Positions 1-64,000 of a stretch of DNA of 64,000 nt are shown here, piece by piece (the first letter of the stretch is position 1; each line of letters begins with the position of its first letter). The position numbers and the translations under genes were made by a program. Below the pieces are notes generated by a model. That model had not been told where the DNA came from, did no database searches, and saw only the letters and a program-made list of their open reading frames with translations. The DNA is from Zobellia barbeyronii (lineage in GTDB: Bacteria; Bacteroidota; Bacteroidia; Flavobacteriales; Flavobacteriaceae). The stretch spans positions 372,001 to 436,000 of the forward strand of contig NZ_JACATN010000002.1 in the NCBI RefSeq assembly GCF_018603515.1, in the 5' to 3' direction.

Positions 1-1316
1 TCAATTATACGAGTAGTATGATAAGAGTGCGTTTTATGGACAAGGTAATTTTCAAAATCTTCCGGAGAGGCTATTTGATCATTCATTCCCACAAAACCAA
101 ATCCTGCATAGACACCGTCACGGACTAATACAAAACCCATTTCCCCCTCTTTTCGTCCTTTCAACTTAATTGCGAAATTATTGAGATTGGATTCTAGAAA
201 TTTCAATGCTGTTTTTACTCTAGCATTATAATTTTCAGGGTCCTCCTCTCCCATGCAAGCAGAGGGGCAATCTGATATCTTTTCATGGTTGCATTTACCC
301 TGAATTCTATGGAATCCAGAAAATTTTGGGCAAAGGTTATATTCCTTGCAAACCTCCATGAGTTTTTCCGCAACAGAATTTCTATTATAATATACCTCGT
401 TAACAGAATCCGGAAAATCCTTTCGAACAATAGAAAGTTGCAGATAGCCCTTTTTATTTTCCTTAGAAGCAATAATGAATGGCGCGGTAGGTTTCTTTTG
501 GGCTATATTATACTTAGGATGATGTAGATTTATCTCATCAGATTCTAATAGTTCTGCTATTAGATTACTACCCGTGTAAACAAAATCTATATCCGCCGTT
601 TCTTCGCAAAGAGTATACTCCCGCTCCAATTTGCTGTTAAAATGACTTTTAACCCTATCTCTTAATCTTACGGCCTTACCCACGTAAATGATTGCGTCAT
701 TACTATCCTTAAAGTAATAGACCCCAGGTTTTCGTTCTAAAGAATTAAGTTCTCTTTCACGCTGTTGATACAGCATTCTTCTGTCATAATATTCTACCGC
801 ATGATTTTCATTTTGATTACTATTTAAAACCAATTTATCTAACCATGCTGCGGTCCATGTGGCCATACCGTCACAACGGTTTAAATCATTGACTGGAATA
901 CTAAAATGTTCGGATAGCCCCCTTAAATCCATTGATTCTTCCGGAAAGCGCTCATTTATTAGTTTAGAAATATATAAGGTGGGGTGTACAAACTTATATC
1001 CAATTTTCTTAAACTCGCTTCTTAGAACCCTATAAGCCAAATCCGAAAAAGAGACTAAAATAGTCCCTTCAAGAAGACGTAATATTTCTTCTGCTATTTC
1101 ACGAAAAACAGGCTCAAACTGAACAGTCTCATTATCCAAACCAGTAACCTCGGTTAATTCAGTACCAATATGCATTTGTGGATTTAGTAAGCTTGTGAAC
1201 CGCTCCACTTCCATTTGGTTAGTAATCCGTATAACACAGATTTCTATAAGCCGATGAAAATGTTCTGTAACTGCTACCGTATTTACGGCAACGATGGCAT
1301 AGGACTGATGAGACAT
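1..1316 (-). CDS. GIY-YIG nuclease with degenerate exonuclease-like N-terminus (partial)
   Basis: The frame is open from an ATG at 1316 to the window edge (438 codons seen; the 3' end lies outside). Residues 5-165 align in pattern with DnaQ-type DEDDh exonuclease domains, but the acidic residues are gone: motif I reads AIVAVNT instead of a DxE form, motif II lacks its Asp (LVSFSDLAYRVL), and motif III reads NRCDGMA where HRALGDA is usual. Residues 199-272 form an intact GIY-YIG/UvrC-type nuclease domain (GVYYF, IYVGKA, LRDRVKSHF, IAELLES, PKYN). After it comes a UvrC/Cho-like cysteine motif (NLCPKF, GKCNHE, DCPSACMGEE). The fused architecture is familiar from Bacteroidota, and these proteins are thought to act in DNA repair. 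I infer a structural rather than catalytic role for the N-terminal domain. Confidence 0.85.
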   Translation of the reverse strand, partial: MSHQSYAIVAVNTVAVTEHFHRLIEICVIRITNQMEVERFTSLLNPQMHIGTELTEVTGLDNETVQFEPVFREIAEEILRLLEGTILVSFSDLAYRVLRSEFKKIGYKFVHPTLYISKLINERFPEESMDLRGLSEHFSIPVNDLNRCDGMATWTAAWLDKLVLNSNQNENHAVEYYDRRMLYQQRERELNSLERKPGVYYFKDSNDAIIYVGKAVRLRDRVKSHFNSKLEREYTLCEETADIDFVYTGSNLIAELLESDEINLHHPKYNIAQKKPTAPFIIASKENKKGYLQLSIVRKDFPDSVNEVYYNRNSVAEKLMEVCKEYNLCPKFSGFHRIQGKCNHEKISDCPSACMGEEDPENYNARVKTALKFLESNLNNFAIKLKGRKEGEMGFVLVRDGVYAGFGFVGMNDQIASPEDFENYLVHKTHSYHTTRII

Positions 1317-1456
1317 TGTTTCTTATAAATTTTTGGAATACACAAAATTAGGAAATATTCCGGCACATTGGATATATTCCATATTTCATATGCTTTATTG
1401 TTTTTATAATGCCATTAGAATTGCACGTAAAACAAAACCCATTTTTGTTAAAACCT

Positions 1457-1900
1457 CTATTTCTTAAAATTTCTAGAGGTTTTAAAAAGTTGCATAAAAG
1501 AGAGTGTTAGTACAAGAGAGGTGGCGAATCCCATAATCGCTACAGTAAAGAATACAATGCCTTCAAAGCTTAGGTTTTTAAACCACTTTTCAGAAAGCGC
1601 AGTTAAGAAACCCTCATTTATTTCAGTTGCATAAAATGCGAAAAATATAGTAAAAATAAGTGAGGCCATAAACCCAGTAACTATACCTGTGGTAAACCCT
1701 TTACCATAATTAAAATTTCTACCCTCCTCTAAACGCCTATACTTTATAGCTTCATAAATTCCAAATCCTGTAATAACTCCATTAAACAAACTATAGAAAA
1801 CATTGGTATGAAGATTAAACAACGATAAAACTAAAAAGTAGGCAACTAGTGATCCGCTTGTAGCAAGACCAAAACGGATAGGTAAGCTTAAATTTTTCAT
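1457..1900 (-). CDS. DUF4199-like four-helix membrane protein
   Basis: 147 aa, almost entirely hydrophobic, with about four membrane segments (near residues 13-31, 33-50, 68-92 and 115-138). The middle motif (KYRRLEEGRNFNYGKGFTTG) resembles the short loop R-x-NF-x-YGKGF-x-G of Bacteroidota DUF4199 proteins, whose function is unknown. It starts at ATG 1900 and is transcribed away from the ThrE-like pair. Nothing in it suggests an enzyme. Family assignment rests on the loop motif and topology only. Confidence 0.7.
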   Translation of the reverse strand: MKNLSLPIRFGLATSGSLVAYFLVLSLFNLHTNVFYSLFNGVITGFGIYEAIKYRRLEEGRNFNYGKGFTTGIVTGFMASLIFTIFFAFYATEINEGFLTALSEKWFKNLSFEGIVFFTVAIMGFATSLVLTLSFMQLFKTSRNFKK

Positions 1901-2210
1901 GTCTTTTAGATTAGATTTACTCTAAAAATACCGAAATACCATATAAGACAGCTAACATAAACGGAATAATGTTTAATATTTATTCAAAAACGTTAAACAT
2001 TATTATTTTGTAGTGGTCAAAAGCCATTTTAAACCTTACTCTGCAACAATTACACTATTAGATTATACAAAGAATCTAGCGTCCCCATCACATCAGTTTT
2101 AATTTTTACTTGTGCGCTACTTATATCATAACCTTTTTTAGACTCAGCATTCCTAAGCATTTCAATTCAAAATTTGTTGGTATATAGTTACTTTTACCAA
2201 AACGAAAAAG
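1901..2210. other. Divergent intergenic region
   Basis: 310 bases between two divergently transcribed genes. The only clear structure is a 12-bp inverted repeat (1965-2004, listed separately). I see no RNA gene or additional ORF. Confidence 0.6.
1965..2004. promoter_or_regulatory. 12-bp perfect inverted repeat between divergent genes
   Basis: AATAATGTTTAA (1965-1976) and its exact reverse complement TTAAACATTATT (1993-2004) are separated by 16 bases. It lies between two divergent starts, where a terminator is not expected, and is directly followed by a TTATTTTG that is one base off the Bacteroidota -7 element TAnnTTTG. I infer an operator or promoter-proximal hairpin. Confidence 0.5.
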
Positions 2211-2972
2211 TTGGAAAATAATGAAATTCAGAAAATTGGAATGATTCTACTAAGAATCAGTTCAATGTTGCAAAGTTCAGGTGCTTGTACCGCTCGCATA
2301 AGAATTATTTTGCACAGAATTGCCAACGCTTACGACATGAATGCCGATGCACTCATTACGCATAGAGCAATTATATTAACGTTACTAAACAACCAAGAAG
2401 AACCTGTTTTCAATAATATAAAACGGACTATACCTATAGGAGTTAATTTTAAAATCGTTTCAGGAATCAGCCTAATAGGTATGAGTATTGAAAATGATAA
2501 ATGGGAATTAGACCGAATTAGCAGTGAGCTTGATAAGCTAGAAAAAACACCTTCATATAATCGGCTAGTTATTTTAAGTGCAGTTTCGTTGGCGGGTGCG
2601 GGGTTTTGTTTCCTTTCTGATGGAAACCTCTTTTCAATGGCCGTTTGTTTTGCTGCTACCTTTATTGGGCTTTTTGTTAAGCAAGAAACAACCCGTATTC
2701 ATTTAAATCCAAACTTGTGTGTATTCCTGGCAGCATTTACAGCAACGATGATAGCAGGCACTTTCAGACATTTCTTTCCAGAAGGAGGCTTAGAACAAGG
2801 ATTTGCCACTTCGGTTTTATTTCTTATTCCGGGTGTTCCTTTAATCAACTCCTTTATCGATTTTATAGATGGAAACTTGTTAAACGGAATAATACGGCTT
2901 ACCAATGGATTAATATTTTCTATTATGATTGCCATAGGAATGATTTGTTCAATTGTAATTTTCAACTTCTAA
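2211..2972 (+). CDS. Threonine/serine exporter ThrE-type, N-terminal half (DUF1212)
   Basis: 253 aa. The start appears to be TTG at 2211; the first in-frame ATG is codon 11, so the N-terminus is uncertain. Residues 1-115 are a soluble domain of the ThrE/DUF1212 type and residues 118-250 carry five membrane helices. The motif PGVPLINSFIDFIDG is typical of the family. ThrE exports threonine and serine in Corynebacterium, but in most bacteria the family's substrate is untested. The next gene, 3 nt downstream, encodes the complementary ThrE_2 part, so this is a split two-subunit version. Confidence 0.85.
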   Translation: MENNEIQKIGMILLRISSMLQSSGACTARIRIILHRIANAYDMNADALITHRAIILTLLNNQEEPVFNNIKRTIPIGVNFKIVSGISLIGMSIENDKWELDRISSELDKLEKTPSYNRLVILSAVSLAGAGFCFLSDGNLFSMAVCFAATFIGLFVKQETTRIHLNPNLCVFLAAFTATMIAGTFRHFFPEGGLEQGFATSVLFLIPGVPLINSFIDFIDGNLLNGIIRLTNGLIFSIMIAIGMICSIVIFNF

Positions 2973-2975
2973 AAC

Positions 2976-3488
2976 ATGGACTATATTCATCTTATATTAA
3001 AAGCTTTTGCCGGAGGAGTTGCTGCCATTGGCTTTGCTGTTTTGCTTAATGCAAATCGTTCTTCACTAGCAACAATATTTTTTCTTGGTGCCACAGGTGT
3101 TTTTATAAAGACAGGGTTACTCTTTTTCAATTTTAACATTATTATTGCCTCTTTTTTTGGTGCTATAATGGTTGGGTTTTCTAGCTATTTTTTAGCCCTT
3201 TACATTAAAAAACCACCATTAACTATTGCTATTCCATCTGTAATTCCAATGATACCCGGTCTCTTTTTGTACCGCATGATGATTGGTTTTGTGGAACTTG
3301 CTGGTAGCAAAGAATTTAGTGAACATGAGTTTGTTAAATTACTTTCATATACCTATTCTAATGGGATAAAAGCCATATTCATATTATGCGTTTTGGCCAT
3401 TGGAATAAGTTTCCCTTACCTCATTTTTAGAAAAAGTTCAATGCATTATTTACGAAAAAGGGAAGCAAAAAAAGGTGTTGTAAAATGA
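2976..3488 (+). CDS. Threonine/serine exporter, ThrE_2/YjjB-like subunit
   Basis: 170 aa with five hydrophobic segments. The segment with IPSVIPMIPG followed by YRMM is the recurrent motif of the ThrE_2 (DUF3815, YjjB) family. It begins 3 nt after the stop of the DUF1212 gene, so the two are surely co-transcribed and probably form one transporter. In single-chain ThrE both halves are fused. The substrate cannot be read from sequence. Confidence 0.85.
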   Translation: MDYIHLILKAFAGGVAAIGFAVLLNANRSSLATIFFLGATGVFIKTGLLFFNFNIIIASFFGAIMVGFSSYFLALYIKKPPLTIAIPSVIPMIPGLFLYRMMIGFVELAGSKEFSEHEFVKLLSYTYSNGIKAIFILCVLAIGISFPYLIFRKSSMHYLRKREAKKGVVK

Positions 3489-3637
3489 AGATTTTGCCCA
3501 TATCCTAAAAGCTAGGAAATCATACTTAAGCCGTACTTAAAGAATGTAAAAATAGGTATAGCTTTGACTCCGCTAAAAGACGACGTACAAGAAGTAGCCC
3601 TCCTTATTATTTTCAATTTAAAAATTTGAATTTCTGA

Positions 3638-4156
3638 ATGCAAAATTTGAAAACCCATTACCATCCTGAAGTAAAAACGTTAGAGAATAAATCTATTTTC
3701 ACGAGGTTAGCTACAAGGAGTATCGCAATTCAAGGAAATACCATTCTCCTACTCTACACTGAACGATACGAAGATTATAGCCTTCCAGGCGGAGGTCTAG
3801 ATTCTGGAGAAGATAAAATTGAAGGAATGATGCGAGAACTTAGTGAAGAGACTGGAGCGCAAAATATTAGAAACATTAAGCCCTTTGGCGTATATGAAGA
3901 ATACAGACCTTGGCACAAGCCCGGTTTTGACGTTCAACATATGATTTCTTATTGCTACACATGCGATATTAGCAAAGAACTGGGCATTCCAAATATGGAG
4001 CAATACGAAACAAAAAATGGGATGAAAGCCAAATGGATCAATATCCACGAAGCCATAAAACACAATACAGAAACAATGGCCACAAGTGATAAAAAAGGAA
4101 TGTCTATTGAACGAGAAACTTTTCTGTTAAAGCTTATCGCTGAAAGTATCGATTAA
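3638..4156 (+). CDS. Nudix hydrolase
   Basis: 172 aa. Residues 52-74 match the Nudix box GX5EX7REUXEEXGU at every defined position (G52, E58, R66, E67, E70, E71, G73). Enzymes of this family cleave nucleoside diphosphates linked to another group, using Mg2+ held by the box glutamates. No signal peptide, so cytoplasmic. The substrate is not deducible: there is no extra specificity motif that I recognise, and the gene stands alone between the exporter pair and a long intergenic region. Confidence 0.88.
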   Translation: MQNLKTHYHPEVKTLENKSIFTRLATRSIAIQGNTILLLYTERYEDYSLPGGGLDSGEDKIEGMMRELSEETGAQNIRNIKPFGVYEEYRPWHKPGFDVQHMISYCYTCDISKELGIPNMEQYETKNGMKAKWINIHEAIKHNTETMATSDKKGMSIERETFLLKLIAESID

Positions 4157-4685
4157 GAGCTTATTCTATTATTTTTTTTTTAATCGCTTCAATGGTAGAT
4201 TGAGATTAAAATAACTCCAACAAAACACCTATAATTACACTAATGAAAAGAGCCATTAGTTCCGCAAGATATTTAGGTTTTCACTAAACCATAAGAATTA
4301 TATTGCTGATTTAAATCTTCAAAAAACAATCTGAGTTTGATTGGTTTCCGCCTGCTACTTCTAGCATAGTAATTGTTTTATTTAAAACCGTACTGACTTC
4401 AAATAGGCCTGTAAGGCCTTTTTACAGACACCTGAGCGTGATTACCCCCCTCTTTTCAAACTATTACCCCCTCCCTATTCTTGTATTCTCATCATATTTT
4501 TAGACTAGAGTTAGAAACACCAATTTCAAGATTATAAATTTATGGATGAGTGTTAAACAAGCCCATTTATTAATTGAATTTGAAACAGCTATTACTCTTT
4601 AAAAAAACAGTGTTGAAGTCAATTATTAGCCATATAAACCCATTCCATTTTTCTTAGAATAATACCTAAATAAAATCACTTTTAA
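4157..4685. other. Intergenic region upstream of GH105/lyase operon
   Basis: 529 bases without a plausible gene. It carries candidate cis-elements at 4430-4473 (separate entry). The rest is AT-rich with no tRNA, no convincing hairpin and no further ORF. Confidence 0.6.
4430..4473 (+). promoter_or_regulatory. Tandem ATTACCCCC direct repeats with upstream ACCTGAGCGTGAT
   Basis: ATTACCCCC occurs at 4441-4449 and 4463-4471, a 22-bp period (two helical turns), each followed by C/T-rich sequence. It is preceded by ACCTGAGCGTGAT (4430-4442), which differs by one base from 58088-58100 in the susC region. It lies about 215-255 nt before the GH105 start. The layout suits a dimeric activator, for example a hybrid two-component or AraC-type regulator; the protein is not in this window. 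Confidence 0.45.
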
Positions 4686-5873
4686 ATGAAAATACACAAA
4701 ACAATATGTTCCCTAATTTGCATTGTCCTATGGGGGTGCAATAGTAACTCTTCCGTAATTACGCCTAGCCAGGTTTCAAAAAGTAACACCGCAATACAGG
4801 ATATAGACCCTATGTCTCAGAAAGGTGTTTTAGAGTTGATGGATTTAACCTCCACTTGGCAAATCAATAACCTACCCCATGTCATGTATATCCCCGGCGG
4901 TATTATTGAACCGCTAACCACACATAATTGGGTAAGAGCAACTTTTTTATCGGGCATGATGTCTTATTACGACCTTACCAAAGACCAAGAGATTTTTAAT
5001 TATGTTGATGGGTTGTGTCAAGAGGTAGACTACAAATTGGGAGAACGCCAAAGACATGCAGATGAATTTGCTATAGGCCGTGTGTATACTGATATTTTTC
5101 TAGTAAACAGAGACCCTAAAGTATTGGAAGATATGTATAAGCGAGTAGATTACATCATCGATAATCCTAAAAGAGGACCTGTTGTTGGGTGGAACGGAGA
5201 CACTAACTGGTCTTGGGCAGATGCCTTATTTATGGCACCTCCTGCATGGTTAAAATTATACACCTCCTCTGGCAAAAGAAAATATTTAAATGAAATGGAT
5301 GTGCGGTTTTGGGATACCTATGACCACTTGTACAGTAAAGAGGACCATTTGTTTTATCGTGATGACCGATTTAAATGGAATAAAGAAGGAGATGTTCTAA
5401 AAACCGAAAACGGTAAGAAAGTATTTTGGGGAAGAGGTAACGGTTGGGTCGTTGGAGGCCTAGTGGATATGCTTACTTACACTCCTGGAGATTTCCATAG
5501 CCGAAAAAAATACAAGCAGTTATACCTAGAGATGATGGAGGAAATTGCCTCGCTACAGGGTGAAGATGGTATGTGGCGTACTTCCCTTTTAGATGTTGAG
5601 CAATACCCGGTTAAGGAATTTAGTGCCAGCGCTTTCTTTTGTTATGCCATGGCATGGGGCGTAAACAATGGAGTATTAGATAAAGAAGTGTACCTACCTC
5701 ATGTAAAAAAAGCATGGAGCGGACTTGTGAAGTGCATAAACGCCGATGGAAAAATCGGATATGTTCAAAAAGTAGGGTCTAGCCCATTTGCGCTCAGTGA
5801 AAATGACACCGTAGAATATGGTTGTGGTGCCTTCCTTCTTGCTGGGAAACAAATGCATGAATTATTTGAATAA
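4686..5873 (+). CDS. GH105 unsaturated uronyl hydrolase, lipoprotein
   Basis: 395 aa. The signal peptide ends in a lipobox (LWGC, Cys18), so it is probably membrane-anchored. The (alpha/alpha)6-barrel hydrolase is recognised by HADEFAIGRVY (around D126), WSWADALFMAPP (D179, position of the catalytic Asp in YteR-type enzymes) and WGRGNGWVVGGL (248-259). GH105 enzymes remove the 4,5-unsaturated uronic acid that polysaccharide lyases leave at the non-reducing end. It is the first gene of an operon with two lyases, so it most likely processes their oligosaccharide products. GH88 is the close alternative; the WGRGNGW motif and length fit GH105 better. Confidence 0.88.
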   Translation: MKIHKTICSLICIVLWGCNSNSSVITPSQVSKSNTAIQDIDPMSQKGVLELMDLTSTWQINNLPHVMYIPGGIIEPLTTHNWVRATFLSGMMSYYDLTKDQEIFNYVDGLCQEVDYKLGERQRHADEFAIGRVYTDIFLVNRDPKVLEDMYKRVDYIIDNPKRGPVVGWNGDTNWSWADALFMAPPAWLKLYTSSGKRKYLNEMDVRFWDTYDHLYSKEDHLFYRDDRFKWNKEGDVLKTENGKKVFWGRGNGWVVGGLVDMLTYTPGDFHSRKKYKQLYLEMMEEIASLQGEDGMWRTSLLDVEQYPVKEFSASAFFCYAMAWGVNNGVLDKEVYLPHVKKAWSGLVKCINADGKIGYVQKVGSSPFALSENDTVEYGCGAFLLAGKQMHELFE

Positions 5874-5917
5874 CAATAAACCGTACCAATAGTAACTAGG
5901 TGCAACAATAGTTCTAT

Positions 5918-8900
5918 ATGAAAAATCTCTTTTTATTACTTCTTACCCTTGTATTGAGCCACTCCCTGTTTTCACAAGGTTCCACCCAACCAGCTTCTAC
6001 CTATGAAGATTTTGAACAGGGCATTCCCAATGGAATATCCGCCACAGGAGGCAAACTAGAATTGGACTCCAAACGCGTAAAAGATGGTAAAAATTCTTTA
6101 AAATGGAATTGGGTTCCGAACGATACTCTAATTTTCAATACCCCTATAGGCTTTCATCCTCAAAGGCCTATCAATACTTTAGGGTATGATAAGGACCAAC
6201 TTAAAAATGTGCACTCCAACACCAACTCTACCAAAATAATTTTAGAGGCTCCAAGAGGTTTCTTTATGTGGATTTATAACGAGATTCCCCGTAATCAAAG
6301 TCTCATTTTTCAATTTGGGCGAGGTAATAAAGTTGACACCCATTTTGACTATAACTTAGACTTTAAAGGGTGGAGAACAGTCTATATTCACTACGACCGT
6401 GGTGATATGAAAGGTGTTCCACAAGAGGACATGAACAAACTAAAGATTGTTGCCCCAGCAATAGGTTCAGGCGCTTTTTATATTGATGTAATCAATACAT
6501 CCATGCAAATGTTCGCGCGTACCAAGAGCCCTAATCCTCAGTTGCCACACATACAGCCCCATAACAGAAAGTCTACCAATTATGCATCACTGATTTATGA
6601 GTTCAGCAAATTCAGACCTAATTTTCAGTTAGAAGAGCTAAATCCTGAACTAGTTAAAGCAATGGATGATATGGCTGTAAAAGCTGATGAGTTCATTCTC
6701 CCCTCATATGAGCGAGAGCTATTACAAAAAAAGCCCATTTCTGATTTAGTGAAGAAGTACGACGCCTATGGAATTGTTAGGGAAGCCGACGAAATTTATG
6801 GTAAACCTTTAATAAAAGGAAACTTGATAAAGGGTGATTTTGCGGACAGCGGAATGAAAAACAAGGAAGGTGTTTTTGATTGGAAGGAATATGGCCAGTT
6901 ATTGTTGGGTATATCCAAGCGATATCAATCCATTACAACTCCCCAAGATAAAGCTACTCTAGAGAAAATGTTTTTGGATTTAGTAGATTATGGTATTGAC
7001 CAAGGATTTGCCAAAGGTGCAGGGTTAGGATGGATTCATCATTATTCCTATGAAGTTCGCGAACATGCGCCAGCTTTCTTTTTAATGCGGAATGTATTAG
7101 AGCAAAATAATCGTCTTGAAGAGATTACGGACCTAATGAAGTGGATGTACAGTTTCAACCAAGTCTACAGGGAAGATATGGCTTATATGGTCAAAGGCCG
7201 GGTTGGAAATGATGCAGATGATGCTCAAGGTTTAATTCGCCCTAGATTGCTGAGCGCGTTGATTATGGAGAACTCACAAGAAAAAGTGCGCGATCTTCGT
7301 CATTATTCTTCTTATTTATCTAATGTTTCAACAGCTTATGCAGGTGCTTTAGACGAAATTTTAAAAGCAGATGGCACGGTTTGTCGTCATGCAGGCCATA
7401 CCTTGGGATATGGCGGCCGTGGGGCACATGGGTTAATATCTGTGGCCTACCTTTTGGCAGATTCGCCTTTTAATATGAAGGATGAATCTGTAGGACGTAT
7501 AAAAAAGGCTATCCAAACTTATTTTAACTGTGTGTTTACACCAGAACTTAAAAACCCAAGAGCTTTTGATAACATTCGTTTTAGCCCATATACCGTACCG
7601 GAGCATTTTTACAATCTTCCTGCTTTAGCAGCACTTTCCGGCAGCACATTTGACCCAGAATTGGCAAATTTATACGATTGGCTAATCTCGCTACGGAAAA
7701 AACCCGACCCAATGGATTCTTATTGGACCAATAAATTGAATAAGGCATCCGTAGAAAGAAAGAGTTTTGAGCAACCCAAACTACAGATAATGTCCTATTC
7801 CAGTCTTGGGGTAAAGCGTAATGAAAATAAATGGATGACTACCGTACGTGGGCATAGCAAATACGTATATCCTTTTGAAAGTTGGGGACCTAGCTATTTT
7901 GCGTATTCCTTGTTTATTGCTAACGGTTTTTTAGATGTTACGTATTGGGATGACCTTGGAAGTACTAGTCCAAAAGATGGTGTTTGGATAAATGGGTACG
8001 ACTGGCACCGTTGGCCAGGAGCCACAAGTGTTCGTCTACCGTATGATAAAATGATTACCAATCCTGGTCAAATAAAAGATGAAGGCGGAGAGTATTTGTT
8101 TTCTGACCAACCATTTGTTGGAGGTGTTTCTTCACAAGAAGGAAATGGTGTTTTTGTTTTCCCTTTTAAAGGACATGACGCTTTTAATATTCAGTCATTT
8201 TCAGGTAAGAAATCTTATTTTTTCTTTGACGATTATGTGGTTTGCCTAGGAACTAATATTAAAAGTGATTTAGACGAATATGATGTTGAAACGACCATTC
8301 TACAAAATGAAATAAAGGGAAGTACACCTTTAGCTTTAAGCACAGAGAATATTTCTGCATTTCCCTACGAAAAGACATTGAATTCTACCAAACCTTTTTG
8401 GATGGTAGATAATAGAAATACGGGATACTACATTCCCTCTGTTCCTAAAAACACTACCCTAAATTTTCAGCGTAAAGAACAGGTAAATCCTGATGCACAT
8501 GGGCGTGAAGATGTGAAAGGGAATTTCACTACAGTTTGGTTTAATCATGGTAAAGCACCCCAAGATATTAGTTATAGCTATGCCATCATGGCGGACTCTG
8601 ATTCCCAGAAAATGGACGCCTTTGCTATGGCAATGAATAGTAAGGAGAAACCATACGAAATACTTCAACAAAACGAAAAAGCACATATTGTAAAAGCGCC
8701 AAAACTTAAATCTACAGCGTATGCTATTTACGATGAAAGTGTAATCCTCAAAAAAGGAACAGTTACGAAGGTTAGTCGTCCTGCGACATTTTTAGTAAAA
8801 GAAGAAGCTGAAGGCATAAAACTGGCGCTCTCAGATCCCGACTTTAATATTTACGAAGGTCAAGATGATAGGTTACCAGATGGCTCACGCGTAGAATTAG

Positions 8901-9112
8901 CCATCTATGGACGTGAATGGTTTTATTGGCCTACACGCCCTACTACTGTTCAGATTACATTAAAAGGCCTGTGGAAAATAAAAAACCAGATAGCCGAAAT
9001 TGAAACGGTGGTTAACAAAAAAGCGAAGGTGATTTCTTCCAACAAAAATGAAACAGTAGTTGAGTTTGAATGCCGAGATGGGTTAAGTGCTGAAATATTC
9101 TTGATTAAATAA
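5918..9112 (+). CDS. Chondroitinase ABC-type polysaccharide lyase, copy A
   Basis: 1064 aa with an N-terminal signal peptide (cleavage near FSQ, residue 20). Residues 25-205 resemble the jelly-roll Lyase_N domain (FEQGIPNGIS, DGKNSLKWNW, GWRTVYIHYDRGDMKG). The middle is an alpha/alpha toroid with IHHYSYEVRE (about 372-381) and RHAGHTLGYGGRG (about 490-502), good candidates for the His/Tyr/Arg active site. The C-terminal beta-sandwich carries YDWHRWPGATSV (about 694), a hallmark of PL8-like enzymes. It cleaves uronate-containing polysaccharide by beta-elimination. The CAZy family (PL8 or a related ulvan/GAG lyase family) cannot be fixed by eye. A close paralogue follows 65 nt downstream. Confidence 0.82.
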   Translation: MKNLFLLLLTLVLSHSLFSQGSTQPASTYEDFEQGIPNGISATGGKLELDSKRVKDGKNSLKWNWVPNDTLIFNTPIGFHPQRPINTLGYDKDQLKNVHSNTNSTKIILEAPRGFFMWIYNEIPRNQSLIFQFGRGNKVDTHFDYNLDFKGWRTVYIHYDRGDMKGVPQEDMNKLKIVAPAIGSGAFYIDVINTSMQMFARTKSPNPQLPHIQPHNRKSTNYASLIYEFSKFRPNFQLEELNPELVKAMDDMAVKADEFILPSYERELLQKKPISDLVKKYDAYGIVREADEIYGKPLIKGNLIKGDFADSGMKNKEGVFDWKEYGQLLLGISKRYQSITTPQDKATLEKMFLDLVDYGIDQGFAKGAGLGWIHHYSYEVREHAPAFFLMRNVLEQNNRLEEITDLMKWMYSFNQVYREDMAYMVKGRVGNDADDAQGLIRPRLLSALIMENSQEKVRDLRHYSSYLSNVSTAYAGALDEILKADGTVCRHAGHTLGYGGRGAHGLISVAYLLADSPFNMKDESVGRIKKAIQTYFNCVFTPELKNPRAFDNIRFSPYTVPEHFYNLPALAALSGSTFDPELANLYDWLISLRKKPDPMDSYWTNKLNKASVERKSFEQPKLQIMSYSSLGVKRNENKWMTTVRGHSKYVYPFESWGPSYFAYSLFIANGFLDVTYWDDLGSTSPKDGVWINGYDWHRWPGATSVRLPYDKMITNPGQIKDEGGEYLFSDQPFVGGVSSQEGNGVFVFPFKGHDAFNIQSFSGKKSYFFFDDYVVCLGTNIKSDLDEYDVETTILQNEIKGSTPLALSTENISAFPYEKTLNSTKPFWMVDNRNTGYYIPSVPKNTTLNFQRKEQVNPDAHGREDVKGNFTTVWFNHGKAPQDISYSYAIMADSDSQKMDAFAMAMNSKEKPYEILQQNEKAHIVKAPKLKSTAYAIYDESVILKKGTVTKVSRPATFLVKEEAEGIKLALSDPDFNIYEGQDDRLPDGSRVELAIYGREWFYWPTRPTTVQITLKGLWKIKNQIAEIETVVNKKAKVISSNKNETVVEFECRDGLSAEIFLIK

Positions 9113-9177
9113 ATAGTTCAACACCATCTACCTACTTTAAAATGGCAAAAATCTAACACTATTAAAAGTCTCTTATA

Positions 9178-12100
9178 ATGAATAAAATATTGTTTTTCTT
9201 AATCGCATTGTTATTATCCATTACGATTAATGCTCAAGACGAATATCAACCCAAAAAACTGATGGAAAGCTTTGAAGAAGGTATTCCCCCGGAACTTTCG
9301 GCGCTCGGAGGCCAATTAAGTATTGACTCCTTGCGTATGAAGCACGGCAAAAAATCCTTGAAATGGGATTGGAAAGGCAATGATGCCCTTATCCTCAATA
9401 CGCCTATTGGCTATCACAAGCAACGTGATCTATCTAAACTGAAACCTATCGGAAGGGACAAATATCTGATGAACGGCCACTCCAGTTATGACAACAAGGT
9501 CGTTCTTGAGTTTCCCCGTGGCTTTTTTATGTGGATTTATAATGAAGAGGCCAGCACTCGCCGTATTACTTTTCAATTTGGACGTGGTGATGTAGTAGAT
9601 TGTGAGTTTGAATATAACTTAGATTTTGTTGGTTGGCGTACGGTAAGCATAATGTATGACCGTGGAGATATGCGTGGCATTCCAAGACCTGATATGGACA
9701 AAATGACCATTCTATCCCCTAAAACCGGTAAAGGAACTTACTACATTGATGCCATAGGTCTTTCGTTGCCCATGAATCCTAAGACCATAAATGCCAATCC
9801 TCAATTGCCCTATATCAAACCCCATACACGATTGGTAACCCAATACGAACATCGCTTGTTCGAGTGGTCTCATAATACCCCTTCATTTCAATTAGAAAAG
9901 GTCACTCCAGAAATGGTAACAGCTCTTAATGCTTTGGATAAAAAAGCAGAAGAGTTTATTCTTCCATCGTATCAGCGAGAAGAACTGAAAGATGAATCGA
10001 TTCATAGTATAGTAAAACTCTACGAGCAATTCCAAATTAGGCGTGATGGCGATAAAATATATGGACTTCCATTAGTGAAAGGCAACATATATCCCGAGCA
10101 TTTTGCGGAAATGGGATTAGGTAAAAAGTTCAATGAAGGCTGCATGACCTGGAAAGAACATTTTTCAAAAGCGCTAATGAAAATTGCTTCACTGTACCGT
10201 TCTACAGAAAATGAACAAGACAAAGTCCGCTTAGAGGAAATGTTCATCAATTTATTCGACTATGGTGTAGACCAAGGTTTTGACGTTGGTGTAGGTCTTG
10301 GATGGATACACCATTATTCATATGAAATAAGGGAAGTTGGCCCTGCTTTTTATTTGATGCGTGATGTGTTGGAAAAGAACAATAGACTGGAGAAAGCAAT
10401 TGGCATCATGAAGTGGTTTCACGGTTTTGGTCAAGTGTATCGTGAGGATTTAGTATATGGAGTAAAAGACAGAGTTGCTGCTGATGCAGATGATTCCCAA
10501 GGTTTATTGAAACCACGGTTGTATTCCGCATTAATCATGAAAAACTCGCCCGAGAAGGTACGTGACTTACGACATTTCTCTTCTTTCTTTTCTAATATAA
10601 CAGCCAATTACGCAAATGGATTAGATGAGATATATAAACCAGACGGGGTTACGTTTCACCACGCTGGCCACGCCCAAGGCTATGGAGGAAGAGGTGTTGA
10701 CGGTGGTGTTTCTATTTTATATTTGCTAAGTCACTCGCCATTTAAAGCCTCTGTAGATGCACAGGCTAGAATGAAAAAAATAACTCAAACACTTTTTGAC
10801 TGCCTGTTTACCGATGATTTTGTGGGGCCTCGTGCTTTTGCTTCTATCCGATTTTCGAGTTATCAATTACCTAGTCAGTATTTCAACTTGCCTGCTCTAA
10901 TTGCATTGAGTGAGGATCAATATGACGAAAAAATGGCGGGCTTTTATAAGCAACTAATAGAAGCCAAAGAGAAGCCTACTCAAACAGATACCTATTGGAT
11001 GGAAAAACTGGAGCAAAAAGGGGAATTTAAAACCTATAATTACCCGAAATCTAGAATGTTATCTTATTCATTAGTAGGTACACGAAGAGAAAACAATGAT
11101 TGGATGGCAACGGTTAGAGGACACAGCAAATATGTATATCCGTATGAAAGTTGGGGACCAAGTTACTTTGCCTACCCAACATTCATTGCCAACGGATACC
11201 TTGATGTTAGCTACCCGGAAAGTTTGGACAGTACAACACCAAAAGAAGGCACATGGCATGATGGATACGATTGGCACCGTTGGCCAGGAGTTACCTCCGT
11301 TTATACTCCTTACGAACAAATAATAACCTCTCCGGGACAACATAGGGACGAAGGCGGGGAATATCCCTTCTCCGACCAAAGCTTTGTGGGAGGCGTAGAG
11401 ACTGTTGATGGGAATAGTGTGTTTGTATTTCCTTTTAAGGGTCATGACATGTTCAAACTACAATCGTTTACAGGTAAGAAATCCTATTTCTTCTTTGACG
11501 ATTTTGTAGTGTGCTTGGGTTCGAATATCAAAAGCGGAATTAAAGAGTATCCTGTAGAAACAACGATTCTTCAGAACAAAATACTTTCAGTTGACAACGG
11601 ACTGGTTACAAGTAATGGTACAATAGCCGAATTCCCTTTTAAAAATTCGTTGACCAAGACGAAACCATTTTGGCTGATTGATAATAGAAATACAGGGTAT
11701 TATATTCCCAAGGTTCCTAAAAATAGTTCGTTAACTATTCAGCGTGAAAACCAAACGAACCCTCAGTATCAGGCTAAAGGAACTACCAATGGTGATTTCA
11801 CAACAGTGTTATTCAATCATGGTATTGCTCCTCAAGATGCCGAGTATGACTACGCACTTATAATAGATGCCGATGAGAAAAAAATGGAGCGTTTTAATAC
11901 TGAAATGGCCAGTAAAAACAAACCTTACCAAGTTATTCAGCATAATGAAAAGGCTCATATTGTAAGCTCTCCTAAACATGCAACTACAGCTTACGCCATA
12001 TACGACGAACATGCAAAACTGGAATCTGGCTTGGTAAAATCCGTAAATCGTCCATCTACATTTGTTGTAAAAGAAGAGGCTAACGGAGTTAAACTAGCCG

Positions 12101-12384
12101 TATCCGACCCTGACTTAAATATATACGACGGTCAAGATGATTTAATGCCTGACGGAACCCGAATAGAGTCCTCTATATATGAACATGAATGGTATTACTG
12201 GCCAAGTCGTGCAAGCAAAGTACAGCTTACATTAAAAGGAGAATGGAAAATAAAAGAGCAAATAAAGGAAATGGAAACCGCTACTAACAAAAGAGCTAAA
12301 ATCATTTCATCCAACAAAAAAGAAACGGTTATAGAATTTGATTGTAAAGATGGCTTGAGTGCGGAAGTTTTACTAGAGCAATAA
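9178..12384 (+). CDS. Chondroitinase ABC-type polysaccharide lyase, copy B
   Basis: 1068 aa, with a signal peptide ending near INAQ. It is collinear with the preceding lyase throughout and clearly a tandem duplicate. The candidate catalytic motifs are kept: IHHYSYEIRE (about 376), HHAGHAQGYGGRG (about 493), VRGHSKYVYPYESWGP (about 645), YDWHRWPGVTSV (about 697). Differences cluster outside these, for example RHAGHTL versus HHAGHAQ, which may alter subsite preference. Its last codons form one arm of a terminator hairpin. Substrate inference: a uronic-acid polysaccharide whose unsaturated products go to the GH105 upstream. No susCD pair is linked to this operon in the window. Confidence 0.82.
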   Translation: MNKILFFLIALLLSITINAQDEYQPKKLMESFEEGIPPELSALGGQLSIDSLRMKHGKKSLKWDWKGNDALILNTPIGYHKQRDLSKLKPIGRDKYLMNGHSSYDNKVVLEFPRGFFMWIYNEEASTRRITFQFGRGDVVDCEFEYNLDFVGWRTVSIMYDRGDMRGIPRPDMDKMTILSPKTGKGTYYIDAIGLSLPMNPKTINANPQLPYIKPHTRLVTQYEHRLFEWSHNTPSFQLEKVTPEMVTALNALDKKAEEFILPSYQREELKDESIHSIVKLYEQFQIRRDGDKIYGLPLVKGNIYPEHFAEMGLGKKFNEGCMTWKEHFSKALMKIASLYRSTENEQDKVRLEEMFINLFDYGVDQGFDVGVGLGWIHHYSYEIREVGPAFYLMRDVLEKNNRLEKAIGIMKWFHGFGQVYREDLVYGVKDRVAADADDSQGLLKPRLYSALIMKNSPEKVRDLRHFSSFFSNITANYANGLDEIYKPDGVTFHHAGHAQGYGGRGVDGGVSILYLLSHSPFKASVDAQARMKKITQTLFDCLFTDDFVGPRAFASIRFSSYQLPSQYFNLPALIALSEDQYDEKMAGFYKQLIEAKEKPTQTDTYWMEKLEQKGEFKTYNYPKSRMLSYSLVGTRRENNDWMATVRGHSKYVYPYESWGPSYFAYPTFIANGYLDVSYPESLDSTTPKEGTWHDGYDWHRWPGVTSVYTPYEQIITSPGQHRDEGGEYPFSDQSFVGGVETVDGNSVFVFPFKGHDMFKLQSFTGKKSYFFFDDFVVCLGSNIKSGIKEYPVETTILQNKILSVDNGLVTSNGTIAEFPFKNSLTKTKPFWLIDNRNTGYYIPKVPKNSSLTIQRENQTNPQYQAKGTTNGDFTTVLFNHGIAPQDAEYDYALIIDADEKKMERFNTEMASKNKPYQVIQHNEKAHIVSSPKHATTAYAIYDEHAKLESGLVKSVNRPSTFVVKEEANGVKLAVSDPDLNIYDGQDDLMPDGTRIESSIYEHEWYYWPSRASKVQLTLKGEWKIKEQIKEMETATNKRAKIISSNKKETVIEFDCKDGLSAEVLLEQ

Positions 12385-12399
12385 ATTTCTCTAGTAAAA
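12368..12399 (+). terminator. Terminator hairpin after lyase operon
   Basis: TTTTACTAGAG (12368-12378) pairs exactly with CTCTAGTAAAA (12389-12399) around a 10-nt loop that includes the stop codon of the second lyase. It sits between converging genes and so may serve both strands. Confidence 0.6.
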
Positions 12400-12423
12400 T
12401 TTCACACTTGCAAAAACCTAAAA

Positions 12424-15400
12424 TTATACTTTTCTCCTATTTCTAAAATACGCCCATACCGCAATAATAACCATAAAGGCTGCTAGAAAGTAAACAAACT
12501 GAGGGATTGGCACTGGATCTCCAGCCGCATAACTATGTAATCCTGATAAGTAATAATTAACTCCAAAAGAGGTCATTATTATAGACCAGAAAGCGAACAT
12601 GCTTGCCACGTTAAGCACATATGTATTTCTTAAAGCAGGAATGAACCGTAGATGTAAAACAATGGCATAAACAATAATACTAATTAGAGCCCAAGTTTCT
12701 TTTGGATCCCATGCCCAGTAACGTCCCCAAGATTCATTGGCCCAAACACCTCCTAAGAATGTACCCACTGCCAGAACAAATAAGCCTATGGTCATTGAGG
12801 ATTCATTAATGTAGCTAAGTTCTTTTATTTTTAAATCTATAATATCTTTAGTTTTTGGCGTTCTAATAATCATTAAAATAAGCGCCATTAATCCCAAAAC
12901 AGCAGATAATGCCAAAGGTGCATAACTACTTACAATGGTTGCCACATGTACCTTTAACCAATACGATTTTAGTACTGGCATAAGATTGGTTATTTCTGGA
13001 TTTATCCAATCCAAATAACTCACAAATAATAACGCTCCAGAGAATAAGGTGGCAAGTGGTAATGCAAAATCTGACTTTCTAAAAACAAGAAAACCGCAAA
13101 GCATAAGTACCCATGCCACAAAAATCAACATTTCATAACCATTACTCCATGGGGCGTGTTGCGCCACGTACCAACGTAGAATAATATTTCCCGCAAAGAC
13201 TATGAAACTAAGAAGGGCTAGAATAATTAAAATATTCCAAACGTATTCTACACTTTTCTTTTGTGTAAAAATCTTTACCATAGCCAAGACCAACAATAGC
13301 AAACCTAATATAAACAACACCTGAAATAGCCAGAAATTCAGGTTTAAGTCATTGTACCACAACTCAGCTGCTATTCTTTTATCACTAGGGATTATATCCT
13401 CACCCAAGACATTCTGATACATACTAATATATCCCAATTTCTCTGATGCTCCTTCCCAATTCTGAGCGGCCACATCTGAGAAATAAGTCGGAATTATAGT
13501 TTTTGCAAAACGCCCGTCTTCTTCAGGAAAATCCTTAAAATCATGAGTGTAGGTAAACCACGTATTATTCTCATCTAGGCTATTAGGAAACACTTTTAAA
13601 TAGTTTCCAATAAATACATTGTAAAGGATATTAAAACGCTCATCTACTTTGATGACTTCTTTATCAAATTCATTACGCTCTGCCGGTTTCTTCTGATTCG
13701 CTTTTTCAACATCTTCTACAAAAATATATTTCCCAGTTTCCTCCAACAAATTCTGAAAGGATATTAGACCGTTTTCACCTAGCTTTAAATCTTCATATGC
13801 CGTCCCTAATTTTTTCTTATCAATTTTGATAATCGGAACTTGTTCCCAATACTTTGCAGAAACATGCATTGCCAAAAACGTTTGGTTAGCATCTAATTTT
13901 ACCGTTGCTCCATTTTGAGTAAGCTGAAAATAAGGCCTACCAGAAATTTTACGTAAAAACTCCGATGTAAGCGTGTTTATAGGTTTTATTCTACCATCTA
14001 AATCTTGCACCATAACCCTACCAAATAGTGCGGCATGGTCAACATCTATAATTTGTTCCGGACCACTCTCCTGCCCTTGTATGGCGCTAGCTTGAATCAT
14101 ACTAACACCCAAGAACAAGACTACTAAAAGTGCAGCTTTATTCTTCTTTAGTTTGTTCAACTTTTTATTTACTTCTGTAAATCTTGATCCTTTTCCAAAA
14201 AGCGTAAAGAACATACCTACACCCATTAATATATAACCCAAATAGGTAACCCAAGTACCTATGGCATCATGATTTACAGATAGCACCGTACCTTTCTCAT
14301 CCGTATCATAACTGGCTTGGAAAAAACGATAACCTTTATGGTCTAGCACGTTGTTCATGAATATGCGGTAAGGCGTTTTTACACCCTCATCTATAACTGT
14401 AACTTCACTTGCATATGCAGATGGACTTGTAGACCCCGGATACCGTTCTAATTGAAAATCATTTAGCTGAATAGAAAACGGAATTTCCTGAGGTTCGGCA
14501 CCATAAGAAAGTAGAATAGACAAATCATCAAATTCCGCTTTATGTTCTGTTGGCAGAAACCCCTGTCTATATAGTAAACTCGTAGTTTTTGTTTCTCCTG
14601 CAATATTGACATCTACCAACAATGCATCATCTTTATTAGGGTCGTTATCCTTTAATCTATCCGAAGTACTAACAATTTCTATTTTTGCTTTTGGATGATA
14701 TGCCGTTGGTACAAAAGAGGCATCTCCATCTCTATATAACGTCTTAAGTGTCATATTCATTAAGGTGTCTTTCTTGATTTTTCCCGCCGTTTGAGAGGCC
14801 ATAATAAAGAAGTCTAAATCTCTTGGCGTATACATTTTAAAGGCACCATCTTTTTCTACAATATTGATTACCCCTTCTCCTTCTGCCTCAAAACCAACTA
14901 AATGTTTATGCTCTCCTATTTGCTCAATTTCACCCTTTTGCAAGAATACGGTTTCCCTACCGTTCCCTGCAGTTACTACTAGCTCTAATAATGCCTTCCC
15001 TCCTTCTACATCATCTTCTATTTTTGGTAGCGCATCGGCAACAAACTTGTTGTACTTAATTACTATGGGTTTAGAATTGAAATCGGTTTCTATAGTAAAA
15101 TCATTATTTGTCAACGGAGAAAAACTCAACTTTTGAAGCACCACTTTTGTAGTCTTTCCATCAGATATTTTTGCTTTGACATAGTTGGCGTCAGATATAA
15201 TAATATTTGAAGAAGCACCCTCTCTAACACGCATTACACCGCCATAAGAAGTATATCTTGTAATACCGGCCCCAACAATAATGAGTACAAAAGACAGGTG
15301 AAAAAGAAGAATTGGCCACTTCTCTTTTCTCAGTAATTTATATTTAAAAATATTTAGAATAAAACTAATGCATAGCCCCACCATTACGAGTTCAAACCAT

Positions 15401-15546
15401 AGGGCATCATAAATTACTTTCCATGCCGTGGCGGTACCAAAATCATTCTCCACAAACGTAGCAACAGCCATTGACACCCCAAAGGTTAACAAAAGAAGTA
15501 GTGCCAAAATTGGTGAAGCAATTATTTTATATAGTTTTCTTCTCAT
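12424..15546 (-). CDS. ccsBA: Fused cytochrome c biogenesis protein CcsBA (ResB-ResC)
   Basis: 1040 aa. The N-terminal half is ResB/CcsB-like (membrane helices around residues 10-95, then a large periplasmic domain). The C-terminal half is CcsA-like, with eight or so helices and the haem-binding tryptophan-rich WWD motif ending WGRYWAWDPKETWA (about residues 935-950). System II cytochrome c biogenesis exports haem and attaches it to CXXCH. The fused form is usual in Bacteroidota and epsilonproteobacteria. It lies downstream of nrfHA on the same strand, and NrfA needs ligation at an atypical CXXCK site; this copy may be dedicated to that. A terminator hairpin ends only a few bases before its ATG (see 15553-15600). 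Confidence 0.93.
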   Translation of the reverse strand: MRRKLYKIIASPILALLLLLTFGVSMAVATFVENDFGTATAWKVIYDALWFELVMVGLCISFILNIFKYKLLRKEKWPILLFHLSFVLIIVGAGITRYTSYGGVMRVREGASSNIIISDANYVKAKISDGKTTKVVLQKLSFSPLTNNDFTIETDFNSKPIVIKYNKFVADALPKIEDDVEGGKALLELVVTAGNGRETVFLQKGEIEQIGEHKHLVGFEAEGEGVINIVEKDGAFKMYTPRDLDFFIMASQTAGKIKKDTLMNMTLKTLYRDGDASFVPTAYHPKAKIEIVSTSDRLKDNDPNKDDALLVDVNIAGETKTTSLLYRQGFLPTEHKAEFDDLSILLSYGAEPQEIPFSIQLNDFQLERYPGSTSPSAYASEVTVIDEGVKTPYRIFMNNVLDHKGYRFFQASYDTDEKGTVLSVNHDAIGTWVTYLGYILMGVGMFFTLFGKGSRFTEVNKKLNKLKKNKAALLVVLFLGVSMIQASAIQGQESGPEQIIDVDHAALFGRVMVQDLDGRIKPINTLTSEFLRKISGRPYFQLTQNGATVKLDANQTFLAMHVSAKYWEQVPIIKIDKKKLGTAYEDLKLGENGLISFQNLLEETGKYIFVEDVEKANQKKPAERNEFDKEVIKVDERFNILYNVFIGNYLKVFPNSLDENNTWFTYTHDFKDFPEEDGRFAKTIIPTYFSDVAAQNWEGASEKLGYISMYQNVLGEDIIPSDKRIAAELWYNDLNLNFWLFQVLFILGLLLLVLAMVKIFTQKKSVEYVWNILIILALLSFIVFAGNIILRWYVAQHAPWSNGYEMLIFVAWVLMLCGFLVFRKSDFALPLATLFSGALLFVSYLDWINPEITNLMPVLKSYWLKVHVATIVSSYAPLALSAVLGLMALILMIIRTPKTKDIIDLKIKELSYINESSMTIGLFVLAVGTFLGGVWANESWGRYWAWDPKETWALISIIVYAIVLHLRFIPALRNTYVLNVASMFAFWSIIMTSFGVNYYLSGLHSYAAGDPVPIPQFVYFLAAFMVIIAVWAYFRNRRKV

Positions 15547-15552
15547 ATCTCT

Positions 15553-15600
15553 CTAAAAAAAACTTATCCTCATACACTATAAGAGTGATGAGGATAAGTT
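15553..15600 (-). terminator. Intrinsic terminator/attenuator between nrfA and ccsBA
   Basis: On the minus strand AACTTATCCTCAT (complement of 15588-15600) pairs with ATGAGGATAAGTT (complement of 15561-15573); an inner CACT/AGTG extends the stem. The stem is followed by a run of eight or more T and then AGAGAGAT-ATG, the start of ccsBA. So a full intrinsic terminator abuts the ribosome binding site of ccsBA. Expression of ccsBA should then depend on read-through or on a promoter inside this segment. Confidence 0.75.
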
Positions 15601-15634
15601 ATATAGTTGTTTTTAATCTATCCGAATGCGAAAC

Positions 15635-17128
15635 CTAATTCATAGAAACAGACTTCGTTTCCATTTTAGCTTCACGAGCTTTAGCAGCTTCCATCCATTT
15701 AGGTAATAAGTTCTCTTTGAATTCTTTCTTTTCAGCTTCTAATTTCTCTATATCCAAACCAATATACTTCTGTGCTTTTTCTTTTGAAGAAATGTCTGGC
15801 ATATCTACTGGTTTGTTATGACCTAAATCTGCTAAAAGACGGGCGAGTTTAACTCTTGCTTCCGCAGCAATATCTAAACCTCCACCAATTACTCTAGCAA
15901 TTTCTACAGGAGAGTGAAAAGATGCACCATGAGATGCCGCTGAATAATCCCAACGCCATTGTCCGTGACGAATATCTTGTAAAATTGGTTTCATTTGTTC
16001 GTCCGTTGCTCCCAACTCCCAAGCTTTACCAGCTTCTACGTGTGCTTTAACCAATAAGTCCTCTAGTTTTATACGGTTTTCCGTTGCCTTGCGCTGACGC
16101 TCGTAAACGTTTTCCATTAACTTGGCCGACTCTTCTCTGTGACATGCTTGGCAAGCATTGGCCATATTATTTAAAGGAGATTGTACATGGTGGTCTGTAA
16201 ATTTCTGTCCACCTTCACTCTTATAAGGCATGTGGCAATCTGCACAGGAAACTCCCCTATCTGCGTGTACTCCCGTTTTAAAAGTTTCGTATCCAGGATG
16301 CTGCGCTTTTAACATTGGCGTCTTACTAATCTTATGTGTCCAATCTGCAAATGCTATATCATCATAATACTTCTCCATATCCTCAACAGCCATCCCATCT
16401 TTCCAAGGGAAAACTAAATATGGTACGCCTTCTTTGCCCGGCAAGTTTTTATTGAAATAGTATTCAACGTGACACTGAGCACAAACCAATGAACGCATTT
16501 CTTGGTGCGTAGCTTGGTTAATATCTTTGCCCATAGCATCAAAAGCTTCTACCAGTGCAGGACGCGTAATCTTAAGTTTCATATTCCCTGGATCATGACA
16601 ATCTGCACAACCAATAGGGTTTACGATCTCTTCTCCTTTATCTGCCCATTTACCTTTGTAAAATTCCGTTACGCCTATTTCACTCATTAACCTTGGTACG
16701 TCAGGGCCTTTACAAGTCCAACATGTTGCTGGCATTGGTCCATCTCCTTTTCCTTTTGGCCCACCGGTTCTTAAGCTATTTCTAATATCTTCAACTGCAT
16801 ATGAATGCCCTCTACCTTGATTGTAATCTTTAGAAAAACCATAACCGGCAAAAAGCACCACTAACCTTGGGTCTTCTTCCAATACATCTCGCATGGCAGA
16901 ACCTCCTTGAAAACTAGCAAATGTAGTATCTGCCGTTTGTAACCAAGACTGGTATTCTTGGGGATAGTTGTCTCCCCAAACTTTACTCCTAGGTTCGTTT
17001 TCACCAATATTTACCTTTGGTACATACTCGTATTTTGCCTCACTTTTTCTGTTGATTATACTAGAAGCCAATAGCCCTAATAAAAAAACAGCTATAATAG
17101 TTACTACAAATAAGACCTTGTTTTTCAT
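15635..17128 (-). CDS. nrfA: Ammonia-forming cytochrome c nitrite reductase NrfA
   Basis: 497 aa pentahaem enzyme. One signal/anchor helix lies at residues 4-22. Haem motifs are CWTCK (136-140, the active-site haem with Lys as axial ligand), CADCH (174-178), CAQCH (216-220), CADCH (295-299) and CQACH (326-330). VEYYF after the third haem provides the conserved Tyr, and HHVQSP (313-318) the active-site His region. It reduces nitrite to ammonium with six electrons in the periplasm. It is 11 nt downstream of nrfH, which supplies electrons from menaquinol. Confidence 0.97.
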   Translation of the reverse strand: MKNKVLFVVTIIAVFLLGLLASSIINRKSEAKYEYVPKVNIGENEPRSKVWGDNYPQEYQSWLQTADTTFASFQGGSAMRDVLEEDPRLVVLFAGYGFSKDYNQGRGHSYAVEDIRNSLRTGGPKGKGDGPMPATCWTCKGPDVPRLMSEIGVTEFYKGKWADKGEEIVNPIGCADCHDPGNMKLKITRPALVEAFDAMGKDINQATHQEMRSLVCAQCHVEYYFNKNLPGKEGVPYLVFPWKDGMAVEDMEKYYDDIAFADWTHKISKTPMLKAQHPGYETFKTGVHADRGVSCADCHMPYKSEGGQKFTDHHVQSPLNNMANACQACHREESAKLMENVYERQRKATENRIKLEDLLVKAHVEAGKAWELGATDEQMKPILQDIRHGQWRWDYSAASHGASFHSPVEIARVIGGGLDIAAEARVKLARLLADLGHNKPVDMPDISSKEKAQKYIGLDIEKLEAEKKEFKENLLPKWMEAAKAREAKMETKSVSMN

Positions 17129-17139
17129 ATTCCTCGTCT

Positions 17140-17736
17140 TTATTTATTCTTTTCTTTTTCTAACCAAGCAGGTATTACAGCTTCTTCTTGATCGGTTGGT
17201 AATGGTGCTATATTGTATCGTAATGTAGAAATACCTTGAACTTTTCCGTGTGGAATTTCCCTATGACAACTCCAACATTGTCTATCCGTTCTATTCTCGG
17301 CATGGTTATCTATCCAACCATCATATTTAGTCTGAGTAACTTGTTGCATATGACAACGTATACAGTTTGCCTGTACCACTTTCTGAGAGGCTTCTTGCAT
17401 TTTTATGACGTCCGGCTCTGCTCTTAATGTAAATATCGTTGCATGGTACAACCCATCTTTTGCTTTGAAGAAATACTTATTCACGACGTTATCATGAGGT
17501 ACATGGCAATCGTTGCAATTAGCCCACTCTCTATGTGAACTATGCATCCAACCATTATAAACTGGAGTCATAACATGGCAATTAACACATGCCTCTGGGT
17601 TATCTGACAAATAAGAAACAACCTCTCCTTCTTTAGCCAAGAACAAGCCTATACCAATAAATACAGCAATGAGAAATACAGCCGTAGTTCTCCATCCAGA
17701 ATTTTTTTGGGGTAGTATGTTAGGGGTTTCCTTCAA
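17140..17736 (-). CDS. nrfH: Cytochrome c nitrite reductase small subunit NrfH
   Basis: 198 aa of the NapC/NrfH family. A single N-terminal membrane helix (residues 16-34) is followed by four haem motifs: CVNCH (50-54), CNDCH (74-78), CIRCH (125-129) and CWSCH (154-158), the last followed by REIPHG typical of NrfH. It oxidises menaquinol and passes electrons to NrfA. First gene of nrfH-nrfA-ccsBA. An FNR-type palindrome lies about 110-120 nt upstream. Confidence 0.95.
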   Translation of the reverse strand: MKETPNILPQKNSGWRTTAVFLIAVFIGIGLFLAKEGEVVSYLSDNPEACVNCHVMTPVYNGWMHSSHREWANCNDCHVPHDNVVNKYFFKAKDGLYHATIFTLRAEPDVIKMQEASQKVVQANCIRCHMQQVTQTKYDGWIDNHAENRTDRQCWSCHREIPHGKVQGISTLRYNIAPLPTDQEEAVIPAWLEKEKNK

Positions 17737-17844
17737 TTTTGGCGGTTAATTTGAAACACGAAAATAATTAAAAAATACTTTATACATGCCTGATTTACAG
17801 TATTTGTTAACAAAAAATTAAGTTAAAAAAAATCCACCTATTTC

Positions 17845-17858
17845 ATGATCAATATCAT
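17845..17858. promoter_or_regulatory. FNR-type palindrome upstream of nrfHA
   Basis: ATGATCAATATCAT has the CRP/FNR core TGAT-N4-ATCA (17846-17857). It lies between the divergent nrfH and the small gene at 17919. On the nrfH side a near -7 element (ATTTTTTG, minus strand, G at 17811) lies 40.5 bases from the box centre. Confidence 0.65.
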
Positions 17859-17918
17859 ATTTTTTACCATAAAATAATCAGAAAACACCTACTGATAATA
17901 AACTTTAAATTGCCTACA

Positions 17919-18398
17919 ATGCTCAAAAAAAGAAATATCTTGCATGGTATGGGAATATTTGACTTTAGAGATCCGAGCAAAAGAAAAAAAAAGAGTGATA
18001 CGGTTACTATAGAATGTAATGCTAAGGAGATATTTCTTAATAATACGCTCATTAGTTTCCCTACTAACTACACAGTTCTAAAAAATCTATTTGGAGAGGC
18101 ATCACGTATTGAGCCTATTAAGCAAACAAAAAATAACGTGTATTTATGGGATGACCTTGGTATCTATTGTTCTACACCCGATCCTGAGAAAATGTTAATG
18201 CTCCTTTTGGTAGAAGACAACAGATACGGCCTAGGTCACCAACCCTTGAAAAATTTTACTGGAGATGTCATTATAGACGGTAAACCTATGCAAGAAACGA
18301 TTCAGAGCGTAGATACGGACAGACCTTATATGATACGGTCTATTATAAAGGAGAAAAAACAAGTAGCCATTGCACTTGGATGGAATCCCGGTGTTTGA
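17919..18398 (+). CDS. Small cytoplasmic protein of unknown function
   Basis: About 160 aa from ATG 17919; the frame also opens with TTG at 17910, and an ATG at 17949 (MGIFDF) is an equally good start. No signal peptide or membrane segment. The body (YTVLKNLFGEASRIE, YLWDDLGIYCSTPDP, and a run ending GWNPGV) resembles uncharacterised bacterial proteins of about 150 aa that I cannot assign a role. It lies between nrfH and the porin gene on the plus strand and shares the FNR-box region with nrfH, but a link to nitrite metabolism is only positional. Confidence 0.7.
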   Translation: MLKKRNILHGMGIFDFRDPSKRKKKSDTVTIECNAKEIFLNNTLISFPTNYTVLKNLFGEASRIEPIKQTKNNVYLWDDLGIYCSTPDPEKMLMLLLVEDNRYGLGHQPLKNFTGDVIIDGKPMQETIQSVDTDRPYMIRSIIKEKKQVAIALGWNPGV

Positions 18399-18414
18399 CG
18401 TCCATCTTTTATAG

Positions 18415-18428
18415 ATGATAAATGTCAT
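18415..18428 (+). promoter_or_regulatory. FNR-type palindrome upstream of porin gene
   Basis: ATGATAAATGTCAT is the exact reverse complement of the box upstream of napD (24034-24047); the identity extends to 16 bases on the left flank. Its centre (18421.5) is 36.5 bases from the last base of AATCTTTG (18451-18458), a -7-like element, which is the same spacing as at nap. Confidence 0.7.
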
Positions 18429-18450
18429 GTTTATTGAGGTTTAAATAGCG

Positions 18451-18458
18451 AATCTTTG
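18451..18458 (+). promoter_or_regulatory. Probable -7 element of porin gene
   Basis: AATCTTTG differs from the Bacteroidota consensus TAnnTTTG at one position. It is 27 nt before the ATG at 18485 and has no good TTG -33 partner, as expected for an activator-dependent promoter. Confidence 0.45.
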
Positions 18459-18484
18459 TTGCCAAATGTAATAAATCAACTATT

Positions 18485-19777
18485 ATGACCATACAAAGAC
18501 TTCAGGTAGGTATCCTATTTTTACTTATTTTCAACTTTATTCCAATAACAGCACAAACGCTGGAAGTAGATGCAGATGTAAGAGCTCGCTTTGAATATCG
18601 CCACGGATTTAATAACCTTTTTCCTAATGATGCCGATCCTGCAGCATTCGTAAACCAACGTACCCGTCTTAATATTGGGTATTCCGATGAAAAACTAAAA
18701 CTATTTATTGCCGTACAAGATGTAAGTACCTGGGGAGATACCCGCCAAATATTAGCGGTAGACGGTAACGATTCTTTCTCTTTGTTTCAAGCTTGGGCAC
18801 AATTACAATTCAATGAAAATTGGTCTACCAAGTTAGGTAGACAAGTAATTTCTTATGATGATCAACGTATTTTTGGTGGTTTAGATTGGGCAATGCAGGG
18901 GCGTTTTCATGATGCTGCCATCATAAGCTATAAGAAGGATGATTTTATGCTTGACTTAGGTGGAGCGTTTAGCCAAGAAGCACCAAGTAATGAAGGAACT
19001 GCTTATAATATTCAAGGTTTTTTTACGTATAAATCCATGCAGTATGCCTACCTCAAGAAATCTTGGGAAAAAAGTTCTGTGAGCTTTCTTTTTCTAAACA
19101 CAGGTTTTCAAGATTTTACGGGTGATGCCAATGATATTGCAGATGGCGTTTCCTATAGACAGACTACGGGTTCTTATTTTAAATTCCCAGTACAAAAAGT
19201 GAATTTTGCCGGTAGTGCCTACTATCAATTTGGGAAAGCGAATGCTACAACAGATTTAGCTGCTTATCAATTGGCTTTAGAGGCTACTTATAAATCTAAT
19301 AAAATTCTTTACGGATTAGGTGTTGAACTTTTAAGCGGAACTGATCAAGACGGTGACTCTAAAAACAAATCGTTCTTTCCTCTTTACGGCACCAATCATA
19401 AGTTTAATGGATTCATGGATTATTTTTATGTAGGCAACCATGCTAACAATGTTGGACTTAATGATGTATACGGGAAAATTGTATTTACTACAGGTGAAAA
19501 ATCTAACCTATTGTTAAAAGGACATTACTTTAGCGCCAATGCAGACCTTACCGGAGATGCAGATGCTTACCTAGGAACGGAATTAGATTTAGTATATACA
19601 CAAGCTCTAATGAAGAATGTAAAACTAAATGTAGGGTATTCGCATATGTTTGCTTCGGATAGTATGAGTCTTATAAAAGGTGGCAGACCAAGTGATAATA
19701 CCAACAACTGGGGATGGGTTCAACTAACAATCAACCCTAATCTTTTTAAAACAAATTTGAGTAAAGCAGCAAATTAA
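18485..19777 (+). CDS. Outer-membrane beta-barrel porin, alginate-export family
   Basis: 430 aa with a signal peptide cleaved near ITAQ (residue 24), then alternating amphipathic strands to the end. Motifs such as DVRARFEYRHGF, QRTRLNIGY, LGRQVISYDDQRIFGGLDWAMQGR belong to the AlgE/alginate-export barrel family, often found beside respiratory genes in Bacteroidota. The name does not imply alginate. With an FNR-type box identical to that of nap and a position between nrf and moa genes, I infer a general or anion porin admitting nitrate or nitrite. A strong terminator follows. Confidence 0.8.
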   Translation: MTIQRLQVGILFLLIFNFIPITAQTLEVDADVRARFEYRHGFNNLFPNDADPAAFVNQRTRLNIGYSDEKLKLFIAVQDVSTWGDTRQILAVDGNDSFSLFQAWAQLQFNENWSTKLGRQVISYDDQRIFGGLDWAMQGRFHDAAIISYKKDDFMLDLGGAFSQEAPSNEGTAYNIQGFFTYKSMQYAYLKKSWEKSSVSFLFLNTGFQDFTGDANDIADGVSYRQTTGSYFKFPVQKVNFAGSAYYQFGKANATTDLAAYQLALEATYKSNKILYGLGVELLSGTDQDGDSKNKSFFPLYGTNHKFNGFMDYFYVGNHANNVGLNDVYGKIVFTTGEKSNLLLKGHYFSANADLTGDADAYLGTELDLVYTQALMKNVKLNVGYSHMFASDSMSLIKGGRPSDNTNNWGWVQLTINPNLFKTNLSKAAN

Positions 19778-19800
19778 GAATACAACTACCTCAACATAGT

Positions 19801-19835
19801 AAAGCTGCAATCTTTTGGATTGCAGCTTTTTTTTT
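19801..19835 (+). terminator. Strong intrinsic terminator after porin gene
   Basis: AAAGCTGCAATC (19801-19812) pairs perfectly with GATTGCAGCTTT (19818-19829) around a 5-nt loop, followed by T residues to 19835. The run abuts the end of the converging moaA gene. Confidence 0.9.
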
Positions 19836-20838
19836 ATCCACCTATAGCAATCATACTCCGGTTGTTATGAGAATCAGGGTCTTTAAATTTTTCTAGCGTA
19901 TCCATTCCGCTACGTACTTTTTGCTTTGCTTGTACGGCTTTCCCAATTACTGTAGTTATTGATTTTCCTTCACGAAGCGGCGTAAGTAAATCAGATTCTG
20001 TGGTTGAGAATAAGCAGTTCTTAAGTTGCCCGTTTGCCGTTAAGCGCACTCTATTACAACTATCACAAAAAGGATTGGTTACAGAGCTTATAACAGCAAA
20101 AGTCCCCTTATAACCTTTTATTTGATAGTTTTTGGCCGTATCATTAGGCGCGTCGTCAAGTCTTATAAAACTGCTTGCATCATACTTGGCATATACTTGT
20201 TTCAATACTTCCTCGAGCGAAACCAGTTTTTCCAAATCCCATTTATTACCATCAAAAGGCATAAACTCAATAAAACGAATCTGCAACGCCTGCGTCTTGG
20301 TAAGCTCTATAAAATCGATAATCTCATTTTCATTAAACCCTTTTATTAAAACACAGTTTATCTTCACCTCAAAACCCTCTTTTACCAACAATTGTATGTT
20401 GTCATAGACCTTTTTGAAATAGTCCCTACGGGTTATAAAAGTATTTTTATCGGTGTTCAAAGAATCTAGGCTCACATTAATTTTCTTAAGACCTATTTTC
20501 TTAAACGTATCAATGAACTTATCTACGATAACTCCATTGGTGGTTATGGCCAATTCAATAGGAAGTGAAGCCAATTTCTCCATAATTAAAGCGGCATCCT
20601 TTCGTACTAATGGCTCGCCACCTGTAAGCCTTATTTTAGTGACTCCGTGGTCCACAAACTCTTTTGCTATGGCGTAGATTTCCTCATACGTCATAATATG
20701 AGATTTTGGTGAAAGCGAAATACCAGCTGCAGGCATGCAATACGTACAACGTAAATTACAACGCTCCGTAAGTGAGATGCGCAAGTAGGTATGTTTTCTA
20801 CCAAATGTGTCCGTAAGGATATTTTTAGATTCCGTCAT
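19834..20838 (-). CDS. moaA: GTP 3',8-cyclase MoaA
   Basis: 334 aa radical SAM enzyme. The N-terminal CNLRCTYC (Cys27, Cys31, Cys34) binds the SAM [4Fe-4S] cluster. The C-terminal cluster region has CDSCNRVRLTANGQLKNCLF. The chain ends in the double glycine (AIGG) needed for activity. It catalyses the first step of molybdenum cofactor synthesis with MoaC. Last gene of moeA-modE-moaE-moaCB-moaA, starting 1 nt after the stop of moaCB. Molybdopterin serves NapA upstream in the window. Confidence 0.96.
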   Translation of the reverse strand: MTESKNILTDTFGRKHTYLRISLTERCNLRCTYCMPAAGISLSPKSHIMTYEEIYAIAKEFVDHGVTKIRLTGGEPLVRKDAALIMEKLASLPIELAITTNGVIVDKFIDTFKKIGLKKINVSLDSLNTDKNTFITRRDYFKKVYDNIQLLVKEGFEVKINCVLIKGFNENEIIDFIELTKTQALQIRFIEFMPFDGNKWDLEKLVSLEEVLKQVYAKYDASSFIRLDDAPNDTAKNYQIKGYKGTFAVISSVTNPFCDSCNRVRLTANGQLKNCLFSTTESDLLTPLREGKSITTVIGKAVQAKQKVRSGMDTLEKFKDPDSHNNRSMIAIGG

Positions 20839-20839
20839 A

Positions 20840-21751
20840 TTAATCGTGTCTTGCTCCTTTTAAAATTCTAAAAACATGTAAAATGGATGGAAAAATAGCA
20901 TCCATAGATTCTTTTGCGCCATTTGTAGAGCCAGGCAAGGCCAACACCATAGTGTTTTTTATGGTTCCCGCCATACTTCTAGAAAGCATAGCATAAGGCA
21001 TGCGGTCCTGTCCGTATTTTCTAATAGCTTCTTCTATACCAGGAATAGTTCTATCCAATAATGGTTTTAGAGCCTCTGGTGTAATATCGCGCTGAGATAG
21101 CCCTGTTCCTCCTGTATAAATTATTAAGTCCGCTCCGTTGGCTTGATAGTGTTTGGCCTTTTCTTGAATGATAGCTTCATCATCGGGAATGATAATATAA
21201 TCTTGAAGCGTAACTTCGCATTCTTTTAATTTTGCCATAACGGCTTTACCAGCTCTGTCTTCTTTTTTCCCTTCTGAAATGGAATCAGAACATACGATAA
21301 CAACAGCATTTAAATCGCGTCTAAACTTATCCTTAAAACTAGACTTCCCTCCTTTTTTCTCTATCAGCTTAATATGATGTAATTCTATGCCCTTATCTAT
21401 AGGCTTAAGCATATCATACATATTAAGAGCTACCACACTTGCCCCATGCATAGCCTCTACCTCAACACCAGTTTTATAAATGGTCTTTACGGTTACTAAT
21501 ACTTTAATTTCAAGTCCATCTATCTCATATTCAATACCTGTGAATTCTATGGGTAATGGATGGCAGTCCGGAAGTAAATCCGGTGTTTTCTTAACCCCCA
21601 GAAGTCCAGCTGCTTTACTCATGGCAAAAACATCACCCTTGGGTACGGTTCTATTCTGGATAGCATCAATGGTTTCCTGACGGCTGACTTTTACAATTGT
21701 CTGAGCTGTTGCCGTTCTAAGAGTATTACTTTTATGTGTAATGTCTACCAT
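20840..21751 (-). CDS. moaCB: Bifunctional cyclic pyranopterin monophosphate synthase / MoaB (MoaCB)
   Basis: 303 aa. Residues 1-150 are MoaC (KTPDLLPDCHPLPI, GVEVEAMHGASVVALNMYDM), which completes cyclic pyranopterin formation after MoaA. Residues 155-303 are MoaB/MogA-like (VVIVCSDSISEGKKEDRAG, IYTGGTGLSQRDITPEAL), the adenylylation domain. This MoaC-MoaB fusion is known in Bacteroidota. It starts 6 nt after moaE. Confidence 0.95.
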   Translation of the reverse strand: MVDITHKSNTLRTATAQTIVKVSRQETIDAIQNRTVPKGDVFAMSKAAGLLGVKKTPDLLPDCHPLPIEFTGIEYEIDGLEIKVLVTVKTIYKTGVEVEAMHGASVVALNMYDMLKPIDKGIELHHIKLIEKKGGKSSFKDKFRRDLNAVVIVCSDSISEGKKEDRAGKAVMAKLKECEVTLQDYIIIPDDEAIIQEKAKHYQANGADLIIYTGGTGLSQRDITPEALKPLLDRTIPGIEEAIRKYGQDRMPYAMLSRSMAGTIKNTMVLALPGSTNGAKESMDAIFPSILHVFRILKGARHD

Positions 21752-21757
21752 ATACGG

Positions 21758-22198
21758 CTAGCTATTTACTTTCCATTGCGAAGATTCATCCTCAAAAATT
21801 TCCTTCCCAAAAACAGGTACATCTGCCTTAATGGCTTCCACCACGTATTCCAATGCCTTAAACACTTCTTTTCGCCTTGGGGATGACACAAAAACGAATA
21901 GACATATCTCCCCGGATTTTACCTCTCCCAAACTATGGTAGATATGCATACAGGTAAGATTGAATTTTTCAAAAGTAGCTTCCCTTATATCATGGAATTT
22001 CTTATTTGCCATGTCTTCATATGCGGTATACTCAATTGCAGCAACTTTTTTATCGTCTACAACATCTGCCCGTACTTGGCCTAGAAAAATATTATGTGCA
22101 CCAATGCTGGTTTTAGATTGATGCTTGGCAATAGACTCCGCTATAAATGTTGAAGAAATTGCTCCTGGTTTAAATACGTTTTTATAAGTAGTGCTCAT
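21758..22198 (-). CDS. moaE: Molybdopterin synthase catalytic subunit MoaE
   Basis: 146 aa. Typical motifs are FLGQVRADV, AIEYTAYEDMA, HSLGEVKSGE, VFVSSPRRKEVFKALEY and the catalytic-lysine region PVFGKEIFEDES. It transfers sulfur from thiocarboxylated MoaD to cyclic pyranopterin. No moaD or moeB is visible in this cluster, so the small subunit must be encoded elsewhere. Confidence 0.94.
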   Translation of the reverse strand: MSTTYKNVFKPGAISSTFIAESIAKHQSKTSIGAHNIFLGQVRADVVDDKKVAAIEYTAYEDMANKKFHDIREATFEKFNLTCMHIYHSLGEVKSGEICLFVFVSSPRRKEVFKALEYVVEAIKADVPVFGKEIFEDESSQWKVNS

Positions 22199-22234
22199 TT
22201 TCTAATCCTATTTTCTTTACTATAAATTGATGGT

Positions 22235-22277
22235 GTTATTTCTATTGACCTTATAGGTCTTTTGCTATAGAAATAAC
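22235..22277 (-). promoter_or_regulatory. Nested inverted repeats between modE-like gene and moaE
   Basis: GTTATTTCTAT (22235-22245) is exactly complementary to ATAGAAATAAC (22267-22277), and the interval holds a second hairpin GACC-TTATA-GGTC (22247-22259). No T-run follows on the minus strand, so it is not a plain terminator. It may be an operator for the adjacent ModE-like protein, an RNA processing site or an mRNA structure ahead of moaE. Confidence 0.5.
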
Positions 22278-22292
22278 TTTGATTCGTTTTTC

Positions 22293-22634
22293 TTAAATTC
22301 CGTTTAGGGTTTCAAACTCTTCGTCCAGAAACTCCCAACACTTTTTATTAATTCGTTCAAAAGCGGCTATTAAGTTTTTTCCATAGGGTGTAATAACCGT
22401 TCCTCCTCCTTTTTGACCGCCAACAGATGTAGTCACTACCGCTTCTTTGGCAGATTTATTAACGGCATCTATTAACGTCCATGCTTTCTTATATGACATT
22501 CCAATAGACTTCGCTGCTTTTGACAATGAGCCTTGTGCTTCAATTTCTTTTAGCAACTTCACTCTACCTTCACCTACCAGAACGTTATCCCCTACTTCTA
22601 TCCAAATCCTACTTTTAATTTTATAATCGCTCAT
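22293..22634 (-). CDS. ModE-like winged-helix regulator
   Basis: 113 aa, the size of the ModE DNA-binding domain alone. The helix-turn-helix LSKAAKSIGMSYKKAWTLID (residues 34-53) and following TSVGGQKGGGTVITPYGKNL are characteristic. It lacks the C-terminal molybdate-binding MOP domains of E. coli ModE, so it cannot sense molybdate the same way. Located between moeA (10 nt) and moaE, it probably controls the cofactor operon. Confidence 0.88.
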   Translation of the reverse strand: MSDYKIKSRIWIEVGDNVLVGEGRVKLLKEIEAQGSLSKAAKSIGMSYKKAWTLIDAVNKSAKEAVVTTSVGGQKGGGTVITPYGKNLIAAFERINKKCWEFLDEEFETLNGI

Positions 22635-22644
22635 AATACATAGT

Positions 22645-23826
22645 CTATTTAGTGGGTAGCAATATGGTTTTTACGTTTTGGCCTTTTTTAATTTCCGCTG
22701 AGTTTCTAGGCAAACAGACCAGAGCATTGGCATCTCCAAAAGCCCGCACCATAGCAGAACTCTGTCCTCCTAAAATAGTCACTCCTGCACCTTCTATCCG
22801 TGCTTTGAGAAATTGTGCTTGAGTTCCTTTTACCGTGTAATCAAATAATAAAGGCAAAGAAATAGCTGGAAGGTTCATATGCTCCGCTCCTTCGTACTTC
22901 TTTAAAAGGGGATACACATAGATATAAAAACAACTAAGCGCAGCGGCAGGGTTTCCGGGAAGTCCAAATATTGATGTTCCTTCCTTCTTTCCAAAAAACA
23001 AAGGTTTCCCCGGTTTTTGCTTCACCTTATAGAAAATCTCTTGTACGCCAATGGCATTTATTGCTTTTCCAACAAAATCATAATCCCCTACAGATACTCC
23101 GCCTGTAACAATAACTACATCATGTTTCCCTAGGGTATCTTTTAATACTTTTTTTGTTTTATCGTAATCGTCCTTTATAGTAACAACAGAGGTATTCTTG
23201 TAACCCAATTCTTTAAGCACAGCGGTTAGCATAGCGCCATTAGATTCGTATATCTCTCCATAAGACAATTTATCTCCAGGACTTACAAGTTCGTTACCTG
23301 TTACTACTATAGCTATTGACGGCTTTTCACAGACCGTAATTTTCGTAACTCCCAAACTGGCCAGAAATCCTATATGAACTCCCTTAATTGTTGTCCCTTT
23401 GTTTATAGCAACACCGCCTACTTTTATTTGCTCTCCTTGGAGCCTAATATTTGTATTCTCCTTTGGAGATTCTTCTATGCTTATTTTATTCCCATCTACG
23501 GTGACTTTTTCTTGCATCACAACCGTATTTGCCGTAACGGGCACCGGAGCTCCTGTAAAAATTCGAACAGCTTCGCCTTTATGTAAAGTGGGATTGTTAT
23601 TGTCACCTGCTTTTACTTCCCCGACCATGCTATAAGTAACATCGTCCCCTATATGTAATGCATAACCATCCATAGCAGACTGCCTAAATGGAGGCATATC
23701 TATTTCTGAAATTACATCTTTGGCCAGAACATAATCTAGTCCATCTTTAAGGTCAACCTCAAGCACTTTTGTGCTCATAGAACCATGTAATAAAACCAAT
23801 TCTAACGCTGTAGTAGTATCTATCAT
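22645..23826 (-). CDS. moeA: Molybdopterin molybdenumtransferase MoeA
   Basis: 393 aa. Motifs seen in order: PPFRQSAMDGYAL, IFTGAPVP, IVVTGNELVSPG, VIVTGGVSVGDYDFV, KPLFFGKKEGTSIFGLPGNP and a C-terminal domain ending CLPRNSAEIKKGQNV. It inserts molybdate into adenylylated molybdopterin. First gene of the minus-strand cofactor operon, divergent from napD across a 314-nt region that holds an FNR-type box. Confidence 0.96.
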   Translation of the reverse strand: MIDTTTALELVLLHGSMSTKVLEVDLKDGLDYVLAKDVISEIDMPPFRQSAMDGYALHIGDDVTYSMVGEVKAGDNNNPTLHKGEAVRIFTGAPVPVTANTVVMQEKVTVDGNKISIEESPKENTNIRLQGEQIKVGGVAINKGTTIKGVHIGFLASLGVTKITVCEKPSIAIVVTGNELVSPGDKLSYGEIYESNGAMLTAVLKELGYKNTSVVTIKDDYDKTKKVLKDTLGKHDVVIVTGGVSVGDYDFVGKAINAIGVQEIFYKVKQKPGKPLFFGKKEGTSIFGLPGNPAAALSCFYIYVYPLLKKYEGAEHMNLPAISLPLLFDYTVKGTQAQFLKARIEGAGVTILGGQSSAMVRAFGDANALVCLPRNSAEIKKGQNVKTILLPTK

Positions 23827-24033
23827 TATCCGTGCGTTGTGTTAGTTTTTAAACTAGTGTCGGGCATTTGAAAAAGGTGTTTTCACATACAGCATCCATC
23901 ATAATCCCATGGTATTGTTTTAATAATCACTCCTAAATTCCCCTTTCAGAAAATTTACTATTTCCTAACAGGGGATGAATATACAAAATCGTTATTTCCG
24001 TTCAAATATAACGATAGCTTTATTATTCATTCT

Positions 24034-24047
24034 ATGACATTTATCAT
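24034..24047 (+). promoter_or_regulatory. FNR-type palindrome upstream of napD
   Basis: ATGACATTTATCAT (ATGA-N6-TCAT), identical in reverse complement to the box at 18415-18428. Centre 24040.5, 36.5 bases before the last base of the -7 element, which places it near -41.5, where CRP/FNR-family class II activators bind. Confidence 0.7.
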
Positions 24048-24069
24048 CTTTTCAAGAACAATACTCACC

Positions 24070-24077
24070 TATTTTTG
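24070..24077 (+). promoter_or_regulatory. -7 element of nap operon
   Basis: TATTTTTG matches TAnnTTTG exactly. No TTG is present at the -33 position; the activator box occupies that place instead. It lies 63 nt before the napD start. Confidence 0.6.
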
Positions 24078-24140
24078 CTAAATTGTTAAACAACTGTTAA
24101 TGAAAACTCCTAGTTTTCAAACACATATAACCGACCCTGA

Positions 24141-24374
24141 ATGCCTATTAAAAGCTACCTAGCTCACCCTATTACAGGAAGAAAAGAAGAATTAATGACC
24201 GCATTAATCAGTCTTGGTCAATGTGAAGTTATTCCTGCCGAGAACCAAAACATTTTGGCATTGGTTACCGATACCCAAACCGAAAAAGAAGACGAAATTC
24301 TAAAAGAAAAAATTGAAGCCCTAAGCAGTCTAAAATTACTGGCCTTAGTTTCTGGCTTTAACACCCCTCAATAA
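24141..24374 (+). CDS. napD: NapA maturation chaperone NapD
   Basis: 77 aa, small alpha/beta protein: SYLAHPITGRKEELMTALISLGQCEVIPAENQ resembles the NapD ferredoxin-like fold, which binds the NapA Tat signal peptide and holds the precursor until the cofactor is inserted. It is the first gene of the nap operon, 11 nt ahead of napA. Identification relies on size, pattern and neighbour. Confidence 0.85.
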   Translation: MPIKSYLAHPITGRKEELMTALISLGQCEVIPAENQNILALVTDTQTEKEDEILKEKIEALSSLKLLALVSGFNTPQ

Positions 24375-24385
24375 TTTATATAGCT

Positions 24386-26713
24386 ATGTACGATTCTGTA
24401 ACAAATAGAAGGAGTTTTATAAAAAAGATGGCCATGTTGTCTGCAATTACGGCAGCTGCGTCTATGTTCCCCGGTATTGTGTTTGCCAGCGAGCAAGAAA
24501 AAGGAATTCCTGAAAATGCGAACCTAGATTGGAAAAAAGGTCCGTGTAGATTCTGCGGCGTAGGTTGTGGTATACTTGTAGGTACTGAAAACGGAAAAGC
24601 TGTAGCTGTAAAAGGGGATCCAAACTCTTCTGTAAACAAAGGGTTGTTATGTGTAAAAGGATATCACCAAATTATGTGTATCCAATCTAAGGATAGACTT
24701 AAAACGGCCTTAGTAAAGAAAAACGGTAAATACGTAGAAACCCCATTAAGTGAAGCTTTAGACCTTGTTGCTTCTAAAATGAAAGAAAGCATTGCCCAAA
24801 ACGGTAAAGATTCTGTGGCCATGTATACTTCCGGGCAGTCTACAATACCAGAAGGCTATATTGCTTCTAAATTAATGAAAGGAGCTATAGGTACCAATAA
24901 CCTAGATTGTAATGCACGCCTTTGTATGGCAAGTGCCGTAACAGGATTCTTAACCTCTTTTGGAGCGGATGAGCCCATGGGTTGCTATGAAGATATTGAT
25001 CACGCAGATTACTTTGTTACTTGGGGAAACAATATGGCAGAAATGCACCCGGTTCTATTCTCAAGAATGCTAGAACAAAAAGCAAAACGTGGTGCTAAAA
25101 TCATAGATTTTGCCACACGAACTACACGTTCAAGTACAGCTTCTGACAAATCAATCTTATTTGAACCTCAAACGGATTTAGCGGTAGCAAATGCTATTTG
25201 TTATGAGATTATACAAAACGGGTGGGTGAACAAATCCTTTGTTGAAAAGCACTGTAGCTTTAGTAAAGGCCTTACCAATATTGGCTATGGTCTAGAAGAC
25301 AAGTTTAAGTTTACGGATAAGCCGGAGAAAATAGATTTTGAGGCGTATAAAGTATTCCTAGAAGATTACAGTCCAGAAAAAGTGGCTAAGTATTCTAAGG
25401 TTTCCGTTAAGGATATTAAATACCTAGCAGCAATTTACGGGGACCCAAATAAAAAAGTAGTGTCTTATTGGTGTATGGGAATGAACCAACACACCAGAGG
25501 AACATGGATAAACAACCTTGTTTACAATATTCATTTACTTACCGGTAAAATATCGCAACCGGGCAACGGTCCTTTTTCATTAACAGGTCAGCCTTCTGCT
25601 TGTGGTACCGCACGTGAAGTGGGAACTTTTACACACAAATTACCACACGGGGTTGTAATGAATGAGAAAGATAGAGAAATGGCCGCTAAAATCTGGAAGG
25701 TTCCGGTGGACCGTATTCCTTCTAAGCCTACCTATCATGCCACTGAAATGTTTCGCGCAGTAGACCGTGGCGATATTAATTTTATATGGGTACAGGCCAC
25801 CAATCCTTTAGTTTCTTTGCCTAAGACCAGTCGTTACCGTCCAGCAATGGAAAAGAAATCTTGTTTTGTTGTGGTTTCGGATGTATTCCCTACACCTACT
25901 ACGGATGTAGCAGATGTTATTCTTCCAGCTGCTTGGCATATTGAGAAAGGTGGACTCTATGGTAATTCTGAGCGAAGAACGCAGTATTGGCAAAAAATGG
26001 TTGATGCACCTGGAGAGGCAACAGCAGATACTTGGATGTTTATTGAAGTAGCAAGACGAATGGGATTTGAAGATCTATTCCCTTACAGCAAAGAAAATCA
26101 CGTAGAAGAAATATACAACGAATACAGACAATTTCACGAAGGTGCAAAACACGGAATGGCACCACTAGAAGTCTTAAAGAAAGAGTCCGGAGCTATCTGG
26201 CCTTATGTAAATGGCAAGTCTACGCAATGGCGATACAATGCCAAATATGACCCTGCCTGTTCAAATGATGAAGACTTTCATTTTTACGGGAAACCAGATG
26301 GTAGAGCCGTAATCTGGCAACGTCCGTTTGAAGATGCCCCAGAGAAACCAGACCAAGAATACCCATTCTGGCTAAACACAGGTCGTGTTGTAGAACATTG
26401 GCATACAGGGTCTATGACTCGTAGAATTCCAGTACTACATCAAGCTATGCCAAATGCTTATGTAGAGTTTCACCCAGATGATGCAAAGTCTTTAGGAATT
26501 AGAAACGGAGAAAATATTAAAGTAACCTCTCGCCGAGGTTCTTGTACATTACCGGCATCCATCAACGAAAGAGGTCTGCCTACAAAAGGGCAAGTGTTTG
26601 TTCCTTTCTTTGATGAGAACATGCTCATTAACGATGTAACCTTAGACTCCTTCTGCCCTATTTCTAAAGAACCAGATTATAAAAAATGTGCGGTTAAAGT
26701 TGAAAGAGCATAA
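24386..26713 (+). CDS. napA: Periplasmic nitrate reductase catalytic subunit NapA
   Basis: 775 aa. A Tat signal (NRRSFIKKM, residues 8-15) is followed by a hydrophobic stretch ending VFA. The [4Fe-4S] cluster is bound by Cys54, Cys57, Cys61 and Cys89 (CRFCGVGC, LLCVKG). NLDCNARLCMASAV supplies the molybdenum ligand Cys180. Other molybdopterin-binding motifs (WGNNMAEMHP, MGMNQHTRGTW, GQPSACGTAREVG, NTGRVVEHWHTGSMTRR) match NapA rather than assimilatory NasA. It reduces nitrate to nitrite in the periplasm. A full nap operon follows with 3 nt to the next gene. Confidence 0.96.
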   Translation: MYDSVTNRRSFIKKMAMLSAITAAASMFPGIVFASEQEKGIPENANLDWKKGPCRFCGVGCGILVGTENGKAVAVKGDPNSSVNKGLLCVKGYHQIMCIQSKDRLKTALVKKNGKYVETPLSEALDLVASKMKESIAQNGKDSVAMYTSGQSTIPEGYIASKLMKGAIGTNNLDCNARLCMASAVTGFLTSFGADEPMGCYEDIDHADYFVTWGNNMAEMHPVLFSRMLEQKAKRGAKIIDFATRTTRSSTASDKSILFEPQTDLAVANAICYEIIQNGWVNKSFVEKHCSFSKGLTNIGYGLEDKFKFTDKPEKIDFEAYKVFLEDYSPEKVAKYSKVSVKDIKYLAAIYGDPNKKVVSYWCMGMNQHTRGTWINNLVYNIHLLTGKISQPGNGPFSLTGQPSACGTAREVGTFTHKLPHGVVMNEKDREMAAKIWKVPVDRIPSKPTYHATEMFRAVDRGDINFIWVQATNPLVSLPKTSRYRPAMEKKSCFVVVSDVFPTPTTDVADVILPAAWHIEKGGLYGNSERRTQYWQKMVDAPGEATADTWMFIEVARRMGFEDLFPYSKENHVEEIYNEYRQFHEGAKHGMAPLEVLKKESGAIWPYVNGKSTQWRYNAKYDPACSNDEDFHFYGKPDGRAVIWQRPFEDAPEKPDQEYPFWLNTGRVVEHWHTGSMTRRIPVLHQAMPNAYVEFHPDDAKSLGIRNGENIKVTSRRGSCTLPASINERGLPTKGQVFVPFFDENMLINDVTLDSFCPISKEPDYKKCAVKVERA

Positions 26714-26716
26714 ACT

Positions 26717-27439
26717 ATGAAAAAGAGACTTGGAATCATATCGTTTTTTGTAGTAATCTTCATAGCGTTTATCGTTGTTTGGAACTACAGCTATGAACAG
26801 GGTTTGGAAGAAGCCTATACACCTGTTATTGAAACGCCTACCGGAAACTTTATTCCATCGGAAAGTGGCGCTTTTAGACGATTTGATGATGCAGGTGCAG
26901 GTTTAGATTATCTAAATATGCCTGTAGATGAAAACCACCAACGAACGCTAGATACGTATTATGATAATAGAGCCTATCCAGGAGCACCACCAAGTATTCC
27001 GCACCCTGTAGCAAAAGAGCGCAGCTTTGGAGGCAATACATGTATACAGTGTCACCAGAACGGTGGCTTTGTAGCAAAGTTCAATGCCTATGCCCCTGTT
27101 ACGCCACATCCAGAAATGGTAAACTGCAGACAGTGCCACGTTACTAAAAACACCACTAGCGACTTTAAGGAAAACGGATTTGTAAAACCGGAGCCGCCAA
27201 AAGTAGGTGAAGGTGCAAATAATGCATTGGTAGGAAGCCCTCCAATGATACCGCATCAATTACAAATGAGAGAAAGTTGTATTTCCTGTCACGGAGGACC
27301 AAGTGCGCCTAAAGAGATTAGAGTTTCACATCCGGACCGTATTAATTGTAGACAATGCCATTTACCAAAACATAGTGAGCAATCAACTGTTGATACGAAT
27401 ACATTTCTAAGACAATTCGATAAACTAAATGAAAAATAG
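26717..27439 (+). CDS. napB: NapB-like cytochrome with duplicated haem module (four haems)
   Basis: 240 aa with an N-terminal membrane anchor or signal (residues 5-22). NapB normally has two CXXCH motifs; here there are four: CIQCH (109-113), CRQCH (137-141), CISCH (188-192) and CRQCH (211-215). They fall into two similar units, each with PPxIPH, then CxxCH, then a His-Pro or His segment and NCRQCH (units about 91-142 and 175-216). The second unit is closest to canonical NapB. It should carry electrons to NapA. It overlaps the next gene by 11 nt. Confidence 0.88.
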   Translation: MKKRLGIISFFVVIFIAFIVVWNYSYEQGLEEAYTPVIETPTGNFIPSESGAFRRFDDAGAGLDYLNMPVDENHQRTLDTYYDNRAYPGAPPSIPHPVAKERSFGGNTCIQCHQNGGFVAKFNAYAPVTPHPEMVNCRQCHVTKNTTSDFKENGFVKPEPPKVGEGANNALVGSPPMIPHQLQMRESCISCHGGPSAPKEIRVSHPDRINCRQCHLPKHSEQSTVDTNTFLRQFDKLNEK

Positions 27440-28058
27440 AACGCTAATATATTCCGTAGTAGTACTTCTAGGGGTATCCTTATTCTCTTGTAAAGGCGAA
27501 GAAGAGTACCATTCCATATCCGACAAAATAGAAGGGGAAAGTAAACCATATCATGGCGCACTAACCTCCGAACAATTATTAGCGGATACGGAGTTAATTG
27601 AAATTACGGAAGGAGAACATACATTCCTTATTCCAGAACGAAAGGGACAAATAAAATCATTTGCCTGTATAGAGTGCCATAGCAAACCTGTCTCGCAAAT
27701 GATTGGTAAAGATGCGCCAAAAGCACACTGGGATATTAAAGTGAATCATGCCAATAGTGATGCTATGAACTGTGCTACCTGTCACAACGGAGAGGACATG
27801 AACCAGCTGAATACATTAACAGGAAAAAACATAGATTTCAATTTAAGCTACAAACTATGTTCGCAATGCCACTCTAGTCAATTTGAAGATTGGAAAGGTG
27901 GTGCTCACGGTAAAAAAGTAGCAGGATGGGCTCCTCCACGAGCATCCAACACCTGTGTAAATTGTCATAATCCACACAGTCCAAGTTTTGAAAAAAGATG
28001 GCCGGTACAGTTCAATACAAAAACGGCAATAGAACGTAACGAAGGTTTAGGTCATTAA
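27429..28058 (+). CDS. Tetrahaem cytochrome c lipoprotein of nap operon
   Basis: 209 aa. A lipobox (LFSC, Cys21) predicts a membrane-anchored periplasmic lipoprotein. Haem sites are CIECH (80-84), CATCH (115-119), CSQCH (144-148) and CVNCH (176-180), with GGAH and NPHSP segments offering distal His ligands. It is not NapC (no transmembrane anchor of that type, different spacing). In this operon it probably passes electrons from the ferredoxin-type subunit to NapB. I do not know a named family. Confidence 0.82.
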   Translation: MKNRTLIYSVVVLLGVSLFSCKGEEEYHSISDKIEGESKPYHGALTSEQLLADTELIEITEGEHTFLIPERKGQIKSFACIECHSKPVSQMIGKDAPKAHWDIKVNHANSDAMNCATCHNGEDMNQLNTLTGKNIDFNLSYKLCSQCHSSQFEDWKGGAHGKKVAGWAPPRASNTCVNCHNPHSPSFEKRWPVQFNTKTAIERNEGLGH

Positions 28059-28068
28059 AAATAAAGGT

Positions 28069-29205
28069 ATGAGCGATAATAAAAAATGGTACTCTCTAGA
28101 CCTAGGTCTAAACAATAAAAAAGAATCTTCGGGTTCTTGTGGTTGCGGTAAATCTGAAGGAAGCTGCAGTAGCACTCCTAAGGAACAAGTAGAAGAAGAA
28201 TTAAGTCCAGAAGAATTTTACGAGGCTGCCATTAATGCATCTATTGGTGAAGAAAGGCACCGCGATGGTTTTGAGCAGGTTTTTGATGTGAAAATGGACA
28301 GAAGAAGCGCCTTTAAAAAGCTAACAGCTAGCCTATTAATTGGTGCAGGTGCAGTAACTACTTCATGTAGTGTAACCACCGGAAGCGATACCAAAGAAAA
28401 AGCTCAGATAGATTGGGAAGAGCAGTTTAAAGGAAACTATAAACTAATGACCGATGAAGAGAAACAGGGCACTATAAATAGACTTATGCGTTCGTATGAA
28501 TTAAGAACGGATAAGAAAATAAACATGACCGCAGAAAATGCGGCAGAAGACGTGCTCTTTGGTTATGCTTTTAATATATCCAAATGTCAAGGGTATATGA
28601 ATTGTGTAAATGCCTGTGTTGAGGAGAACAACCAAGACCGAAATTCCGAAATGCAATACATCCGTATTCACGAGATGAAAGATGGTGAAGGTTTTAAGTT
28701 TGATAAAGCGGATGATAACTATTACCACGAGGTACCTGCGGAAGGTCATTTCTATATGGGAACACAATGTTTTCATTGTGACAACCCTCCTTGTGTTGAG
28801 GTTTGCCCCGTACAGGCTACTTGGAAAGAGGAAGACGGACTTGTGGTTATAGATTATGACTGGTGCGTTGGCTGCCGTTATTGTATGGCCGCTTGCCCTT
28901 ACGATGGTAGACGTTTTAATTGGAGCAAACCTGAAGTTCCTGAACCAGAAGTAAATAAAAATCAACATTACTTAGGGAACAGAATGCGTAAAAAAGGCGT
29001 CATGGAAAAATGTACTTTCTGTGTGCAACGTACGCGTAAAGGAAAAAACCCGGCCTGTGTAGAAGCATGTCCTACCGGAGCTAGAATTTTCGGTAATCTA
29101 TTAGATCCCAATAGCACCATAAGATGGGTACTAGAAAACAAGAAAGTATTTAGACTAAAAGAAGATTTAGGCACAGAACCCAAGTTCTGGTACTTCATGG
29201 ACTAA
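28069..29205 (+). CDS. Ferredoxin-type iron-sulfur subunit, extended Tat lipoprotein (HybA/NrfC-like)
   Basis: 378 aa. A 75-residue N-terminal extension with CGCG and SCSS (Cys24, Cys26, Cys33) precedes a Tat motif (MDRRSAFKKL, Arg78-Arg79) and a short hydrophobic stretch ending in TTSC (Cys100), so it is probably exported folded and lipidated. The ferredoxin region has four cluster sites: Cys173-x5-Cys179-x3-Cys183, then 234/237/242/246, 266/269/272/276 and 315/318/330/334. The first site lacks one Cys: CQGYMNC replaces the usual CxxCxxC. It should shuttle electrons from the HybB-like quinol oxidase to the haem proteins. Confidence 0.87.
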   Translation: MSDNKKWYSLDLGLNNKKESSGSCGCGKSEGSCSSTPKEQVEEELSPEEFYEAAINASIGEERHRDGFEQVFDVKMDRRSAFKKLTASLLIGAGAVTTSCSVTTGSDTKEKAQIDWEEQFKGNYKLMTDEEKQGTINRLMRSYELRTDKKINMTAENAAEDVLFGYAFNISKCQGYMNCVNACVEENNQDRNSEMQYIRIHEMKDGEGFKFDKADDNYYHEVPAEGHFYMGTQCFHCDNPPCVEVCPVQATWKEEDGLVVIDYDWCVGCRYCMAACPYDGRRFNWSKPEVPEPEVNKNQHYLGNRMRKKGVMEKCTFCVQRTRKGKNPACVEACPTGARIFGNLLDPNSTIRWVLENKKVFRLKEDLGTEPKFWYFMD

Positions 29206-29285
29206 AAACGTCATAAAAGAAAGCACTGAATCGTAACGCTCAGAATATCAAAAATTCTTAGCCAGCAGATTTAAAACAATATACA

Positions 29286-30512
29286 ATGGGAGCATTTAAA
29301 GTATTTAAAAGTTTGGTGGTCGATAGTTTAGATACCATAACCAAGGGGTCTAAAACGTATCACCTTTGGATGGGGTTTCTTACCCTTGTAATGCTAATTG
29401 GCATGTATTGTTATTCCATTCAATTAGAAGAAGGGCTTAGCGCTACGGGAATGTCCGACCGTGTTAGCTGGGGACTATATATTTCTAATTTTACTTTTTT
29501 AGTCGGAGTTGCCGCGGCTGCCGTAATGTTGGTAATGCCTACCTACGTTCTAAAAGATATTGATTTTAAGCAGGCCGTATTAATCGGAGAAGGACTGGCC
29601 GTAGCGGCTTTAATAATGTGTTTGGCCTTTGTAGTTGCCGATATGGGCGGACCATCCGTGTTATGGCATATGATTCCTGGAATAGGGGTTTTTAACTTCC
29701 CGAACTCCATGCTGACTTGGGATGTTATTGTATTAAACGGATACCTTTTTATTAATATTAGTATTCCGTTTTATATTCTCTTTAAGCACTATCAGAATAA
29801 AGAAGCTAAGAAAAGTGTCTATGTACCGGGTGCAATTATATCCGTATTTTGGGCCGTAGGTATTCACTTGGTTACTGCCTTTTTATACCAAGGTCTGCAA
29901 GCACGGCCTTTTTGGAACAATGCATTGTTAGGGCCTCGTTTCTTGGCATCGGCATTTGCAGCGGGACCTTCACTTATTATTTTGGTTTTAGCCGTCATAC
30001 GTTCTTTTACAGCATTTAAGATAGAAGATAAAACAATCAAAAAAATAGCCATGATTGTAACGGTAGCTGCTCAGATAAATTTAATCATGCTGGTCTCGGA
30101 ATTATTCAAGGAATTTTATGCCCCTACACACCATAGTGAAAGTGCGTATTACCTTTTCTTTGGCCTACATGGTAAAAATGCATTACTACCGTGGATCTGG
30201 ACTGCTATTCCTCTAAACGTTCTTGCAACAGTGATACTCACGTTCAATAAGTTTAGAAATAACCTGAAAGTATTGTACGTCTGCTGCTTTATGCTATTTG
30301 TAGCTATATGGATAGAAAAGGGGTTTGGCTTAATCGTTCCGGGCTTCATTCCCGGACCTTACGGTAAAATAGTAGAATATCTACCCACTGGCGTAGAGAT
30401 TGGAGTTACGATTGGTATTTGGGCAATGGGCGCCTTTGTATTTACCATTCTTGCCAAAACCGCTATTGGTATTGAGCTGGGAGAGCTACGGTATAAAGAT
30501 AAAAAGGCTTAA
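29286..30512 (+). CDS. NrfD/HybB-like quinol-oxidising membrane subunit
   Basis: 408 aa with about ten membrane helices, longer than short NrfD/PsrC proteins and close to HybB in size. Segments like FNFPNSMLTWDVIVLNGYLFIN, HLVTAFLYQGLQARPFW and PTHHSESAYYLFFG are typical of the NrfD superfamily and carry the quinone-site polar residues. These subunits exchange electrons between menaquinol and a ferredoxin-type partner, here the preceding gene. I infer it replaces NapC as the quinol oxidase for NapA. It is the last gene of the nap operon, before a hairpin. Confidence 0.9.
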   Translation: MGAFKVFKSLVVDSLDTITKGSKTYHLWMGFLTLVMLIGMYCYSIQLEEGLSATGMSDRVSWGLYISNFTFLVGVAAAAVMLVMPTYVLKDIDFKQAVLIGEGLAVAALIMCLAFVVADMGGPSVLWHMIPGIGVFNFPNSMLTWDVIVLNGYLFINISIPFYILFKHYQNKEAKKSVYVPGAIISVFWAVGIHLVTAFLYQGLQARPFWNNALLGPRFLASAFAAGPSLIILVLAVIRSFTAFKIEDKTIKKIAMIVTVAAQINLIMLVSELFKEFYAPTHHSESAYYLFFGLHGKNALLPWIWTAIPLNVLATVILTFNKFRNNLKVLYVCCFMLFVAIWIEKGFGLIVPGFIPGPYGKIVEYLPTGVEIGVTIGIWAMGAFVFTILAKTAIGIELGELRYKDKKA

Positions 30513-30540
30513 GCCTCACAACCCTTTCTAAAATATAAGC

Positions 30541-30578
30541 ACAGGTTCCTTTACTAGTAATATAGTAATGGAACCTGT
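30541..30578 (+). terminator. Hairpin terminator after nap operon
   Basis: ACAGGTTCC (30541-30549) pairs with GGAACCTGT (30570-30578), continued by TTACTA/TAGTAA around a 6-nt loop with a single T:T mismatch. The downstream T content is modest. Confidence 0.65.
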
Positions 30579-30644
30579 ATTGGTTTATATACTTTTAAAA
30601 TGAATAAAATTGGTTTAGATTAGTGGTGAATTTAAAATAGAGAT

Positions 30645-31691
30645 ATGTGTAATTGTACACATAACCGTACGTTCGCCGCAATTATGAAAATCCAACCCGA
30701 TAAGGAACATAAGTACAGTTCTGAATGTGCAATTGATATTTTTCTAAGTACATTTCAAATTTTACAGCAAAGTGAATTAGAGTTTTTTACTAAGACGCAA
30801 CAGATTTTTAATAAGACAAACCCTTGTAACATTTATTTTATCCTAAAAAGACCAAAAACTACAATAAACCCAAGTTATTTAAAAGTTGATAAAAACTGGA
30901 TTGAATTAATGTTTTATATCCAAGTTCAAGAAAAAAAGGAATCTAGGTTGTTAAGAATTCCAAATAATGATAAAACGCAGAATATTAAATTACATTCGGA
31001 GTATCCCTACAATTATTTTACATTAATAATTAATGAGAGACACTCTGATTCATTTAAGGTTGGAGCATTGATTGACCAAGTACAATTCGAATTACCTAAA
31101 GTAGAACCTTTGCTAGACTATGAAGTTCTATATATAGGTCAAACATTTGGTAAAAATGGAGAAAGAACACCATTAGAAAGAATTTCTTCCCATTCAACTT
31201 TACAGTTAATCTACTCAGAAGCCATTTCTAAAAACCCTGACTCTGATATTTGGATTATGCTCACTTCGTTTAGTCAAAAGAATATTGCAAGCACAGATGG
31301 TCGAATAAAAATACCAAAAAAAAACGAACCAATTGATTTAAAGAGATTTTTAAATTTTTCAGACCCCAATTATGTTCAATTTACTGACAAGCAAAAGATT
31401 AATTTCACAGAAGCTTCTCTAATCAAAGCTTTTAGACCAAAATATAATAAAGAATATAAAGACACTTTTCCTAGTAAAACTCATAAAACATATAGTGAAT
31501 GTTACGATTTAGACATTAATGCTATTGTTATTGAAACGGACACTTCAGCTCTATCAAGATGGTTATATACGGATAGTAAGCCAAAAGGGAAATTAAATGA
31601 TAATGGACTTTTCAATTATCGGCAGTACGAAACTTTTCATTTTGTAACAAGTGATGATAGACATAAACTATTTAATAATGAGTACATATAA
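30645..31691 (+). CDS. GIY-YIG-like nuclease of unknown role
   Basis: 348 aa from ATG 30645 (an alternative ATG is at 30684). Residues 155-265 look like the second half of a GIY-YIG domain: VLYIGQTFGKNGERTP, LERISSHSTLQ (Arg and His), then FTEASLIKAFRPKYNKEYK with the metal-binding Glu and terminal Asn. The classical first strand (GIY) is replaced by DYEV. The N-terminal 150 residues are unrecognised. AT-rich, stands alone, and is followed by a structured element. Neighbouring a putative restriction gene, it may belong to a defence or mobile cassette; that is inference. Confidence 0.65.
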   Translation: MCNCTHNRTFAAIMKIQPDKEHKYSSECAIDIFLSTFQILQQSELEFFTKTQQIFNKTNPCNIYFILKRPKTTINPSYLKVDKNWIELMFYIQVQEKKESRLLRIPNNDKTQNIKLHSEYPYNYFTLIINERHSDSFKVGALIDQVQFELPKVEPLLDYEVLYIGQTFGKNGERTPLERISSHSTLQLIYSEAISKNPDSDIWIMLTSFSQKNIASTDGRIKIPKKNEPIDLKRFLNFSDPNYVQFTDKQKINFTEASLIKAFRPKYNKEYKDTFPSKTHKTYSECYDLDINAIVIETDTSALSRWLYTDSKPKGKLNDNGLFNYRQYETFHFVTSDDRHKLFNNEYI

Positions 31692-31697
31692 ATCGTG

Positions 31698-31890
31698 CCA
31701 CAACAATGTATACAACTCATATATAGATAGTTATTTAATTTAAAGTTAAGGCATATTTGCAAGTCCGCCAATTTTTTTAATTTGGCTTATTGAAAAAAAG
31801 ATAATAAGAAAATTCGGCTCGTGCTTAACCGAAAATAAATTTATAATATACACGCTGAGAGCCATATACAAGACCGTTAGCATTAATTGA
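31698..31890. repeat. Structured, hairpin-rich element after GIY-YIG-like gene
   Basis: Starts a few bases after the stop codon. Outer arms TGTATA (31707-31712) and TATACA (31865-31870) bracket two inner inverted repeats: GCCAA/TTGGC (31767-31771 with 31782-31786) and TTCGG/CCGAA (31813-31817 with 31829-31833). No ORF. Such tails behind single AT-rich genes resemble cassette-type recombination sites in general layout, but I cannot align it with a known attC. Confidence 0.4.
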
Positions 31891-31954
31891 TGGTTAGGAT
31901 AGAAAAAGAACCAAACGTTTTAGCCTGGTTCATACGTGTCAATAAAACATAAAA

Positions 31955-33718
31955 TTAATTTTCTTTAAGAATCTCGTCTTGAAAATCTAATAGTTCAGAC
32001 TTAATAGAAGCATAAATTAATTCAAAACGATCACTAATAAATTGTTTATAATCCGTATTATAACTTCCGTCAACAAGCTTTTCGTAGTTAGGTATTAAAT
32101 GAGTATCCAAGCACTCCTTCATTCTGCCATTTACTGAAAGTGGAGTTTCAGTTAAATAGATGGATGGTGCCTTAGCTCCATATTTCTGATTGGATAACTT
32201 CTCAATTACAGCCTTATTCAAAATAGTATCAACGTTTTCTGACTCGTAAGACTCTTCTCCAAATTGTTCCGAAACGAATTTTTTAGGAAAAATATGATGA
32301 ACATCAATCTTTACGGATGTGTTTACAAGCACCGTATTACTCCAATTTTTAAATCTATCCTTATGATTAAGTACAGACATTATGCCATTGAACGAGGCCC
32401 CTTTGCTTGTTAAATTAATTAATTCATCTTTGTCAATTTTTATCTTCAATTTCTTAAACTCATTTTTAGTAATTACTCTATTGATTGCCAAAGATTCTAG
32501 AAGTTTACAATCTTCAACAATAACATTGTTCGTAGATCCAGCCATGCCTCCACCATACCTCATATTTATTAGACTCGAATAGAACCAAAAATTAAAATAT
32601 TTGAGCTGAATTTGGGTCATCTGAGAGAAGTCTTGATGAGGAAGATTCTTAAGAAAGTGTGCCATTGGAATGAGCATGGTTTTGTAGTTTAACCATGAAA
32701 AATTAATGACCAAACCATCAGACAATAAATAACTATGCACCTTATCAAAAAGTTTAGCTATAAGCTCCCAATGTTTATTAAAATGAGCGGCTTCTAACTC
32801 AGTTAAAATAGTTTTTTTATCTACTTTATCAGCTTCCAAGAACGAGATGTAGCGTATAATCGACTCCACAATACTAGAATTAATAGGAATAGTATAATCT
32901 TCAGAAAGCTTCTCAACTTCTTTTCCTAGTTTAAATCCTACATAAACTTTAGCAGTAATAATATCTGTAAAATTGAGGTTTACGCCTTTAGAATTACTGC
33001 GTTCAAAGAATAGACAAAACTTTTCCAAATCCATATCTAATAGAAAAACTGATAGAAGGGTCTTATCATCCAATATTTTGTTGAATTCATGCCTAATATT
33101 TAATAGGCAATCGAAATATTCTTCTTCTAAATTAACATATTCAGGATTATCTTTGACTGTTTCCCATTCACTGTCAAATATGCCCTCCCTAAGTACTTTT
33201 TCTTTACTCGCTGGATTTTTGTAAATTTCATTAACCGTAAAGCATAGTCTATCGTCAATTTTTCTAAAACTAAACCCGTCTATAACTTCTATAATGTCCG
33301 GTTGTTCGATTCCAACGGATGGAAGTTCACTTGGCTTTTTCAAGATGAAATAAATGTCATCAATTCCATATAACGCTCTATATAAACTCGTAACTCTTTG
33401 TTGCCCATCTAAAAGCACATAGTGATCATTATTATCGAAATCCTTAGCCTTGAAGTTAAATTCTTTCAGTTTAGCTCGACTTCCTCTTCCTTTTCGCGGA
33501 CGGTTATCAATTTCTCTACAGGAAAGTGGAAACTTGGGTTTCGATTCAATCAAAGCACCAATAAAAATTCCTCGAGCAATTGAATCGAACAAATCAACAG
33601 ATCTTTCAATGTTCCAAGTAAAATCTCTTTGAAACTCTGGGAGATATAGATGTTTATCTACCAATTTATTCATTAACATTCTAATCGAATTTGGATCTCT
33701 TGTATAATTGACGCTCAT
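31955..33718 (-). CDS. DUF262-HNH protein, GmrSD-like putative restriction factor
   Basis: 587 aa. The N-terminal DUF262 domain (ParB/sulfiredoxin-like nucleotide-binding fold) shows LPEFQRDFTWN (26-36), DLFDSIARGIFIGAL (42-56) and the hallmark DGQQRVTSLY (104-113). Near residue 473 DVHHIFPKKF, with a downstream Asn (ILNKAVIEKLSNQKYG), is the HNH nuclease core of DUF1524-type domains. Single-chain DUF262-DUF1524 proteins resemble GmrSD, which cuts modified phage DNA using NTP. Whether this one targets modified DNA is unknown. No methylase lies nearby, as expected for a type IV system. Confidence 0.82.
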   Translation of the reverse strand: MSVNYTRDPNSIRMLMNKLVDKHLYLPEFQRDFTWNIERSVDLFDSIARGIFIGALIESKPKFPLSCREIDNRPRKGRGSRAKLKEFNFKAKDFDNNDHYVLLDGQQRVTSLYRALYGIDDIYFILKKPSELPSVGIEQPDIIEVIDGFSFRKIDDRLCFTVNEIYKNPASKEKVLREGIFDSEWETVKDNPEYVNLEEEYFDCLLNIRHEFNKILDDKTLLSVFLLDMDLEKFCLFFERSNSKGVNLNFTDIITAKVYVGFKLGKEVEKLSEDYTIPINSSIVESIIRYISFLEADKVDKKTILTELEAAHFNKHWELIAKLFDKVHSYLLSDGLVINFSWLNYKTMLIPMAHFLKNLPHQDFSQMTQIQLKYFNFWFYSSLINMRYGGGMAGSTNNVIVEDCKLLESLAINRVITKNEFKKLKIKIDKDELINLTSKGASFNGIMSVLNHKDRFKNWSNTVLVNTSVKIDVHHIFPKKFVSEQFGEESYESENVDTILNKAVIEKLSNQKYGAKAPSIYLTETPLSVNGRMKECLDTHLIPNYEKLVDGSYNTDYKQFISDRFELIYASIKSELLDFQDEILKEN

Positions 33719-33870
33719 TTCTTTTGATTTATTCTTTAAAATTAACTTATTTATTCATCTGTCTATGGCTTTAATAGATAATCCTTCAAATAATCTCAAA
33801 TCTTGAAAATCTTTTCAACAAGAATTTTAAGGAGATTCAACATCCTTCAATTGGTCAATGACTGGATTTA

Positions 33871-34395
33871 TTGAAAACAGAAAATCCAGACGTTTTTAGT
33901 CTCAATGAACAAAGAACTGTTAAACTTTATAACCAATCTATTCTTTCCAGTTTCGAAAATGCAAAAAATAACGAAAGGCTTGTGGAATGCTATGAAAAAG
34001 CAATTGAACTAAACTTTAACGAAACCAAAATTATTAAAGGATTTGCCAACGACTTAATATCATCATTTGAAAAAATCAAAAGCGCAATTAGGTTTATCGA
34101 AGACTCAAAGATTCAAATAATAATTCTGACTTATGATTTTGAAACATACGCTTGGATAAGTGGGTTTGGAGAAGGTAATTATCCTATTTTAGAAAAACCT
34201 GAATTGAGTATCCTTCTTCTGCTTGCTCATATCTTCAAAGTCTGCCATATTTATTTTCCGAAGTGTTGGGATGCTTTTCAAAATCAAATAGATATAGATA
34301 GCTTTTACATAAAAAAAATAACACACAAGTCAATTACACGTACCGTTAGATTTTCAAAAAAAAAGTTTTATATTGCAGTAGCACTTATGGTGTAA
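33871..34395 (+). CDS. Orphan hypothetical protein
   Basis: 174 codons from TTG at 33871; the frame opens at 33862 and has no internal ATG near its beginning, so either a TTG start is used or this is a remnant. The translation is mostly helical, without signal peptide or clear membrane segment, Lys- and Ile-rich, and matches no family I know. Base composition is as AT-rich as its neighbours in this island. It is followed by an imperfect inverted repeat at 34424-34485. Confidence 0.45.
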   Translation: MKTENPDVFSLNEQRTVKLYNQSILSSFENAKNNERLVECYEKAIELNFNETKIIKGFANDLISSFEKIKSAIRFIEDSKIQIIILTYDFETYAWISGFGEGNYPILEKPELSILLLLAHIFKVCHIYFPKCWDAFQNQIDIDSFYIKKITHKSITRTVRFSKKKFYIAVALMV

Positions 34396-34423
34396 TCTCC
34401 CCCTACATTTTGGTAACAAAACA

Positions 34424-34485
34424 GCTATACGTACTACTTACGATATGCATTGCTATTACAAAATAATCGTACGAGTAGATATAGC
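34424..34485. repeat. Imperfect 20-bp inverted repeat after orphan gene
   Basis: The left arm 34424-34444 begins GCTATACGTACTAC and the right arm 34466-34485 ends GAGTAGATATAGC; 17 of 21 positions can pair, around a 21-nt loop. It directly follows the orphan gene, as the element at 31698 follows the GIY-YIG-like gene. Confidence 0.4.
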
Positions 34486-34521
34486 CAATTGTTGTTTTTC
34501 AATATAACCAACCAATAACCG

Positions 34522-34796
34522 ATGATAAAATTCTTTAGAAAATTAGACAAAACTTACTTTCAAAAGGAAAAAATGGAAAGTATTTTAGATACGCTGTTGG
34601 AGAAATTATGAATTCCAGAGAACTAATGAATATAGAAAACGATGGTATAAGATTTTCATTAATAGCACTCGAACTTTCTATGGAATTAGTAAAGTTTCAA
34701 GAGAATACTCTAAATGCATTACAAAAGAAAATATTAGGGCCAATAAGTCTAAATGAAATCATAGCCTACTATCTACAGGCTATACTTATATACTAA
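34522..34796 (+). pseudogene. Frameshifted, internally deleted relic of a MIKFFRKIR-family membrane protein
   Basis: ATG 34522 opens MIKFFRKLDKTYFQ and stops at 34611; a second frame begins at 34608 and runs to 34796. Adding one base in the A-tract near 34539-34543 gives MIKFFRKIRQNLLSKGKNG followed by KYFRYAVGEI, the conserved N-terminus of a flavobacterial membrane protein family, joined to the second frame. The hydrophobic ILVVIGILIAL-type helix that normally follows is missing, so there is both a frameshift and a deletion. I read it as non-functional. Confidence 0.75.
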
Positions 34797-34823
34797 ACGC
34801 TAACCACTATTAAAACTAATCCT

Positions 34824-36866
34824 ATGAAAGCAAAATTTGTAATTAAAATTTTATCGCTTTTTGTAGCGCTTGTAAGCATAAGCTGCAAAAGTGATAGTAA
34901 AGAAGAAAAAGAGATAGTACTTACCTCTGGAGTTTTAGGGGAATATATGGATACTTCTGTGAAGCCTGGCGATAATTTTACTGCTTTTGTTAATGGTACT
35001 TGGATGAAAAATACTGAAATTCCTTCGGATAAATCTTCTTATGGTATTGGATACATACTTCATGAAGAATCGGAAGATAGTGTAAAGGAAATTATAGAGG
35101 GATCAGCAGACGGAGAATTTGAAAAAGGTACGGATGAACAAAAAGTACAAGATCTTTACAAGTCATATATAGATCTTGAAACAAGAAATCAACTTGGTGC
35201 TTCTCCTTTGCAACCTGAATTTGATAAAGTTGATTCCATAAATAATTATGATGATTTGGCCACCTATTTTGCTTATGCTAATAAATATGGCATTAGCGTA
35301 CCATTAACTCTATTTGTATACCAAGATTTAAAAAACCCGACTATTTATACTGTATATACTTATCAAGGAGGTTTAGGATTGCCAGATCGTGAATATTACC
35401 TTAAAGATGATGATCGTTCTAAAGAGATTAGAGCAAAATACGTTGAACATATTAAGAAAATGTTTGATTTAGCAGGTATACAGGCTGCTGAAAAAGCTGC
35501 TGTAAAAATAATGTCAATTGAAACAGCAATTGCAGAAAAGCACTTAGAAAAGGAAAAAACTAGAGATTTAGTTAGTTTGTATAATATGTTTCCAACGGAT
35601 ACGCTTTCTAACATTATGCCAAATTTTAATTGGACGGGCTACCTTGAAGAAGCTGGTATAAAAGATGAAAAAAATCTTGGGGTATTAATGTTGGATTACA
35701 CAAAAGCTTTAGACAAAATCATCACATCCACTAGTATTGAAGATTGGAAAATCTATCTAAAATGGAGTGCCCTTAACACCTATGCCTCGCGTTTGAGTAA
35801 AGCAATTACAGATCAAAATTTTGATTTCTATAGTAAAGAATTACGTGGTACACCAGAGCAAAGACCTTTATGGAGACGTGGCGTTTCAACTGTAAATGGC
35901 ACTTTAGGAGAAGTGGTCGGTAAAATTTATGTAAAAAAACACTTTCCGCCAGAGGCCAAAGAAAGAATGGAAACATTAGTATCAAATCTTTTAAAGGCCT
36001 ATGAACAAAGTATTAAGGAACTTGATTGGATGAGTGCTGACACCAAAAAAGAAGCCTTAGATAAACTAAGCAAATTTACTCCCAAAATAGGGTATCCAGA
36101 TAAATGGAAATCTTATGATATAGATATTAAGAGAGAGGACCTTTTTGGTAATTTGCAAAGAGCTGCTTTGATGGAATACAATCGTGAACTGGCTAAATTA
36201 GGCCAACCGATTGATAAAACCGAATGGGGTATGACACCTCAAACAGTGAATGCTTATTATAATCCAACATTGAATGAGATTGTATTTCCGGCTGCAATTT
36301 TACAACCTCCATTTTTTGATTTAAATGCTGAGGATGCCATAAATTATGGTTCAATTGGAGCGGTTATTGGCCACGAAATAGGACATGGTTTTGATGATAA
36401 AGGAAGTACTTTTGATGGAGATGGTGCAATGAGAAACTGGTGGACAGAAAATGACCTAGAAGAATTTAAAAAACGAACTTCTGCTTTAGTATCTCAATAT
36501 GATTCATTTGAAGCTCTACCTGGTCTAAACGTGAATGGTGAGTTTACCCTAGGCGAGAACATAGGAGATCTTGGTGGTTTAAGCATCGCCTTAAAAGCAT
36601 ACAAAATTGCCTTGAATGGTAAGGAGTCTCCTGTTATGGATAATTACACTGGAGAGCAGCGTGTATTTATCGGATATGCACAATCTTGGAGAAATAAAAT
36701 AAGAGATGAGGCCTTACGAGTGCAAATTAACACAGATCCTCATTCTCCAGCCAATTTTAGAGTAAACGGAGTGGTCAGTAATATTCCAGAGTTTTATACA
36801 GCCTTTAATGTTCAGAAAAGTGATTCCTTGTATTTAGCACCAGAAAAACGAGTGAAAATATGGTAA
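34824..36866 (+). CDS. M13 family (neprilysin-like) zinc metallopeptidase, lipoprotein
   Basis: 680 aa. Lipobox SISC (Cys21) indicates a membrane-anchored exported enzyme. The zinc site is HEIGH within IGHEIGHGFDDKG (about 516-520), and the third ligand lies in ENIGDLGG (about 578). VNAYYNPTLNEIVFPAAILQPPFF upstream of the zinc motif is the conserved M13 substrate-binding segment. M13 enzymes cut oligopeptides. Length and domain order are normal for bacterial PepO-type proteins. Monocistronic as far as can be seen. Confidence 0.94.
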   Translation: MKAKFVIKILSLFVALVSISCKSDSKEEKEIVLTSGVLGEYMDTSVKPGDNFTAFVNGTWMKNTEIPSDKSSYGIGYILHEESEDSVKEIIEGSADGEFEKGTDEQKVQDLYKSYIDLETRNQLGASPLQPEFDKVDSINNYDDLATYFAYANKYGISVPLTLFVYQDLKNPTIYTVYTYQGGLGLPDREYYLKDDDRSKEIRAKYVEHIKKMFDLAGIQAAEKAAVKIMSIETAIAEKHLEKEKTRDLVSLYNMFPTDTLSNIMPNFNWTGYLEEAGIKDEKNLGVLMLDYTKALDKIITSTSIEDWKIYLKWSALNTYASRLSKAITDQNFDFYSKELRGTPEQRPLWRRGVSTVNGTLGEVVGKIYVKKHFPPEAKERMETLVSNLLKAYEQSIKELDWMSADTKKEALDKLSKFTPKIGYPDKWKSYDIDIKREDLFGNLQRAALMEYNRELAKLGQPIDKTEWGMTPQTVNAYYNPTLNEIVFPAAILQPPFFDLNAEDAINYGSIGAVIGHEIGHGFDDKGSTFDGDGAMRNWWTENDLEEFKKRTSALVSQYDSFEALPGLNVNGEFTLGENIGDLGGLSIALKAYKIALNGKESPVMDNYTGEQRVFIGYAQSWRNKIRDEALRVQINTDPHSPANFRVNGVVSNIPEFYTAFNVQKSDSLYLAPEKRVKIW

Positions 36867-36937
36867 TGTATTAAAGAATCATTGGCTTACAGCAGGTATG
36901 AAAAATAGCGAAAATATAAATTGAAGTAAATATTAAT

Positions 36938-37552
36938 ATGAGAATCTTAAAGAAGATAGGAAAAGGGTTCTTGGTTTTAATTATTTTAGTTCTTTATTCG
37001 TGTGGAAGTGCTAAATATAGTTGCCTTTTTGATACTGGAAAGGAATTGGATTTTAGCAATGGTAAATGGCTTCTAAATAGAACTGAATCCAACTCAAAAA
37101 TATTCGATACCGAACTCTATCACAACTCACTTAAAAATTTTAAAAATATCCTTGGTGACTCTTTAATTGAAATAAACGATTTAAGAAGTACGAAGCTTGT
37201 TGCCCCAAAAATTAAATTTGATTTATCAACTTTAGATTTACAAGAACTAAAAAGAGACACGGACTGTGATTACATTATAAATATTGGAGGTAACGTCATT
37301 AGTGATGGTGCAGGAACATTGACATTTTCAAACCAAAATGAAAACTCTAGTAATAGGGCATCTGTTTCAATTTCAATCTATGACCTAAATGCAGAAACTC
37401 TTATATCTTCATCTCTAGTTTATGGGAAAACAGAAAATCAGGCTTCAGCTTTTGACAATAACGACAATTTACCTACCATAAACCCAAGTTCGCATATGAT
37501 TATGCTAAAAGGAGCTAAAAAGCTTATAAAAAATACGAAAAGAATCAACTGA
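36938..37552 (+). CDS. Hypothetical lipoprotein
   Basis: 204 aa. The signal peptide ends in LYSC (Cys22) followed by GSAKYSC. The mature part contains a predicted beta-rich region (YIINIGGNVISDGAGTL, ASVSISIYDLNAETLISSS). I recognise no family. It follows the M13 peptidase after 71 nt and is closed by the hairpin at 37641-37674; co-transcription is possible but unproven. Confidence 0.65.
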   Translation: MRILKKIGKGFLVLIILVLYSCGSAKYSCLFDTGKELDFSNGKWLLNRTESNSKIFDTELYHNSLKNFKNILGDSLIEINDLRSTKLVAPKIKFDLSTLDLQELKRDTDCDYIINIGGNVISDGAGTLTFSNQNENSSNRASVSISIYDLNAETLISSSLVYGKTENQASAFDNNDNLPTINPSSHMIMLKGAKKLIKNTKRIN

Positions 37553-37640
37553 AGTAGTAATAATATCTTGGAGAATTTTTTATTTAAACGCAAGCTTAAT
37601 AACCTATAAACAATCCATGCTTCGGGCTAAACAAAAACAA

Positions 37641-37674
37641 CAAATTCCCGTAAAAAACATTTTACGGGAATTTG
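37641..37674. terminator. Bidirectional 15-bp terminator hairpin
   Basis: CAAATTCCCGTAAAA (37641-37655) is perfectly complementary to TTTTACGGGAATTTG (37660-37674), with a 4-nt loop, between converging genes. A/T-rich stem ends provide short T-runs on both strands. Confidence 0.85.
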
Positions 37675-37710
37675 TATAATTTAATAAATCGGCTATCATT
37701 TGATAGCTTC

Positions 37711-38340
37711 TTATGCTAGCAACAACTCTTTTAATTCTTTGGCAGCTTTAGCTGGGTCTTCTGCTCCGTAGATAGCTGCTCCTGCAACGGCTACTGTAAC
37801 ACCAGATTCCTTAACCGCTGTAATACTACTTAGGTTTACACCACCGGCAATAGAAACTGAAACTCCAGCTCTCTTAGCTTCGTCTATCAAAACCTGGATT
37901 GAGTATCCTTCTTCTGCTTGCTCATCCAAACCTGCATGCAGTTCAACAAATTCCGCTCCTAAAGCAATAGCTTCTTGAGCACGTTTTACTCTGTCTTTAA
38001 CACCAATGGTATCTACAACAACACCTTTACCATGTGCTTTTGCAGATTTTACTGCACCTGCTATGGTAGAATCTCCTGTTGCTCCCAAAATGGTAATATA
38101 ATCTGCTCCGGCACCAAAAGCCATATCAGCTTCCAATTCTCCTGCATCGGCAGTTTTAAAATCGGCTAGAACCAATTTATCAGGAAAAGCATCTTTCATC
38201 TTTCTAATTCCTGATAAACCTTCACTCTTAATAAGTGGTGTTCCCAATTCTATAATATCTATGTAAGGCGCTACTTTAGTTGCTAATGCAATTGCGTCTT
38301 CTATTTTTAATAAATCTATTGCTACTTGTAATTTTACCAT
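37711..38340 (-). CDS. hxlA: 3-hexulose-6-phosphate synthase
   Basis: 209 aa orotidine-5'-phosphate-decarboxylase-superfamily barrel. QVAIDLLKIEDAIALA, ADFKTADAGELEADMAFGAGADYITI and VSIAGGVNLSSI are typical of Hps. It condenses formaldehyde with ribulose 5-phosphate to hexulose 6-phosphate. It is 53 nt downstream of the isomerase gene hxlB. A related 3-keto-L-gulonate-6-phosphate decarboxylase is the alternative, but the HxlB partner argues for the ribulose monophosphate reaction. Confidence 0.92.
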   Translation of the reverse strand: MVKLQVAIDLLKIEDAIALATKVAPYIDIIELGTPLIKSEGLSGIRKMKDAFPDKLVLADFKTADAGELEADMAFGAGADYITILGATGDSTIAGAVKSAKAHGKGVVVDTIGVKDRVKRAQEAIALGAEFVELHAGLDEQAEEGYSIQVLIDEAKRAGVSVSIAGGVNLSSITAVKESGVTVAVAGAAIYGAEDPAKAAKELKELLLA

Positions 38341-38393
38341 AATCTTATATTTAAAATGTTCTCTATTATTTACCTATTATCATTTTGTAATAC

Positions 38394-38978
38394 CTACTCC
38401 ATATTGGCATGACGCTTCCATAAATCCGAAGCCGGACTACCGTCCAATTCCCAAAGCGCTTGAATAAGCGCATCCATAACCAATAAAAGCGACTGCTCAA
38501 AAAGACTACCTGCGTATTGCTTGGAAACATCCTCATCTCTTTCCTGCTTTTGTGCAGCAGGTATCTTAACGCTGTGGTTTGCCAATAATGCCAATGGAGA
38601 GTCCATATTGGTCGTAAAGCACACAACCCCTGCTCCTACTATTTTTGCGGTTTCCGCTGCTCCTACAATTCCGCCAGTGGTTCCAGAACCAGAGCCTGCA
38701 ATAAGCACATCTCCTTTTCGTATGGCGGGTGATGTTGTTTCGCCAACTACATGAACTTTATATCCTAAATGCATGAATCGCATTGCTGCTGCTTTCATCA
38801 TGAGTCCGGTACGTCCTGCTCCCATAATAAAAATATGTTCGGCTTCTGTTATTACCGGAATTAAAGCGGCTATATCCTCATATTGGATAGCTTTTACCAG
38901 TTTCAGGTGTTCTTCCATAATGGTGTTCATGGCACGCTTAACTAGTTCAGTATCCTTTTTTTTGAGTGTATTTTCCAT
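38394..38978 (-). CDS. hxlB: 6-phospho-3-hexuloisomerase
   Basis: 194 aa SIS-domain protein (IFIMGAGRTGLMMKAAAMRF, DVLIAGSGSGTTGG, VVCFTTNMDSPLA). It turns hexulose 6-phosphate into fructose 6-phosphate, completing formaldehyde fixation with HxlA. First gene of hxlBA, divergent from an AraC-type regulator. Confidence 0.93.
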   Translation of the reverse strand: MENTLKKKDTELVKRAMNTIMEEHLKLVKAIQYEDIAALIPVITEAEHIFIMGAGRTGLMMKAAAMRFMHLGYKVHVVGETTSPAIRKGDVLIAGSGSGTTGGIVGAAETAKIVGAGVVCFTTNMDSPLALLANHSVKIPAAQKQERDEDVSKQYAGSLFEQSLLLVMDALIQALWELDGSPASDLWKRHANME

Positions 38979-39053
38979 ATCTAAATCGACTTAAAATCTT
39001 TTGGTCATTAAAACCTGATACAAAATTAGAGAGGCTTCTTCCGGTAGAGTTAC

Positions 39054-39082
39054 ACAATCTGATAGATGTCTGGTACAATCTG
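39054..39082. promoter_or_regulatory. ACAATCTG direct repeat with 21-bp period, likely AraC-type site
   Basis: ACAATCTG occurs at 39054-39061 and 39075-39082, two turns of helix apart, in the 228-nt region between hxlB and the AraC-family gene. AraC regulators typically bind such tandem half-sites. A TCGATTA pair (39154-39160, 39163-39169) lies nearer the regulator start. Confidence 0.55.
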
Positions 39083-39206
39083 CCCATACCGACTTTTTAG
39101 ATGGTGTTATTAGCTATTTTTGTGGTATATTTTGGAAACGGGTAGTTTTCTAGTCGATTATATCGATTAAAAAATACGTTACGAATTCAATCAAAAAACA
39201 GGTATT

Positions 39207-40049
39207 ATGCTCAGTGATAAAGTTTTATATATAAGAGATTTGGGCAACTGCCCTCCTGCCTATTTAAACGACCCTGCGCGAAGAGATTTCTTTGAAATTG
39301 TATGGCTACGAAATGAAGACGCGCTTCACGTTCCTCAGCATGATTTCCAAACCTTAAAAGGAGATTGGATTTATTTAATTCCGCCATACAGAGTTCACCA
39401 GTTAAACAAAGCCGGAAAAAATGGTGTGTTGATTTCCTTTAAACAGGAACTTTTGGAAGGAGATTTAAAAGAATTCTTATTGGATGTTTTTAGAATGTTC
39501 AATATACAGGGGGAATTTTCTTGTCTGCAGGTGAATGAGGAGAGCTCAAAAGGATTGGTTTCCGTTCTTCAGCTTTTGGAGCAAGAATACAACCAAGAGG
39601 CTATTAATTTAATAATGATGAAAGCGCTTTTAAAAGTGTTTTTATTAAAACTGATACAACTAAAAGAACAGCACTTTACATTGCAGGACATTAACGAAAA
39701 GCGGGTTTACGAGTTTATGCTTTTGCTTGAAATGAATTATCAAAACGAACGTAATGCCGATTTCTATGCAGGAAAACTGGGCATTAGCGCAAAGCGATTA
39801 AATCAAATATTAAAAGAAAAACTTGATAAAACAGGCGTACAGCTCATTCACGACCGCCTTATATTGGAGGCAAAAAGGCAAATTATACATAGCGAGAATA
39901 CCATTAAAGAAATAGCCTATAACCTAGGTTTTAAGGATCACTCCTACTTTAGCCGGTTTTTTAAATTGCATGCGGAGCAAACTCCTCAAGAATTTCAAGC
40001 TAATGTAAAAAAGCATGTCATCTCACACGACAATACTTTATATAGTTAG
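39207..40049 (+). CDS. AraC-family transcriptional regulator
   Basis: 280 aa. The N-terminal half is a cupin-like sensing region; the C-terminal 100 residues hold the double helix-turn-helix (ADFYAGKLGISAKRLNQILKE and TIKEIAYNLGFKDHSYFSRFFK). It is divergent from hxlBA with tandem half-sites in between, so it most likely controls the formaldehyde genes and itself. Ligand unknown. Confidence 0.88.
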   Translation: MLSDKVLYIRDLGNCPPAYLNDPARRDFFEIVWLRNEDALHVPQHDFQTLKGDWIYLIPPYRVHQLNKAGKNGVLISFKQELLEGDLKEFLLDVFRMFNIQGEFSCLQVNEESSKGLVSVLQLLEQEYNQEAINLIMMKALLKVFLLKLIQLKEQHFTLQDINEKRVYEFMLLLEMNYQNERNADFYAGKLGISAKRLNQILKEKLDKTGVQLIHDRLILEAKRQIIHSENTIKEIAYNLGFKDHSYFSRFFKLHAEQTPQEFQANVKKHVISHDNTLYS

Positions 40050-40521
40050 CGTAATTTTGAGCTGAATTTCATTCATGAAAAGGAAAGGTTTCTTTTGAAG
40101 AAGACATCTCAAAGCCTAAACTACAAGACTAGTATCGCATCCATTCAACAAAAATACAAAGAGCAAAAATTGATTGAGAATTTTAAAAATATTGAATAGC
40201 TGAAGTCTGGAAACGAGAGACAAAAACTCGCCTATGCTGAAATTAAGAAAATTCAAATTCTAGAGAAACTCAAAGAGTATAATCCTATTTTAACGGGAAC
40301 CATTCCAATAGGGATTGACCTACCTGAAAGCGATTTAGATATCATTTGCTATTGCAAAGACCACTCAACTTTTAGTTTTTTCTTGCAACAAGAATTCTCG
40401 CATAAAGAAGGTTTTAAAGTTTACGCAACAACGTAATCTGGATAACAAACGTAGCTCTCAATAGAATTATAATAATCTTAAGCTTAGTGGAAAATTTAAG
40501 GTGAATCTAACTTACACCTCC
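40050..40521. other. Intergenic stretch with gene relic
   Basis: 472 bases between the AraC gene and a minus-strand hypothetical gene. Apart from the DUF4269 relic, the 90 bases before it stay open in the same frame but match nothing I know. Confidence 0.5.
40170..40436 (+). pseudogene. DUF4269 nucleotidyltransferase-like pseudogene
   Basis: In one frame the sequence reads NIE-stop-LKSGNERQKLAYAEIKK, then GTIPIGIDLPESDLDII and a stop at 40434. DUF4269 proteins begin with IDYLKSGNEKQ and have GTLPIGIDVEGSDLDII, so TAG at 40197-40199 stands where a Tyr codon is expected. The gene also ends after about 75 codons of a family of roughly 170-180. Function lost. Confidence 0.75.
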
Positions 40522-40926
40522 CTATTCCATATCCGTATCTATATCACTCTTAGGTTGAATAACCATACTAAAAGAAGGTTCAGTTTCGGTAATACTACCC
40601 GCGCCTTTTCTATTGACTTTAAAAAGAACATCCTTTTTTGTAGAAAATAATATAACAGAAAAGAAATGACTTTTAAGATGAGATTTCAACACTTCAAAAG
40701 CCTCATCCAAAGTAAGTTCTTCTTCCCTGTCTTCGGTATCTTTAGATCGGTAACGAAATTTTAACAAGACCTTAAAACCATTTTTAGAATAGACCGGTCT
40801 TAAAAAGATATTTTTCAGATTAGGCTTCCCAATAGTCTTGGCCATAGTTAACTTGGCAAAGCTGCCTTCTTCAACACTTTCTTCTACCTGATTCCAGAAT
40901 TGAACAAATACATCTTGATAAGGCAT
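40522..40926 (-). CDS. Conserved hypothetical protein
   Basis: 134 aa, soluble, no signal peptide. Sequence such as MAKTIGKPNLKNIFLRPVYSKNG, FRYRSKDTEDREEELTLDEA, HFFSVILFSTKKDVLFKVN and TETEPSF has the look of a conserved family, but I cannot name one or give a role. Acidic tail (SDIDTDME). Stands alone between a relic and a Gfo/Idh/MocA gene. Confidence 0.65.
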   Translation of the reverse strand: MPYQDVFVQFWNQVEESVEEGSFAKLTMAKTIGKPNLKNIFLRPVYSKNGFKVLLKFRYRSKDTEDREEELTLDEAFEVLKSHLKSHFFSVILFSTKKDVLFKVNRKGAGSITETEPSFSMVIQPKSDIDTDME

Positions 40927-41147
40927 AGACTATAGATTATTAAGGTGATTTTTTGATGCTTCAAAAATAATACTAATTATTTGTTTTATCATCTTGCTAT
41001 TCCTCTATAGATAAAATGACTGCAACCAAAACTGTTGTAGAAACACACAATCAAGCTATATTGATTGATACATTTAACCATATGCTAACCGTAATAAGGG
41101 TTTAAAAAACCTCACGCAAAAATCTATAGTCCAGTTCTCTAGAGTTC

Positions 41148-41178
41148 AAAAAAAAGGACGATTTAAAAACCGTCCCTT
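41148..41178 (-). terminator. Intrinsic terminator after Gfo/Idh/MocA gene
   Basis: On the minus strand GGACG (41175-41171) and CGTCC (41160-41156) form a hairpin flanked by AAAG/CTTT pairs, followed by eight T (complement of 41148-41155). It lies 29 nt beyond the stop codon. Confidence 0.8.
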
Positions 41179-41203
41179 TCAAATCTATATATTACGTAAT
41201 AGT

Positions 41204-42343
41204 TTACTGTCTTACAATTCCCATATCTCCTAAGTCCAATGCAACCTTGCTTCCACCTTCCTTAATAGATTTATAAATGGCTTCTACAATAATCATATCT
41301 CGTTTGCCCATTTCACCAGGCGCATAGTTTGTTGTTCCTAACATAATGTGCTTTGCAAAATCATCCATCTGAAGCTTTTGCATACTTTGATGAGGAAACT
41401 TTATTTCTTTCCCATCTGATGTGCGTCCGGCCAAAGGTCCGTAATTATGGCAAGGATTTAGCTCTGCCCATCCTTTTTCAAATGAAACAAATAGTCGGTT
41501 TGCATTCGCATTATGCGAGGTATATAAATTACCCACTACCCCATTTGGAAATTCCATCTGTGCGGTAATAGTTTCATCCGTATCTTTAAAATATTCCGGT
41601 CTTGAACTAAATTCTTGTGCAGAGACAGAAATAGGATTTTGCCCCGTACCGTATATATTACTCTGTATAGAGTATACGCCCATATTCATCAAAGCACCAC
41701 CACCGGAAAGCGCATGGTTCAAACGCCATTGGTCTGGGTTTCCTCCAGATATATATCCCGCATCAGAAGATACGTAACGAACACTTCCATACGGCTTCTC
41801 CTTTACCAAACGTTTAATTTCTTTGGTATACGGATCAGATTGCATGCGATAGCCAACAGACAATTTCACACCAGCCTCGTTACAAGCGTTAATTATAGCG
41901 TCGCATTCTTCAACGCTAACTGCCATTGGTTTTTCGCAGATTACATGTTTACCGGCTTTTGCTGCGCGAATACAAAACTCCGCGTGCATGCTATTAGGAA
42001 GCACTACGTAAACAATATCAATATCTTTATTTTTAGCAATGGATTCAAAGTTCTCATAGTTGTATACATTCTTTTTAGGAATGTTGTACTTCTCCATCCA
42101 CTCCTTTTCTTTTGCCGGAGTTCCCGTAACAATACCTGCCAAATAACAATTTTCAGCATCTTGTAATCCTGGTGCCAATTGTCCGCCACTATAACTCCCC
42201 AAACCCACTAAAGCTATACCCAGTTTCTTTTTATCCTTTCCCGAAGAAAATCCATATCCCAAACCAATACTGCTCAAAAGAGCGGTCCCGGCTATGCCTT
42301 GCGATAGTTTTGTATTAAAGCTTCTTCTTGATATATTTTTCAT
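41204..42343 (-). CDS. Gfo/Idh/MocA-family oxidoreductase with Tat signal
   Basis: 379 aa. NISRRSFNTKL (residues 3-13) plus a hydrophobic stretch form a Tat signal, so it is exported with its nucleotide bound. The Rossmann motif is ALVGLGSYSGGQ (about 44-55), and CEKPMAVS (about 136-143) is the family's substrate/cofactor motif. Such Tat-exported members are common near polysaccharide loci in Bacteroidota and oxidise or rearrange sugars, but the substrate is unknown. Confidence 0.88.
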   Translation of the reverse strand: MKNISRRSFNTKLSQGIAGTALLSSIGLGYGFSSGKDKKKLGIALVGLGSYSGGQLAPGLQDAENCYLAGIVTGTPAKEKEWMEKYNIPKKNVYNYENFESIAKNKDIDIVYVVLPNSMHAEFCIRAAKAGKHVICEKPMAVSVEECDAIINACNEAGVKLSVGYRMQSDPYTKEIKRLVKEKPYGSVRYVSSDAGYISGGNPDQWRLNHALSGGGALMNMGVYSIQSNIYGTGQNPISVSAQEFSSRPEYFKDTDETITAQMEFPNGVVGNLYTSHNANANRLFVSFEKGWAELNPCHNYGPLAGRTSDGKEIKFPHQSMQKLQMDDFAKHIMLGTTNYAPGEMGKRDMIIVEAIYKSIKEGGSKVALDLGDMGIVRQ

Positions 42344-42478
42344 TGTGTGTTCCTTTTAAAATTTCCTCTCCTAAAATACATATAAATTAGATTCCTCTTC
42401 TAACATCCTTTAAGATCGCTACCAAAGAAGTATCAATTTGTAACATTTATGCTAAAACCTATACATATAGGTAAACTA

Positions 42479-42560
42479 CCTCGGGGCAAGCCCACGAGGC
42501 ATTAAAAGGAATACACTTTGATTTCGAGTCAAACCTCGGAGCATTTAATCTCAATTATCG
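42479..42560. repeat. REP-like hairpin element
   Basis: CCTCG-GGGC-AA-GCCC-A-CGAGG (42479-42499) forms a GC-rich hairpin, out of character with the AT-rich surroundings. It is followed by GGCATTAAA (42499-42507) and, 45-50 bases on, the related CCTCGGAGCATTTAA, and by several CGAG/CTCG pairs up to 42560. The form fits a repetitive extragenic palindrome; copy number cannot be tested here. Confidence 0.45.
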
Positions 42561-42574
42561 AGTAAAACTAAATT

Positions 42575-42859
42575 ATGGCAGGTGAAGGATTCATGGCGCA
42601 TGCCATAAGCAGTTTAAAGCAAAATAGAGCTCTTCTTAAGAAACGTAAATTCAAAGACTTACGCGAACTCTACAAAAATGGGGTAAGTAAAACAGAGGTT
42701 GAATTTAAAAAGCTAGATGCTAAAGAATGGGCCGTGCTTAAAGAGAGTATTAAAAAACAGCATCAAAATAATCTTCGTATTGAGCTAATGATTTATATCC
42801 TATCATTGGTAATAACATTTTGTATTCTCTACTATATATACTGGTTCATCGTTAATTAA
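42575..42859 (+). CDS. Small conserved flavobacterial membrane protein
   Basis: 94 aa. Starts MAGEGFMAHAISSLKQNRALLKKR, a basic N-terminal region of a small family common in Flavobacteriaceae, sometimes misnamed as a riboflavin synthase subunit. One hydrophobic helix at residues 71-92 is the only membrane segment. Role unknown. It precedes another small membrane protein by 70 nt. Confidence 0.75.
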   Translation: MAGEGFMAHAISSLKQNRALLKKRKFKDLRELYKNGVSKTEVEFKKLDAKEWAVLKESIKKQHQNNLRIELMIYILSLVITFCILYYIYWFIVN

Positions 42860-42929
42860 CGCCTGCTCAATTAATTTTTATCTTTCCGGTTGAAAGGCTA
42901 CCTTTATAAACAGCTAAACTTTAAAATTA

Positions 42930-43400
42930 ATGGCGGCAAAACCTTCGGAATCCCTTAAGACTTTATCTATAATTCACCTCGCACTAGTAGGAACTATCCT
43001 TGCCTTTGGGATTTTTAAATTTGTTAGCAATGGCACTTTCATTGCTAATGCAAATCCAAATGATATCTTCATTTACGTGATACCTGTAGTGGCTGCTTTT
43101 GGTTATTTTATGAGTCAATTTATGTTTAAAAAACAATTATTAGCCATAAATAAAACTGACACTCTAACGTTGAAATTGGCAAAATACCAAGCTGCATCCA
43201 TTGTAAAATATGCGTTTATAGAAGGACCTGCCTTTCTTGCCATAATTGCCTATGGTTTTAACGGGAATGCCCTTTTTCTGGTTATTGCAATTTTCTTAGT
43301 CGTGTATCTTTTTATGCAAAAACCCAATCAAAAAAAGTTTATGGAAGATGTGCCCTTGACCATAGAAGACAAAAAAGAATTTAAGAACACCAATAGATAA
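42930..43400 (+). CDS. Four-helix membrane protein of unknown function
   Basis: 156 aa with four predicted membrane helices (about 11-29, 44-65, 92-110 and 112-131) and a charged C-terminus (PLTIEDKKEF). It resembles uncharacterised small Bacteroidota integral membrane proteins. It ends 11 nt before the SGNH hydrolase gene and is probably co-transcribed with it. Confidence 0.72.
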   Translation: MAAKPSESLKTLSIIHLALVGTILAFGIFKFVSNGTFIANANPNDIFIYVIPVVAAFGYFMSQFMFKKQLLAINKTDTLTLKLAKYQAASIVKYAFIEGPAFLAIIAYGFNGNALFLVIAIFLVVYLFMQKPNQKKFMEDVPLTIEDKKEFKNTNR

Positions 43401-43411
43401 TTACCTAAAGA

Positions 43412-44098
43412 ATGAAACTCAAACCAACATTACTTGCTATATTAATGGGACTAGGAATAATTAATGGAATAAAGGGACAGGATTGGCCAAATTTAAGTCA
43501 GTTTCAAGAAGACAATACCAAACTGGCAAAACCAACCGCTAATGAAAACCGAGTCGTTTTTATGGGCAACTCCATTACTATTGGATGGATTAATTCCCGA
43601 CCGGAGTTTTTTGCAGATAAACCCTATGTGAACAGAGGAATCAGCGGACAGACTACACCGCAAATGCTCGTTCGGTTTAGACCAGATGTAATTAACCTTC
43701 AGCCTAAAGTAGTGGTCTTATTGGCAGGTACAAATGATATAGCAGGAAATACGGGGCCATCAACCTTAGAAATGATTATGGATAACATTAAATCCATGGC
43801 AGATTTAGCAACCGCAAACGACATAAAAGTAATTTTGTCCTCTACCCTGCCCGCTTACAAATATCCATGGAAACCAGAGATGCAGCCCGCTCAAAAAATT
43901 ATTAATCTAAACAAAATGATTAAAGCTTACGCCGAAGAAAAAGGTCATATTTATCTTGACTATTTTTCTGCTATGGCAGATGAGCTTAACGGCTTGCCAA
44001 AAAAATATGCCAATGATGGCGTACACCCAACAGTTGAAGGTTACAAAGTAATGGAACCTCTGGTAGAAAAGGCTATTGCCGAAGCTTTACAAAATTAA
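43412..44098 (+). CDS. SGNH/GDSL-family esterase, secreted
   Basis: 228 aa with a signal peptide (cleavage near KGQD). The four SGNH blocks are seen: FMGNSITIGW (Ser54), RGISGQTT (Gly), LLAGTNDIAG (Asn108) and DGVHPT (Asp202, His205). Secreted members in this phylum are often carbohydrate esterases removing acetyl groups. Given the nearby polysaccharide locus that role is plausible, though the substrate is not shown. Confidence 0.88.
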   Translation: MKLKPTLLAILMGLGIINGIKGQDWPNLSQFQEDNTKLAKPTANENRVVFMGNSITIGWINSRPEFFADKPYVNRGISGQTTPQMLVRFRPDVINLQPKVVVLLAGTNDIAGNTGPSTLEMIMDNIKSMADLATANDIKVILSSTLPAYKYPWKPEMQPAQKIINLNKMIKAYAEEKGHIYLDYFSAMADELNGLPKKYANDGVHPTVEGYKVMEPLVEKAIAEALQN

Positions 44099-44131
44099 AA
44101 AGTAACATACCAATTTTAAAATAGGGCTTTA

Positions 44132-44159
44132 GCATAAAAAGTGATTTCTGTTTTTATGC
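44132..44159 (+). terminator. Weak hairpin after SGNH esterase gene
   Basis: GCATAAAAA (44132-44140) pairs with TTTTTATGC (44151-44159), with the T-run inside the stem and none after it. Possible terminator. Confidence 0.4.
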
Positions 44160-44208
44160 ATATCTTCGATAGTGATTCTATTTTTATTATCATTCTATAA
44201 TCCTGCGA

Positions 44209-45930
44209 ATGCAAGAAACAGTACAAAATTCCGGTTCAACAGATACCAAGAACCAACCCAATGCATACGATTCTATAATCATAGGTTCTGGAGCGGGTGG
44301 CTTGGCTACAGCTATTTGTTTGGCTAGAGCTGGCAAAAAAGTTTTGGTACTGGAGCAACATGACGTGCCTGGCGGTTGGTGCCATAGTTTTTACTTAAAC
44401 GGACACCGATTTACTCCGGGCGTTCATTACGTTGGATTAATGGCCGAAGGTGAGGCCACCAATGATTTATATAGAGGTTTGGGCATTGCTAACGAACTTG
44501 TGTTTTTTAGAATGAATCCCGATGCGTACGAACATGTTCGTATTGGTAAAGAACGATTCGATTTTCCGGCCAATTTTAATTTGCTTGTAGAACGACTTTC
44601 CGCTCGCTTTCCGAATGACAAAAATCAGATTCACAAATACCTTAACCTAACTAGAAAAGTAAGTGAAGAGCTTTACTCACTCCCTTATTTTAAAGGGTTC
44701 TGGCAAAAATTGACCATTCCCTTTAAAACCAAACATTTTGGTAAATATGGGATGTTCAGCGTGAGAAAAGTAATAGGGTGGCATATAAAAAATCCGCTTT
44801 TGAAAAACATATTGAACATCCAGTGTGGGGATCACGGTGTTCAGCCAAAAAAGGTTCCTTTTGTATTGCATAGTGCATTAATGTACCACTATTTTCAAGG
44901 TGGATATTACCCCATGGGTGGCGGCGGTGCGCTCATAAAAGCTATGACCAATACGCTTAAAAAACATGGAGGAGAACTACGCACAAGTACAGCGGTTACA
45001 AAAATAATTCTAGAAGGCGACCAAAGGAAAAAAGCCGTTGGGGTTGTTTTAGAAAATGGGCAAGAAATTTATGCCGATACTATTGTATCCAATGCAGATG
45101 TAGGTATAACCTATAATGATTTGGTCGGAAGAGAAAACCTCAGTGCTAAATTTCAGCAGAAATTAGCTAAAACAAAATATTCCAGCACCTCATTAATGTT
45201 GTTTTTGATTGTTGATATGGATTTGCGCAAAGCAGGTCTGGACTCTGGAAATATTTGGATGATGCCCAATAAAGACACGGACGATTTTTACGATAGCATG
45301 TTAGAATCTGATATTTCAAAAGGAGATGCTTTTGAAGGAATGTTCATTAGCTGTACCACTTTAAAAGACCCTTCTAGTTTTGACGGAAAGTATCATAGTA
45401 TAGAAGCCATTACTCTGGTTGACTATAAGGCTTTTGAAAAGTTTAAAGATGAAAATCAGGAACGTTCGCAAGAATACTTGGATTTCAAAGAATTGTTGAT
45501 GCAAAAAATGATAAACGGATTAGAAAATGCTATTCCAGGTATCAGCAAGCACATCATTCAAAAAGACTTGGGAACTCCGTTAACCAATAAGTACTACGTT
45601 AATACCACGGACGGTAATATCTACGGCACCGAAAAAAGCCTAAAACATATTGGTCCGTTTGCCTACAAGGCAAAAAGTGAGATTGAGAATCTCTATTTAT
45701 GCGGAGCTAGCATTCTTTCTCACGGTGTGGCAGGAGTTTCACACTCAGGTGTGGATACCGCAGCTCAAATTTTAAATTGCGACCCGGATGAGCTCAAAAA
45801 ACCACAAGAAGACCAACATATAAGAATCTACGAAGCTGAGGATGCTACGGATTATCCAGAATGGATGTTGAAAAAAATAGCGGTGAAAACAGCAAGGGCA
45901 AAAAACAAAAGCGAAGAGATTAATACATAA
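44209..45930 (+). CDS. FAD-dependent oxidoreductase, CrtI/carotenoid isomerase-like
   Basis: 573 aa. The dinucleotide-binding motif IIIGSGAGGLATAICLARAG (residues 23-42) is followed by VLEQHDVPGGWCHSF. The sequence layout (HRFTPGVHYVGLM, GGYYPMGGGGALIKAMT, and a C-terminal LYLCGASILSHGVAGVSHSG) is that of the phytoene desaturase / carotenoid isomerase / retinol saturase group. Likely acts on a polyene or other isoprenoid; the substrate cannot be told, and no carotenoid genes are nearby. Confidence 0.85.
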   Translation: MQETVQNSGSTDTKNQPNAYDSIIIGSGAGGLATAICLARAGKKVLVLEQHDVPGGWCHSFYLNGHRFTPGVHYVGLMAEGEATNDLYRGLGIANELVFFRMNPDAYEHVRIGKERFDFPANFNLLVERLSARFPNDKNQIHKYLNLTRKVSEELYSLPYFKGFWQKLTIPFKTKHFGKYGMFSVRKVIGWHIKNPLLKNILNIQCGDHGVQPKKVPFVLHSALMYHYFQGGYYPMGGGGALIKAMTNTLKKHGGELRTSTAVTKIILEGDQRKKAVGVVLENGQEIYADTIVSNADVGITYNDLVGRENLSAKFQQKLAKTKYSSTSLMLFLIVDMDLRKAGLDSGNIWMMPNKDTDDFYDSMLESDISKGDAFEGMFISCTTLKDPSSFDGKYHSIEAITLVDYKAFEKFKDENQERSQEYLDFKELLMQKMINGLENAIPGISKHIIQKDLGTPLTNKYYVNTTDGNIYGTEKSLKHIGPFAYKAKSEIENLYLCGASILSHGVAGVSHSGVDTAAQILNCDPDELKKPQEDQHIRIYEAEDATDYPEWMLKKIAVKTARAKNKSEEINT

Positions 45931-46042
45931 AATGTATACTAAGTCACTTTTTACAATTTATTATACTCGCCAGACCATTTGTTATACTGTATTCTAGTAA
46001 TCCTTCTTAACTTTAAGAAGAATAGTATTATACAGACAAATT

Positions 46043-49000
46043 ATGCCAAACAAAAATCGTTTTCTTTCAGCACTACTGCTCTTTTTTTGCATTTCTCAAC
46101 TTCAAGCTCAAGTAAAAGTTTACGAAGGTCAAGAAACCATTCCAACCTATAAAATTGGAACGGATGAGTTGAGTCCCATTTTTTATAACGGTCGTGGAGT
46201 TCAAGGCGCACAGGGTAAAGTATATCCGTACGCATCACAGACTAAATTAGGCGATTCTTTGGTTGATGTCACTTATGACATGGTCTACTTAGAAAATGAA
46301 TATATTCTTGTAAAGGTTTTACCAGCCTTTGGAGGCCGTCTTTTTTCGGCTATTGACAAAACCAACGGACACGAATTGTTTCATACCAACAGCGTAATTA
46401 AGCCCGATTTAATTGGTACGTTGGGTGCTTGGGTTTCAGGAGGTATAGAATGGTGTTTTCCACATCACCACCGTACGACTACCATGCTTCCTAGTGATTA
46501 TAGAATGATAACTAACGAAGACGGTAGCGCCACAGTTTGGATCGGAGAAACCGAAAAAACTAGGGATATGCGCGGCGTTATAGGCATGACCTTAAGACCT
46601 GGTCGTTCCTATATAGAGGTTGATTATCGCATTAATAATACTAGTGATGTTACTACTACTTTTCTTTTTTGGGCAAATGTAGCCATAACAGCGAACGATG
46701 ATTTTAGAACGTTTTGGCCTCCAAGTCAAGAGATTGGAGTATATCATAACAACAGTAGCTTTATTAATTGGCCATTATCCAATAAGACTGATGATTATGG
46801 GCGTACCAGTTATGAAAAAGGTGTAGACTTAACCTGGTGGAAGAATCATCCTAATCCGGTTTCATTTTTTATGTGGGACATTAAAGAAGGATTTATAGGA
46901 GGATATGATTACGGACAAAAAGCGGGAACCGTTCACGTAGGGAATCCCTTTAAGAACAACGCTTCAAAACTATGGCAATTTGGTCCAGGATTACAAGGAC
47001 AAAATGCAAGACGAAAACTAACCGATGACGGAAAGGCGTATGTAGAATTAATGACCGGTACGTTTTCTAACAATCAACCGGATTATAATTGGATTCTCCC
47101 CCACTCCGCTAAAGACGCAAAAAATTACTGGTATCCTGTTCGAGATTTAGAGGTGGTTAAAAATTCAAATACCGATGCTTCCGTTACGCTTCAAATGCGA
47201 AATGTAAAGACCGTATTTTACGGATTCAACACTACCAAAGATTTTAAAGGAGCAAAAGTTATTCTGAAAAATGGTGATACTGTTTTAGAGGAAAAAACGA
47301 TAGATATTGATCCTGCCCATCCTTTTACATCGACTTATAAAAACAGAAAAGCTTTAGATGAGTATCAGATAACTGCCCTTATTCAAGATGCACAAGGAAA
47401 CGAACTTATTTCATACACACCCTACAAACCAAAAACTCCACAACTTCCAGAAGTTCAAGAGAAAGTAAAGAAACCGGAGGAGCTCAAAACTGTTGAAGAC
47501 CTTTACCTAACAGGACGTTTTGTAGAACAATTTAGAAGACCGGGCATTGAACCAGACGATTATTACTTAGCCGCTTTAGAAATATCACCTAACGATTACC
47601 GTACGAATCTCGCTTTAGGTATGCGTAAGTTCAATCAAACCAAATATGACGAGGCATTAAAATATCTACAAACCGCAGCAGATAAATTAAAAGTAAAATA
47701 CTATCAGCCCAAAGAAGGTGAAATATTCTATTATTTGGGTTTAACGCACCAAGCATTAGGTCATGAAGAGGAAGCGTATTCCAATTTGGCAAGATCAGCT
47801 TGGTACTACCAATGGTTCTCCTCTGGTAATTTTAAATTGGCACAAATTGAAAGCACAAAAGGAAACTATCAAAAAGCACTTGAATACGTCCAAGAAGCCT
47901 ATACTACAAATAATCGCGATGGTAGAATTGTAGTATTGAATGCCGCTTTACTCCGTAAACTCAACCGCCAAAGCGAAGCCGTGACTCTTCTAGAGCAGCA
48001 GATTGCTTATGACCCTTTAGATTTTTCAGTCCTTTATGAAATGGAACTGGTAAAAGGTAATAGCTCTATGGAAACTTGGAGAAACAACATGCAAAACCCA
48101 GAGAACAATTATCTGGAAATCGCTACGAACTACATGAATGCAGGTATTACCGAAGATGGTATTGCGTTATTGTCTGACTTAAAAAGGGTATCTAGCCCGC
48201 TTGTTCACTATTACAAAGCTTGGTTTTATACTGAAGCAGGTGATTCTAGAAAAGCGAAAGAAGCCTTGGCTGAAGCAAAAAATGTATCCCTAGATTATGC
48301 TTTTCCGTATCGTACGGAAACCGAAACTGTTTTAAATAAAGCACTTGAGATTGATGCTAATAACGCCACTACTTTTTATCTTTTAGGGAATCTACTTTAT
48401 GACAAAAGACCAGATGATGCTATAAAGTATTGGGAGAAGGCTGGTGCTATAGATACTAGCATTCCTATGGTATGGCGTAATCTAGCATTTGGAGCATTCT
48501 ATCACCAAAAGAATCCTTCACAAGCTATAGATTTTATGACCAAAGCAATTTCGCTAGATAATTCAAATCCGCTTTGGTATTCAGAGCTTTCTAAATACTA
48601 CGATGAATCGGATGCGGATTTTAGAAAGAATCTTGAAATCTTAGAAAGCAATCTTGATATTGTAAGACAAGACGTAGACGCTCCTAAAACCTATGTAGAA
48701 TTACTCAACCTAGCAGGTGATTATGATAAGGCTATTGCCTTTCTAGACAAACATCATTTTAGAACTTGGGAAGGCGGCAGAGAAACCTATTGGCATTATG
48801 TAGATGCGCATACTTTAAAAGCTAAGCAATTAATAGCTGAGAAAAAGCCACAAGATGCTATAGCACATTTAGAGCGCGCCTTGCAATATCCTGAGAATTT
48901 GGAAGTAGGCAAACCTACCCATGACGAAAAAAATGCCATGATTTATTACTATATGGGCGAAGCTTATAAACAACTGGGCGATTCAAAAAATGCAAAGTCT

Positions 49001-49345
49001 AGTTATCAAAAAAGTGTTGCTGCCCAAAACGGAAGAGGCATGAATGATCTTATATTCTTTCAGGGGAAATCTCTTGAGAAATTGGGTGATTCAGAAAAAG
49101 CCAAGTCCATGTTCCAGAGCTTAATTGCAAAAGGACAATCTATGCGTGAGAGCGGAAACGGTAATACGTTAGTTGCTGTTGAAGAAGCTTCTGCCACAAA
49201 CAATAAATTTATCTCCAACTCTTATTATCTGGAAGCATTGGGGAATGCTGGACTGGGAAATACAGACGAATCAAAGAAAGAATTACAAAAAGCTCTAGAC
49301 GTTTATAAAAACAATCTGTGGGCCAAAGTTATGATTGCTAATTAA
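46043..49345 (+). CDS. DUF5107 and TPR-repeat secreted protein
   Basis: 1100 aa with a signal peptide (to QLQAQ). Residues about 40-350 are a DUF5107 domain (galactose-mutarotase-like beta-sandwich; YILVKVLPAFGGRLFSAIDK, GIEWCFPHHHR, FFMWDIKEGFIGGYDYG). From about 480 to the end there are tandem TPR-like helices. Such proteins accompany carbohydrate genes in Bacteroidota and are thought to bind or process glycans, but no activity is established. The next gene starts at once after its stop, so the two are translationally linked. Confidence 0.88.
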   Translation: MPNKNRFLSALLLFFCISQLQAQVKVYEGQETIPTYKIGTDELSPIFYNGRGVQGAQGKVYPYASQTKLGDSLVDVTYDMVYLENEYILVKVLPAFGGRLFSAIDKTNGHELFHTNSVIKPDLIGTLGAWVSGGIEWCFPHHHRTTTMLPSDYRMITNEDGSATVWIGETEKTRDMRGVIGMTLRPGRSYIEVDYRINNTSDVTTTFLFWANVAITANDDFRTFWPPSQEIGVYHNNSSFINWPLSNKTDDYGRTSYEKGVDLTWWKNHPNPVSFFMWDIKEGFIGGYDYGQKAGTVHVGNPFKNNASKLWQFGPGLQGQNARRKLTDDGKAYVELMTGTFSNNQPDYNWILPHSAKDAKNYWYPVRDLEVVKNSNTDASVTLQMRNVKTVFYGFNTTKDFKGAKVILKNGDTVLEEKTIDIDPAHPFTSTYKNRKALDEYQITALIQDAQGNELISYTPYKPKTPQLPEVQEKVKKPEELKTVEDLYLTGRFVEQFRRPGIEPDDYYLAALEISPNDYRTNLALGMRKFNQTKYDEALKYLQTAADKLKVKYYQPKEGEIFYYLGLTHQALGHEEEAYSNLARSAWYYQWFSSGNFKLAQIESTKGNYQKALEYVQEAYTTNNRDGRIVVLNAALLRKLNRQSEAVTLLEQQIAYDPLDFSVLYEMELVKGNSSMETWRNNMQNPENNYLEIATNYMNAGITEDGIALLSDLKRVSSPLVHYYKAWFYTEAGDSRKAKEALAEAKNVSLDYAFPYRTETETVLNKALEIDANNATTFYLLGNLLYDKRPDDAIKYWEKAGAIDTSIPMVWRNLAFGAFYHQKNPSQAIDFMTKAISLDNSNPLWYSELSKYYDESDADFRKNLEILESNLDIVRQDVDAPKTYVELLNLAGDYDKAIAFLDKHHFRTWEGGRETYWHYVDAHTLKAKQLIAEKKPQDAIAHLERALQYPENLEVGKPTHDEKNAMIYYYMGEAYKQLGDSKNAKSSYQKSVAAQNGRGMNDLIFFQGKSLEKLGDSEKAKSMFQSLIAKGQSMRESGNGNTLVAVEEASATNNKFISNSYYLEALGNAGLGNTDESKKELQKALDVYKNNLWAKVMIAN

Positions 49346-49346
49346 T

Positions 49347-50135
49347 ATGAGCCACTCAAAATATATGTTCAGAAACACCAAAATTTTAATCGCTTTATCC
49401 TTTCTAACCACTTCTACTTTTGCACAGCAGGAAAAGAAGCTTTCTTTAGGTGAACAGCCTGTCTTTAAGGTTTCTAAAGTGAGTGAGCCCATGGTTATTG
49501 ATGGTAAAATGGATGAAGCAAGTTGGTCAAAAACCGAAGCTAGAACGCTGGATTACTTTTATAGGGTTGACAAGCCAACGGACCAACAAAAATCGACCTT
49601 TAGAATGCTTTGGGGAAAAGAAAAATTCTATGTGTTTTTTGAAATGGAAGACCAATATATTACTGCTAGAGAAACCAAAAGGGACGGACAACCTTACTTA
49701 GATGACTGTGCCGAAATATTCTTTATTACTACGCCAGATAGTTTAGACACCCATTTTGGATATGAACTAAACCTGAACAAGGCCGTGAACGACTTCATTT
49801 TTTTTAATGATTATGTAAAGGGAAAAGATGTGGCTTACAAAACTTTCAACCCAGACTTTGAGGTTGAAGTTACCTATGATGGAACTATAAATGATAATTC
49901 TGATATTGATAAGGGATGGACCATGGAAATGGCCATCCCCTATTCAAACTTTGGTGAGCTTGGTAAAGTTGTTGCGATTGAACCCGGAAACAAATGGGCT
50001 TTCCTCGCTATTAGACAAGACCGAAATGATGCCGAGGGCGACAGACGGTCTACTTCAACGATATTTCCTATTTATGACATTTCTAAAAATGTACATCAAG
50101 CCAACCGTTTTGGCTTAATGGAATTCGTTGAATAA
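49347..50135 (+). CDS. CBM9-like carbohydrate-binding protein, secreted
   Basis: About 262 aa. The frame extends upstream to TTG 49335, but ATG 49347, one nucleotide after the DUF5107 stop, or ATG 49365 just before the signal peptide, is the likely start. Signal peptide ends FAQQ. Features such as MVIDGKMDEASWSKTEAR, FYVFFEMEDQYITA and DKGWTMEMAIPYSNFG are those of the family-9-like beta-sandwich sugar-binding domains. It probably binds a sugar together with the DUF5107 partner. Confidence 0.85.
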   Translation: MSHSKYMFRNTKILIALSFLTTSTFAQQEKKLSLGEQPVFKVSKVSEPMVIDGKMDEASWSKTEARTLDYFYRVDKPTDQQKSTFRMLWGKEKFYVFFEMEDQYITARETKRDGQPYLDDCAEIFFITTPDSLDTHFGYELNLNKAVNDFIFFNDYVKGKDVAYKTFNPDFEVEVTYDGTINDNSDIDKGWTMEMAIPYSNFGELGKVVAIEPGNKWAFLAIRQDRNDAEGDRRSTSTIFPIYDISKNVHQANRFGLMEFVE

Positions 50136-50144
50136 TATATTTGA

Positions 50145-51305
50145 TTACCAGTTGGTAAATGACCCATCTTTACGACGTAATCTTGGTATTTCAATAGGTT
50201 TAAAAGTTTGTTCTAATGCCAGTTCTTCATTGAACTCTACTCCTAGTCCAGGAGTATCTAGTATGGGATATGTAGGTCCGTCCAATATAGGTCTCACAGG
50301 ATAAAACTCTGGAGCATCCGTACCCATATACTGTGCAGGCGTATTCATTTCTTCCAACCAACCAAAGTTAGGACAGGCTGCAGCCATATGAATGGTAGCC
50401 GCAGTACAAATTGGTCCTAATGGATTATGCGGCATCAAATCTATATAATGAGCTTCTGCCAAACTAGCCACTTTCATAGCTTCAGTAATTCCGCCAACAT
50501 TACAAATATCAATACGTGCGTACTGCGTAAGGTTTCTTTCTATAAAAGGCAAAAATTGCCATTTGCTAGAAAACTCTTCACCTATCGTAAAAGGAATATC
50601 TACCATTTTCCTAAGGTTCTCGTAGGCTTCAGGATTTTCATCACGAATAGGCTCTTCAATATAATCCAGCGTTCCAGGTGGCATACGGTTTATAAAAGAA
50701 TATGTCTGTGCCGGCGTAAGTCTTGTATGATAATCGATACCTATGGTTATAGCTGAGCCAACTTCTTTTCTAAGGTCAGTAAGCCATTCGGCGATTGTAG
50801 CAATGGATTGTCGTGGTTCAAAAAGTTCCTTATCTCCTTCTGCTTCAAATTCTGCAGGAGCCAAGCGTAACATAGTCCAACCTTCTTTAATACAAATTTT
50901 AGAGTACTCAAAAAGCTCTTCTCTAGTTCTAAAACGAACCGAAGCAAAACAATCTACATAATCACGATGTTTACCTCCCAATAATTCATATACAGGAACA
51001 CCAAGGGCTTTTCCCTTAATATCATAAAGTGCAATATCTATAGCTGAAATAGCTGCTGTAAGTACACGTCCTCCTTCAAAATACTGACCACGATACATCT
51101 CTTGCCAAAGTGCACCAATGTTTCGTGCGTCTTTACCAATCAAAAAACCTTTAAAATGTTCAATTGCGCCAATAACGGCCAATTCCCTACCAGAAAGACC
51201 AGAAGCTCCCCATCCATAAATTCCTGAATCTGTTTCAATCTTAATGACTAGCTGACTTCCAAAACCTACGTTTATAGGAAAAGTTTTAATAGCTGATATT
51301 TTCAT
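50145..51305 (-). CDS. Enolase-superfamily sugar-acid dehydratase (galactonate dehydratase type)
   Basis: 386 aa. The mandelate-racemase-like metal and catalytic residues are in place: Asp191 and His193 (GIDYHTRL), Glu217 (DYIEEPI), Glu243 (IGEEF) and His293 (MPHNPLGP). The overall pattern is that of DgoD-type D-galactonate dehydratases, which dehydrate the acid to 2-keto-3-deoxy-galactonate. In a locus with GH117, a 3,6-anhydrogalactonate cycloisomerase or another galactonic-acid enzyme is possible. Cytoplasmic; co-transcribed with the MFS transporter 30 nt upstream. Confidence 0.85.
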   Translation of the reverse strand: MKISAIKTFPINVGFGSQLVIKIETDSGIYGWGASGLSGRELAVIGAIEHFKGFLIGKDARNIGALWQEMYRGQYFEGGRVLTAAISAIDIALYDIKGKALGVPVYELLGGKHRDYVDCFASVRFRTREELFEYSKICIKEGWTMLRLAPAEFEAEGDKELFEPRQSIATIAEWLTDLRKEVGSAITIGIDYHTRLTPAQTYSFINRMPPGTLDYIEEPIRDENPEAYENLRKMVDIPFTIGEEFSSKWQFLPFIERNLTQYARIDICNVGGITEAMKVASLAEAHYIDLMPHNPLGPICTAATIHMAAACPNFGWLEEMNTPAQYMGTDAPEFYPVRPILDGPTYPILDTPGLGVEFNEELALEQTFKPIEIPRLRRKDGSFTNW

Positions 51306-51335
51306 AAATGCCTATTTACTATTATTTAATATTTT

Positions 51336-52637
51336 TTATTTTTTTGGAACGATACGTTCTACTTTACCTACTATAAAAGTGTAAGATATAAAGCCAAGTA
51401 GCGCTATACCTCCTATGAAGAAAAGAGCAGGACTAAAATCCCCATCTTCTACCAAATAACCTATTACTATTGGCACAACTACACCTGCTAAACCTCCAAT
51501 GAAGTTAAATGCTCCACCGGTAAGTCCTATTAATTTTTTAGGTGCCATAAGAGAGATAAATATCCAAGCAATACTTGCCAAACCATTACCAAAAAAGGCC
51601 AAAGCTAAAAACAGTATTACGAAGAAAGTACTATCTGTATAGTTCGCTCCAATAATACAAGTAGATAAAAGCATACCAATGATAATTGGTGTCTTTCTTG
51701 CGATCTCAACGGAATACCCTTTCTTAATTAAATAGTCAGATGAAAAACCAGATAGAAGCACTCCAAAGAAAGCTGCTAAAAAAGGAATTGAAGCCAAGAA
51801 TCCAGATTTCAAGAAATCCAATCCTCTAAACTCCACCAAATACGTTGGAAACCATGTAAGAAAGAATATAGTTGTAGCTCCCAAGCAGAATTGACCAATA
51901 TAAAGTCCCCAAAGTTTTCTATAAATGAAAGCTTGCTTGAAATCATTCCACTCAAATTTTTTCTTCTCTTCTTTTTTTACATCGTTCTTACCAATAAGTC
52001 CGCCACCTTTCTCAATATGCTCAAGCTCTGCTTTATTAATTGATTTGTGGTCTTGTGGATTACGATAGAAAAAATACCAAATAGCAGCCCAAACAAGACC
52101 TATAATACCTGAAATAACAAAAAGACCTCTCCATCCAAAATAGCTTTGAATTGCCACTAAAACCGGGGTTAGAAAAGCAAGGCCCAAAAATTGACCAGAC
52201 GTATATATAGCAATTGCCGATGCTCGCTCGTTTTCAGGAAACCATCTGGTAACCACTAAATTGTTGATAGGATAAGAAGGAGCTTCAAATATCCCGATAC
52301 TAGCTCTTAGGCCAATTAAAGCACCAAATGAGCTAACCATACCCTGTATAAGCGTTGCCACAGACCATAAGGCCATCATTATGGAATACAAAATTCGTGT
52401 AGGAAATTTGTCTGCTATGATTCCTCCAGGAATCTGCAAGCAAGCATACGTCCAACCAAAGGCAGAAAACACATACCCCATTTGCACATTACTAAGCCCC
52501 ATATCTTCTTTCATTGCAAAAGCAGCAACAGAGATATTACTTCGGTCTAAATAATTAATAACCACGGTAATGAAAACCATGGCCAATATATTATAACGTT
52601 TCCGCGTAGGATTTGCGGTTTGATTTAAGTTGGTCAT
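51336..52637 (-). CDS. MFS transporter, anion:cation symporter family (hexuronate/galactonate type)
   Basis: 433 aa, 12 membrane helices. YLDRSNISVAAFAMKEDMGLS near the start and FGWTYACLQIPGGIIADKF in the next helix pair are signatures of the ACS family of organic-acid and sugar-acid symporters (ExuT, DgoT). Long charged loop after helix 6 (KKEEKKKFEW). Its neighbour being a sugar-acid dehydratase, I infer uptake of galactonate or a related acid. Confidence 0.88.
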   Translation of the reverse strand: MTNLNQTANPTRKRYNILAMVFITVVINYLDRSNISVAAFAMKEDMGLSNVQMGYVFSAFGWTYACLQIPGGIIADKFPTRILYSIMMALWSVATLIQGMVSSFGALIGLRASIGIFEAPSYPINNLVVTRWFPENERASAIAIYTSGQFLGLAFLTPVLVAIQSYFGWRGLFVISGIIGLVWAAIWYFFYRNPQDHKSINKAELEHIEKGGGLIGKNDVKKEEKKKFEWNDFKQAFIYRKLWGLYIGQFCLGATTIFFLTWFPTYLVEFRGLDFLKSGFLASIPFLAAFFGVLLSGFSSDYLIKKGYSVEIARKTPIIIGMLLSTCIIGANYTDSTFFVILFLALAFFGNGLASIAWIFISLMAPKKLIGLTGGAFNFIGGLAGVVVPIVIGYLVEDGDFSPALFFIGGIALLGFISYTFIVGKVERIVPKK

Positions 52638-52825
52638 TTACTTAGTTGTATTATTTCTTAATTAAAAGGTCCGGTTGTTATTCTGTTATTTATTATGAAA
52701 TGAGCAAGACGAAATATCCTACTTAAATTTAAAAAGTGTCAATATAACAATTAATAATTGTATTCTAAAGTGTAGAAACAACAATTAATTTTGATTGGGT
52801 CAAAAAAGTTGATACTAAAAAGAAA

Positions 52826-52854
52826 CGGCAACAGGACTAAACACCCTGCTGCCG
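52826..52854 (-). terminator. Terminator after susD
   Basis: On the minus strand CGGCAGCAGG (54-45) and CCTGTTGCCG (35-26) pair with one G:U, around a 9-nt loop, followed by TTTCTTTTT. It separates susCD from the transporter-dehydratase pair. Confidence 0.75.
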
Positions 52855-52895
52855 CTTACAAACAACTAACTCAACTAGTTTATTTTATGTCCTTT

Positions 52896-54647
52896 TTAAT
52901 AGGCTGGATCTTGTGTTAGTACTCCTTGTTGTAAATCAACTTGGGTCTGTGGAACTGGCCAGTGATCATCTTGACCGCCGGTATAATTTGCCCCTTGCAA
53001 CCAAGGAAGTTTATCATTACCTAACTCTGATTGTAAATATTTGTTAATGGTAGTCTCATCAACTCCCCAACGCACCAAATCTTGAAAACGCATTCCTTCT
53101 AAAGCAAATTCCAAACGCATTTCGTGATAAATTGCTTTTCTAGCGTAGTCCTGATTAGGAAATGATGTATACAGCCCTAAATTATAATTAGCAGCAGGCT
53201 GATCTTCATCTATGTCTAACTCATACCCACTTTCAAAAGTGGTGTTGTTTACTTTACCCATTACCAAATCATCTTGAGCACGCTCACGAATTTCATTAAC
53301 CAAATCCATAGCTGTTCCTAGATCGTTTTCTTCCATGGCAACTTCTGCTCTCCATAGAATAACATGGCTCAACCTAAATAAGCGCCAGTTGTTTCCATTT
53401 AAACCATTGGACCATGTAGGACTAGAAATAGATATAACCCCTTTATTTCTTTTATAGAACATAATTTTTTTGTTCAAAAAAGGTCCCATACCAGCTTGAT
53501 CTAACATCCAATCACTCCCGGACATTGGTCCCCAGTCTAAAAACGGAATACCTCTTCTACCAATAGTCCAATCTACTCTAGGATCAAGTGACTCAGCAGT
53601 AGGCGTAAAAGGTTCGGTATCCAAAACTCCATAATCTTCTAACAATAAATCATCTTGAAACGTATCAAATAAAGGCAAACCATCTGCACCTGTTTTAAAA
53701 GCATTAAACAAATCAAAACTAGGTGCACTATACGCACAACAAGAACCAACATCTGCCCCTCTTGGGAACAAAGTTCTATGGTCAGAACCGGCATTGGCAT
53801 CACCAGCGCCATCATTTACGGTATATTGAACTTCTATAATACTCTCTGAATTGTTTTGCTTTTCCTCATCAAAATTATCATAATAATGATCCATTAATGT
53901 AAATGGCCCATTGTCTATAATATCATTTAAATAAGGTTTTGCTTCTGTAAACTCTTGTTGAAACATGTGTACACGAGCTAAAAGTGCTTTGGCTGCCCAA
54001 CGCGATGCACGGCCTAACTCTACCTCTTCTGCCATACCGTTGTCAATACCCCATTTAAGGTCAGTTTCAATTTTATCCCAAACTTCTGCATCATTGGTTA
54101 CTTCTTTTGCAACTACATCGTCTGTTATATAGGGTATTTTTTCAATTTTGGTGCGAAGTTGAAAATGATACCAAGCACGCAACCAACGGGCTTCAGATTC
54201 TAATTGAACGGCCACAGCAGGCTCAACATTATCTCCTGCTTTTTTTAATACCGTAATTGCACTATTAGCTCTAGCAATACCATCATAATTTGCTGCCCAC
54301 AAACCTTCTATCCACGGGTTAGAAGCATCAGTCTCATATCTTTCAATGAGATTAATAGGACTCCAACCCCCAGTTTGATCACCACGGTGCATATCATCAG
54401 AAGGTACATCTCCCCAGACCCAGTTAGTGGCAGATGCCTCTCCCTGAGCGCCAGATTCTCCAGCAGAATATCCATCAATTCTAGAATATGCTCCTACAAG
54501 AAGAAGATCTACACCATTTTCATTTGTTAATATTTCTTCACTTACGGCTCCTTTTGGTTTTTCCTCAAGAAACTCTTCTCCACATGACCAAGTAAGGGCC
54601 ATTACCGAGGCAAGCAATCCGGTTTTAATCAATATATTATTTTTCAT
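52896..54647 (-). CDS. susD: SusD/RagB-family outer-membrane glycan-binding lipoprotein
   Basis: 583 aa. Lipobox TWSC (Cys22) then GEEFLEEKPKG, the usual SusD opening. The protein shows TPR-like helical repeats (WLRAWYHFQL, RWAAKALLARVHMFQQEF) and C-terminal IYHEMRLEFALEGMRFQDLVRWG. It forms the lid over the SusC channel and binds oligosaccharide. It lies 17 nt downstream of susC. The glycan is not deducible from SusD alone. Confidence 0.95.
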   Translation of the reverse strand: MKNNILIKTGLLASVMALTWSCGEEFLEEKPKGAVSEEILTNENGVDLLLVGAYSRIDGYSAGESGAQGEASATNWVWGDVPSDDMHRGDQTGGWSPINLIERYETDASNPWIEGLWAANYDGIARANSAITVLKKAGDNVEPAVAVQLESEARWLRAWYHFQLRTKIEKIPYITDDVVAKEVTNDAEVWDKIETDLKWGIDNGMAEEVELGRASRWAAKALLARVHMFQQEFTEAKPYLNDIIDNGPFTLMDHYYDNFDEEKQNNSESIIEVQYTVNDGAGDANAGSDHRTLFPRGADVGSCCAYSAPSFDLFNAFKTGADGLPLFDTFQDDLLLEDYGVLDTEPFTPTAESLDPRVDWTIGRRGIPFLDWGPMSGSDWMLDQAGMGPFLNKKIMFYKRNKGVISISSPTWSNGLNGNNWRLFRLSHVILWRAEVAMEENDLGTAMDLVNEIRERAQDDLVMGKVNNTTFESGYELDIDEDQPAANYNLGLYTSFPNQDYARKAIYHEMRLEFALEGMRFQDLVRWGVDETTINKYLQSELGNDKLPWLQGANYTGGQDDHWPVPQTQVDLQQGVLTQDPAY

Positions 54648-54664
54648 TTTTTACAATTTTTATT

Positions 54665-57600
54665 TTACAATGAGATATTAAGACCAAATATGATTTGTCT
54701 TGGAGAAGGCCAAGTACCCAAATCCAAACCTCTATCTATATCACTTGAAAACCCTGAATCAGGATCATTATATAATGCGATTTCTGGATCAAGACCAGAG
54801 TAATCTGTTATAGTAAATAAATTTGTTCCCATAACATAAATCCTCATTTTTGAAAGGTTAATTTTATCTAATATACGCTGTGGTACATTAAATCCTAACT
54901 GAGCATTTTGTAAACGAAAGTATGATGCATCCTCAACCAAATCTGAATGAGTATTCTGTTCAAAACTTGTCTGAGAAGATGCTTTAGGTAAAACAGCATC
55001 GGCATTATTCTCTAAATATGGACTACCCCACGACTTATACAATCTATCAGAACTTTTAGGTCCTTGAAATAATCCGTATCTCGTGAAACGGTTATAGTAA
55101 TTGATAGCATCATTACCTTGACTTGTATAGAAACTAGCAGAAAAATCAAAACTTTTATACTCAAAACCTATATTAAGGCCAGCAGTGAAATCCGGATTAG
55201 GATTACCTATAAAATCTCTATCCTCAGAATCTATCTTACCATCGTTATTAACATCCCTAATGATTAGATTACCGGGCTTATTATAATCTGCCGCTTCATC
55301 TTCATTATGATTAGGATGTGCTTCTGCTTGTGCTGTAGTTTGAAAAATTCCATCTACAACATAACCATAAAATTCTGGAAATGATCTTCCTTGTTCTACT
55401 CTTGAATACGTCTGAGATCTTTGACTTCTACCAGTAATAAATTCATCGTCATTCCCACTAAGTTTTTTTACAGTATTCTTATAGGTAGAAAATACTACCC
55501 CAACATTGTATCTAAAATCTCCATCATCAGATCCACCACCATTATAACTTAATTCAACATCAACACCCTTGTTTTCCATGTCTCCGATATTTACACTCGG
55601 AGCCGTTGCAAAACCTTCTACAGCAGGTATGGCAATAGGGAATAACATATCTTTCGTATCCTTTCTCCAAACATCTACTGTAAGATTAAGTCGGTTAAAT
55701 AATGTAGCATCAACAGCAAAATTAGTAGAAGTAGTTGTTTCCCACTTCGCATCAGGATTACCTATTGCAGTAGATTGAAAACCTTGTTTAATTATACCAT
55801 CTGCCCCTCCAAGCCCATAAAAAGAGCTACCTAGATCAGATCCAAATGTACTGAATCCATTATAGTTTCCAATTTGATCATTACCTGACTGACCCCATCC
55901 TGCACGGAACTTCAAATAATTTAACCAGCTATTGTCTGCTAAGAAATTTTCTTTGGAAACAACCCATCCACCAGAAATTGCTGGGAAATTACCCCATCTG
56001 TTATTGGTCCCAAATCTTGAAGAACCGTCACGTCTTACCGTAGCTTCAACCATGTACTTATCATCATATGAGTAATACAAACGGCCAAAATATGAGTTTA
56101 AAGCCCATGCAGCAGCTTCGCCACTGTTCGTTTGGTTTTCCGATCCTGAACTAAGAATAAAGAAATCATCATCAGTAGAAATAAAGCTTTCTCTACCTGC
56201 TGAGATTTGATCATATCTAAATCTAGTAGACTCCGTTCCAAGTAGAACATCTAATTTATGTACGTCATTAAAGGTCTTACTATAACTTAAAGTGTTGGTA
56301 AAATTCCAAGTTAGATTATCTCCTCTAGTTTCATTTAAAGTATGTCCCGTAGTACCATTTGTATTTTCAGAATCACCAAACCTTGGATCATGATTTGAAT
56401 ACCAGTTCATGTTGTATCCCAAAAGAGATTTGAACGTTAGGTTGTTTACTGGTTTTATTTCTACAAATACATTACCCGTTACATTTAGAGTTGTTCTTTT
56501 ATCTTTGCGCTCTCTAAAGTTATTACCTACAGGACTAGGACCATCATTTAAGCCACCACCTACTATACCGCCAGCAAAATTACCTGCAATATCTCTTACA
56601 GGAATTAAAGGACTCGTTTCTATAATACTATTAAAACCTACAGTATTTCCTTTTGATTCACTCAAAGTAACACCCAAACGTTCACCAATTTTCAACCAAT
56701 CTTTTACGTCAGAATCAATATTGGCTCTTATAGCATAACGATTATAGGAGTTATCTTTCAATACCGCCTCTTCTTTAAAGTAATTAGCACTTAAAGCATA
56801 GGTAGTTTTTTCTGACCCACCTGAAACAGAAAGCACAAAGTCCTGCAAGAGAGCTGGTTGGTATAATTCTTCCATCCAGTCCGTACCTTGCTTATTGGTT
56901 TGGGTAATAGGATAGTTTCTTTCCTCATATAACGCGGGGTTTGTTGATGCATCTCCAAAAGACGCCCCATTAGGAAACAAATAATCATTTACTTGAGTTG
57001 CGCGAATGTTGTTTGGATCAAATCTGAAGTGAGGGTGACTTGGAGCAATACCATCATTAGTCTGTTCTAACCAGAGTTGCTGACCCACTAAATTAGGATC
57101 TGTTACAAGGTCATATCTAGAATTGGCAGTACCCATACCTGTTCTTAGATTAATATCTATTTTGGCTGGTTGTGCTTTTCTACCTGTATTTGTTGTAATT
57201 AAAATTACACCGTTTGCACCTCTTGAACCATAAATAGCCGTTGAAGATGCATCTTTAAGCACTTGCATGGATTGAATTTGATTAGTAGGTGGCGGTGTTG
57301 CACCAAAAACCCCATCCACAACATACAAAGGTCCGTTTCCGTTAATCGTACCTAAACCACGGATTCTTACCTGAGCACTTTGCCCTGGTCTAGCAGAAGC
57401 ATTTACAGTAACACCAGCAGCACTACCTTGAAGTGCTCTAGTTGCATCGGATGAAGCTTGCTGCTCAATATAAGCGGTTTTTACGGTACTTACCGCACCA
57501 GTTACGTCTGCCTTTTTTCTGGAGCCGTAACCTATTACCACAACCTCGTCCAATAATTGGGAATCTGGCTTTAGCTGTACATTAATAGTTGATCCAGTTT

Positions 57601-57886
57601 CTGCAGTTACTTCTTTACTGGTATATCCGGTATAAGATATTACCAAAACATCTCCTGTTTTTGCTGCAAGGGAGAAGTTTCCATCAAAGTCTGTTACTAC
57701 CCCGTTCGTTGTTCCTTTAACCAGAACATTTGCTCCGAACATGGGTTGATTAAGTTCATCGGTAATAGTTCCACTTACATTAGAGTCTTGTGCAAATCCA
57801 ATAGAAGCACAAGTCAACATAAGCCCAAACAATAACCAATGTTTGCGTTTTGTGAGTTGTTTAAATAAACATTCTTTCATAATCAT
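54665..57886 (-). CDS. susC: SusC/RagA-family TonB-linked outer-membrane transporter
   Basis: 1073 aa if started at 57886; an ATG at 57880 (MKECLFKQ) is equally good. A signal peptide ends near GFAQDSN, followed by a carboxypeptidase-D-regulatory-like domain (GTITDELNQPMFGANVLVKG) and a plug with DEVVVIGYGS, YVVDGVFG and KDASSTAIYGSRGANGVILI, all SusC hallmarks. It then forms a 22-stranded barrel. It imports oligosaccharides with energy from TonB. Transcribed divergently from two FG-GAP proteins. Confidence 0.95.
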   Translation of the reverse strand: MIMKECLFKQLTKRKHWLLFGLMLTCASIGFAQDSNVSGTITDELNQPMFGANVLVKGTTNGVVTDFDGNFSLAAKTGDVLVISYTGYTSKEVTAETGSTINVQLKPDSQLLDEVVVIGYGSRKKADVTGAVSTVKTAYIEQQASSDATRALQGSAAGVTVNASARPGQSAQVRIRGLGTINGNGPLYVVDGVFGATPPPTNQIQSMQVLKDASSTAIYGSRGANGVILITTNTGRKAQPAKIDINLRTGMGTANSRYDLVTDPNLVGQQLWLEQTNDGIAPSHPHFRFDPNNIRATQVNDYLFPNGASFGDASTNPALYEERNYPITQTNKQGTDWMEELYQPALLQDFVLSVSGGSEKTTYALSANYFKEEAVLKDNSYNRYAIRANIDSDVKDWLKIGERLGVTLSESKGNTVGFNSIIETSPLIPVRDIAGNFAGGIVGGGLNDGPSPVGNNFRERKDKRTTLNVTGNVFVEIKPVNNLTFKSLLGYNMNWYSNHDPRFGDSENTNGTTGHTLNETRGDNLTWNFTNTLSYSKTFNDVHKLDVLLGTESTRFRYDQISAGRESFISTDDDFFILSSGSENQTNSGEAAAWALNSYFGRLYYSYDDKYMVEATVRRDGSSRFGTNNRWGNFPAISGGWVVSKENFLADNSWLNYLKFRAGWGQSGNDQIGNYNGFSTFGSDLGSSFYGLGGADGIIKQGFQSTAIGNPDAKWETTTSTNFAVDATLFNRLNLTVDVWRKDTKDMLFPIAIPAVEGFATAPSVNIGDMENKGVDVELSYNGGGSDDGDFRYNVGVVFSTYKNTVKKLSGNDDEFITGRSQRSQTYSRVEQGRSFPEFYGYVVDGIFQTTAQAEAHPNHNEDEAADYNKPGNLIIRDVNNDGKIDSEDRDFIGNPNPDFTAGLNIGFEYKSFDFSASFYTSQGNDAINYYNRFTRYGLFQGPKSSDRLYKSWGSPYLENNADAVLPKASSQTSFEQNTHSDLVEDASYFRLQNAQLGFNVPQRILDKINLSKMRIYVMGTNLFTITDYSGLDPEIALYNDPDSGFSSDIDRGLDLGTWPSPRQIIFGLNISL

Positions 57887-58037
57887 GCCTGTTTTTTGTT
57901 AGTTAGTATTTTGACCAAACAGCAGAAATAAGCTAAAAAAATTAGGATTTTCACTTCAAAAACCTTTCTCTGATGAGGAATCAATAATTATGTTGTCAAA
58001 GAAAGTATTTTACATTTATTAGGACTCGGCAATAAAT

Positions 58038-58143
58038 GGTCAAAATCGGGTAATTATAGGTCACACTGTTTTTATTGACCTGTAATTACCTGAGCATGAT
58101 CTTATATTACCCATTCTGTTAAGAGTCTTTCCGTATTTTGACC
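58038..58143. promoter_or_regulatory. Operator-like cluster in susC divergent region
   Basis: GGTAATTATAGGTCA (58049-58063) and TGACCTGTAATTACC (58076-58090) are inverted with one mismatch in 15 and a 12-nt spacer. The pentamer TGACC or its complement occurs five times in 277 bases: 57912, 58038, 58059, 58076 and 58139. GTATTTTGACC occurs twice (57906-57916, 58133-58143). ACCTGAGCATGAT (58088-58100) and a second ATTACC (58106) follow. I infer binding sites for the locus regulator. Confidence 0.6.
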
Positions 58144-58211
58144 ATTATTACACAAACTCTATTATGTTTAATTTCTCTTTAAAAGATGTAGCAATTATTA
58201 CTTTGGATTCT

Positions 58212-61200
58212 ATGAAAACAAGATGGAGTTTGGGATTGCTCGGTTGTTTGCTTTTTTTATTATTTTCTTGTGATAAAACGGAACAAAAATCGGTTGATGA
58301 GGCGAAGACATTATTCACCTTAGTAGACCCAAAAGATTCGGGCATACATTTTTCAAATACCTTAAAAGAAACTGCCAAGGAAAACCACCTGGTAAATGAA
58401 AATTTTGTTACTGGTGCAGGTGTAGCTATTGGTGATATAAATAATGATGGTCTGCCTGATATTTATTTTTCCGGTAATCAGGTAAATGATAAACTATACC
58501 TTAATAAGGGAGATATGAGATTTGAGGATGTCTCTGATAAGGCTGGCATTCTAAAAAGTGATAGCTGGTCTACCGGTGTCACTTTTGCAGATATTAATGG
58601 AGATGGATATCAGGACATCTATGTATGTAAAAATGAGCAAGGCGATAGAAACAAGAGTGCCAATTTACTTTATATAAACTCTGGCAACGGTACATTCAAA
58701 GAAATGGCTGCACATTATGGTTTAGATGATAAGGGCTTTTCTATTCAGGCCAGTTTTCTAGACTATGATAAAAATGGACTTCTTGACCTTTATGTAATAA
58801 ACCAACCTCCCGGATACGGTAATAGACAAGGCGGCAAAAAAAGACGAATAGGCTCCAACCCCATGTACAGTGATAAACTCTACCGAAATCTGGGGAAGGA
58901 TATTGGTTTTATTGAAGTTTCTCCCATCGCCAAAACAGAGAACATGGCTTTTGGTCTTTCCGTAGCGGTAGGTGACCTTAATAATGATGGCTGGCAAGAT
59001 ATGTATGTTGCTAACGACTATAATGAACCGGATTTTTATTATATAAATGACCAAAAAGGAGGATTTAAAGAAGACCTGAAAAATCACTTTAAACACATTT
59101 CCAATTTTAGCATGGGTACTGATATTGCAGATTTTGATAATGACGGCAACCTAGATATTATGGTGTTGGATATGGTTGCTGAAGACCATAAACGTATCAA
59201 AACTAATATGGGCGGTATGAACCCAGAAAATTTTTGGAACATGGTTAATGAAGGTGGGCATTACCAATACATGTTCAACACTTTGCAGCGCAACAATGGC
59301 AATGGCTCTTTTAGCGATGTTGCACAAATGGCAGGCGTATCCAATACAGATTGGAGTTGGGGACCATTAATTGCCGATTTTGACAATGACGGCCTAAAAG
59401 ACATTTTCGTTACCAATGGCATTAAGCGGAACATGCGTAATAGTGATGTAAATAAAAAGTACGAACGTATTTTAGATAGCATTGATAAGGTTGCAAAAAA
59501 GACAAATAAAAAATTTGAAGATGTAGTAGATATTTTGGCGTTGACCAAAATTGCTCCAGAAGACAAGCTTCAGAACTATGCTTACAAAAATAACGGTGAC
59601 ATCACTTTTACCAAACAAAATAAAGAATGGGGATTTGAACTTGAAACCTTATCGAATGGCGCGGCATACGCAGATTTAGATCAAGATGGAGATTTAGACC
59701 TTGTTATAAATAATATAGACGAAAAGGCATTCATCTATAAAAATCATACGGTAGAGAAGAATATTGGAAACTATCTTAGATTCAACCTCCACCCCACTTC
59801 ACAAACTGAAGCTTTAAGCAGTAAAGTTTCTCTTTATAAGGACACCAATCTTTGGCAGACCATAGAAGTAACCAATGTGCGGGGTTATATGTCAAAAAGT
59901 GAAAATACGGCTCATTTTGGGGTTAGCACCTTGAAAGAAATTGAAAAAATTAGGATTCAATGGCCTAACGGCCAAATAAGTGAGCTTAAAAATGTTCGCT
60001 CAAATCAGTCGTTAGATATTTATCAGAAAAACGAAGAATTTGTAAATACTTCAAATATTCTTATCAAGCCTATTTTCAGTGAGAAAACAATCAAAAAAAA
60101 TCTAAAGTACAAGCATACAGAAAATGAATTTGACGATTACCAGAAACAAGTTCTTTTGCCGCACAAGATGTCTCAATTTGGACCAACTATAGCTGTAGCA
60201 GATGTTAATTCGGACGGACTGGAGGATTTTTACGTTGGTGGGGCTTCGGGTAAAAGCGGAGTGTTATTCGTTCAAAACACTAGGGGTAATTTTGATTCAA
60301 TACCACAACAAAATTTTCTAATCGATAAAATGTCCGAAGACTTAGGCAGTGTCTTTTTTGATATTGATAATGATGGTGACCAAGACCTATTTGTTGTTAG
60401 TGGCGGGTACGAATTTCAGGAAAATAGTAAAAACCTCCAAGACCGAATATACATTAACGATGGAACAGGCTATTTTAAAAAAGATAGCAGTAGACTACCA
60501 AAATATTTGGATAGTGGCTCACAAGTTATTCCTGCGGATTATGATAATGACGGAGATGTAGACTTGTTTATAAGCGGTAGACAAATACCTGGCAAATACC
60601 CCTCACCTGCCCATAGTACTTTATTACAAAATGAAAATGGATATCTAAAAAACGTAACAGCTGCTAAAGCACCTGGTTTTAAAAACCTGGGTATGGTGAC
60701 ATCCGCTCAATGGGCACACATAAATAATGATGAAAAACTAGACCTAATTATTGTGGGTGAATGGATGCCTATTACCACATTTTTACAGACCGAAAGCGGA
60801 ACTTTTGAACCCGCTTCATTTGAAGGTTTAGAAAAAACCGATGGCTGGTATTATAATGTTACCAAAGCAGACATGGATGATGATGGTGATGATGATTTCA
60901 TAGTAGGTAATCTGGGTTTGAATTATAAATATAAAGCATCACCGGAGCATCCTTTTCAAGTGCATAGTGCGGATTTTGATAAAAATGGAAAACAAGATAT
61001 TGTCCTTAGTTATTTTGAAGAAGGCGAAGTTTACCCTATTAGAGGCCGGTCTTGTTCCGTTGAACAAATACCGGAGCTAGACACTAAATTTCCCACTTTT
61101 GAATCTTTTGGAGATTCTGATTTACAGGACATTTATGGAGACCAATTAAACAACGCGCTTCACTTATCCGCATATACTTTTGCGTCCTATTATATTGAAA

Positions 61201-61544
61201 ATATTGATGGAAAATCATTTCAACTACACGAGCTACCAAAACTGGCGCAAGTATCTAGCATAAACACCATCCTCGCAGAAGATTTTGATAAAGACGGTCA
61301 CAAAGACTTATTGATTGCCGGAAATTTATTTACCTCCGAGATTGAAACTCCAAGAAACGATGCCGGCGTAGGTCTTTTTCTTAAAGGCAACGGAAAAGGA
61401 GATTTTACTCCTATTACAGCCACACAAAGTGGGTTTTACGCTCCTTTTGATGTCAAAGACATGAAAGTTATTAAGACTGCAGATAAATCCAATATACTGG
61501 TTGGTAACAATGACCATTACTTACAGCTTATTGAATTTAAATAG
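58212..61544 (+). CDS. FG-GAP (VCBS) repeat lipoprotein with UnbV/ASPIC domain
   Basis: About 1110 aa. The frame extends to 58164, but ATG 58212 gives a normal lipoprotein signal (LLFSC). At least a dozen calcium-loop repeats of the kind DxNxDGxxDxxV are visible (DINGDGYQDIYV, DLNNDGWQDMYV, DFDNDGLKDIFV, DYDNDGDVDLFI). An ASPIC/UnbV module lies mid-protein (AHFGVST, RIQWPNGQISELKNV). These beta-propeller proteins, likely surface-exposed, are common near susCD; their role is not established, though carbohydrate binding is suspected. Confidence 0.9.
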   Translation: MKTRWSLGLLGCLLFLLFSCDKTEQKSVDEAKTLFTLVDPKDSGIHFSNTLKETAKENHLVNENFVTGAGVAIGDINNDGLPDIYFSGNQVNDKLYLNKGDMRFEDVSDKAGILKSDSWSTGVTFADINGDGYQDIYVCKNEQGDRNKSANLLYINSGNGTFKEMAAHYGLDDKGFSIQASFLDYDKNGLLDLYVINQPPGYGNRQGGKKRRIGSNPMYSDKLYRNLGKDIGFIEVSPIAKTENMAFGLSVAVGDLNNDGWQDMYVANDYNEPDFYYINDQKGGFKEDLKNHFKHISNFSMGTDIADFDNDGNLDIMVLDMVAEDHKRIKTNMGGMNPENFWNMVNEGGHYQYMFNTLQRNNGNGSFSDVAQMAGVSNTDWSWGPLIADFDNDGLKDIFVTNGIKRNMRNSDVNKKYERILDSIDKVAKKTNKKFEDVVDILALTKIAPEDKLQNYAYKNNGDITFTKQNKEWGFELETLSNGAAYADLDQDGDLDLVINNIDEKAFIYKNHTVEKNIGNYLRFNLHPTSQTEALSSKVSLYKDTNLWQTIEVTNVRGYMSKSENTAHFGVSTLKEIEKIRIQWPNGQISELKNVRSNQSLDIYQKNEEFVNTSNILIKPIFSEKTIKKNLKYKHTENEFDDYQKQVLLPHKMSQFGPTIAVADVNSDGLEDFYVGGASGKSGVLFVQNTRGNFDSIPQQNFLIDKMSEDLGSVFFDIDNDGDQDLFVVSGGYEFQENSKNLQDRIYINDGTGYFKKDSSRLPKYLDSGSQVIPADYDNDGDVDLFISGRQIPGKYPSPAHSTLLQNENGYLKNVTAAKAPGFKNLGMVTSAQWAHINNDEKLDLIIVGEWMPITTFLQTESGTFEPASFEGLEKTDGWYYNVTKADMDDDGDDDFIVGNLGLNYKYKASPEHPFQVHSADFDKNGKQDIVLSYFEEGEVYPIRGRSCSVEQIPELDTKFPTFESFGDSDLQDIYGDQLNNALHLSAYTFASYYIENIDGKSFQLHELPKLAQVSSINTILAEDFDKDGHKDLLIAGNLFTSEIETPRNDAGVGLFLKGNGKGDFTPITATQSGFYAPFDVKDMKVIKTADKSNILVGNNDHYLQLIEFK

Positions 61545-61558
61545 AATAATAAAAACAT

Positions 61559-63394
61559 ATGATAATAAAATACTATTCAAAATCATTCTTATTGCTGCTT
61601 TTTCTTGTAGCAAGTAAGCAAACCTATTCTCAAACATTTCAAAAAAAAGACATTCGCCTATTTTCAGAGATGACCGGTACCGGCGGTAATGCCGTGGCCG
61701 ATTTTGACCAAGATGGAGACCTTGATGTTTTCATGGTTTCACGGGGCTCCTTTAATACGGGAAATAAAAATTCATGGAGCAGACTTTTAGAAAATAGAGG
61801 AGGTTTTTTTATTGATGTAACTGAGTCTTCTGGCTTTTCAAAGCAATTTGCGGGCAAAGTTACCGGTGGCGTAAAACTATCTGCTTCTTGGGGAGATTAT
61901 AATAATGATGGGTATCCAGATTTGTTTTTGGGGCATCAAAACAAATCACAACTATACAGAAACAATGGAGACAAAACCTTTACCGAAGTTACCGCAGAAG
62001 TTGGTATTACTTCTTGTTCTCCTTGCAACAATACAGGAGGTATTTGGTGGGATTATAATAATGATGGTCATTTAGATTTGTATATGGCCTATTTAGGAGA
62101 GCCTAACCGCCTTTATACTAATTTAGGGAATGGTACTTTTATGGAATCCGTTAATGCATTGGGATTAAACGATCCTGGTAGAACATGGTCCTGCCAACCT
62201 CTGGATGCCAATAGAGATGGTTGGATGGACCTATATGTGATTAACGATTTTGGATTGAGCAATTTTTATATAAACGAAAAAGGAAAGTCGTTTGTAGATG
62301 CCACCGAAACCTACAATCTAAAGAACACAGGTGATGGAATGGGGTCCTCTATTGGTGATTTTAATAACGATGGTTTTTTTGATATTTACGTAACCAATAT
62401 TTCAGAAATAAAGAGTAACCCATTGTTTGCAGGTTCATCAGAAGGTCCTTTTAAAAATGTAGGACAAGCGCAAGGAGTTGGTAATGCCCATTTTGGATGG
62501 GGAAATCGTTTTTTTGATGCTGATAATGATGGTGACCAAGATTTATATGCCGTAAACGGAATGGCCGATTTAAAATACGACAACAAATTCTTTAAAAATT
62601 TGAAAGCAAATGGTACTGATAAATTTACAGATTGGTCTTCTGCATCGGCCACTGATGGTCACGGGAATGGTATGGCCGTAGAAGTATTTGATTTTGATAG
62701 CAATGGTTTTCTAGATATTCTTGTTTCAAACGTTAATGATGAACCATATCTGTACCAAAACAATACCGCTAATCCCAATAAGTGGTTACAAGTAGACCTA
62801 GAGGGTATAATTTCCAACAGAGATGGATTAGGCGCAACAGCCATTGCCTATACAAAAGATAATGTCATACACAGACTAAAATTTGCTGTAGGCGTTATGG
62901 GGCAGAGCATAAAACCTTTACATTTTGGTCTGGGAGAAACCCAAAAAATAGATAGTTTAAAAATTCTTTGGCCAAGCGGAGTAAAAGAGGTGGTTCATAA
63001 TATTTCAACAAATCAAAAAATCAAAATTTTAGAAGAAAAAGGAATGGTCGTAGGAGAATCATTCAATGAAGAAGATATTCAACCAATTGCCGTTAATGAC
63101 GCTTTGCCGGTAATTGATAAAACAATGGAAATGAAAGCTTATTATGATGTTCAAAATGGAGCTGTCACTTTTAAAATAAAGAAAGCTGTTGAGGGAATTA
63201 TATCTCTAAATATATATTCATTACTAGGAAAATCTATCTATACCATCAAAGAAAAAACAGTAATTGACCAAGACTATACCTTAGAATGGGAAGGTCATTC
63301 TAAACAAGGACAAAAACTACCTTCGGGGGTTTATATTTATAGGCTTGAGCTTGAAAATAAATCATGGTATGGAAAAATGCTCATAGGTCACTAA
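61559..63394 (+). CDS. FG-GAP repeat protein with UnbV domain and T9SS C-terminal sorting signal
   Basis: 611 aa. N-terminal signal peptide (to TYSQ), then FG-GAP repeats (DFDQDGDLDVFM, DYNNDGYPDLFL, DFNNDGFFDIYV, DADNDGDQDLYA), an ASPIC/UnbV module (HFGLGETQKIDSLKILWPSG) and a C-terminal type IX secretion sorting domain ending LPSGVYIYRLELENKSWYGKML. So it is likely secreted through the type IX system to the cell surface or medium, unlike its lipoprotein neighbour 15 nt upstream. Confidence 0.9.
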   Translation: MIIKYYSKSFLLLLFLVASKQTYSQTFQKKDIRLFSEMTGTGGNAVADFDQDGDLDVFMVSRGSFNTGNKNSWSRLLENRGGFFIDVTESSGFSKQFAGKVTGGVKLSASWGDYNNDGYPDLFLGHQNKSQLYRNNGDKTFTEVTAEVGITSCSPCNNTGGIWWDYNNDGHLDLYMAYLGEPNRLYTNLGNGTFMESVNALGLNDPGRTWSCQPLDANRDGWMDLYVINDFGLSNFYINEKGKSFVDATETYNLKNTGDGMGSSIGDFNNDGFFDIYVTNISEIKSNPLFAGSSEGPFKNVGQAQGVGNAHFGWGNRFFDADNDGDQDLYAVNGMADLKYDNKFFKNLKANGTDKFTDWSSASATDGHGNGMAVEVFDFDSNGFLDILVSNVNDEPYLYQNNTANPNKWLQVDLEGIISNRDGLGATAIAYTKDNVIHRLKFAVGVMGQSIKPLHFGLGETQKIDSLKILWPSGVKEVVHNISTNQKIKILEEKGMVVGESFNEEDIQPIAVNDALPVIDKTMEMKAYYDVQNGAVTFKIKKAVEGIISLNIYSLLGKSIYTIKEKTVIDQDYTLEWEGHSKQGQKLPSGVYIYRLELENKSWYGKMLIGH

Positions 63395-63441
63395 AGTATA
63401 TTAGTATTCAAGGTATAATATTTAAACTCATACAATTAAAA

Positions 63442-64000
63442 ATGAAGAAAACCCTATTTAGCATGGTGTCACTAACACTGTTGATATCCTGTAACCAATC
63501 AAAAGAAGAAAGCCAAAATAAACCAACAACCCCAGAAATAGTTCAAGAAGATTTCCCTTATGGCAACGTACCCAGAGAAAAGCCGGACAGAAAATTAAGT
63601 GCTGCCTTTGAGCGTATATATGATGGTACATATGGCGGACTAGAAGTAACTTCAAATGAGCTTTTTTCAAACTTTAAATACACCCCCTTAGAAGGTTTTG
63701 ACTACCACGGTCACGATGGCACAGTTTCCCGTAGAGACGCTAGTAAAGTAATAAAAGTAGACGACACCTATTATTTTTGGTATACACATCGTGAGACCAG
63801 TGTTCCTCCTGATGAAAATGGTGGAAATGATACTATACCTTCCCGAGACTGGGATTTATCAGAAATATGGTATGCAACAAGTAAAGACGGTTTCACTTGG
63901 AAAGAACAAGGTGTTGCTGTTACAAGAACTGAAAAACCAAACCCAGGCTGGCGCTCCGTCTCAACACCAGACATTTTAGTTTACAAAGGAAAATACTACT
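63442..64000 (+). CDS. GH117-family glycoside hydrolase, lipoprotein (partial)
   Basis: 186 codons from ATG 63442, cut by the window end. Lipobox LISC (Cys17). The visible part has the GH117 five-bladed-propeller entry: FDYHGHDGTVSRRDASKV with the conserved Asp, YYFWYTHRET, TIPSRDWDLSEIWYATSKDG, GWRSVSTPDILVYKGKYY. GH117 enzymes such as AhgA of Zobellia release 3,6-anhydro-galactose from agar-type oligosaccharides; other members act on unknown galactans. It shares the plus-strand unit with the two FG-GAP genes. Confidence 0.85.
   Translation, partial: MKKTLFSMVSLTLLISCNQSKEESQNKPTTPEIVQEDFPYGNVPREKPDRKLSAAFERIYDGTYGGLEVTSNELFSNFKYTPLEGFDYHGHDGTVSRRDASKVIKVDDTYYFWYTHRETSVPPDENGGNDTIPSRDWDLSEIWYATSKDGFTWKEQGVAVTRTEKPNPGWRSVSTPDILVYKGKYY

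Follow-up and report, generated by a model that had tools for sequence, protein, structure and literature searches.

The window, a 64,000-nucleotide stretch of the Zobellia barbeyronii genome, has palindromic FNR-type boxes upstream of genes for nitrate and nitrite reduction. Are these boxes activator sites at a fixed distance from a Bacteroidota-type promoter, and if so, which protein would bind them and which genes would it control? The sequence-only reading had reported three such boxes, and all three were present with the letters and positions given for them. As claimed, the nap and porin boxes are exact reverse complements of each other, and at both promoters the recomputed distance from box centre to final base of the -7 element was 36.5 bases. 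The features concerned are as follows.

15635–17128, minus strand: nrfA, ammonia-forming nitrite reductase (PRK11125, 678.7 bits, cut-off 595)
17140–17736, minus strand: nrfH-like NapC/NirT cytochrome (PF03264, E = 3e-13)
17845–17858, no strand: box ATGATCAATATCAT upstream of nrfH, with no -7 element at 36.5 bases on either side
18415–18428, no strand: FNR-like box ATGATAAATGTCAT of the porin promoter, centre 18421.5
18451–18458, plus strand: porin promoter -7 element AATCTTTG, last base 18458, 36.5 bases from the box centre
18485–19777, plus strand: outer-membrane porin-like gene, Pfam Alginate_exp (PF13372, E = 5e-13)
22645–23826, minus strand: moeA-type gene for molybdenum cofactor, heading the divergent cluster (NCBIfam PRK10680, 330 bits, under the cut-off of 440)
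24003–24010, minus strand: TATATTTG, a candidate -7 element for transcription toward moeA, with 37.5 bases to the nap box centre
24034–24047, no strand: FNR-like box ATGACATTTATCAT, common to the nap promoter and the candidate divergent moeA promoter, centre 24040.5
24070–24077, plus strand: nap promoter -7 element TATTTTTG, last base 24077, 36.5 bases from the box centre
24141–24374, plus strand: napD-like ORF of 77 aa, so called for its position and size, with no Pfam match at 1e-5
24386–26713, plus strand: napA, periplasmic nitrate reductase catalytic subunit (NCBIfam PRK13532, 953 bits, cut-off 904)

The porin -7 element has one mismatch to TAnnTTTG. ATGAN6TCAT occurs six times in the window against 1.5 expected, a number that none of 100 shuffles reached; the three occurrences not listed above lie within ORFs. 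A position-weight scan of the window scored the porin site at 30.3 and the nap site at 28.5 (30 resampled windows: maximum 18.2, mean of maxima 10.3), a result that is partly circular because the matrix was trained on both sites. For the genome's 31 sites with the exact spacing, leave-one-out scores ranged from 16.9 to 33.4, three of them below 18.2.

The fixed spacing is confirmed in the genome as a whole and is far from chance. A search for ATGAN6TCAT before a -7 run, the check proposed with the sequence-only reading, gave a clear spacing peak, with 12 of 36 ATGAN6TCAT/NANNTTTG pairs at exactly 36.5 bases. The many random matches at other spacings that had been named as counter-evidence did not appear: with 31 spacings allowed, TGAYN4RTCA and a downstream NANNTTTG formed 64 pairs, 31 of them at a centre-to-end distance of 36.5 and at most 4 at any other. 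If all 31 spacings are assumed equal, binomial p values are about 8e-10 and 4e-29 for the two patterns. Reversed-pattern controls gave 18 and 32 pairs, respectively, with all spacings pooled. The TTTA form of the -7 element was also enriched (16 of 88 pairs at 36.5). The box alone was rejected as evidence, being found at 154 places genome-wide versus 134 for its reversed control; since this excess is so slight, it is the combination of box and -7 element that counts. An ORF start lies behind 26 of the 31 sites (one of them 391 bases off and one belonging to a 65-aa ORF) and inspection added 3 more; for 2, ORF search and inspection found no gene start. One site among the 12, C22:669109, is not among the 31 and was set aside, as its sequence is TGAA-N4-TTCA and a 952-aa ORF encloses it. 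In the aligned sites, A or C precedes TGA in 30 of 32, and the first T of TAnnTTTG, which the search left unconstrained, is T in 26 of 32.

The spacing is conserved in relatives. At the best 80 of 553 NapA loci, our own locus apart, 98 of 161 box/-7 pairs lay at 36.5 bases, and two scrambled boxes gave none at that spacing. Among the 79 of these 80 loci with enough upstream DNA, 53 have a box in the 600 bases before napA, and in 26 no such box was found there; the 36.5 spacing with NANNTTTR occurs upstream of napA in 32, and a spacing one base shorter in 7. In 20 other loci, TATATTTG recurs at 37.5 bases on the same side of a box near napA. The two Zobellia loci (L058 and L059) have a composite similar to that of the porin promoter about 4.1 kb before napA. 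The 28 further genomes of the family, whose totals leave out 223 surveyed genomes outside the class, held 244 sites at 36.5 versus 12.5 per control spacing, with at least one site in each of the 28. A random meeting of a short AT-rich palindrome with a common -7-like octamer could appeal to the near-equal counts for the box alone and to there being just two window promoters with the spacing, but it has a negligible probability, refuted by the peak at one of 31 spacings, by the family totals and by the empty scrambled controls.

In a published Flavobacterium start-site map (PMC9723704), TAnnTTTG occupies -12 to -5. With the 36.5-base spacing, this places the centre of the palindromic Crp/Fnr-type box at a calculated -41.5, the class II position. 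A class II layout with a Bacteroidota-type promoter, as proposed, thus has strong support, from spacing exact to one base in the genome, at the best 80 of 553 other NapA loci and in 28 family genomes, together with the published -7 position. The sequence-only reading had also pointed to a missing -33 TTG. It is indeed missing, and TTG at -36 to -31 is found at 2 of 31 own sites and 1 of 47 sites of relatives; as support for class II activation, this is weak and non-diagnostic, because TTG is also rare at candidate promoters lacking a box (10 of 84) and Flavobacterium johnsoniae has no identifiable -33 motif according to PMC7366714.

Our preferred reading, to which we assign a probability of roughly 0.82, is that porin and nap have class II promoters activated by an FNR-like homodimer at -41.5, likely a 229-aa regulator described below, with low oxygen as the most likely signal. 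The homodimer, a Crp/Fnr-family activator, would bind the palindrome (A/C)TGAY-N4-RTCA(T/G) and touch an RNA polymerase whose primary sigma factor, of the Bacteroidota kind, is bound to TAnnTTTR at -12 to -5; this contact would replace the -33 element. In Bacteroidota, the primary sigma factor and the -7 element are both different from the E. coli type. In E. coli, class II sites of FNR and CRP are likewise centred at -41.5. The box (a palindromic TGA-N6-TCA), the calculated distance to the start, the protein family and the anaerobic and microaerobic targets are shared with that system; the promoter differs, with TAnnTTTR at -12 to -5 here and a -10 TATAAT in E. coli, and the spacing here is kept to one base. 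Class II contacts vary, and AR1 was a gammaproteobacterial gain, as argued in PMC12531629.

The same geometry might instead serve repression: the dimer would sit at -48 to -35 and block polymerase, and the spacing would be constant only because the promoter is. Crp/Fnr proteins can repress, and the place of a -33 element would be under the box or directly next to it. However, repressors usually accept several positions, and here a single base is kept across genomes; the targets are genes that should be active when oxygen is low, and the strong-promoter mark, TTG at -36 to -31, is nearly absent from the genome's own sites. We therefore regard repression as very improbable.

The likely regulator of the window's sites is a 229-aa FNR-like protein (G000:C32:597152-597838, minus strand). 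Its gene adjoins a ccoI-type ATPase gene, a neighbour identified as such in the own genome only, and the two have one box in common. A box lies upstream of the regulator gene in all 26 family orthologues (L158–L183, own genome counted), with a -7 element within 35.5–37.5 bases in 24 and at exactly 36.5 in 18. Most of these -7 elements face the neighbouring gene; only 3 of 26 face the regulator (36.5 in the own genome and its sister, 37.5 in one more), so self-regulation is not general, and the protein may control its own gene in the own genome and the sister. Both expected domains are present (PF00027, cNMP-binding-like, 1e-18; PF13545, Crp-type HTH, 2e-13). FNR structures match at 1e-22, and the best structure match (2gau, 4e-25) is a Crp/Fnr protein not named FNR; the score against NCBIfam Fnr (PRK11161) is 104 bits, below the cut-off of 228. 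Another Crp/Fnr protein with FNR-like cysteines (C11:770342, L017) was set aside because its neighbours look like what we take, reading the ORFs by eye, to be nitrate-transporter and siroheme genes.

FNR itself has ligand cysteines C20, C23, C29 and C122, binds TTGATN4ATCAA, and has E209, S212 and R213 in its recognition helix. Like [4Fe-4S] FNR, the 229-aa protein has Crp/Fnr domains, a CxxC near the N-terminus, a cysteine aligned with C122, E and R in the recognition helix, and cco, hemN and nap targets. Three ligand cysteines align (C5, C8 and C107), while asparagine (N14) stands at the C29 position; C54 is an extra conserved cysteine. The helix reads T-E-x-x-I-R, with isoleucine for S212, and the box begins with A/C-TGA where FNR's has T-TGA. 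All four cysteines (C5, C8, C54 and C107) and the helix residues T191, E192, I195 and R196 are conserved in 30 of 30 regulator sequences.

Low-oxygen regulons of FixK, ANR and FnrL occur near cbb3 oxidase genes. The present case resembles them in having the regulator beside ccoI and the box before cco, hemN and Usp genes, and differs in phylum, promoter type and box. HcpR of Bacteroides and Porphyromonas is also a Crp/Fnr-family regulator of the nitrogen-oxide response in Bacteroidota. It had been suggested as a binder and was ruled out on its motif: the HcpR2 motif for Bacteroides and others, GTAACnnnnGTTAC, listed with hcp as a target in PMC1274295, does not fit TGAYN4RTCA. HcpR also senses via haem, as stated in PMC12750200 and PMC13370916, and hcp is not among the annotated targets. 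PMC8510549 proposes the Crp/Fnr homologues of its Flavobacteriales genome as carbon sensors and reports no evidence for Crp/Fnr-type denitrification regulation in those Flavobacteriales. The literature examined held little on activator geometry in Bacteroidota and no mention of a constant spacing between a Crp/Fnr box and TAnnTTTG.

The sequence-only reading had called these sites a nitrate-respiration regulon. This holds in that nap and porin are included, and it is too narrow, as the composite also precedes the ccoI-type ATPase gene, ccoS-ccoNO-ccoP (cbb3 oxidase), hemN, and genes for cytochrome c and universal stress proteins. The pattern points to a shared low-oxygen switch for nitrate respiration, high-affinity oxidase and stress genes. 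Low oxygen is the most likely activating signal because the targets comprise cbb3 oxidase, oxygen-independent haem synthesis, cytochrome, nitrate reduction and its cofactor genes, and stress proteins. If our reading is right, the class II contact at -41.5 survives a changed promoter, nitrate reductase and its molybdenum cofactor genes are tied together by one shared box, a regulator is named (FNR-like, beside ccoI), and low-oxygen regulons can be sought with a ready rule across a large marine and soil family.

A second protein, a receiver-domain Crp fusion encoded behind a PAS histidine kinase gene (G000:C31:369675-370739), might act at the window's sites in place of the FNR-like protein. Its recognition helix has the same T-E-x-x-I-R residues. 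Across the 15 of 25 class genomes with a receiver-Crp that could be counted (of the other 10, 4 are siteless and 6 have unlisted sites), 17 of the 53 sites have a receiver-Crp gene no more than 20 kb away, where 0.52 would be expected, and the 17 are spread over 10 of these genomes. Furthermore, in 4 of the 28 family genomes the FNR-like regulator has no more than weak relatives, yet these genomes hold 3 to 9 sites, and all four have a receiver-Crp protein. Against this, 14 of the 28 have no receiver-Crp match at 1e-60 and keep 2 to 17 sites. In the porin and nap boxes, TGAY is followed by A; the same holds for 79 of 98 sites at relatives' NapA loci (best 80 of 553) and 15 of 21 own sites off contig C31, versus 2 of 24 on C31 (45 of 48 own sites counted; C22:669109, C22:5220 and C35:95294 were dropped as doubtful). 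We consider the fusion unlikely at porin and nap; it may use the same -41.5 geometry in a stress island.

In a more far-reaching reading, to which we give slightly less than even odds, Flavobacteriaceae would have two low-oxygen regulons side by side, both built on a single rigid class II promoter design. The FNR-like protein, with its fourth cysteine relocated to C54, would read TGAYA..TRTCA for respiration, and the PAS-kinase-driven receiver-Crp would read TGAYY..RRTCA for the stress island; the inner palindrome bases would separate them and the -41.5 placement would be common.

The nrfH box is a good palindrome at its reported place but does not fit the layout in this window. As a class II promoter of the window it was rejected: no -7 element lies at 36.5 bases, including in the plus direction toward the DUF7738 gene. 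The sole TTTG found on the nrfH side, in ATTTTTTG, follows a run of eight T and has its last base at a distance of 40.5 bases from the box centre. For nrfH only, we tentatively propose, as a possibility we hold a little too doubtful to favour, a class II site that uses a -7 element displaced by four bases, or one that decayed after nrfHA gain or growth of the T-run. A centre at the predicted -45.5 would sit on another helix face than -41.5, which speaks against displacement. On the other side, NrfH was not found in the two Zobellia loci, and of eight relatives with nrfH, seven have the box and six an exact-spacing -7 element (two TTTG, four TTTA).

We found the three FNR-type boxes of the window as the sequence-only reading had described them:

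Window 17845, box at nrfH
Window 18415, box at the porin gene
Window 24034, box at nap

At the porin and nap promoters the box centre lies 36.5 bases ahead of the last base of the Bacteroidota-type -7 element, exactly as claimed. The nrfH box has no -7 element at that distance. ATGAN6TCAT alone is little evidence: the 4.98 Mb genome has 154 matches to it and 134 to the reversed pattern. The informative signal is its pairing with the -7 element. When the proposed genome-wide search was run over 31 spacings with ATGAN6TCAT and NANNTTTG, 12 of 36 pairs fell at 36.5 bases and no other spacing held more than 3. Widening the box to TGAYN4RTCA gave 31 of 64 composites at the exact spacing (any other of the 31 spacings, 4 or fewer), and a -7 form ending in TTTA gave 16 of 88 (any other, 6 or fewer); two of the 16, in which the usual flanks are missing, look like chance matches. 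The first T of the -7 element, which the search left unconstrained, is T at 26 of 32 aligned sites, a set that includes the doubtful C22:669109. The base preceding TGA is A or C at 30 of the 32, and the base following TCA is T at 25.

The same spacing recurs in other genomes. The best 80 of 553 NapA loci (1.65 Mb) held 161 composites, 98 at the exact spacing, 21 one base longer and 7 one base shorter, while two scrambled boxes gave 0 of 18 and 0 of 21 at the exact spacing. We also surveyed 296 Bacteroidota genomes for the exact pattern with the -7 form TANNTTTG. The 28 family genomes, counted without the window's own and its sister genome, contained 244 sites, at least one in every genome, and ten control spacings together gave 125, or 12.5 each. 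Six genomes of another family of the same order had 24 sites (control 6.9), and 37 further genomes of the class had 112 (control 12.1). These counts confirm a conserved geometry far beyond chance. One of the 223 genomes outside the class, G271, has 28 exact-spacing sites and a regulator 40% identical.

According to a start-site map of Flavobacterium psychrophilum, TAnnTTTG occupies -12 to -5 (PMC9723704). An element ending at -5 and a box centre 36.5 bases upstream would put the box at -41.5 in the window's genes. This corresponds to the class II position of E. coli FNR and CRP. That FNR uses class II sites is also stated in PMC12531629. We recognised no report of a fixed box/TAnnTTTG geometry in Bacteroidota in the literature searched, which covers subscription journals thinly and leaves absence from print unproven.

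The nap box lies between divergent genes (window 24003-24047), 36.5 bases from the nap -7 element and 37.5 bases from TATATTTG on the moeA side. Among 79 NapA loci with 600 bases upstream (from the best 80 of 553), a box precedes napA in 53; NANNTTTR stands on the nap side of 32 loci at 36.5 and of 7 at 35.5, and on the non-nap side of 20 loci at 37.5 and of 10 at 36.5, the gene on that side being identified in the window only. TATATTTG itself at 37.5 on the non-nap side is found near napA in 20 other loci. Some NapA loci have a separate box for each side. A single box may serve both promoters, at 36.5 bases for nap and 37.5 for moeA, and because these spacings recur in NapA loci, nitrate reductase and molybdenum cofactor genes are probably switched together. 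The nap cluster (window 24386-30512) carries electron-transfer genes like those for DsrO/DsrP-type proteins and multihaem cytochromes, and close by (window 31955-33718) is a protein with a GmrSD restriction-endonuclease N-terminal domain.

On the nrfH side, the sole TTTG found in the window follows a T run and ends 40.5 bases from the box centre. Of eight relatives with nrfH near nap, seven have the box and six a -7 element at the exact distance (two ending in TTTG, four in TTTA). We think it likely that the nrfH box is either a genuine relic or a member that has shifted. Here nrfHA adjoins the porin gene (window 15635-17736). NrfH was not found in the NapA loci of two Zobellia species (L058, L059), so nrfHA may have been gained here or lost there; the NapA proteins of two Zobellia species are 97% identical to this one.

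An ORF start lies behind 26 of the 31 exact-spacing TGAYN4RTCA sites by script and behind 3 more by inspection. The genes include those of the FNR-like regulator described below and a ccoI-type ATPase, which have a box in common, then hemN, napD and the porin gene, and genes for a cytochrome c, an FMN oxidoreductase, a PAS histidine kinase, a ferritin-like protein and two Usp proteins. At the TTTA-form sites we also found ccoS-ccoNO-ccoP, a di-haem peroxidase and four Usp proteins, among others. The suggested nitrate-respiration regulon was thus right in kind and too narrow in scope, since cco, hemN, cytochrome c and Usp genes also carry the composite; these gene contents make it look like a low-oxygen and stress regulon with nitrate respiration as one part. 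One factor need not control all these genes.

The genome has 14 PF00027 matches. Two proteins concern us:

C32:597152-597838, minus strand, 229-aa FNR-like Crp/Fnr protein, the probable regulator
C31:369675-370739, receiver domain fused to a Crp-type half

The FNR-like regulator shares one common box with a ccoI-type ATPase gene. Its structure matches include FNR at 1e-22, the best being another Crp/Fnr protein (2gau, 4e-25), and it scores under the NCBI Fnr cut-off. C5, C8, C54, C107 and the T-E-x-x-I-R helix are conserved in 30 of 30 sequences. C5, C8 and C107 align with FNR C20, C23 and C122, whereas an asparagine stands where FNR has C29; we infer that C54 would be the fourth ligand. Binding, activation and oxygen sensing by this protein are putative. 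Its orthologues have an upstream box in 26 of 26 family genomes, with a -7 element within 35.5-37.5 bases in 24 and at exactly 36.5 in 18. That element faces the regulator in only 3 of 26, at 36.5 bases in the own and sister genomes and at 37.5 in a third, and the adjoining gene in the remainder, so self-regulation is not general. Another Crp/Fnr protein (C11:770300-771056; L155:5300-6055), with an N-terminal CxxCx4C, sits among genes resembling nitrate assimilation and is a possible iron-sulphur regulator.

The receiver-Crp gene lies behind a PAS kinase gene with a box in its promoter, and the key residues of its helix match those of the FNR-like regulator. Nine of the genome's 31 sites are within 20 kb of the receiver-Crp gene. 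Across 15 genomes of the class, a gene of this kind lies within the same distance of 17 of the 53 sites listed, where 0.52 would be expected. In the family, four genomes lack a close FNR-like protein, and each of them has a receiver-Crp. After dropping 3 doubtful sites, leaving 45, A follows TGAY at 2 of 24 sites on C31 versus 15 of 21 elsewhere (Fisher p 1.4e-5), and at 79 of 98 sites in relatives' NapA loci (best 80 of 553). We hypothesise that inner box bases tell the two regulators apart, a proposal kept at that strength because the C31 sites share one neighbourhood. Contig C31 holds 24 of the 45 exact-spacing sites, around the fusion gene and the PAS histidine kinase, and C31:213000-378000 (L138-L143, L191) is a stress island of Usp, ferritin-like, YtxH, cation-ATPase and efflux genes.
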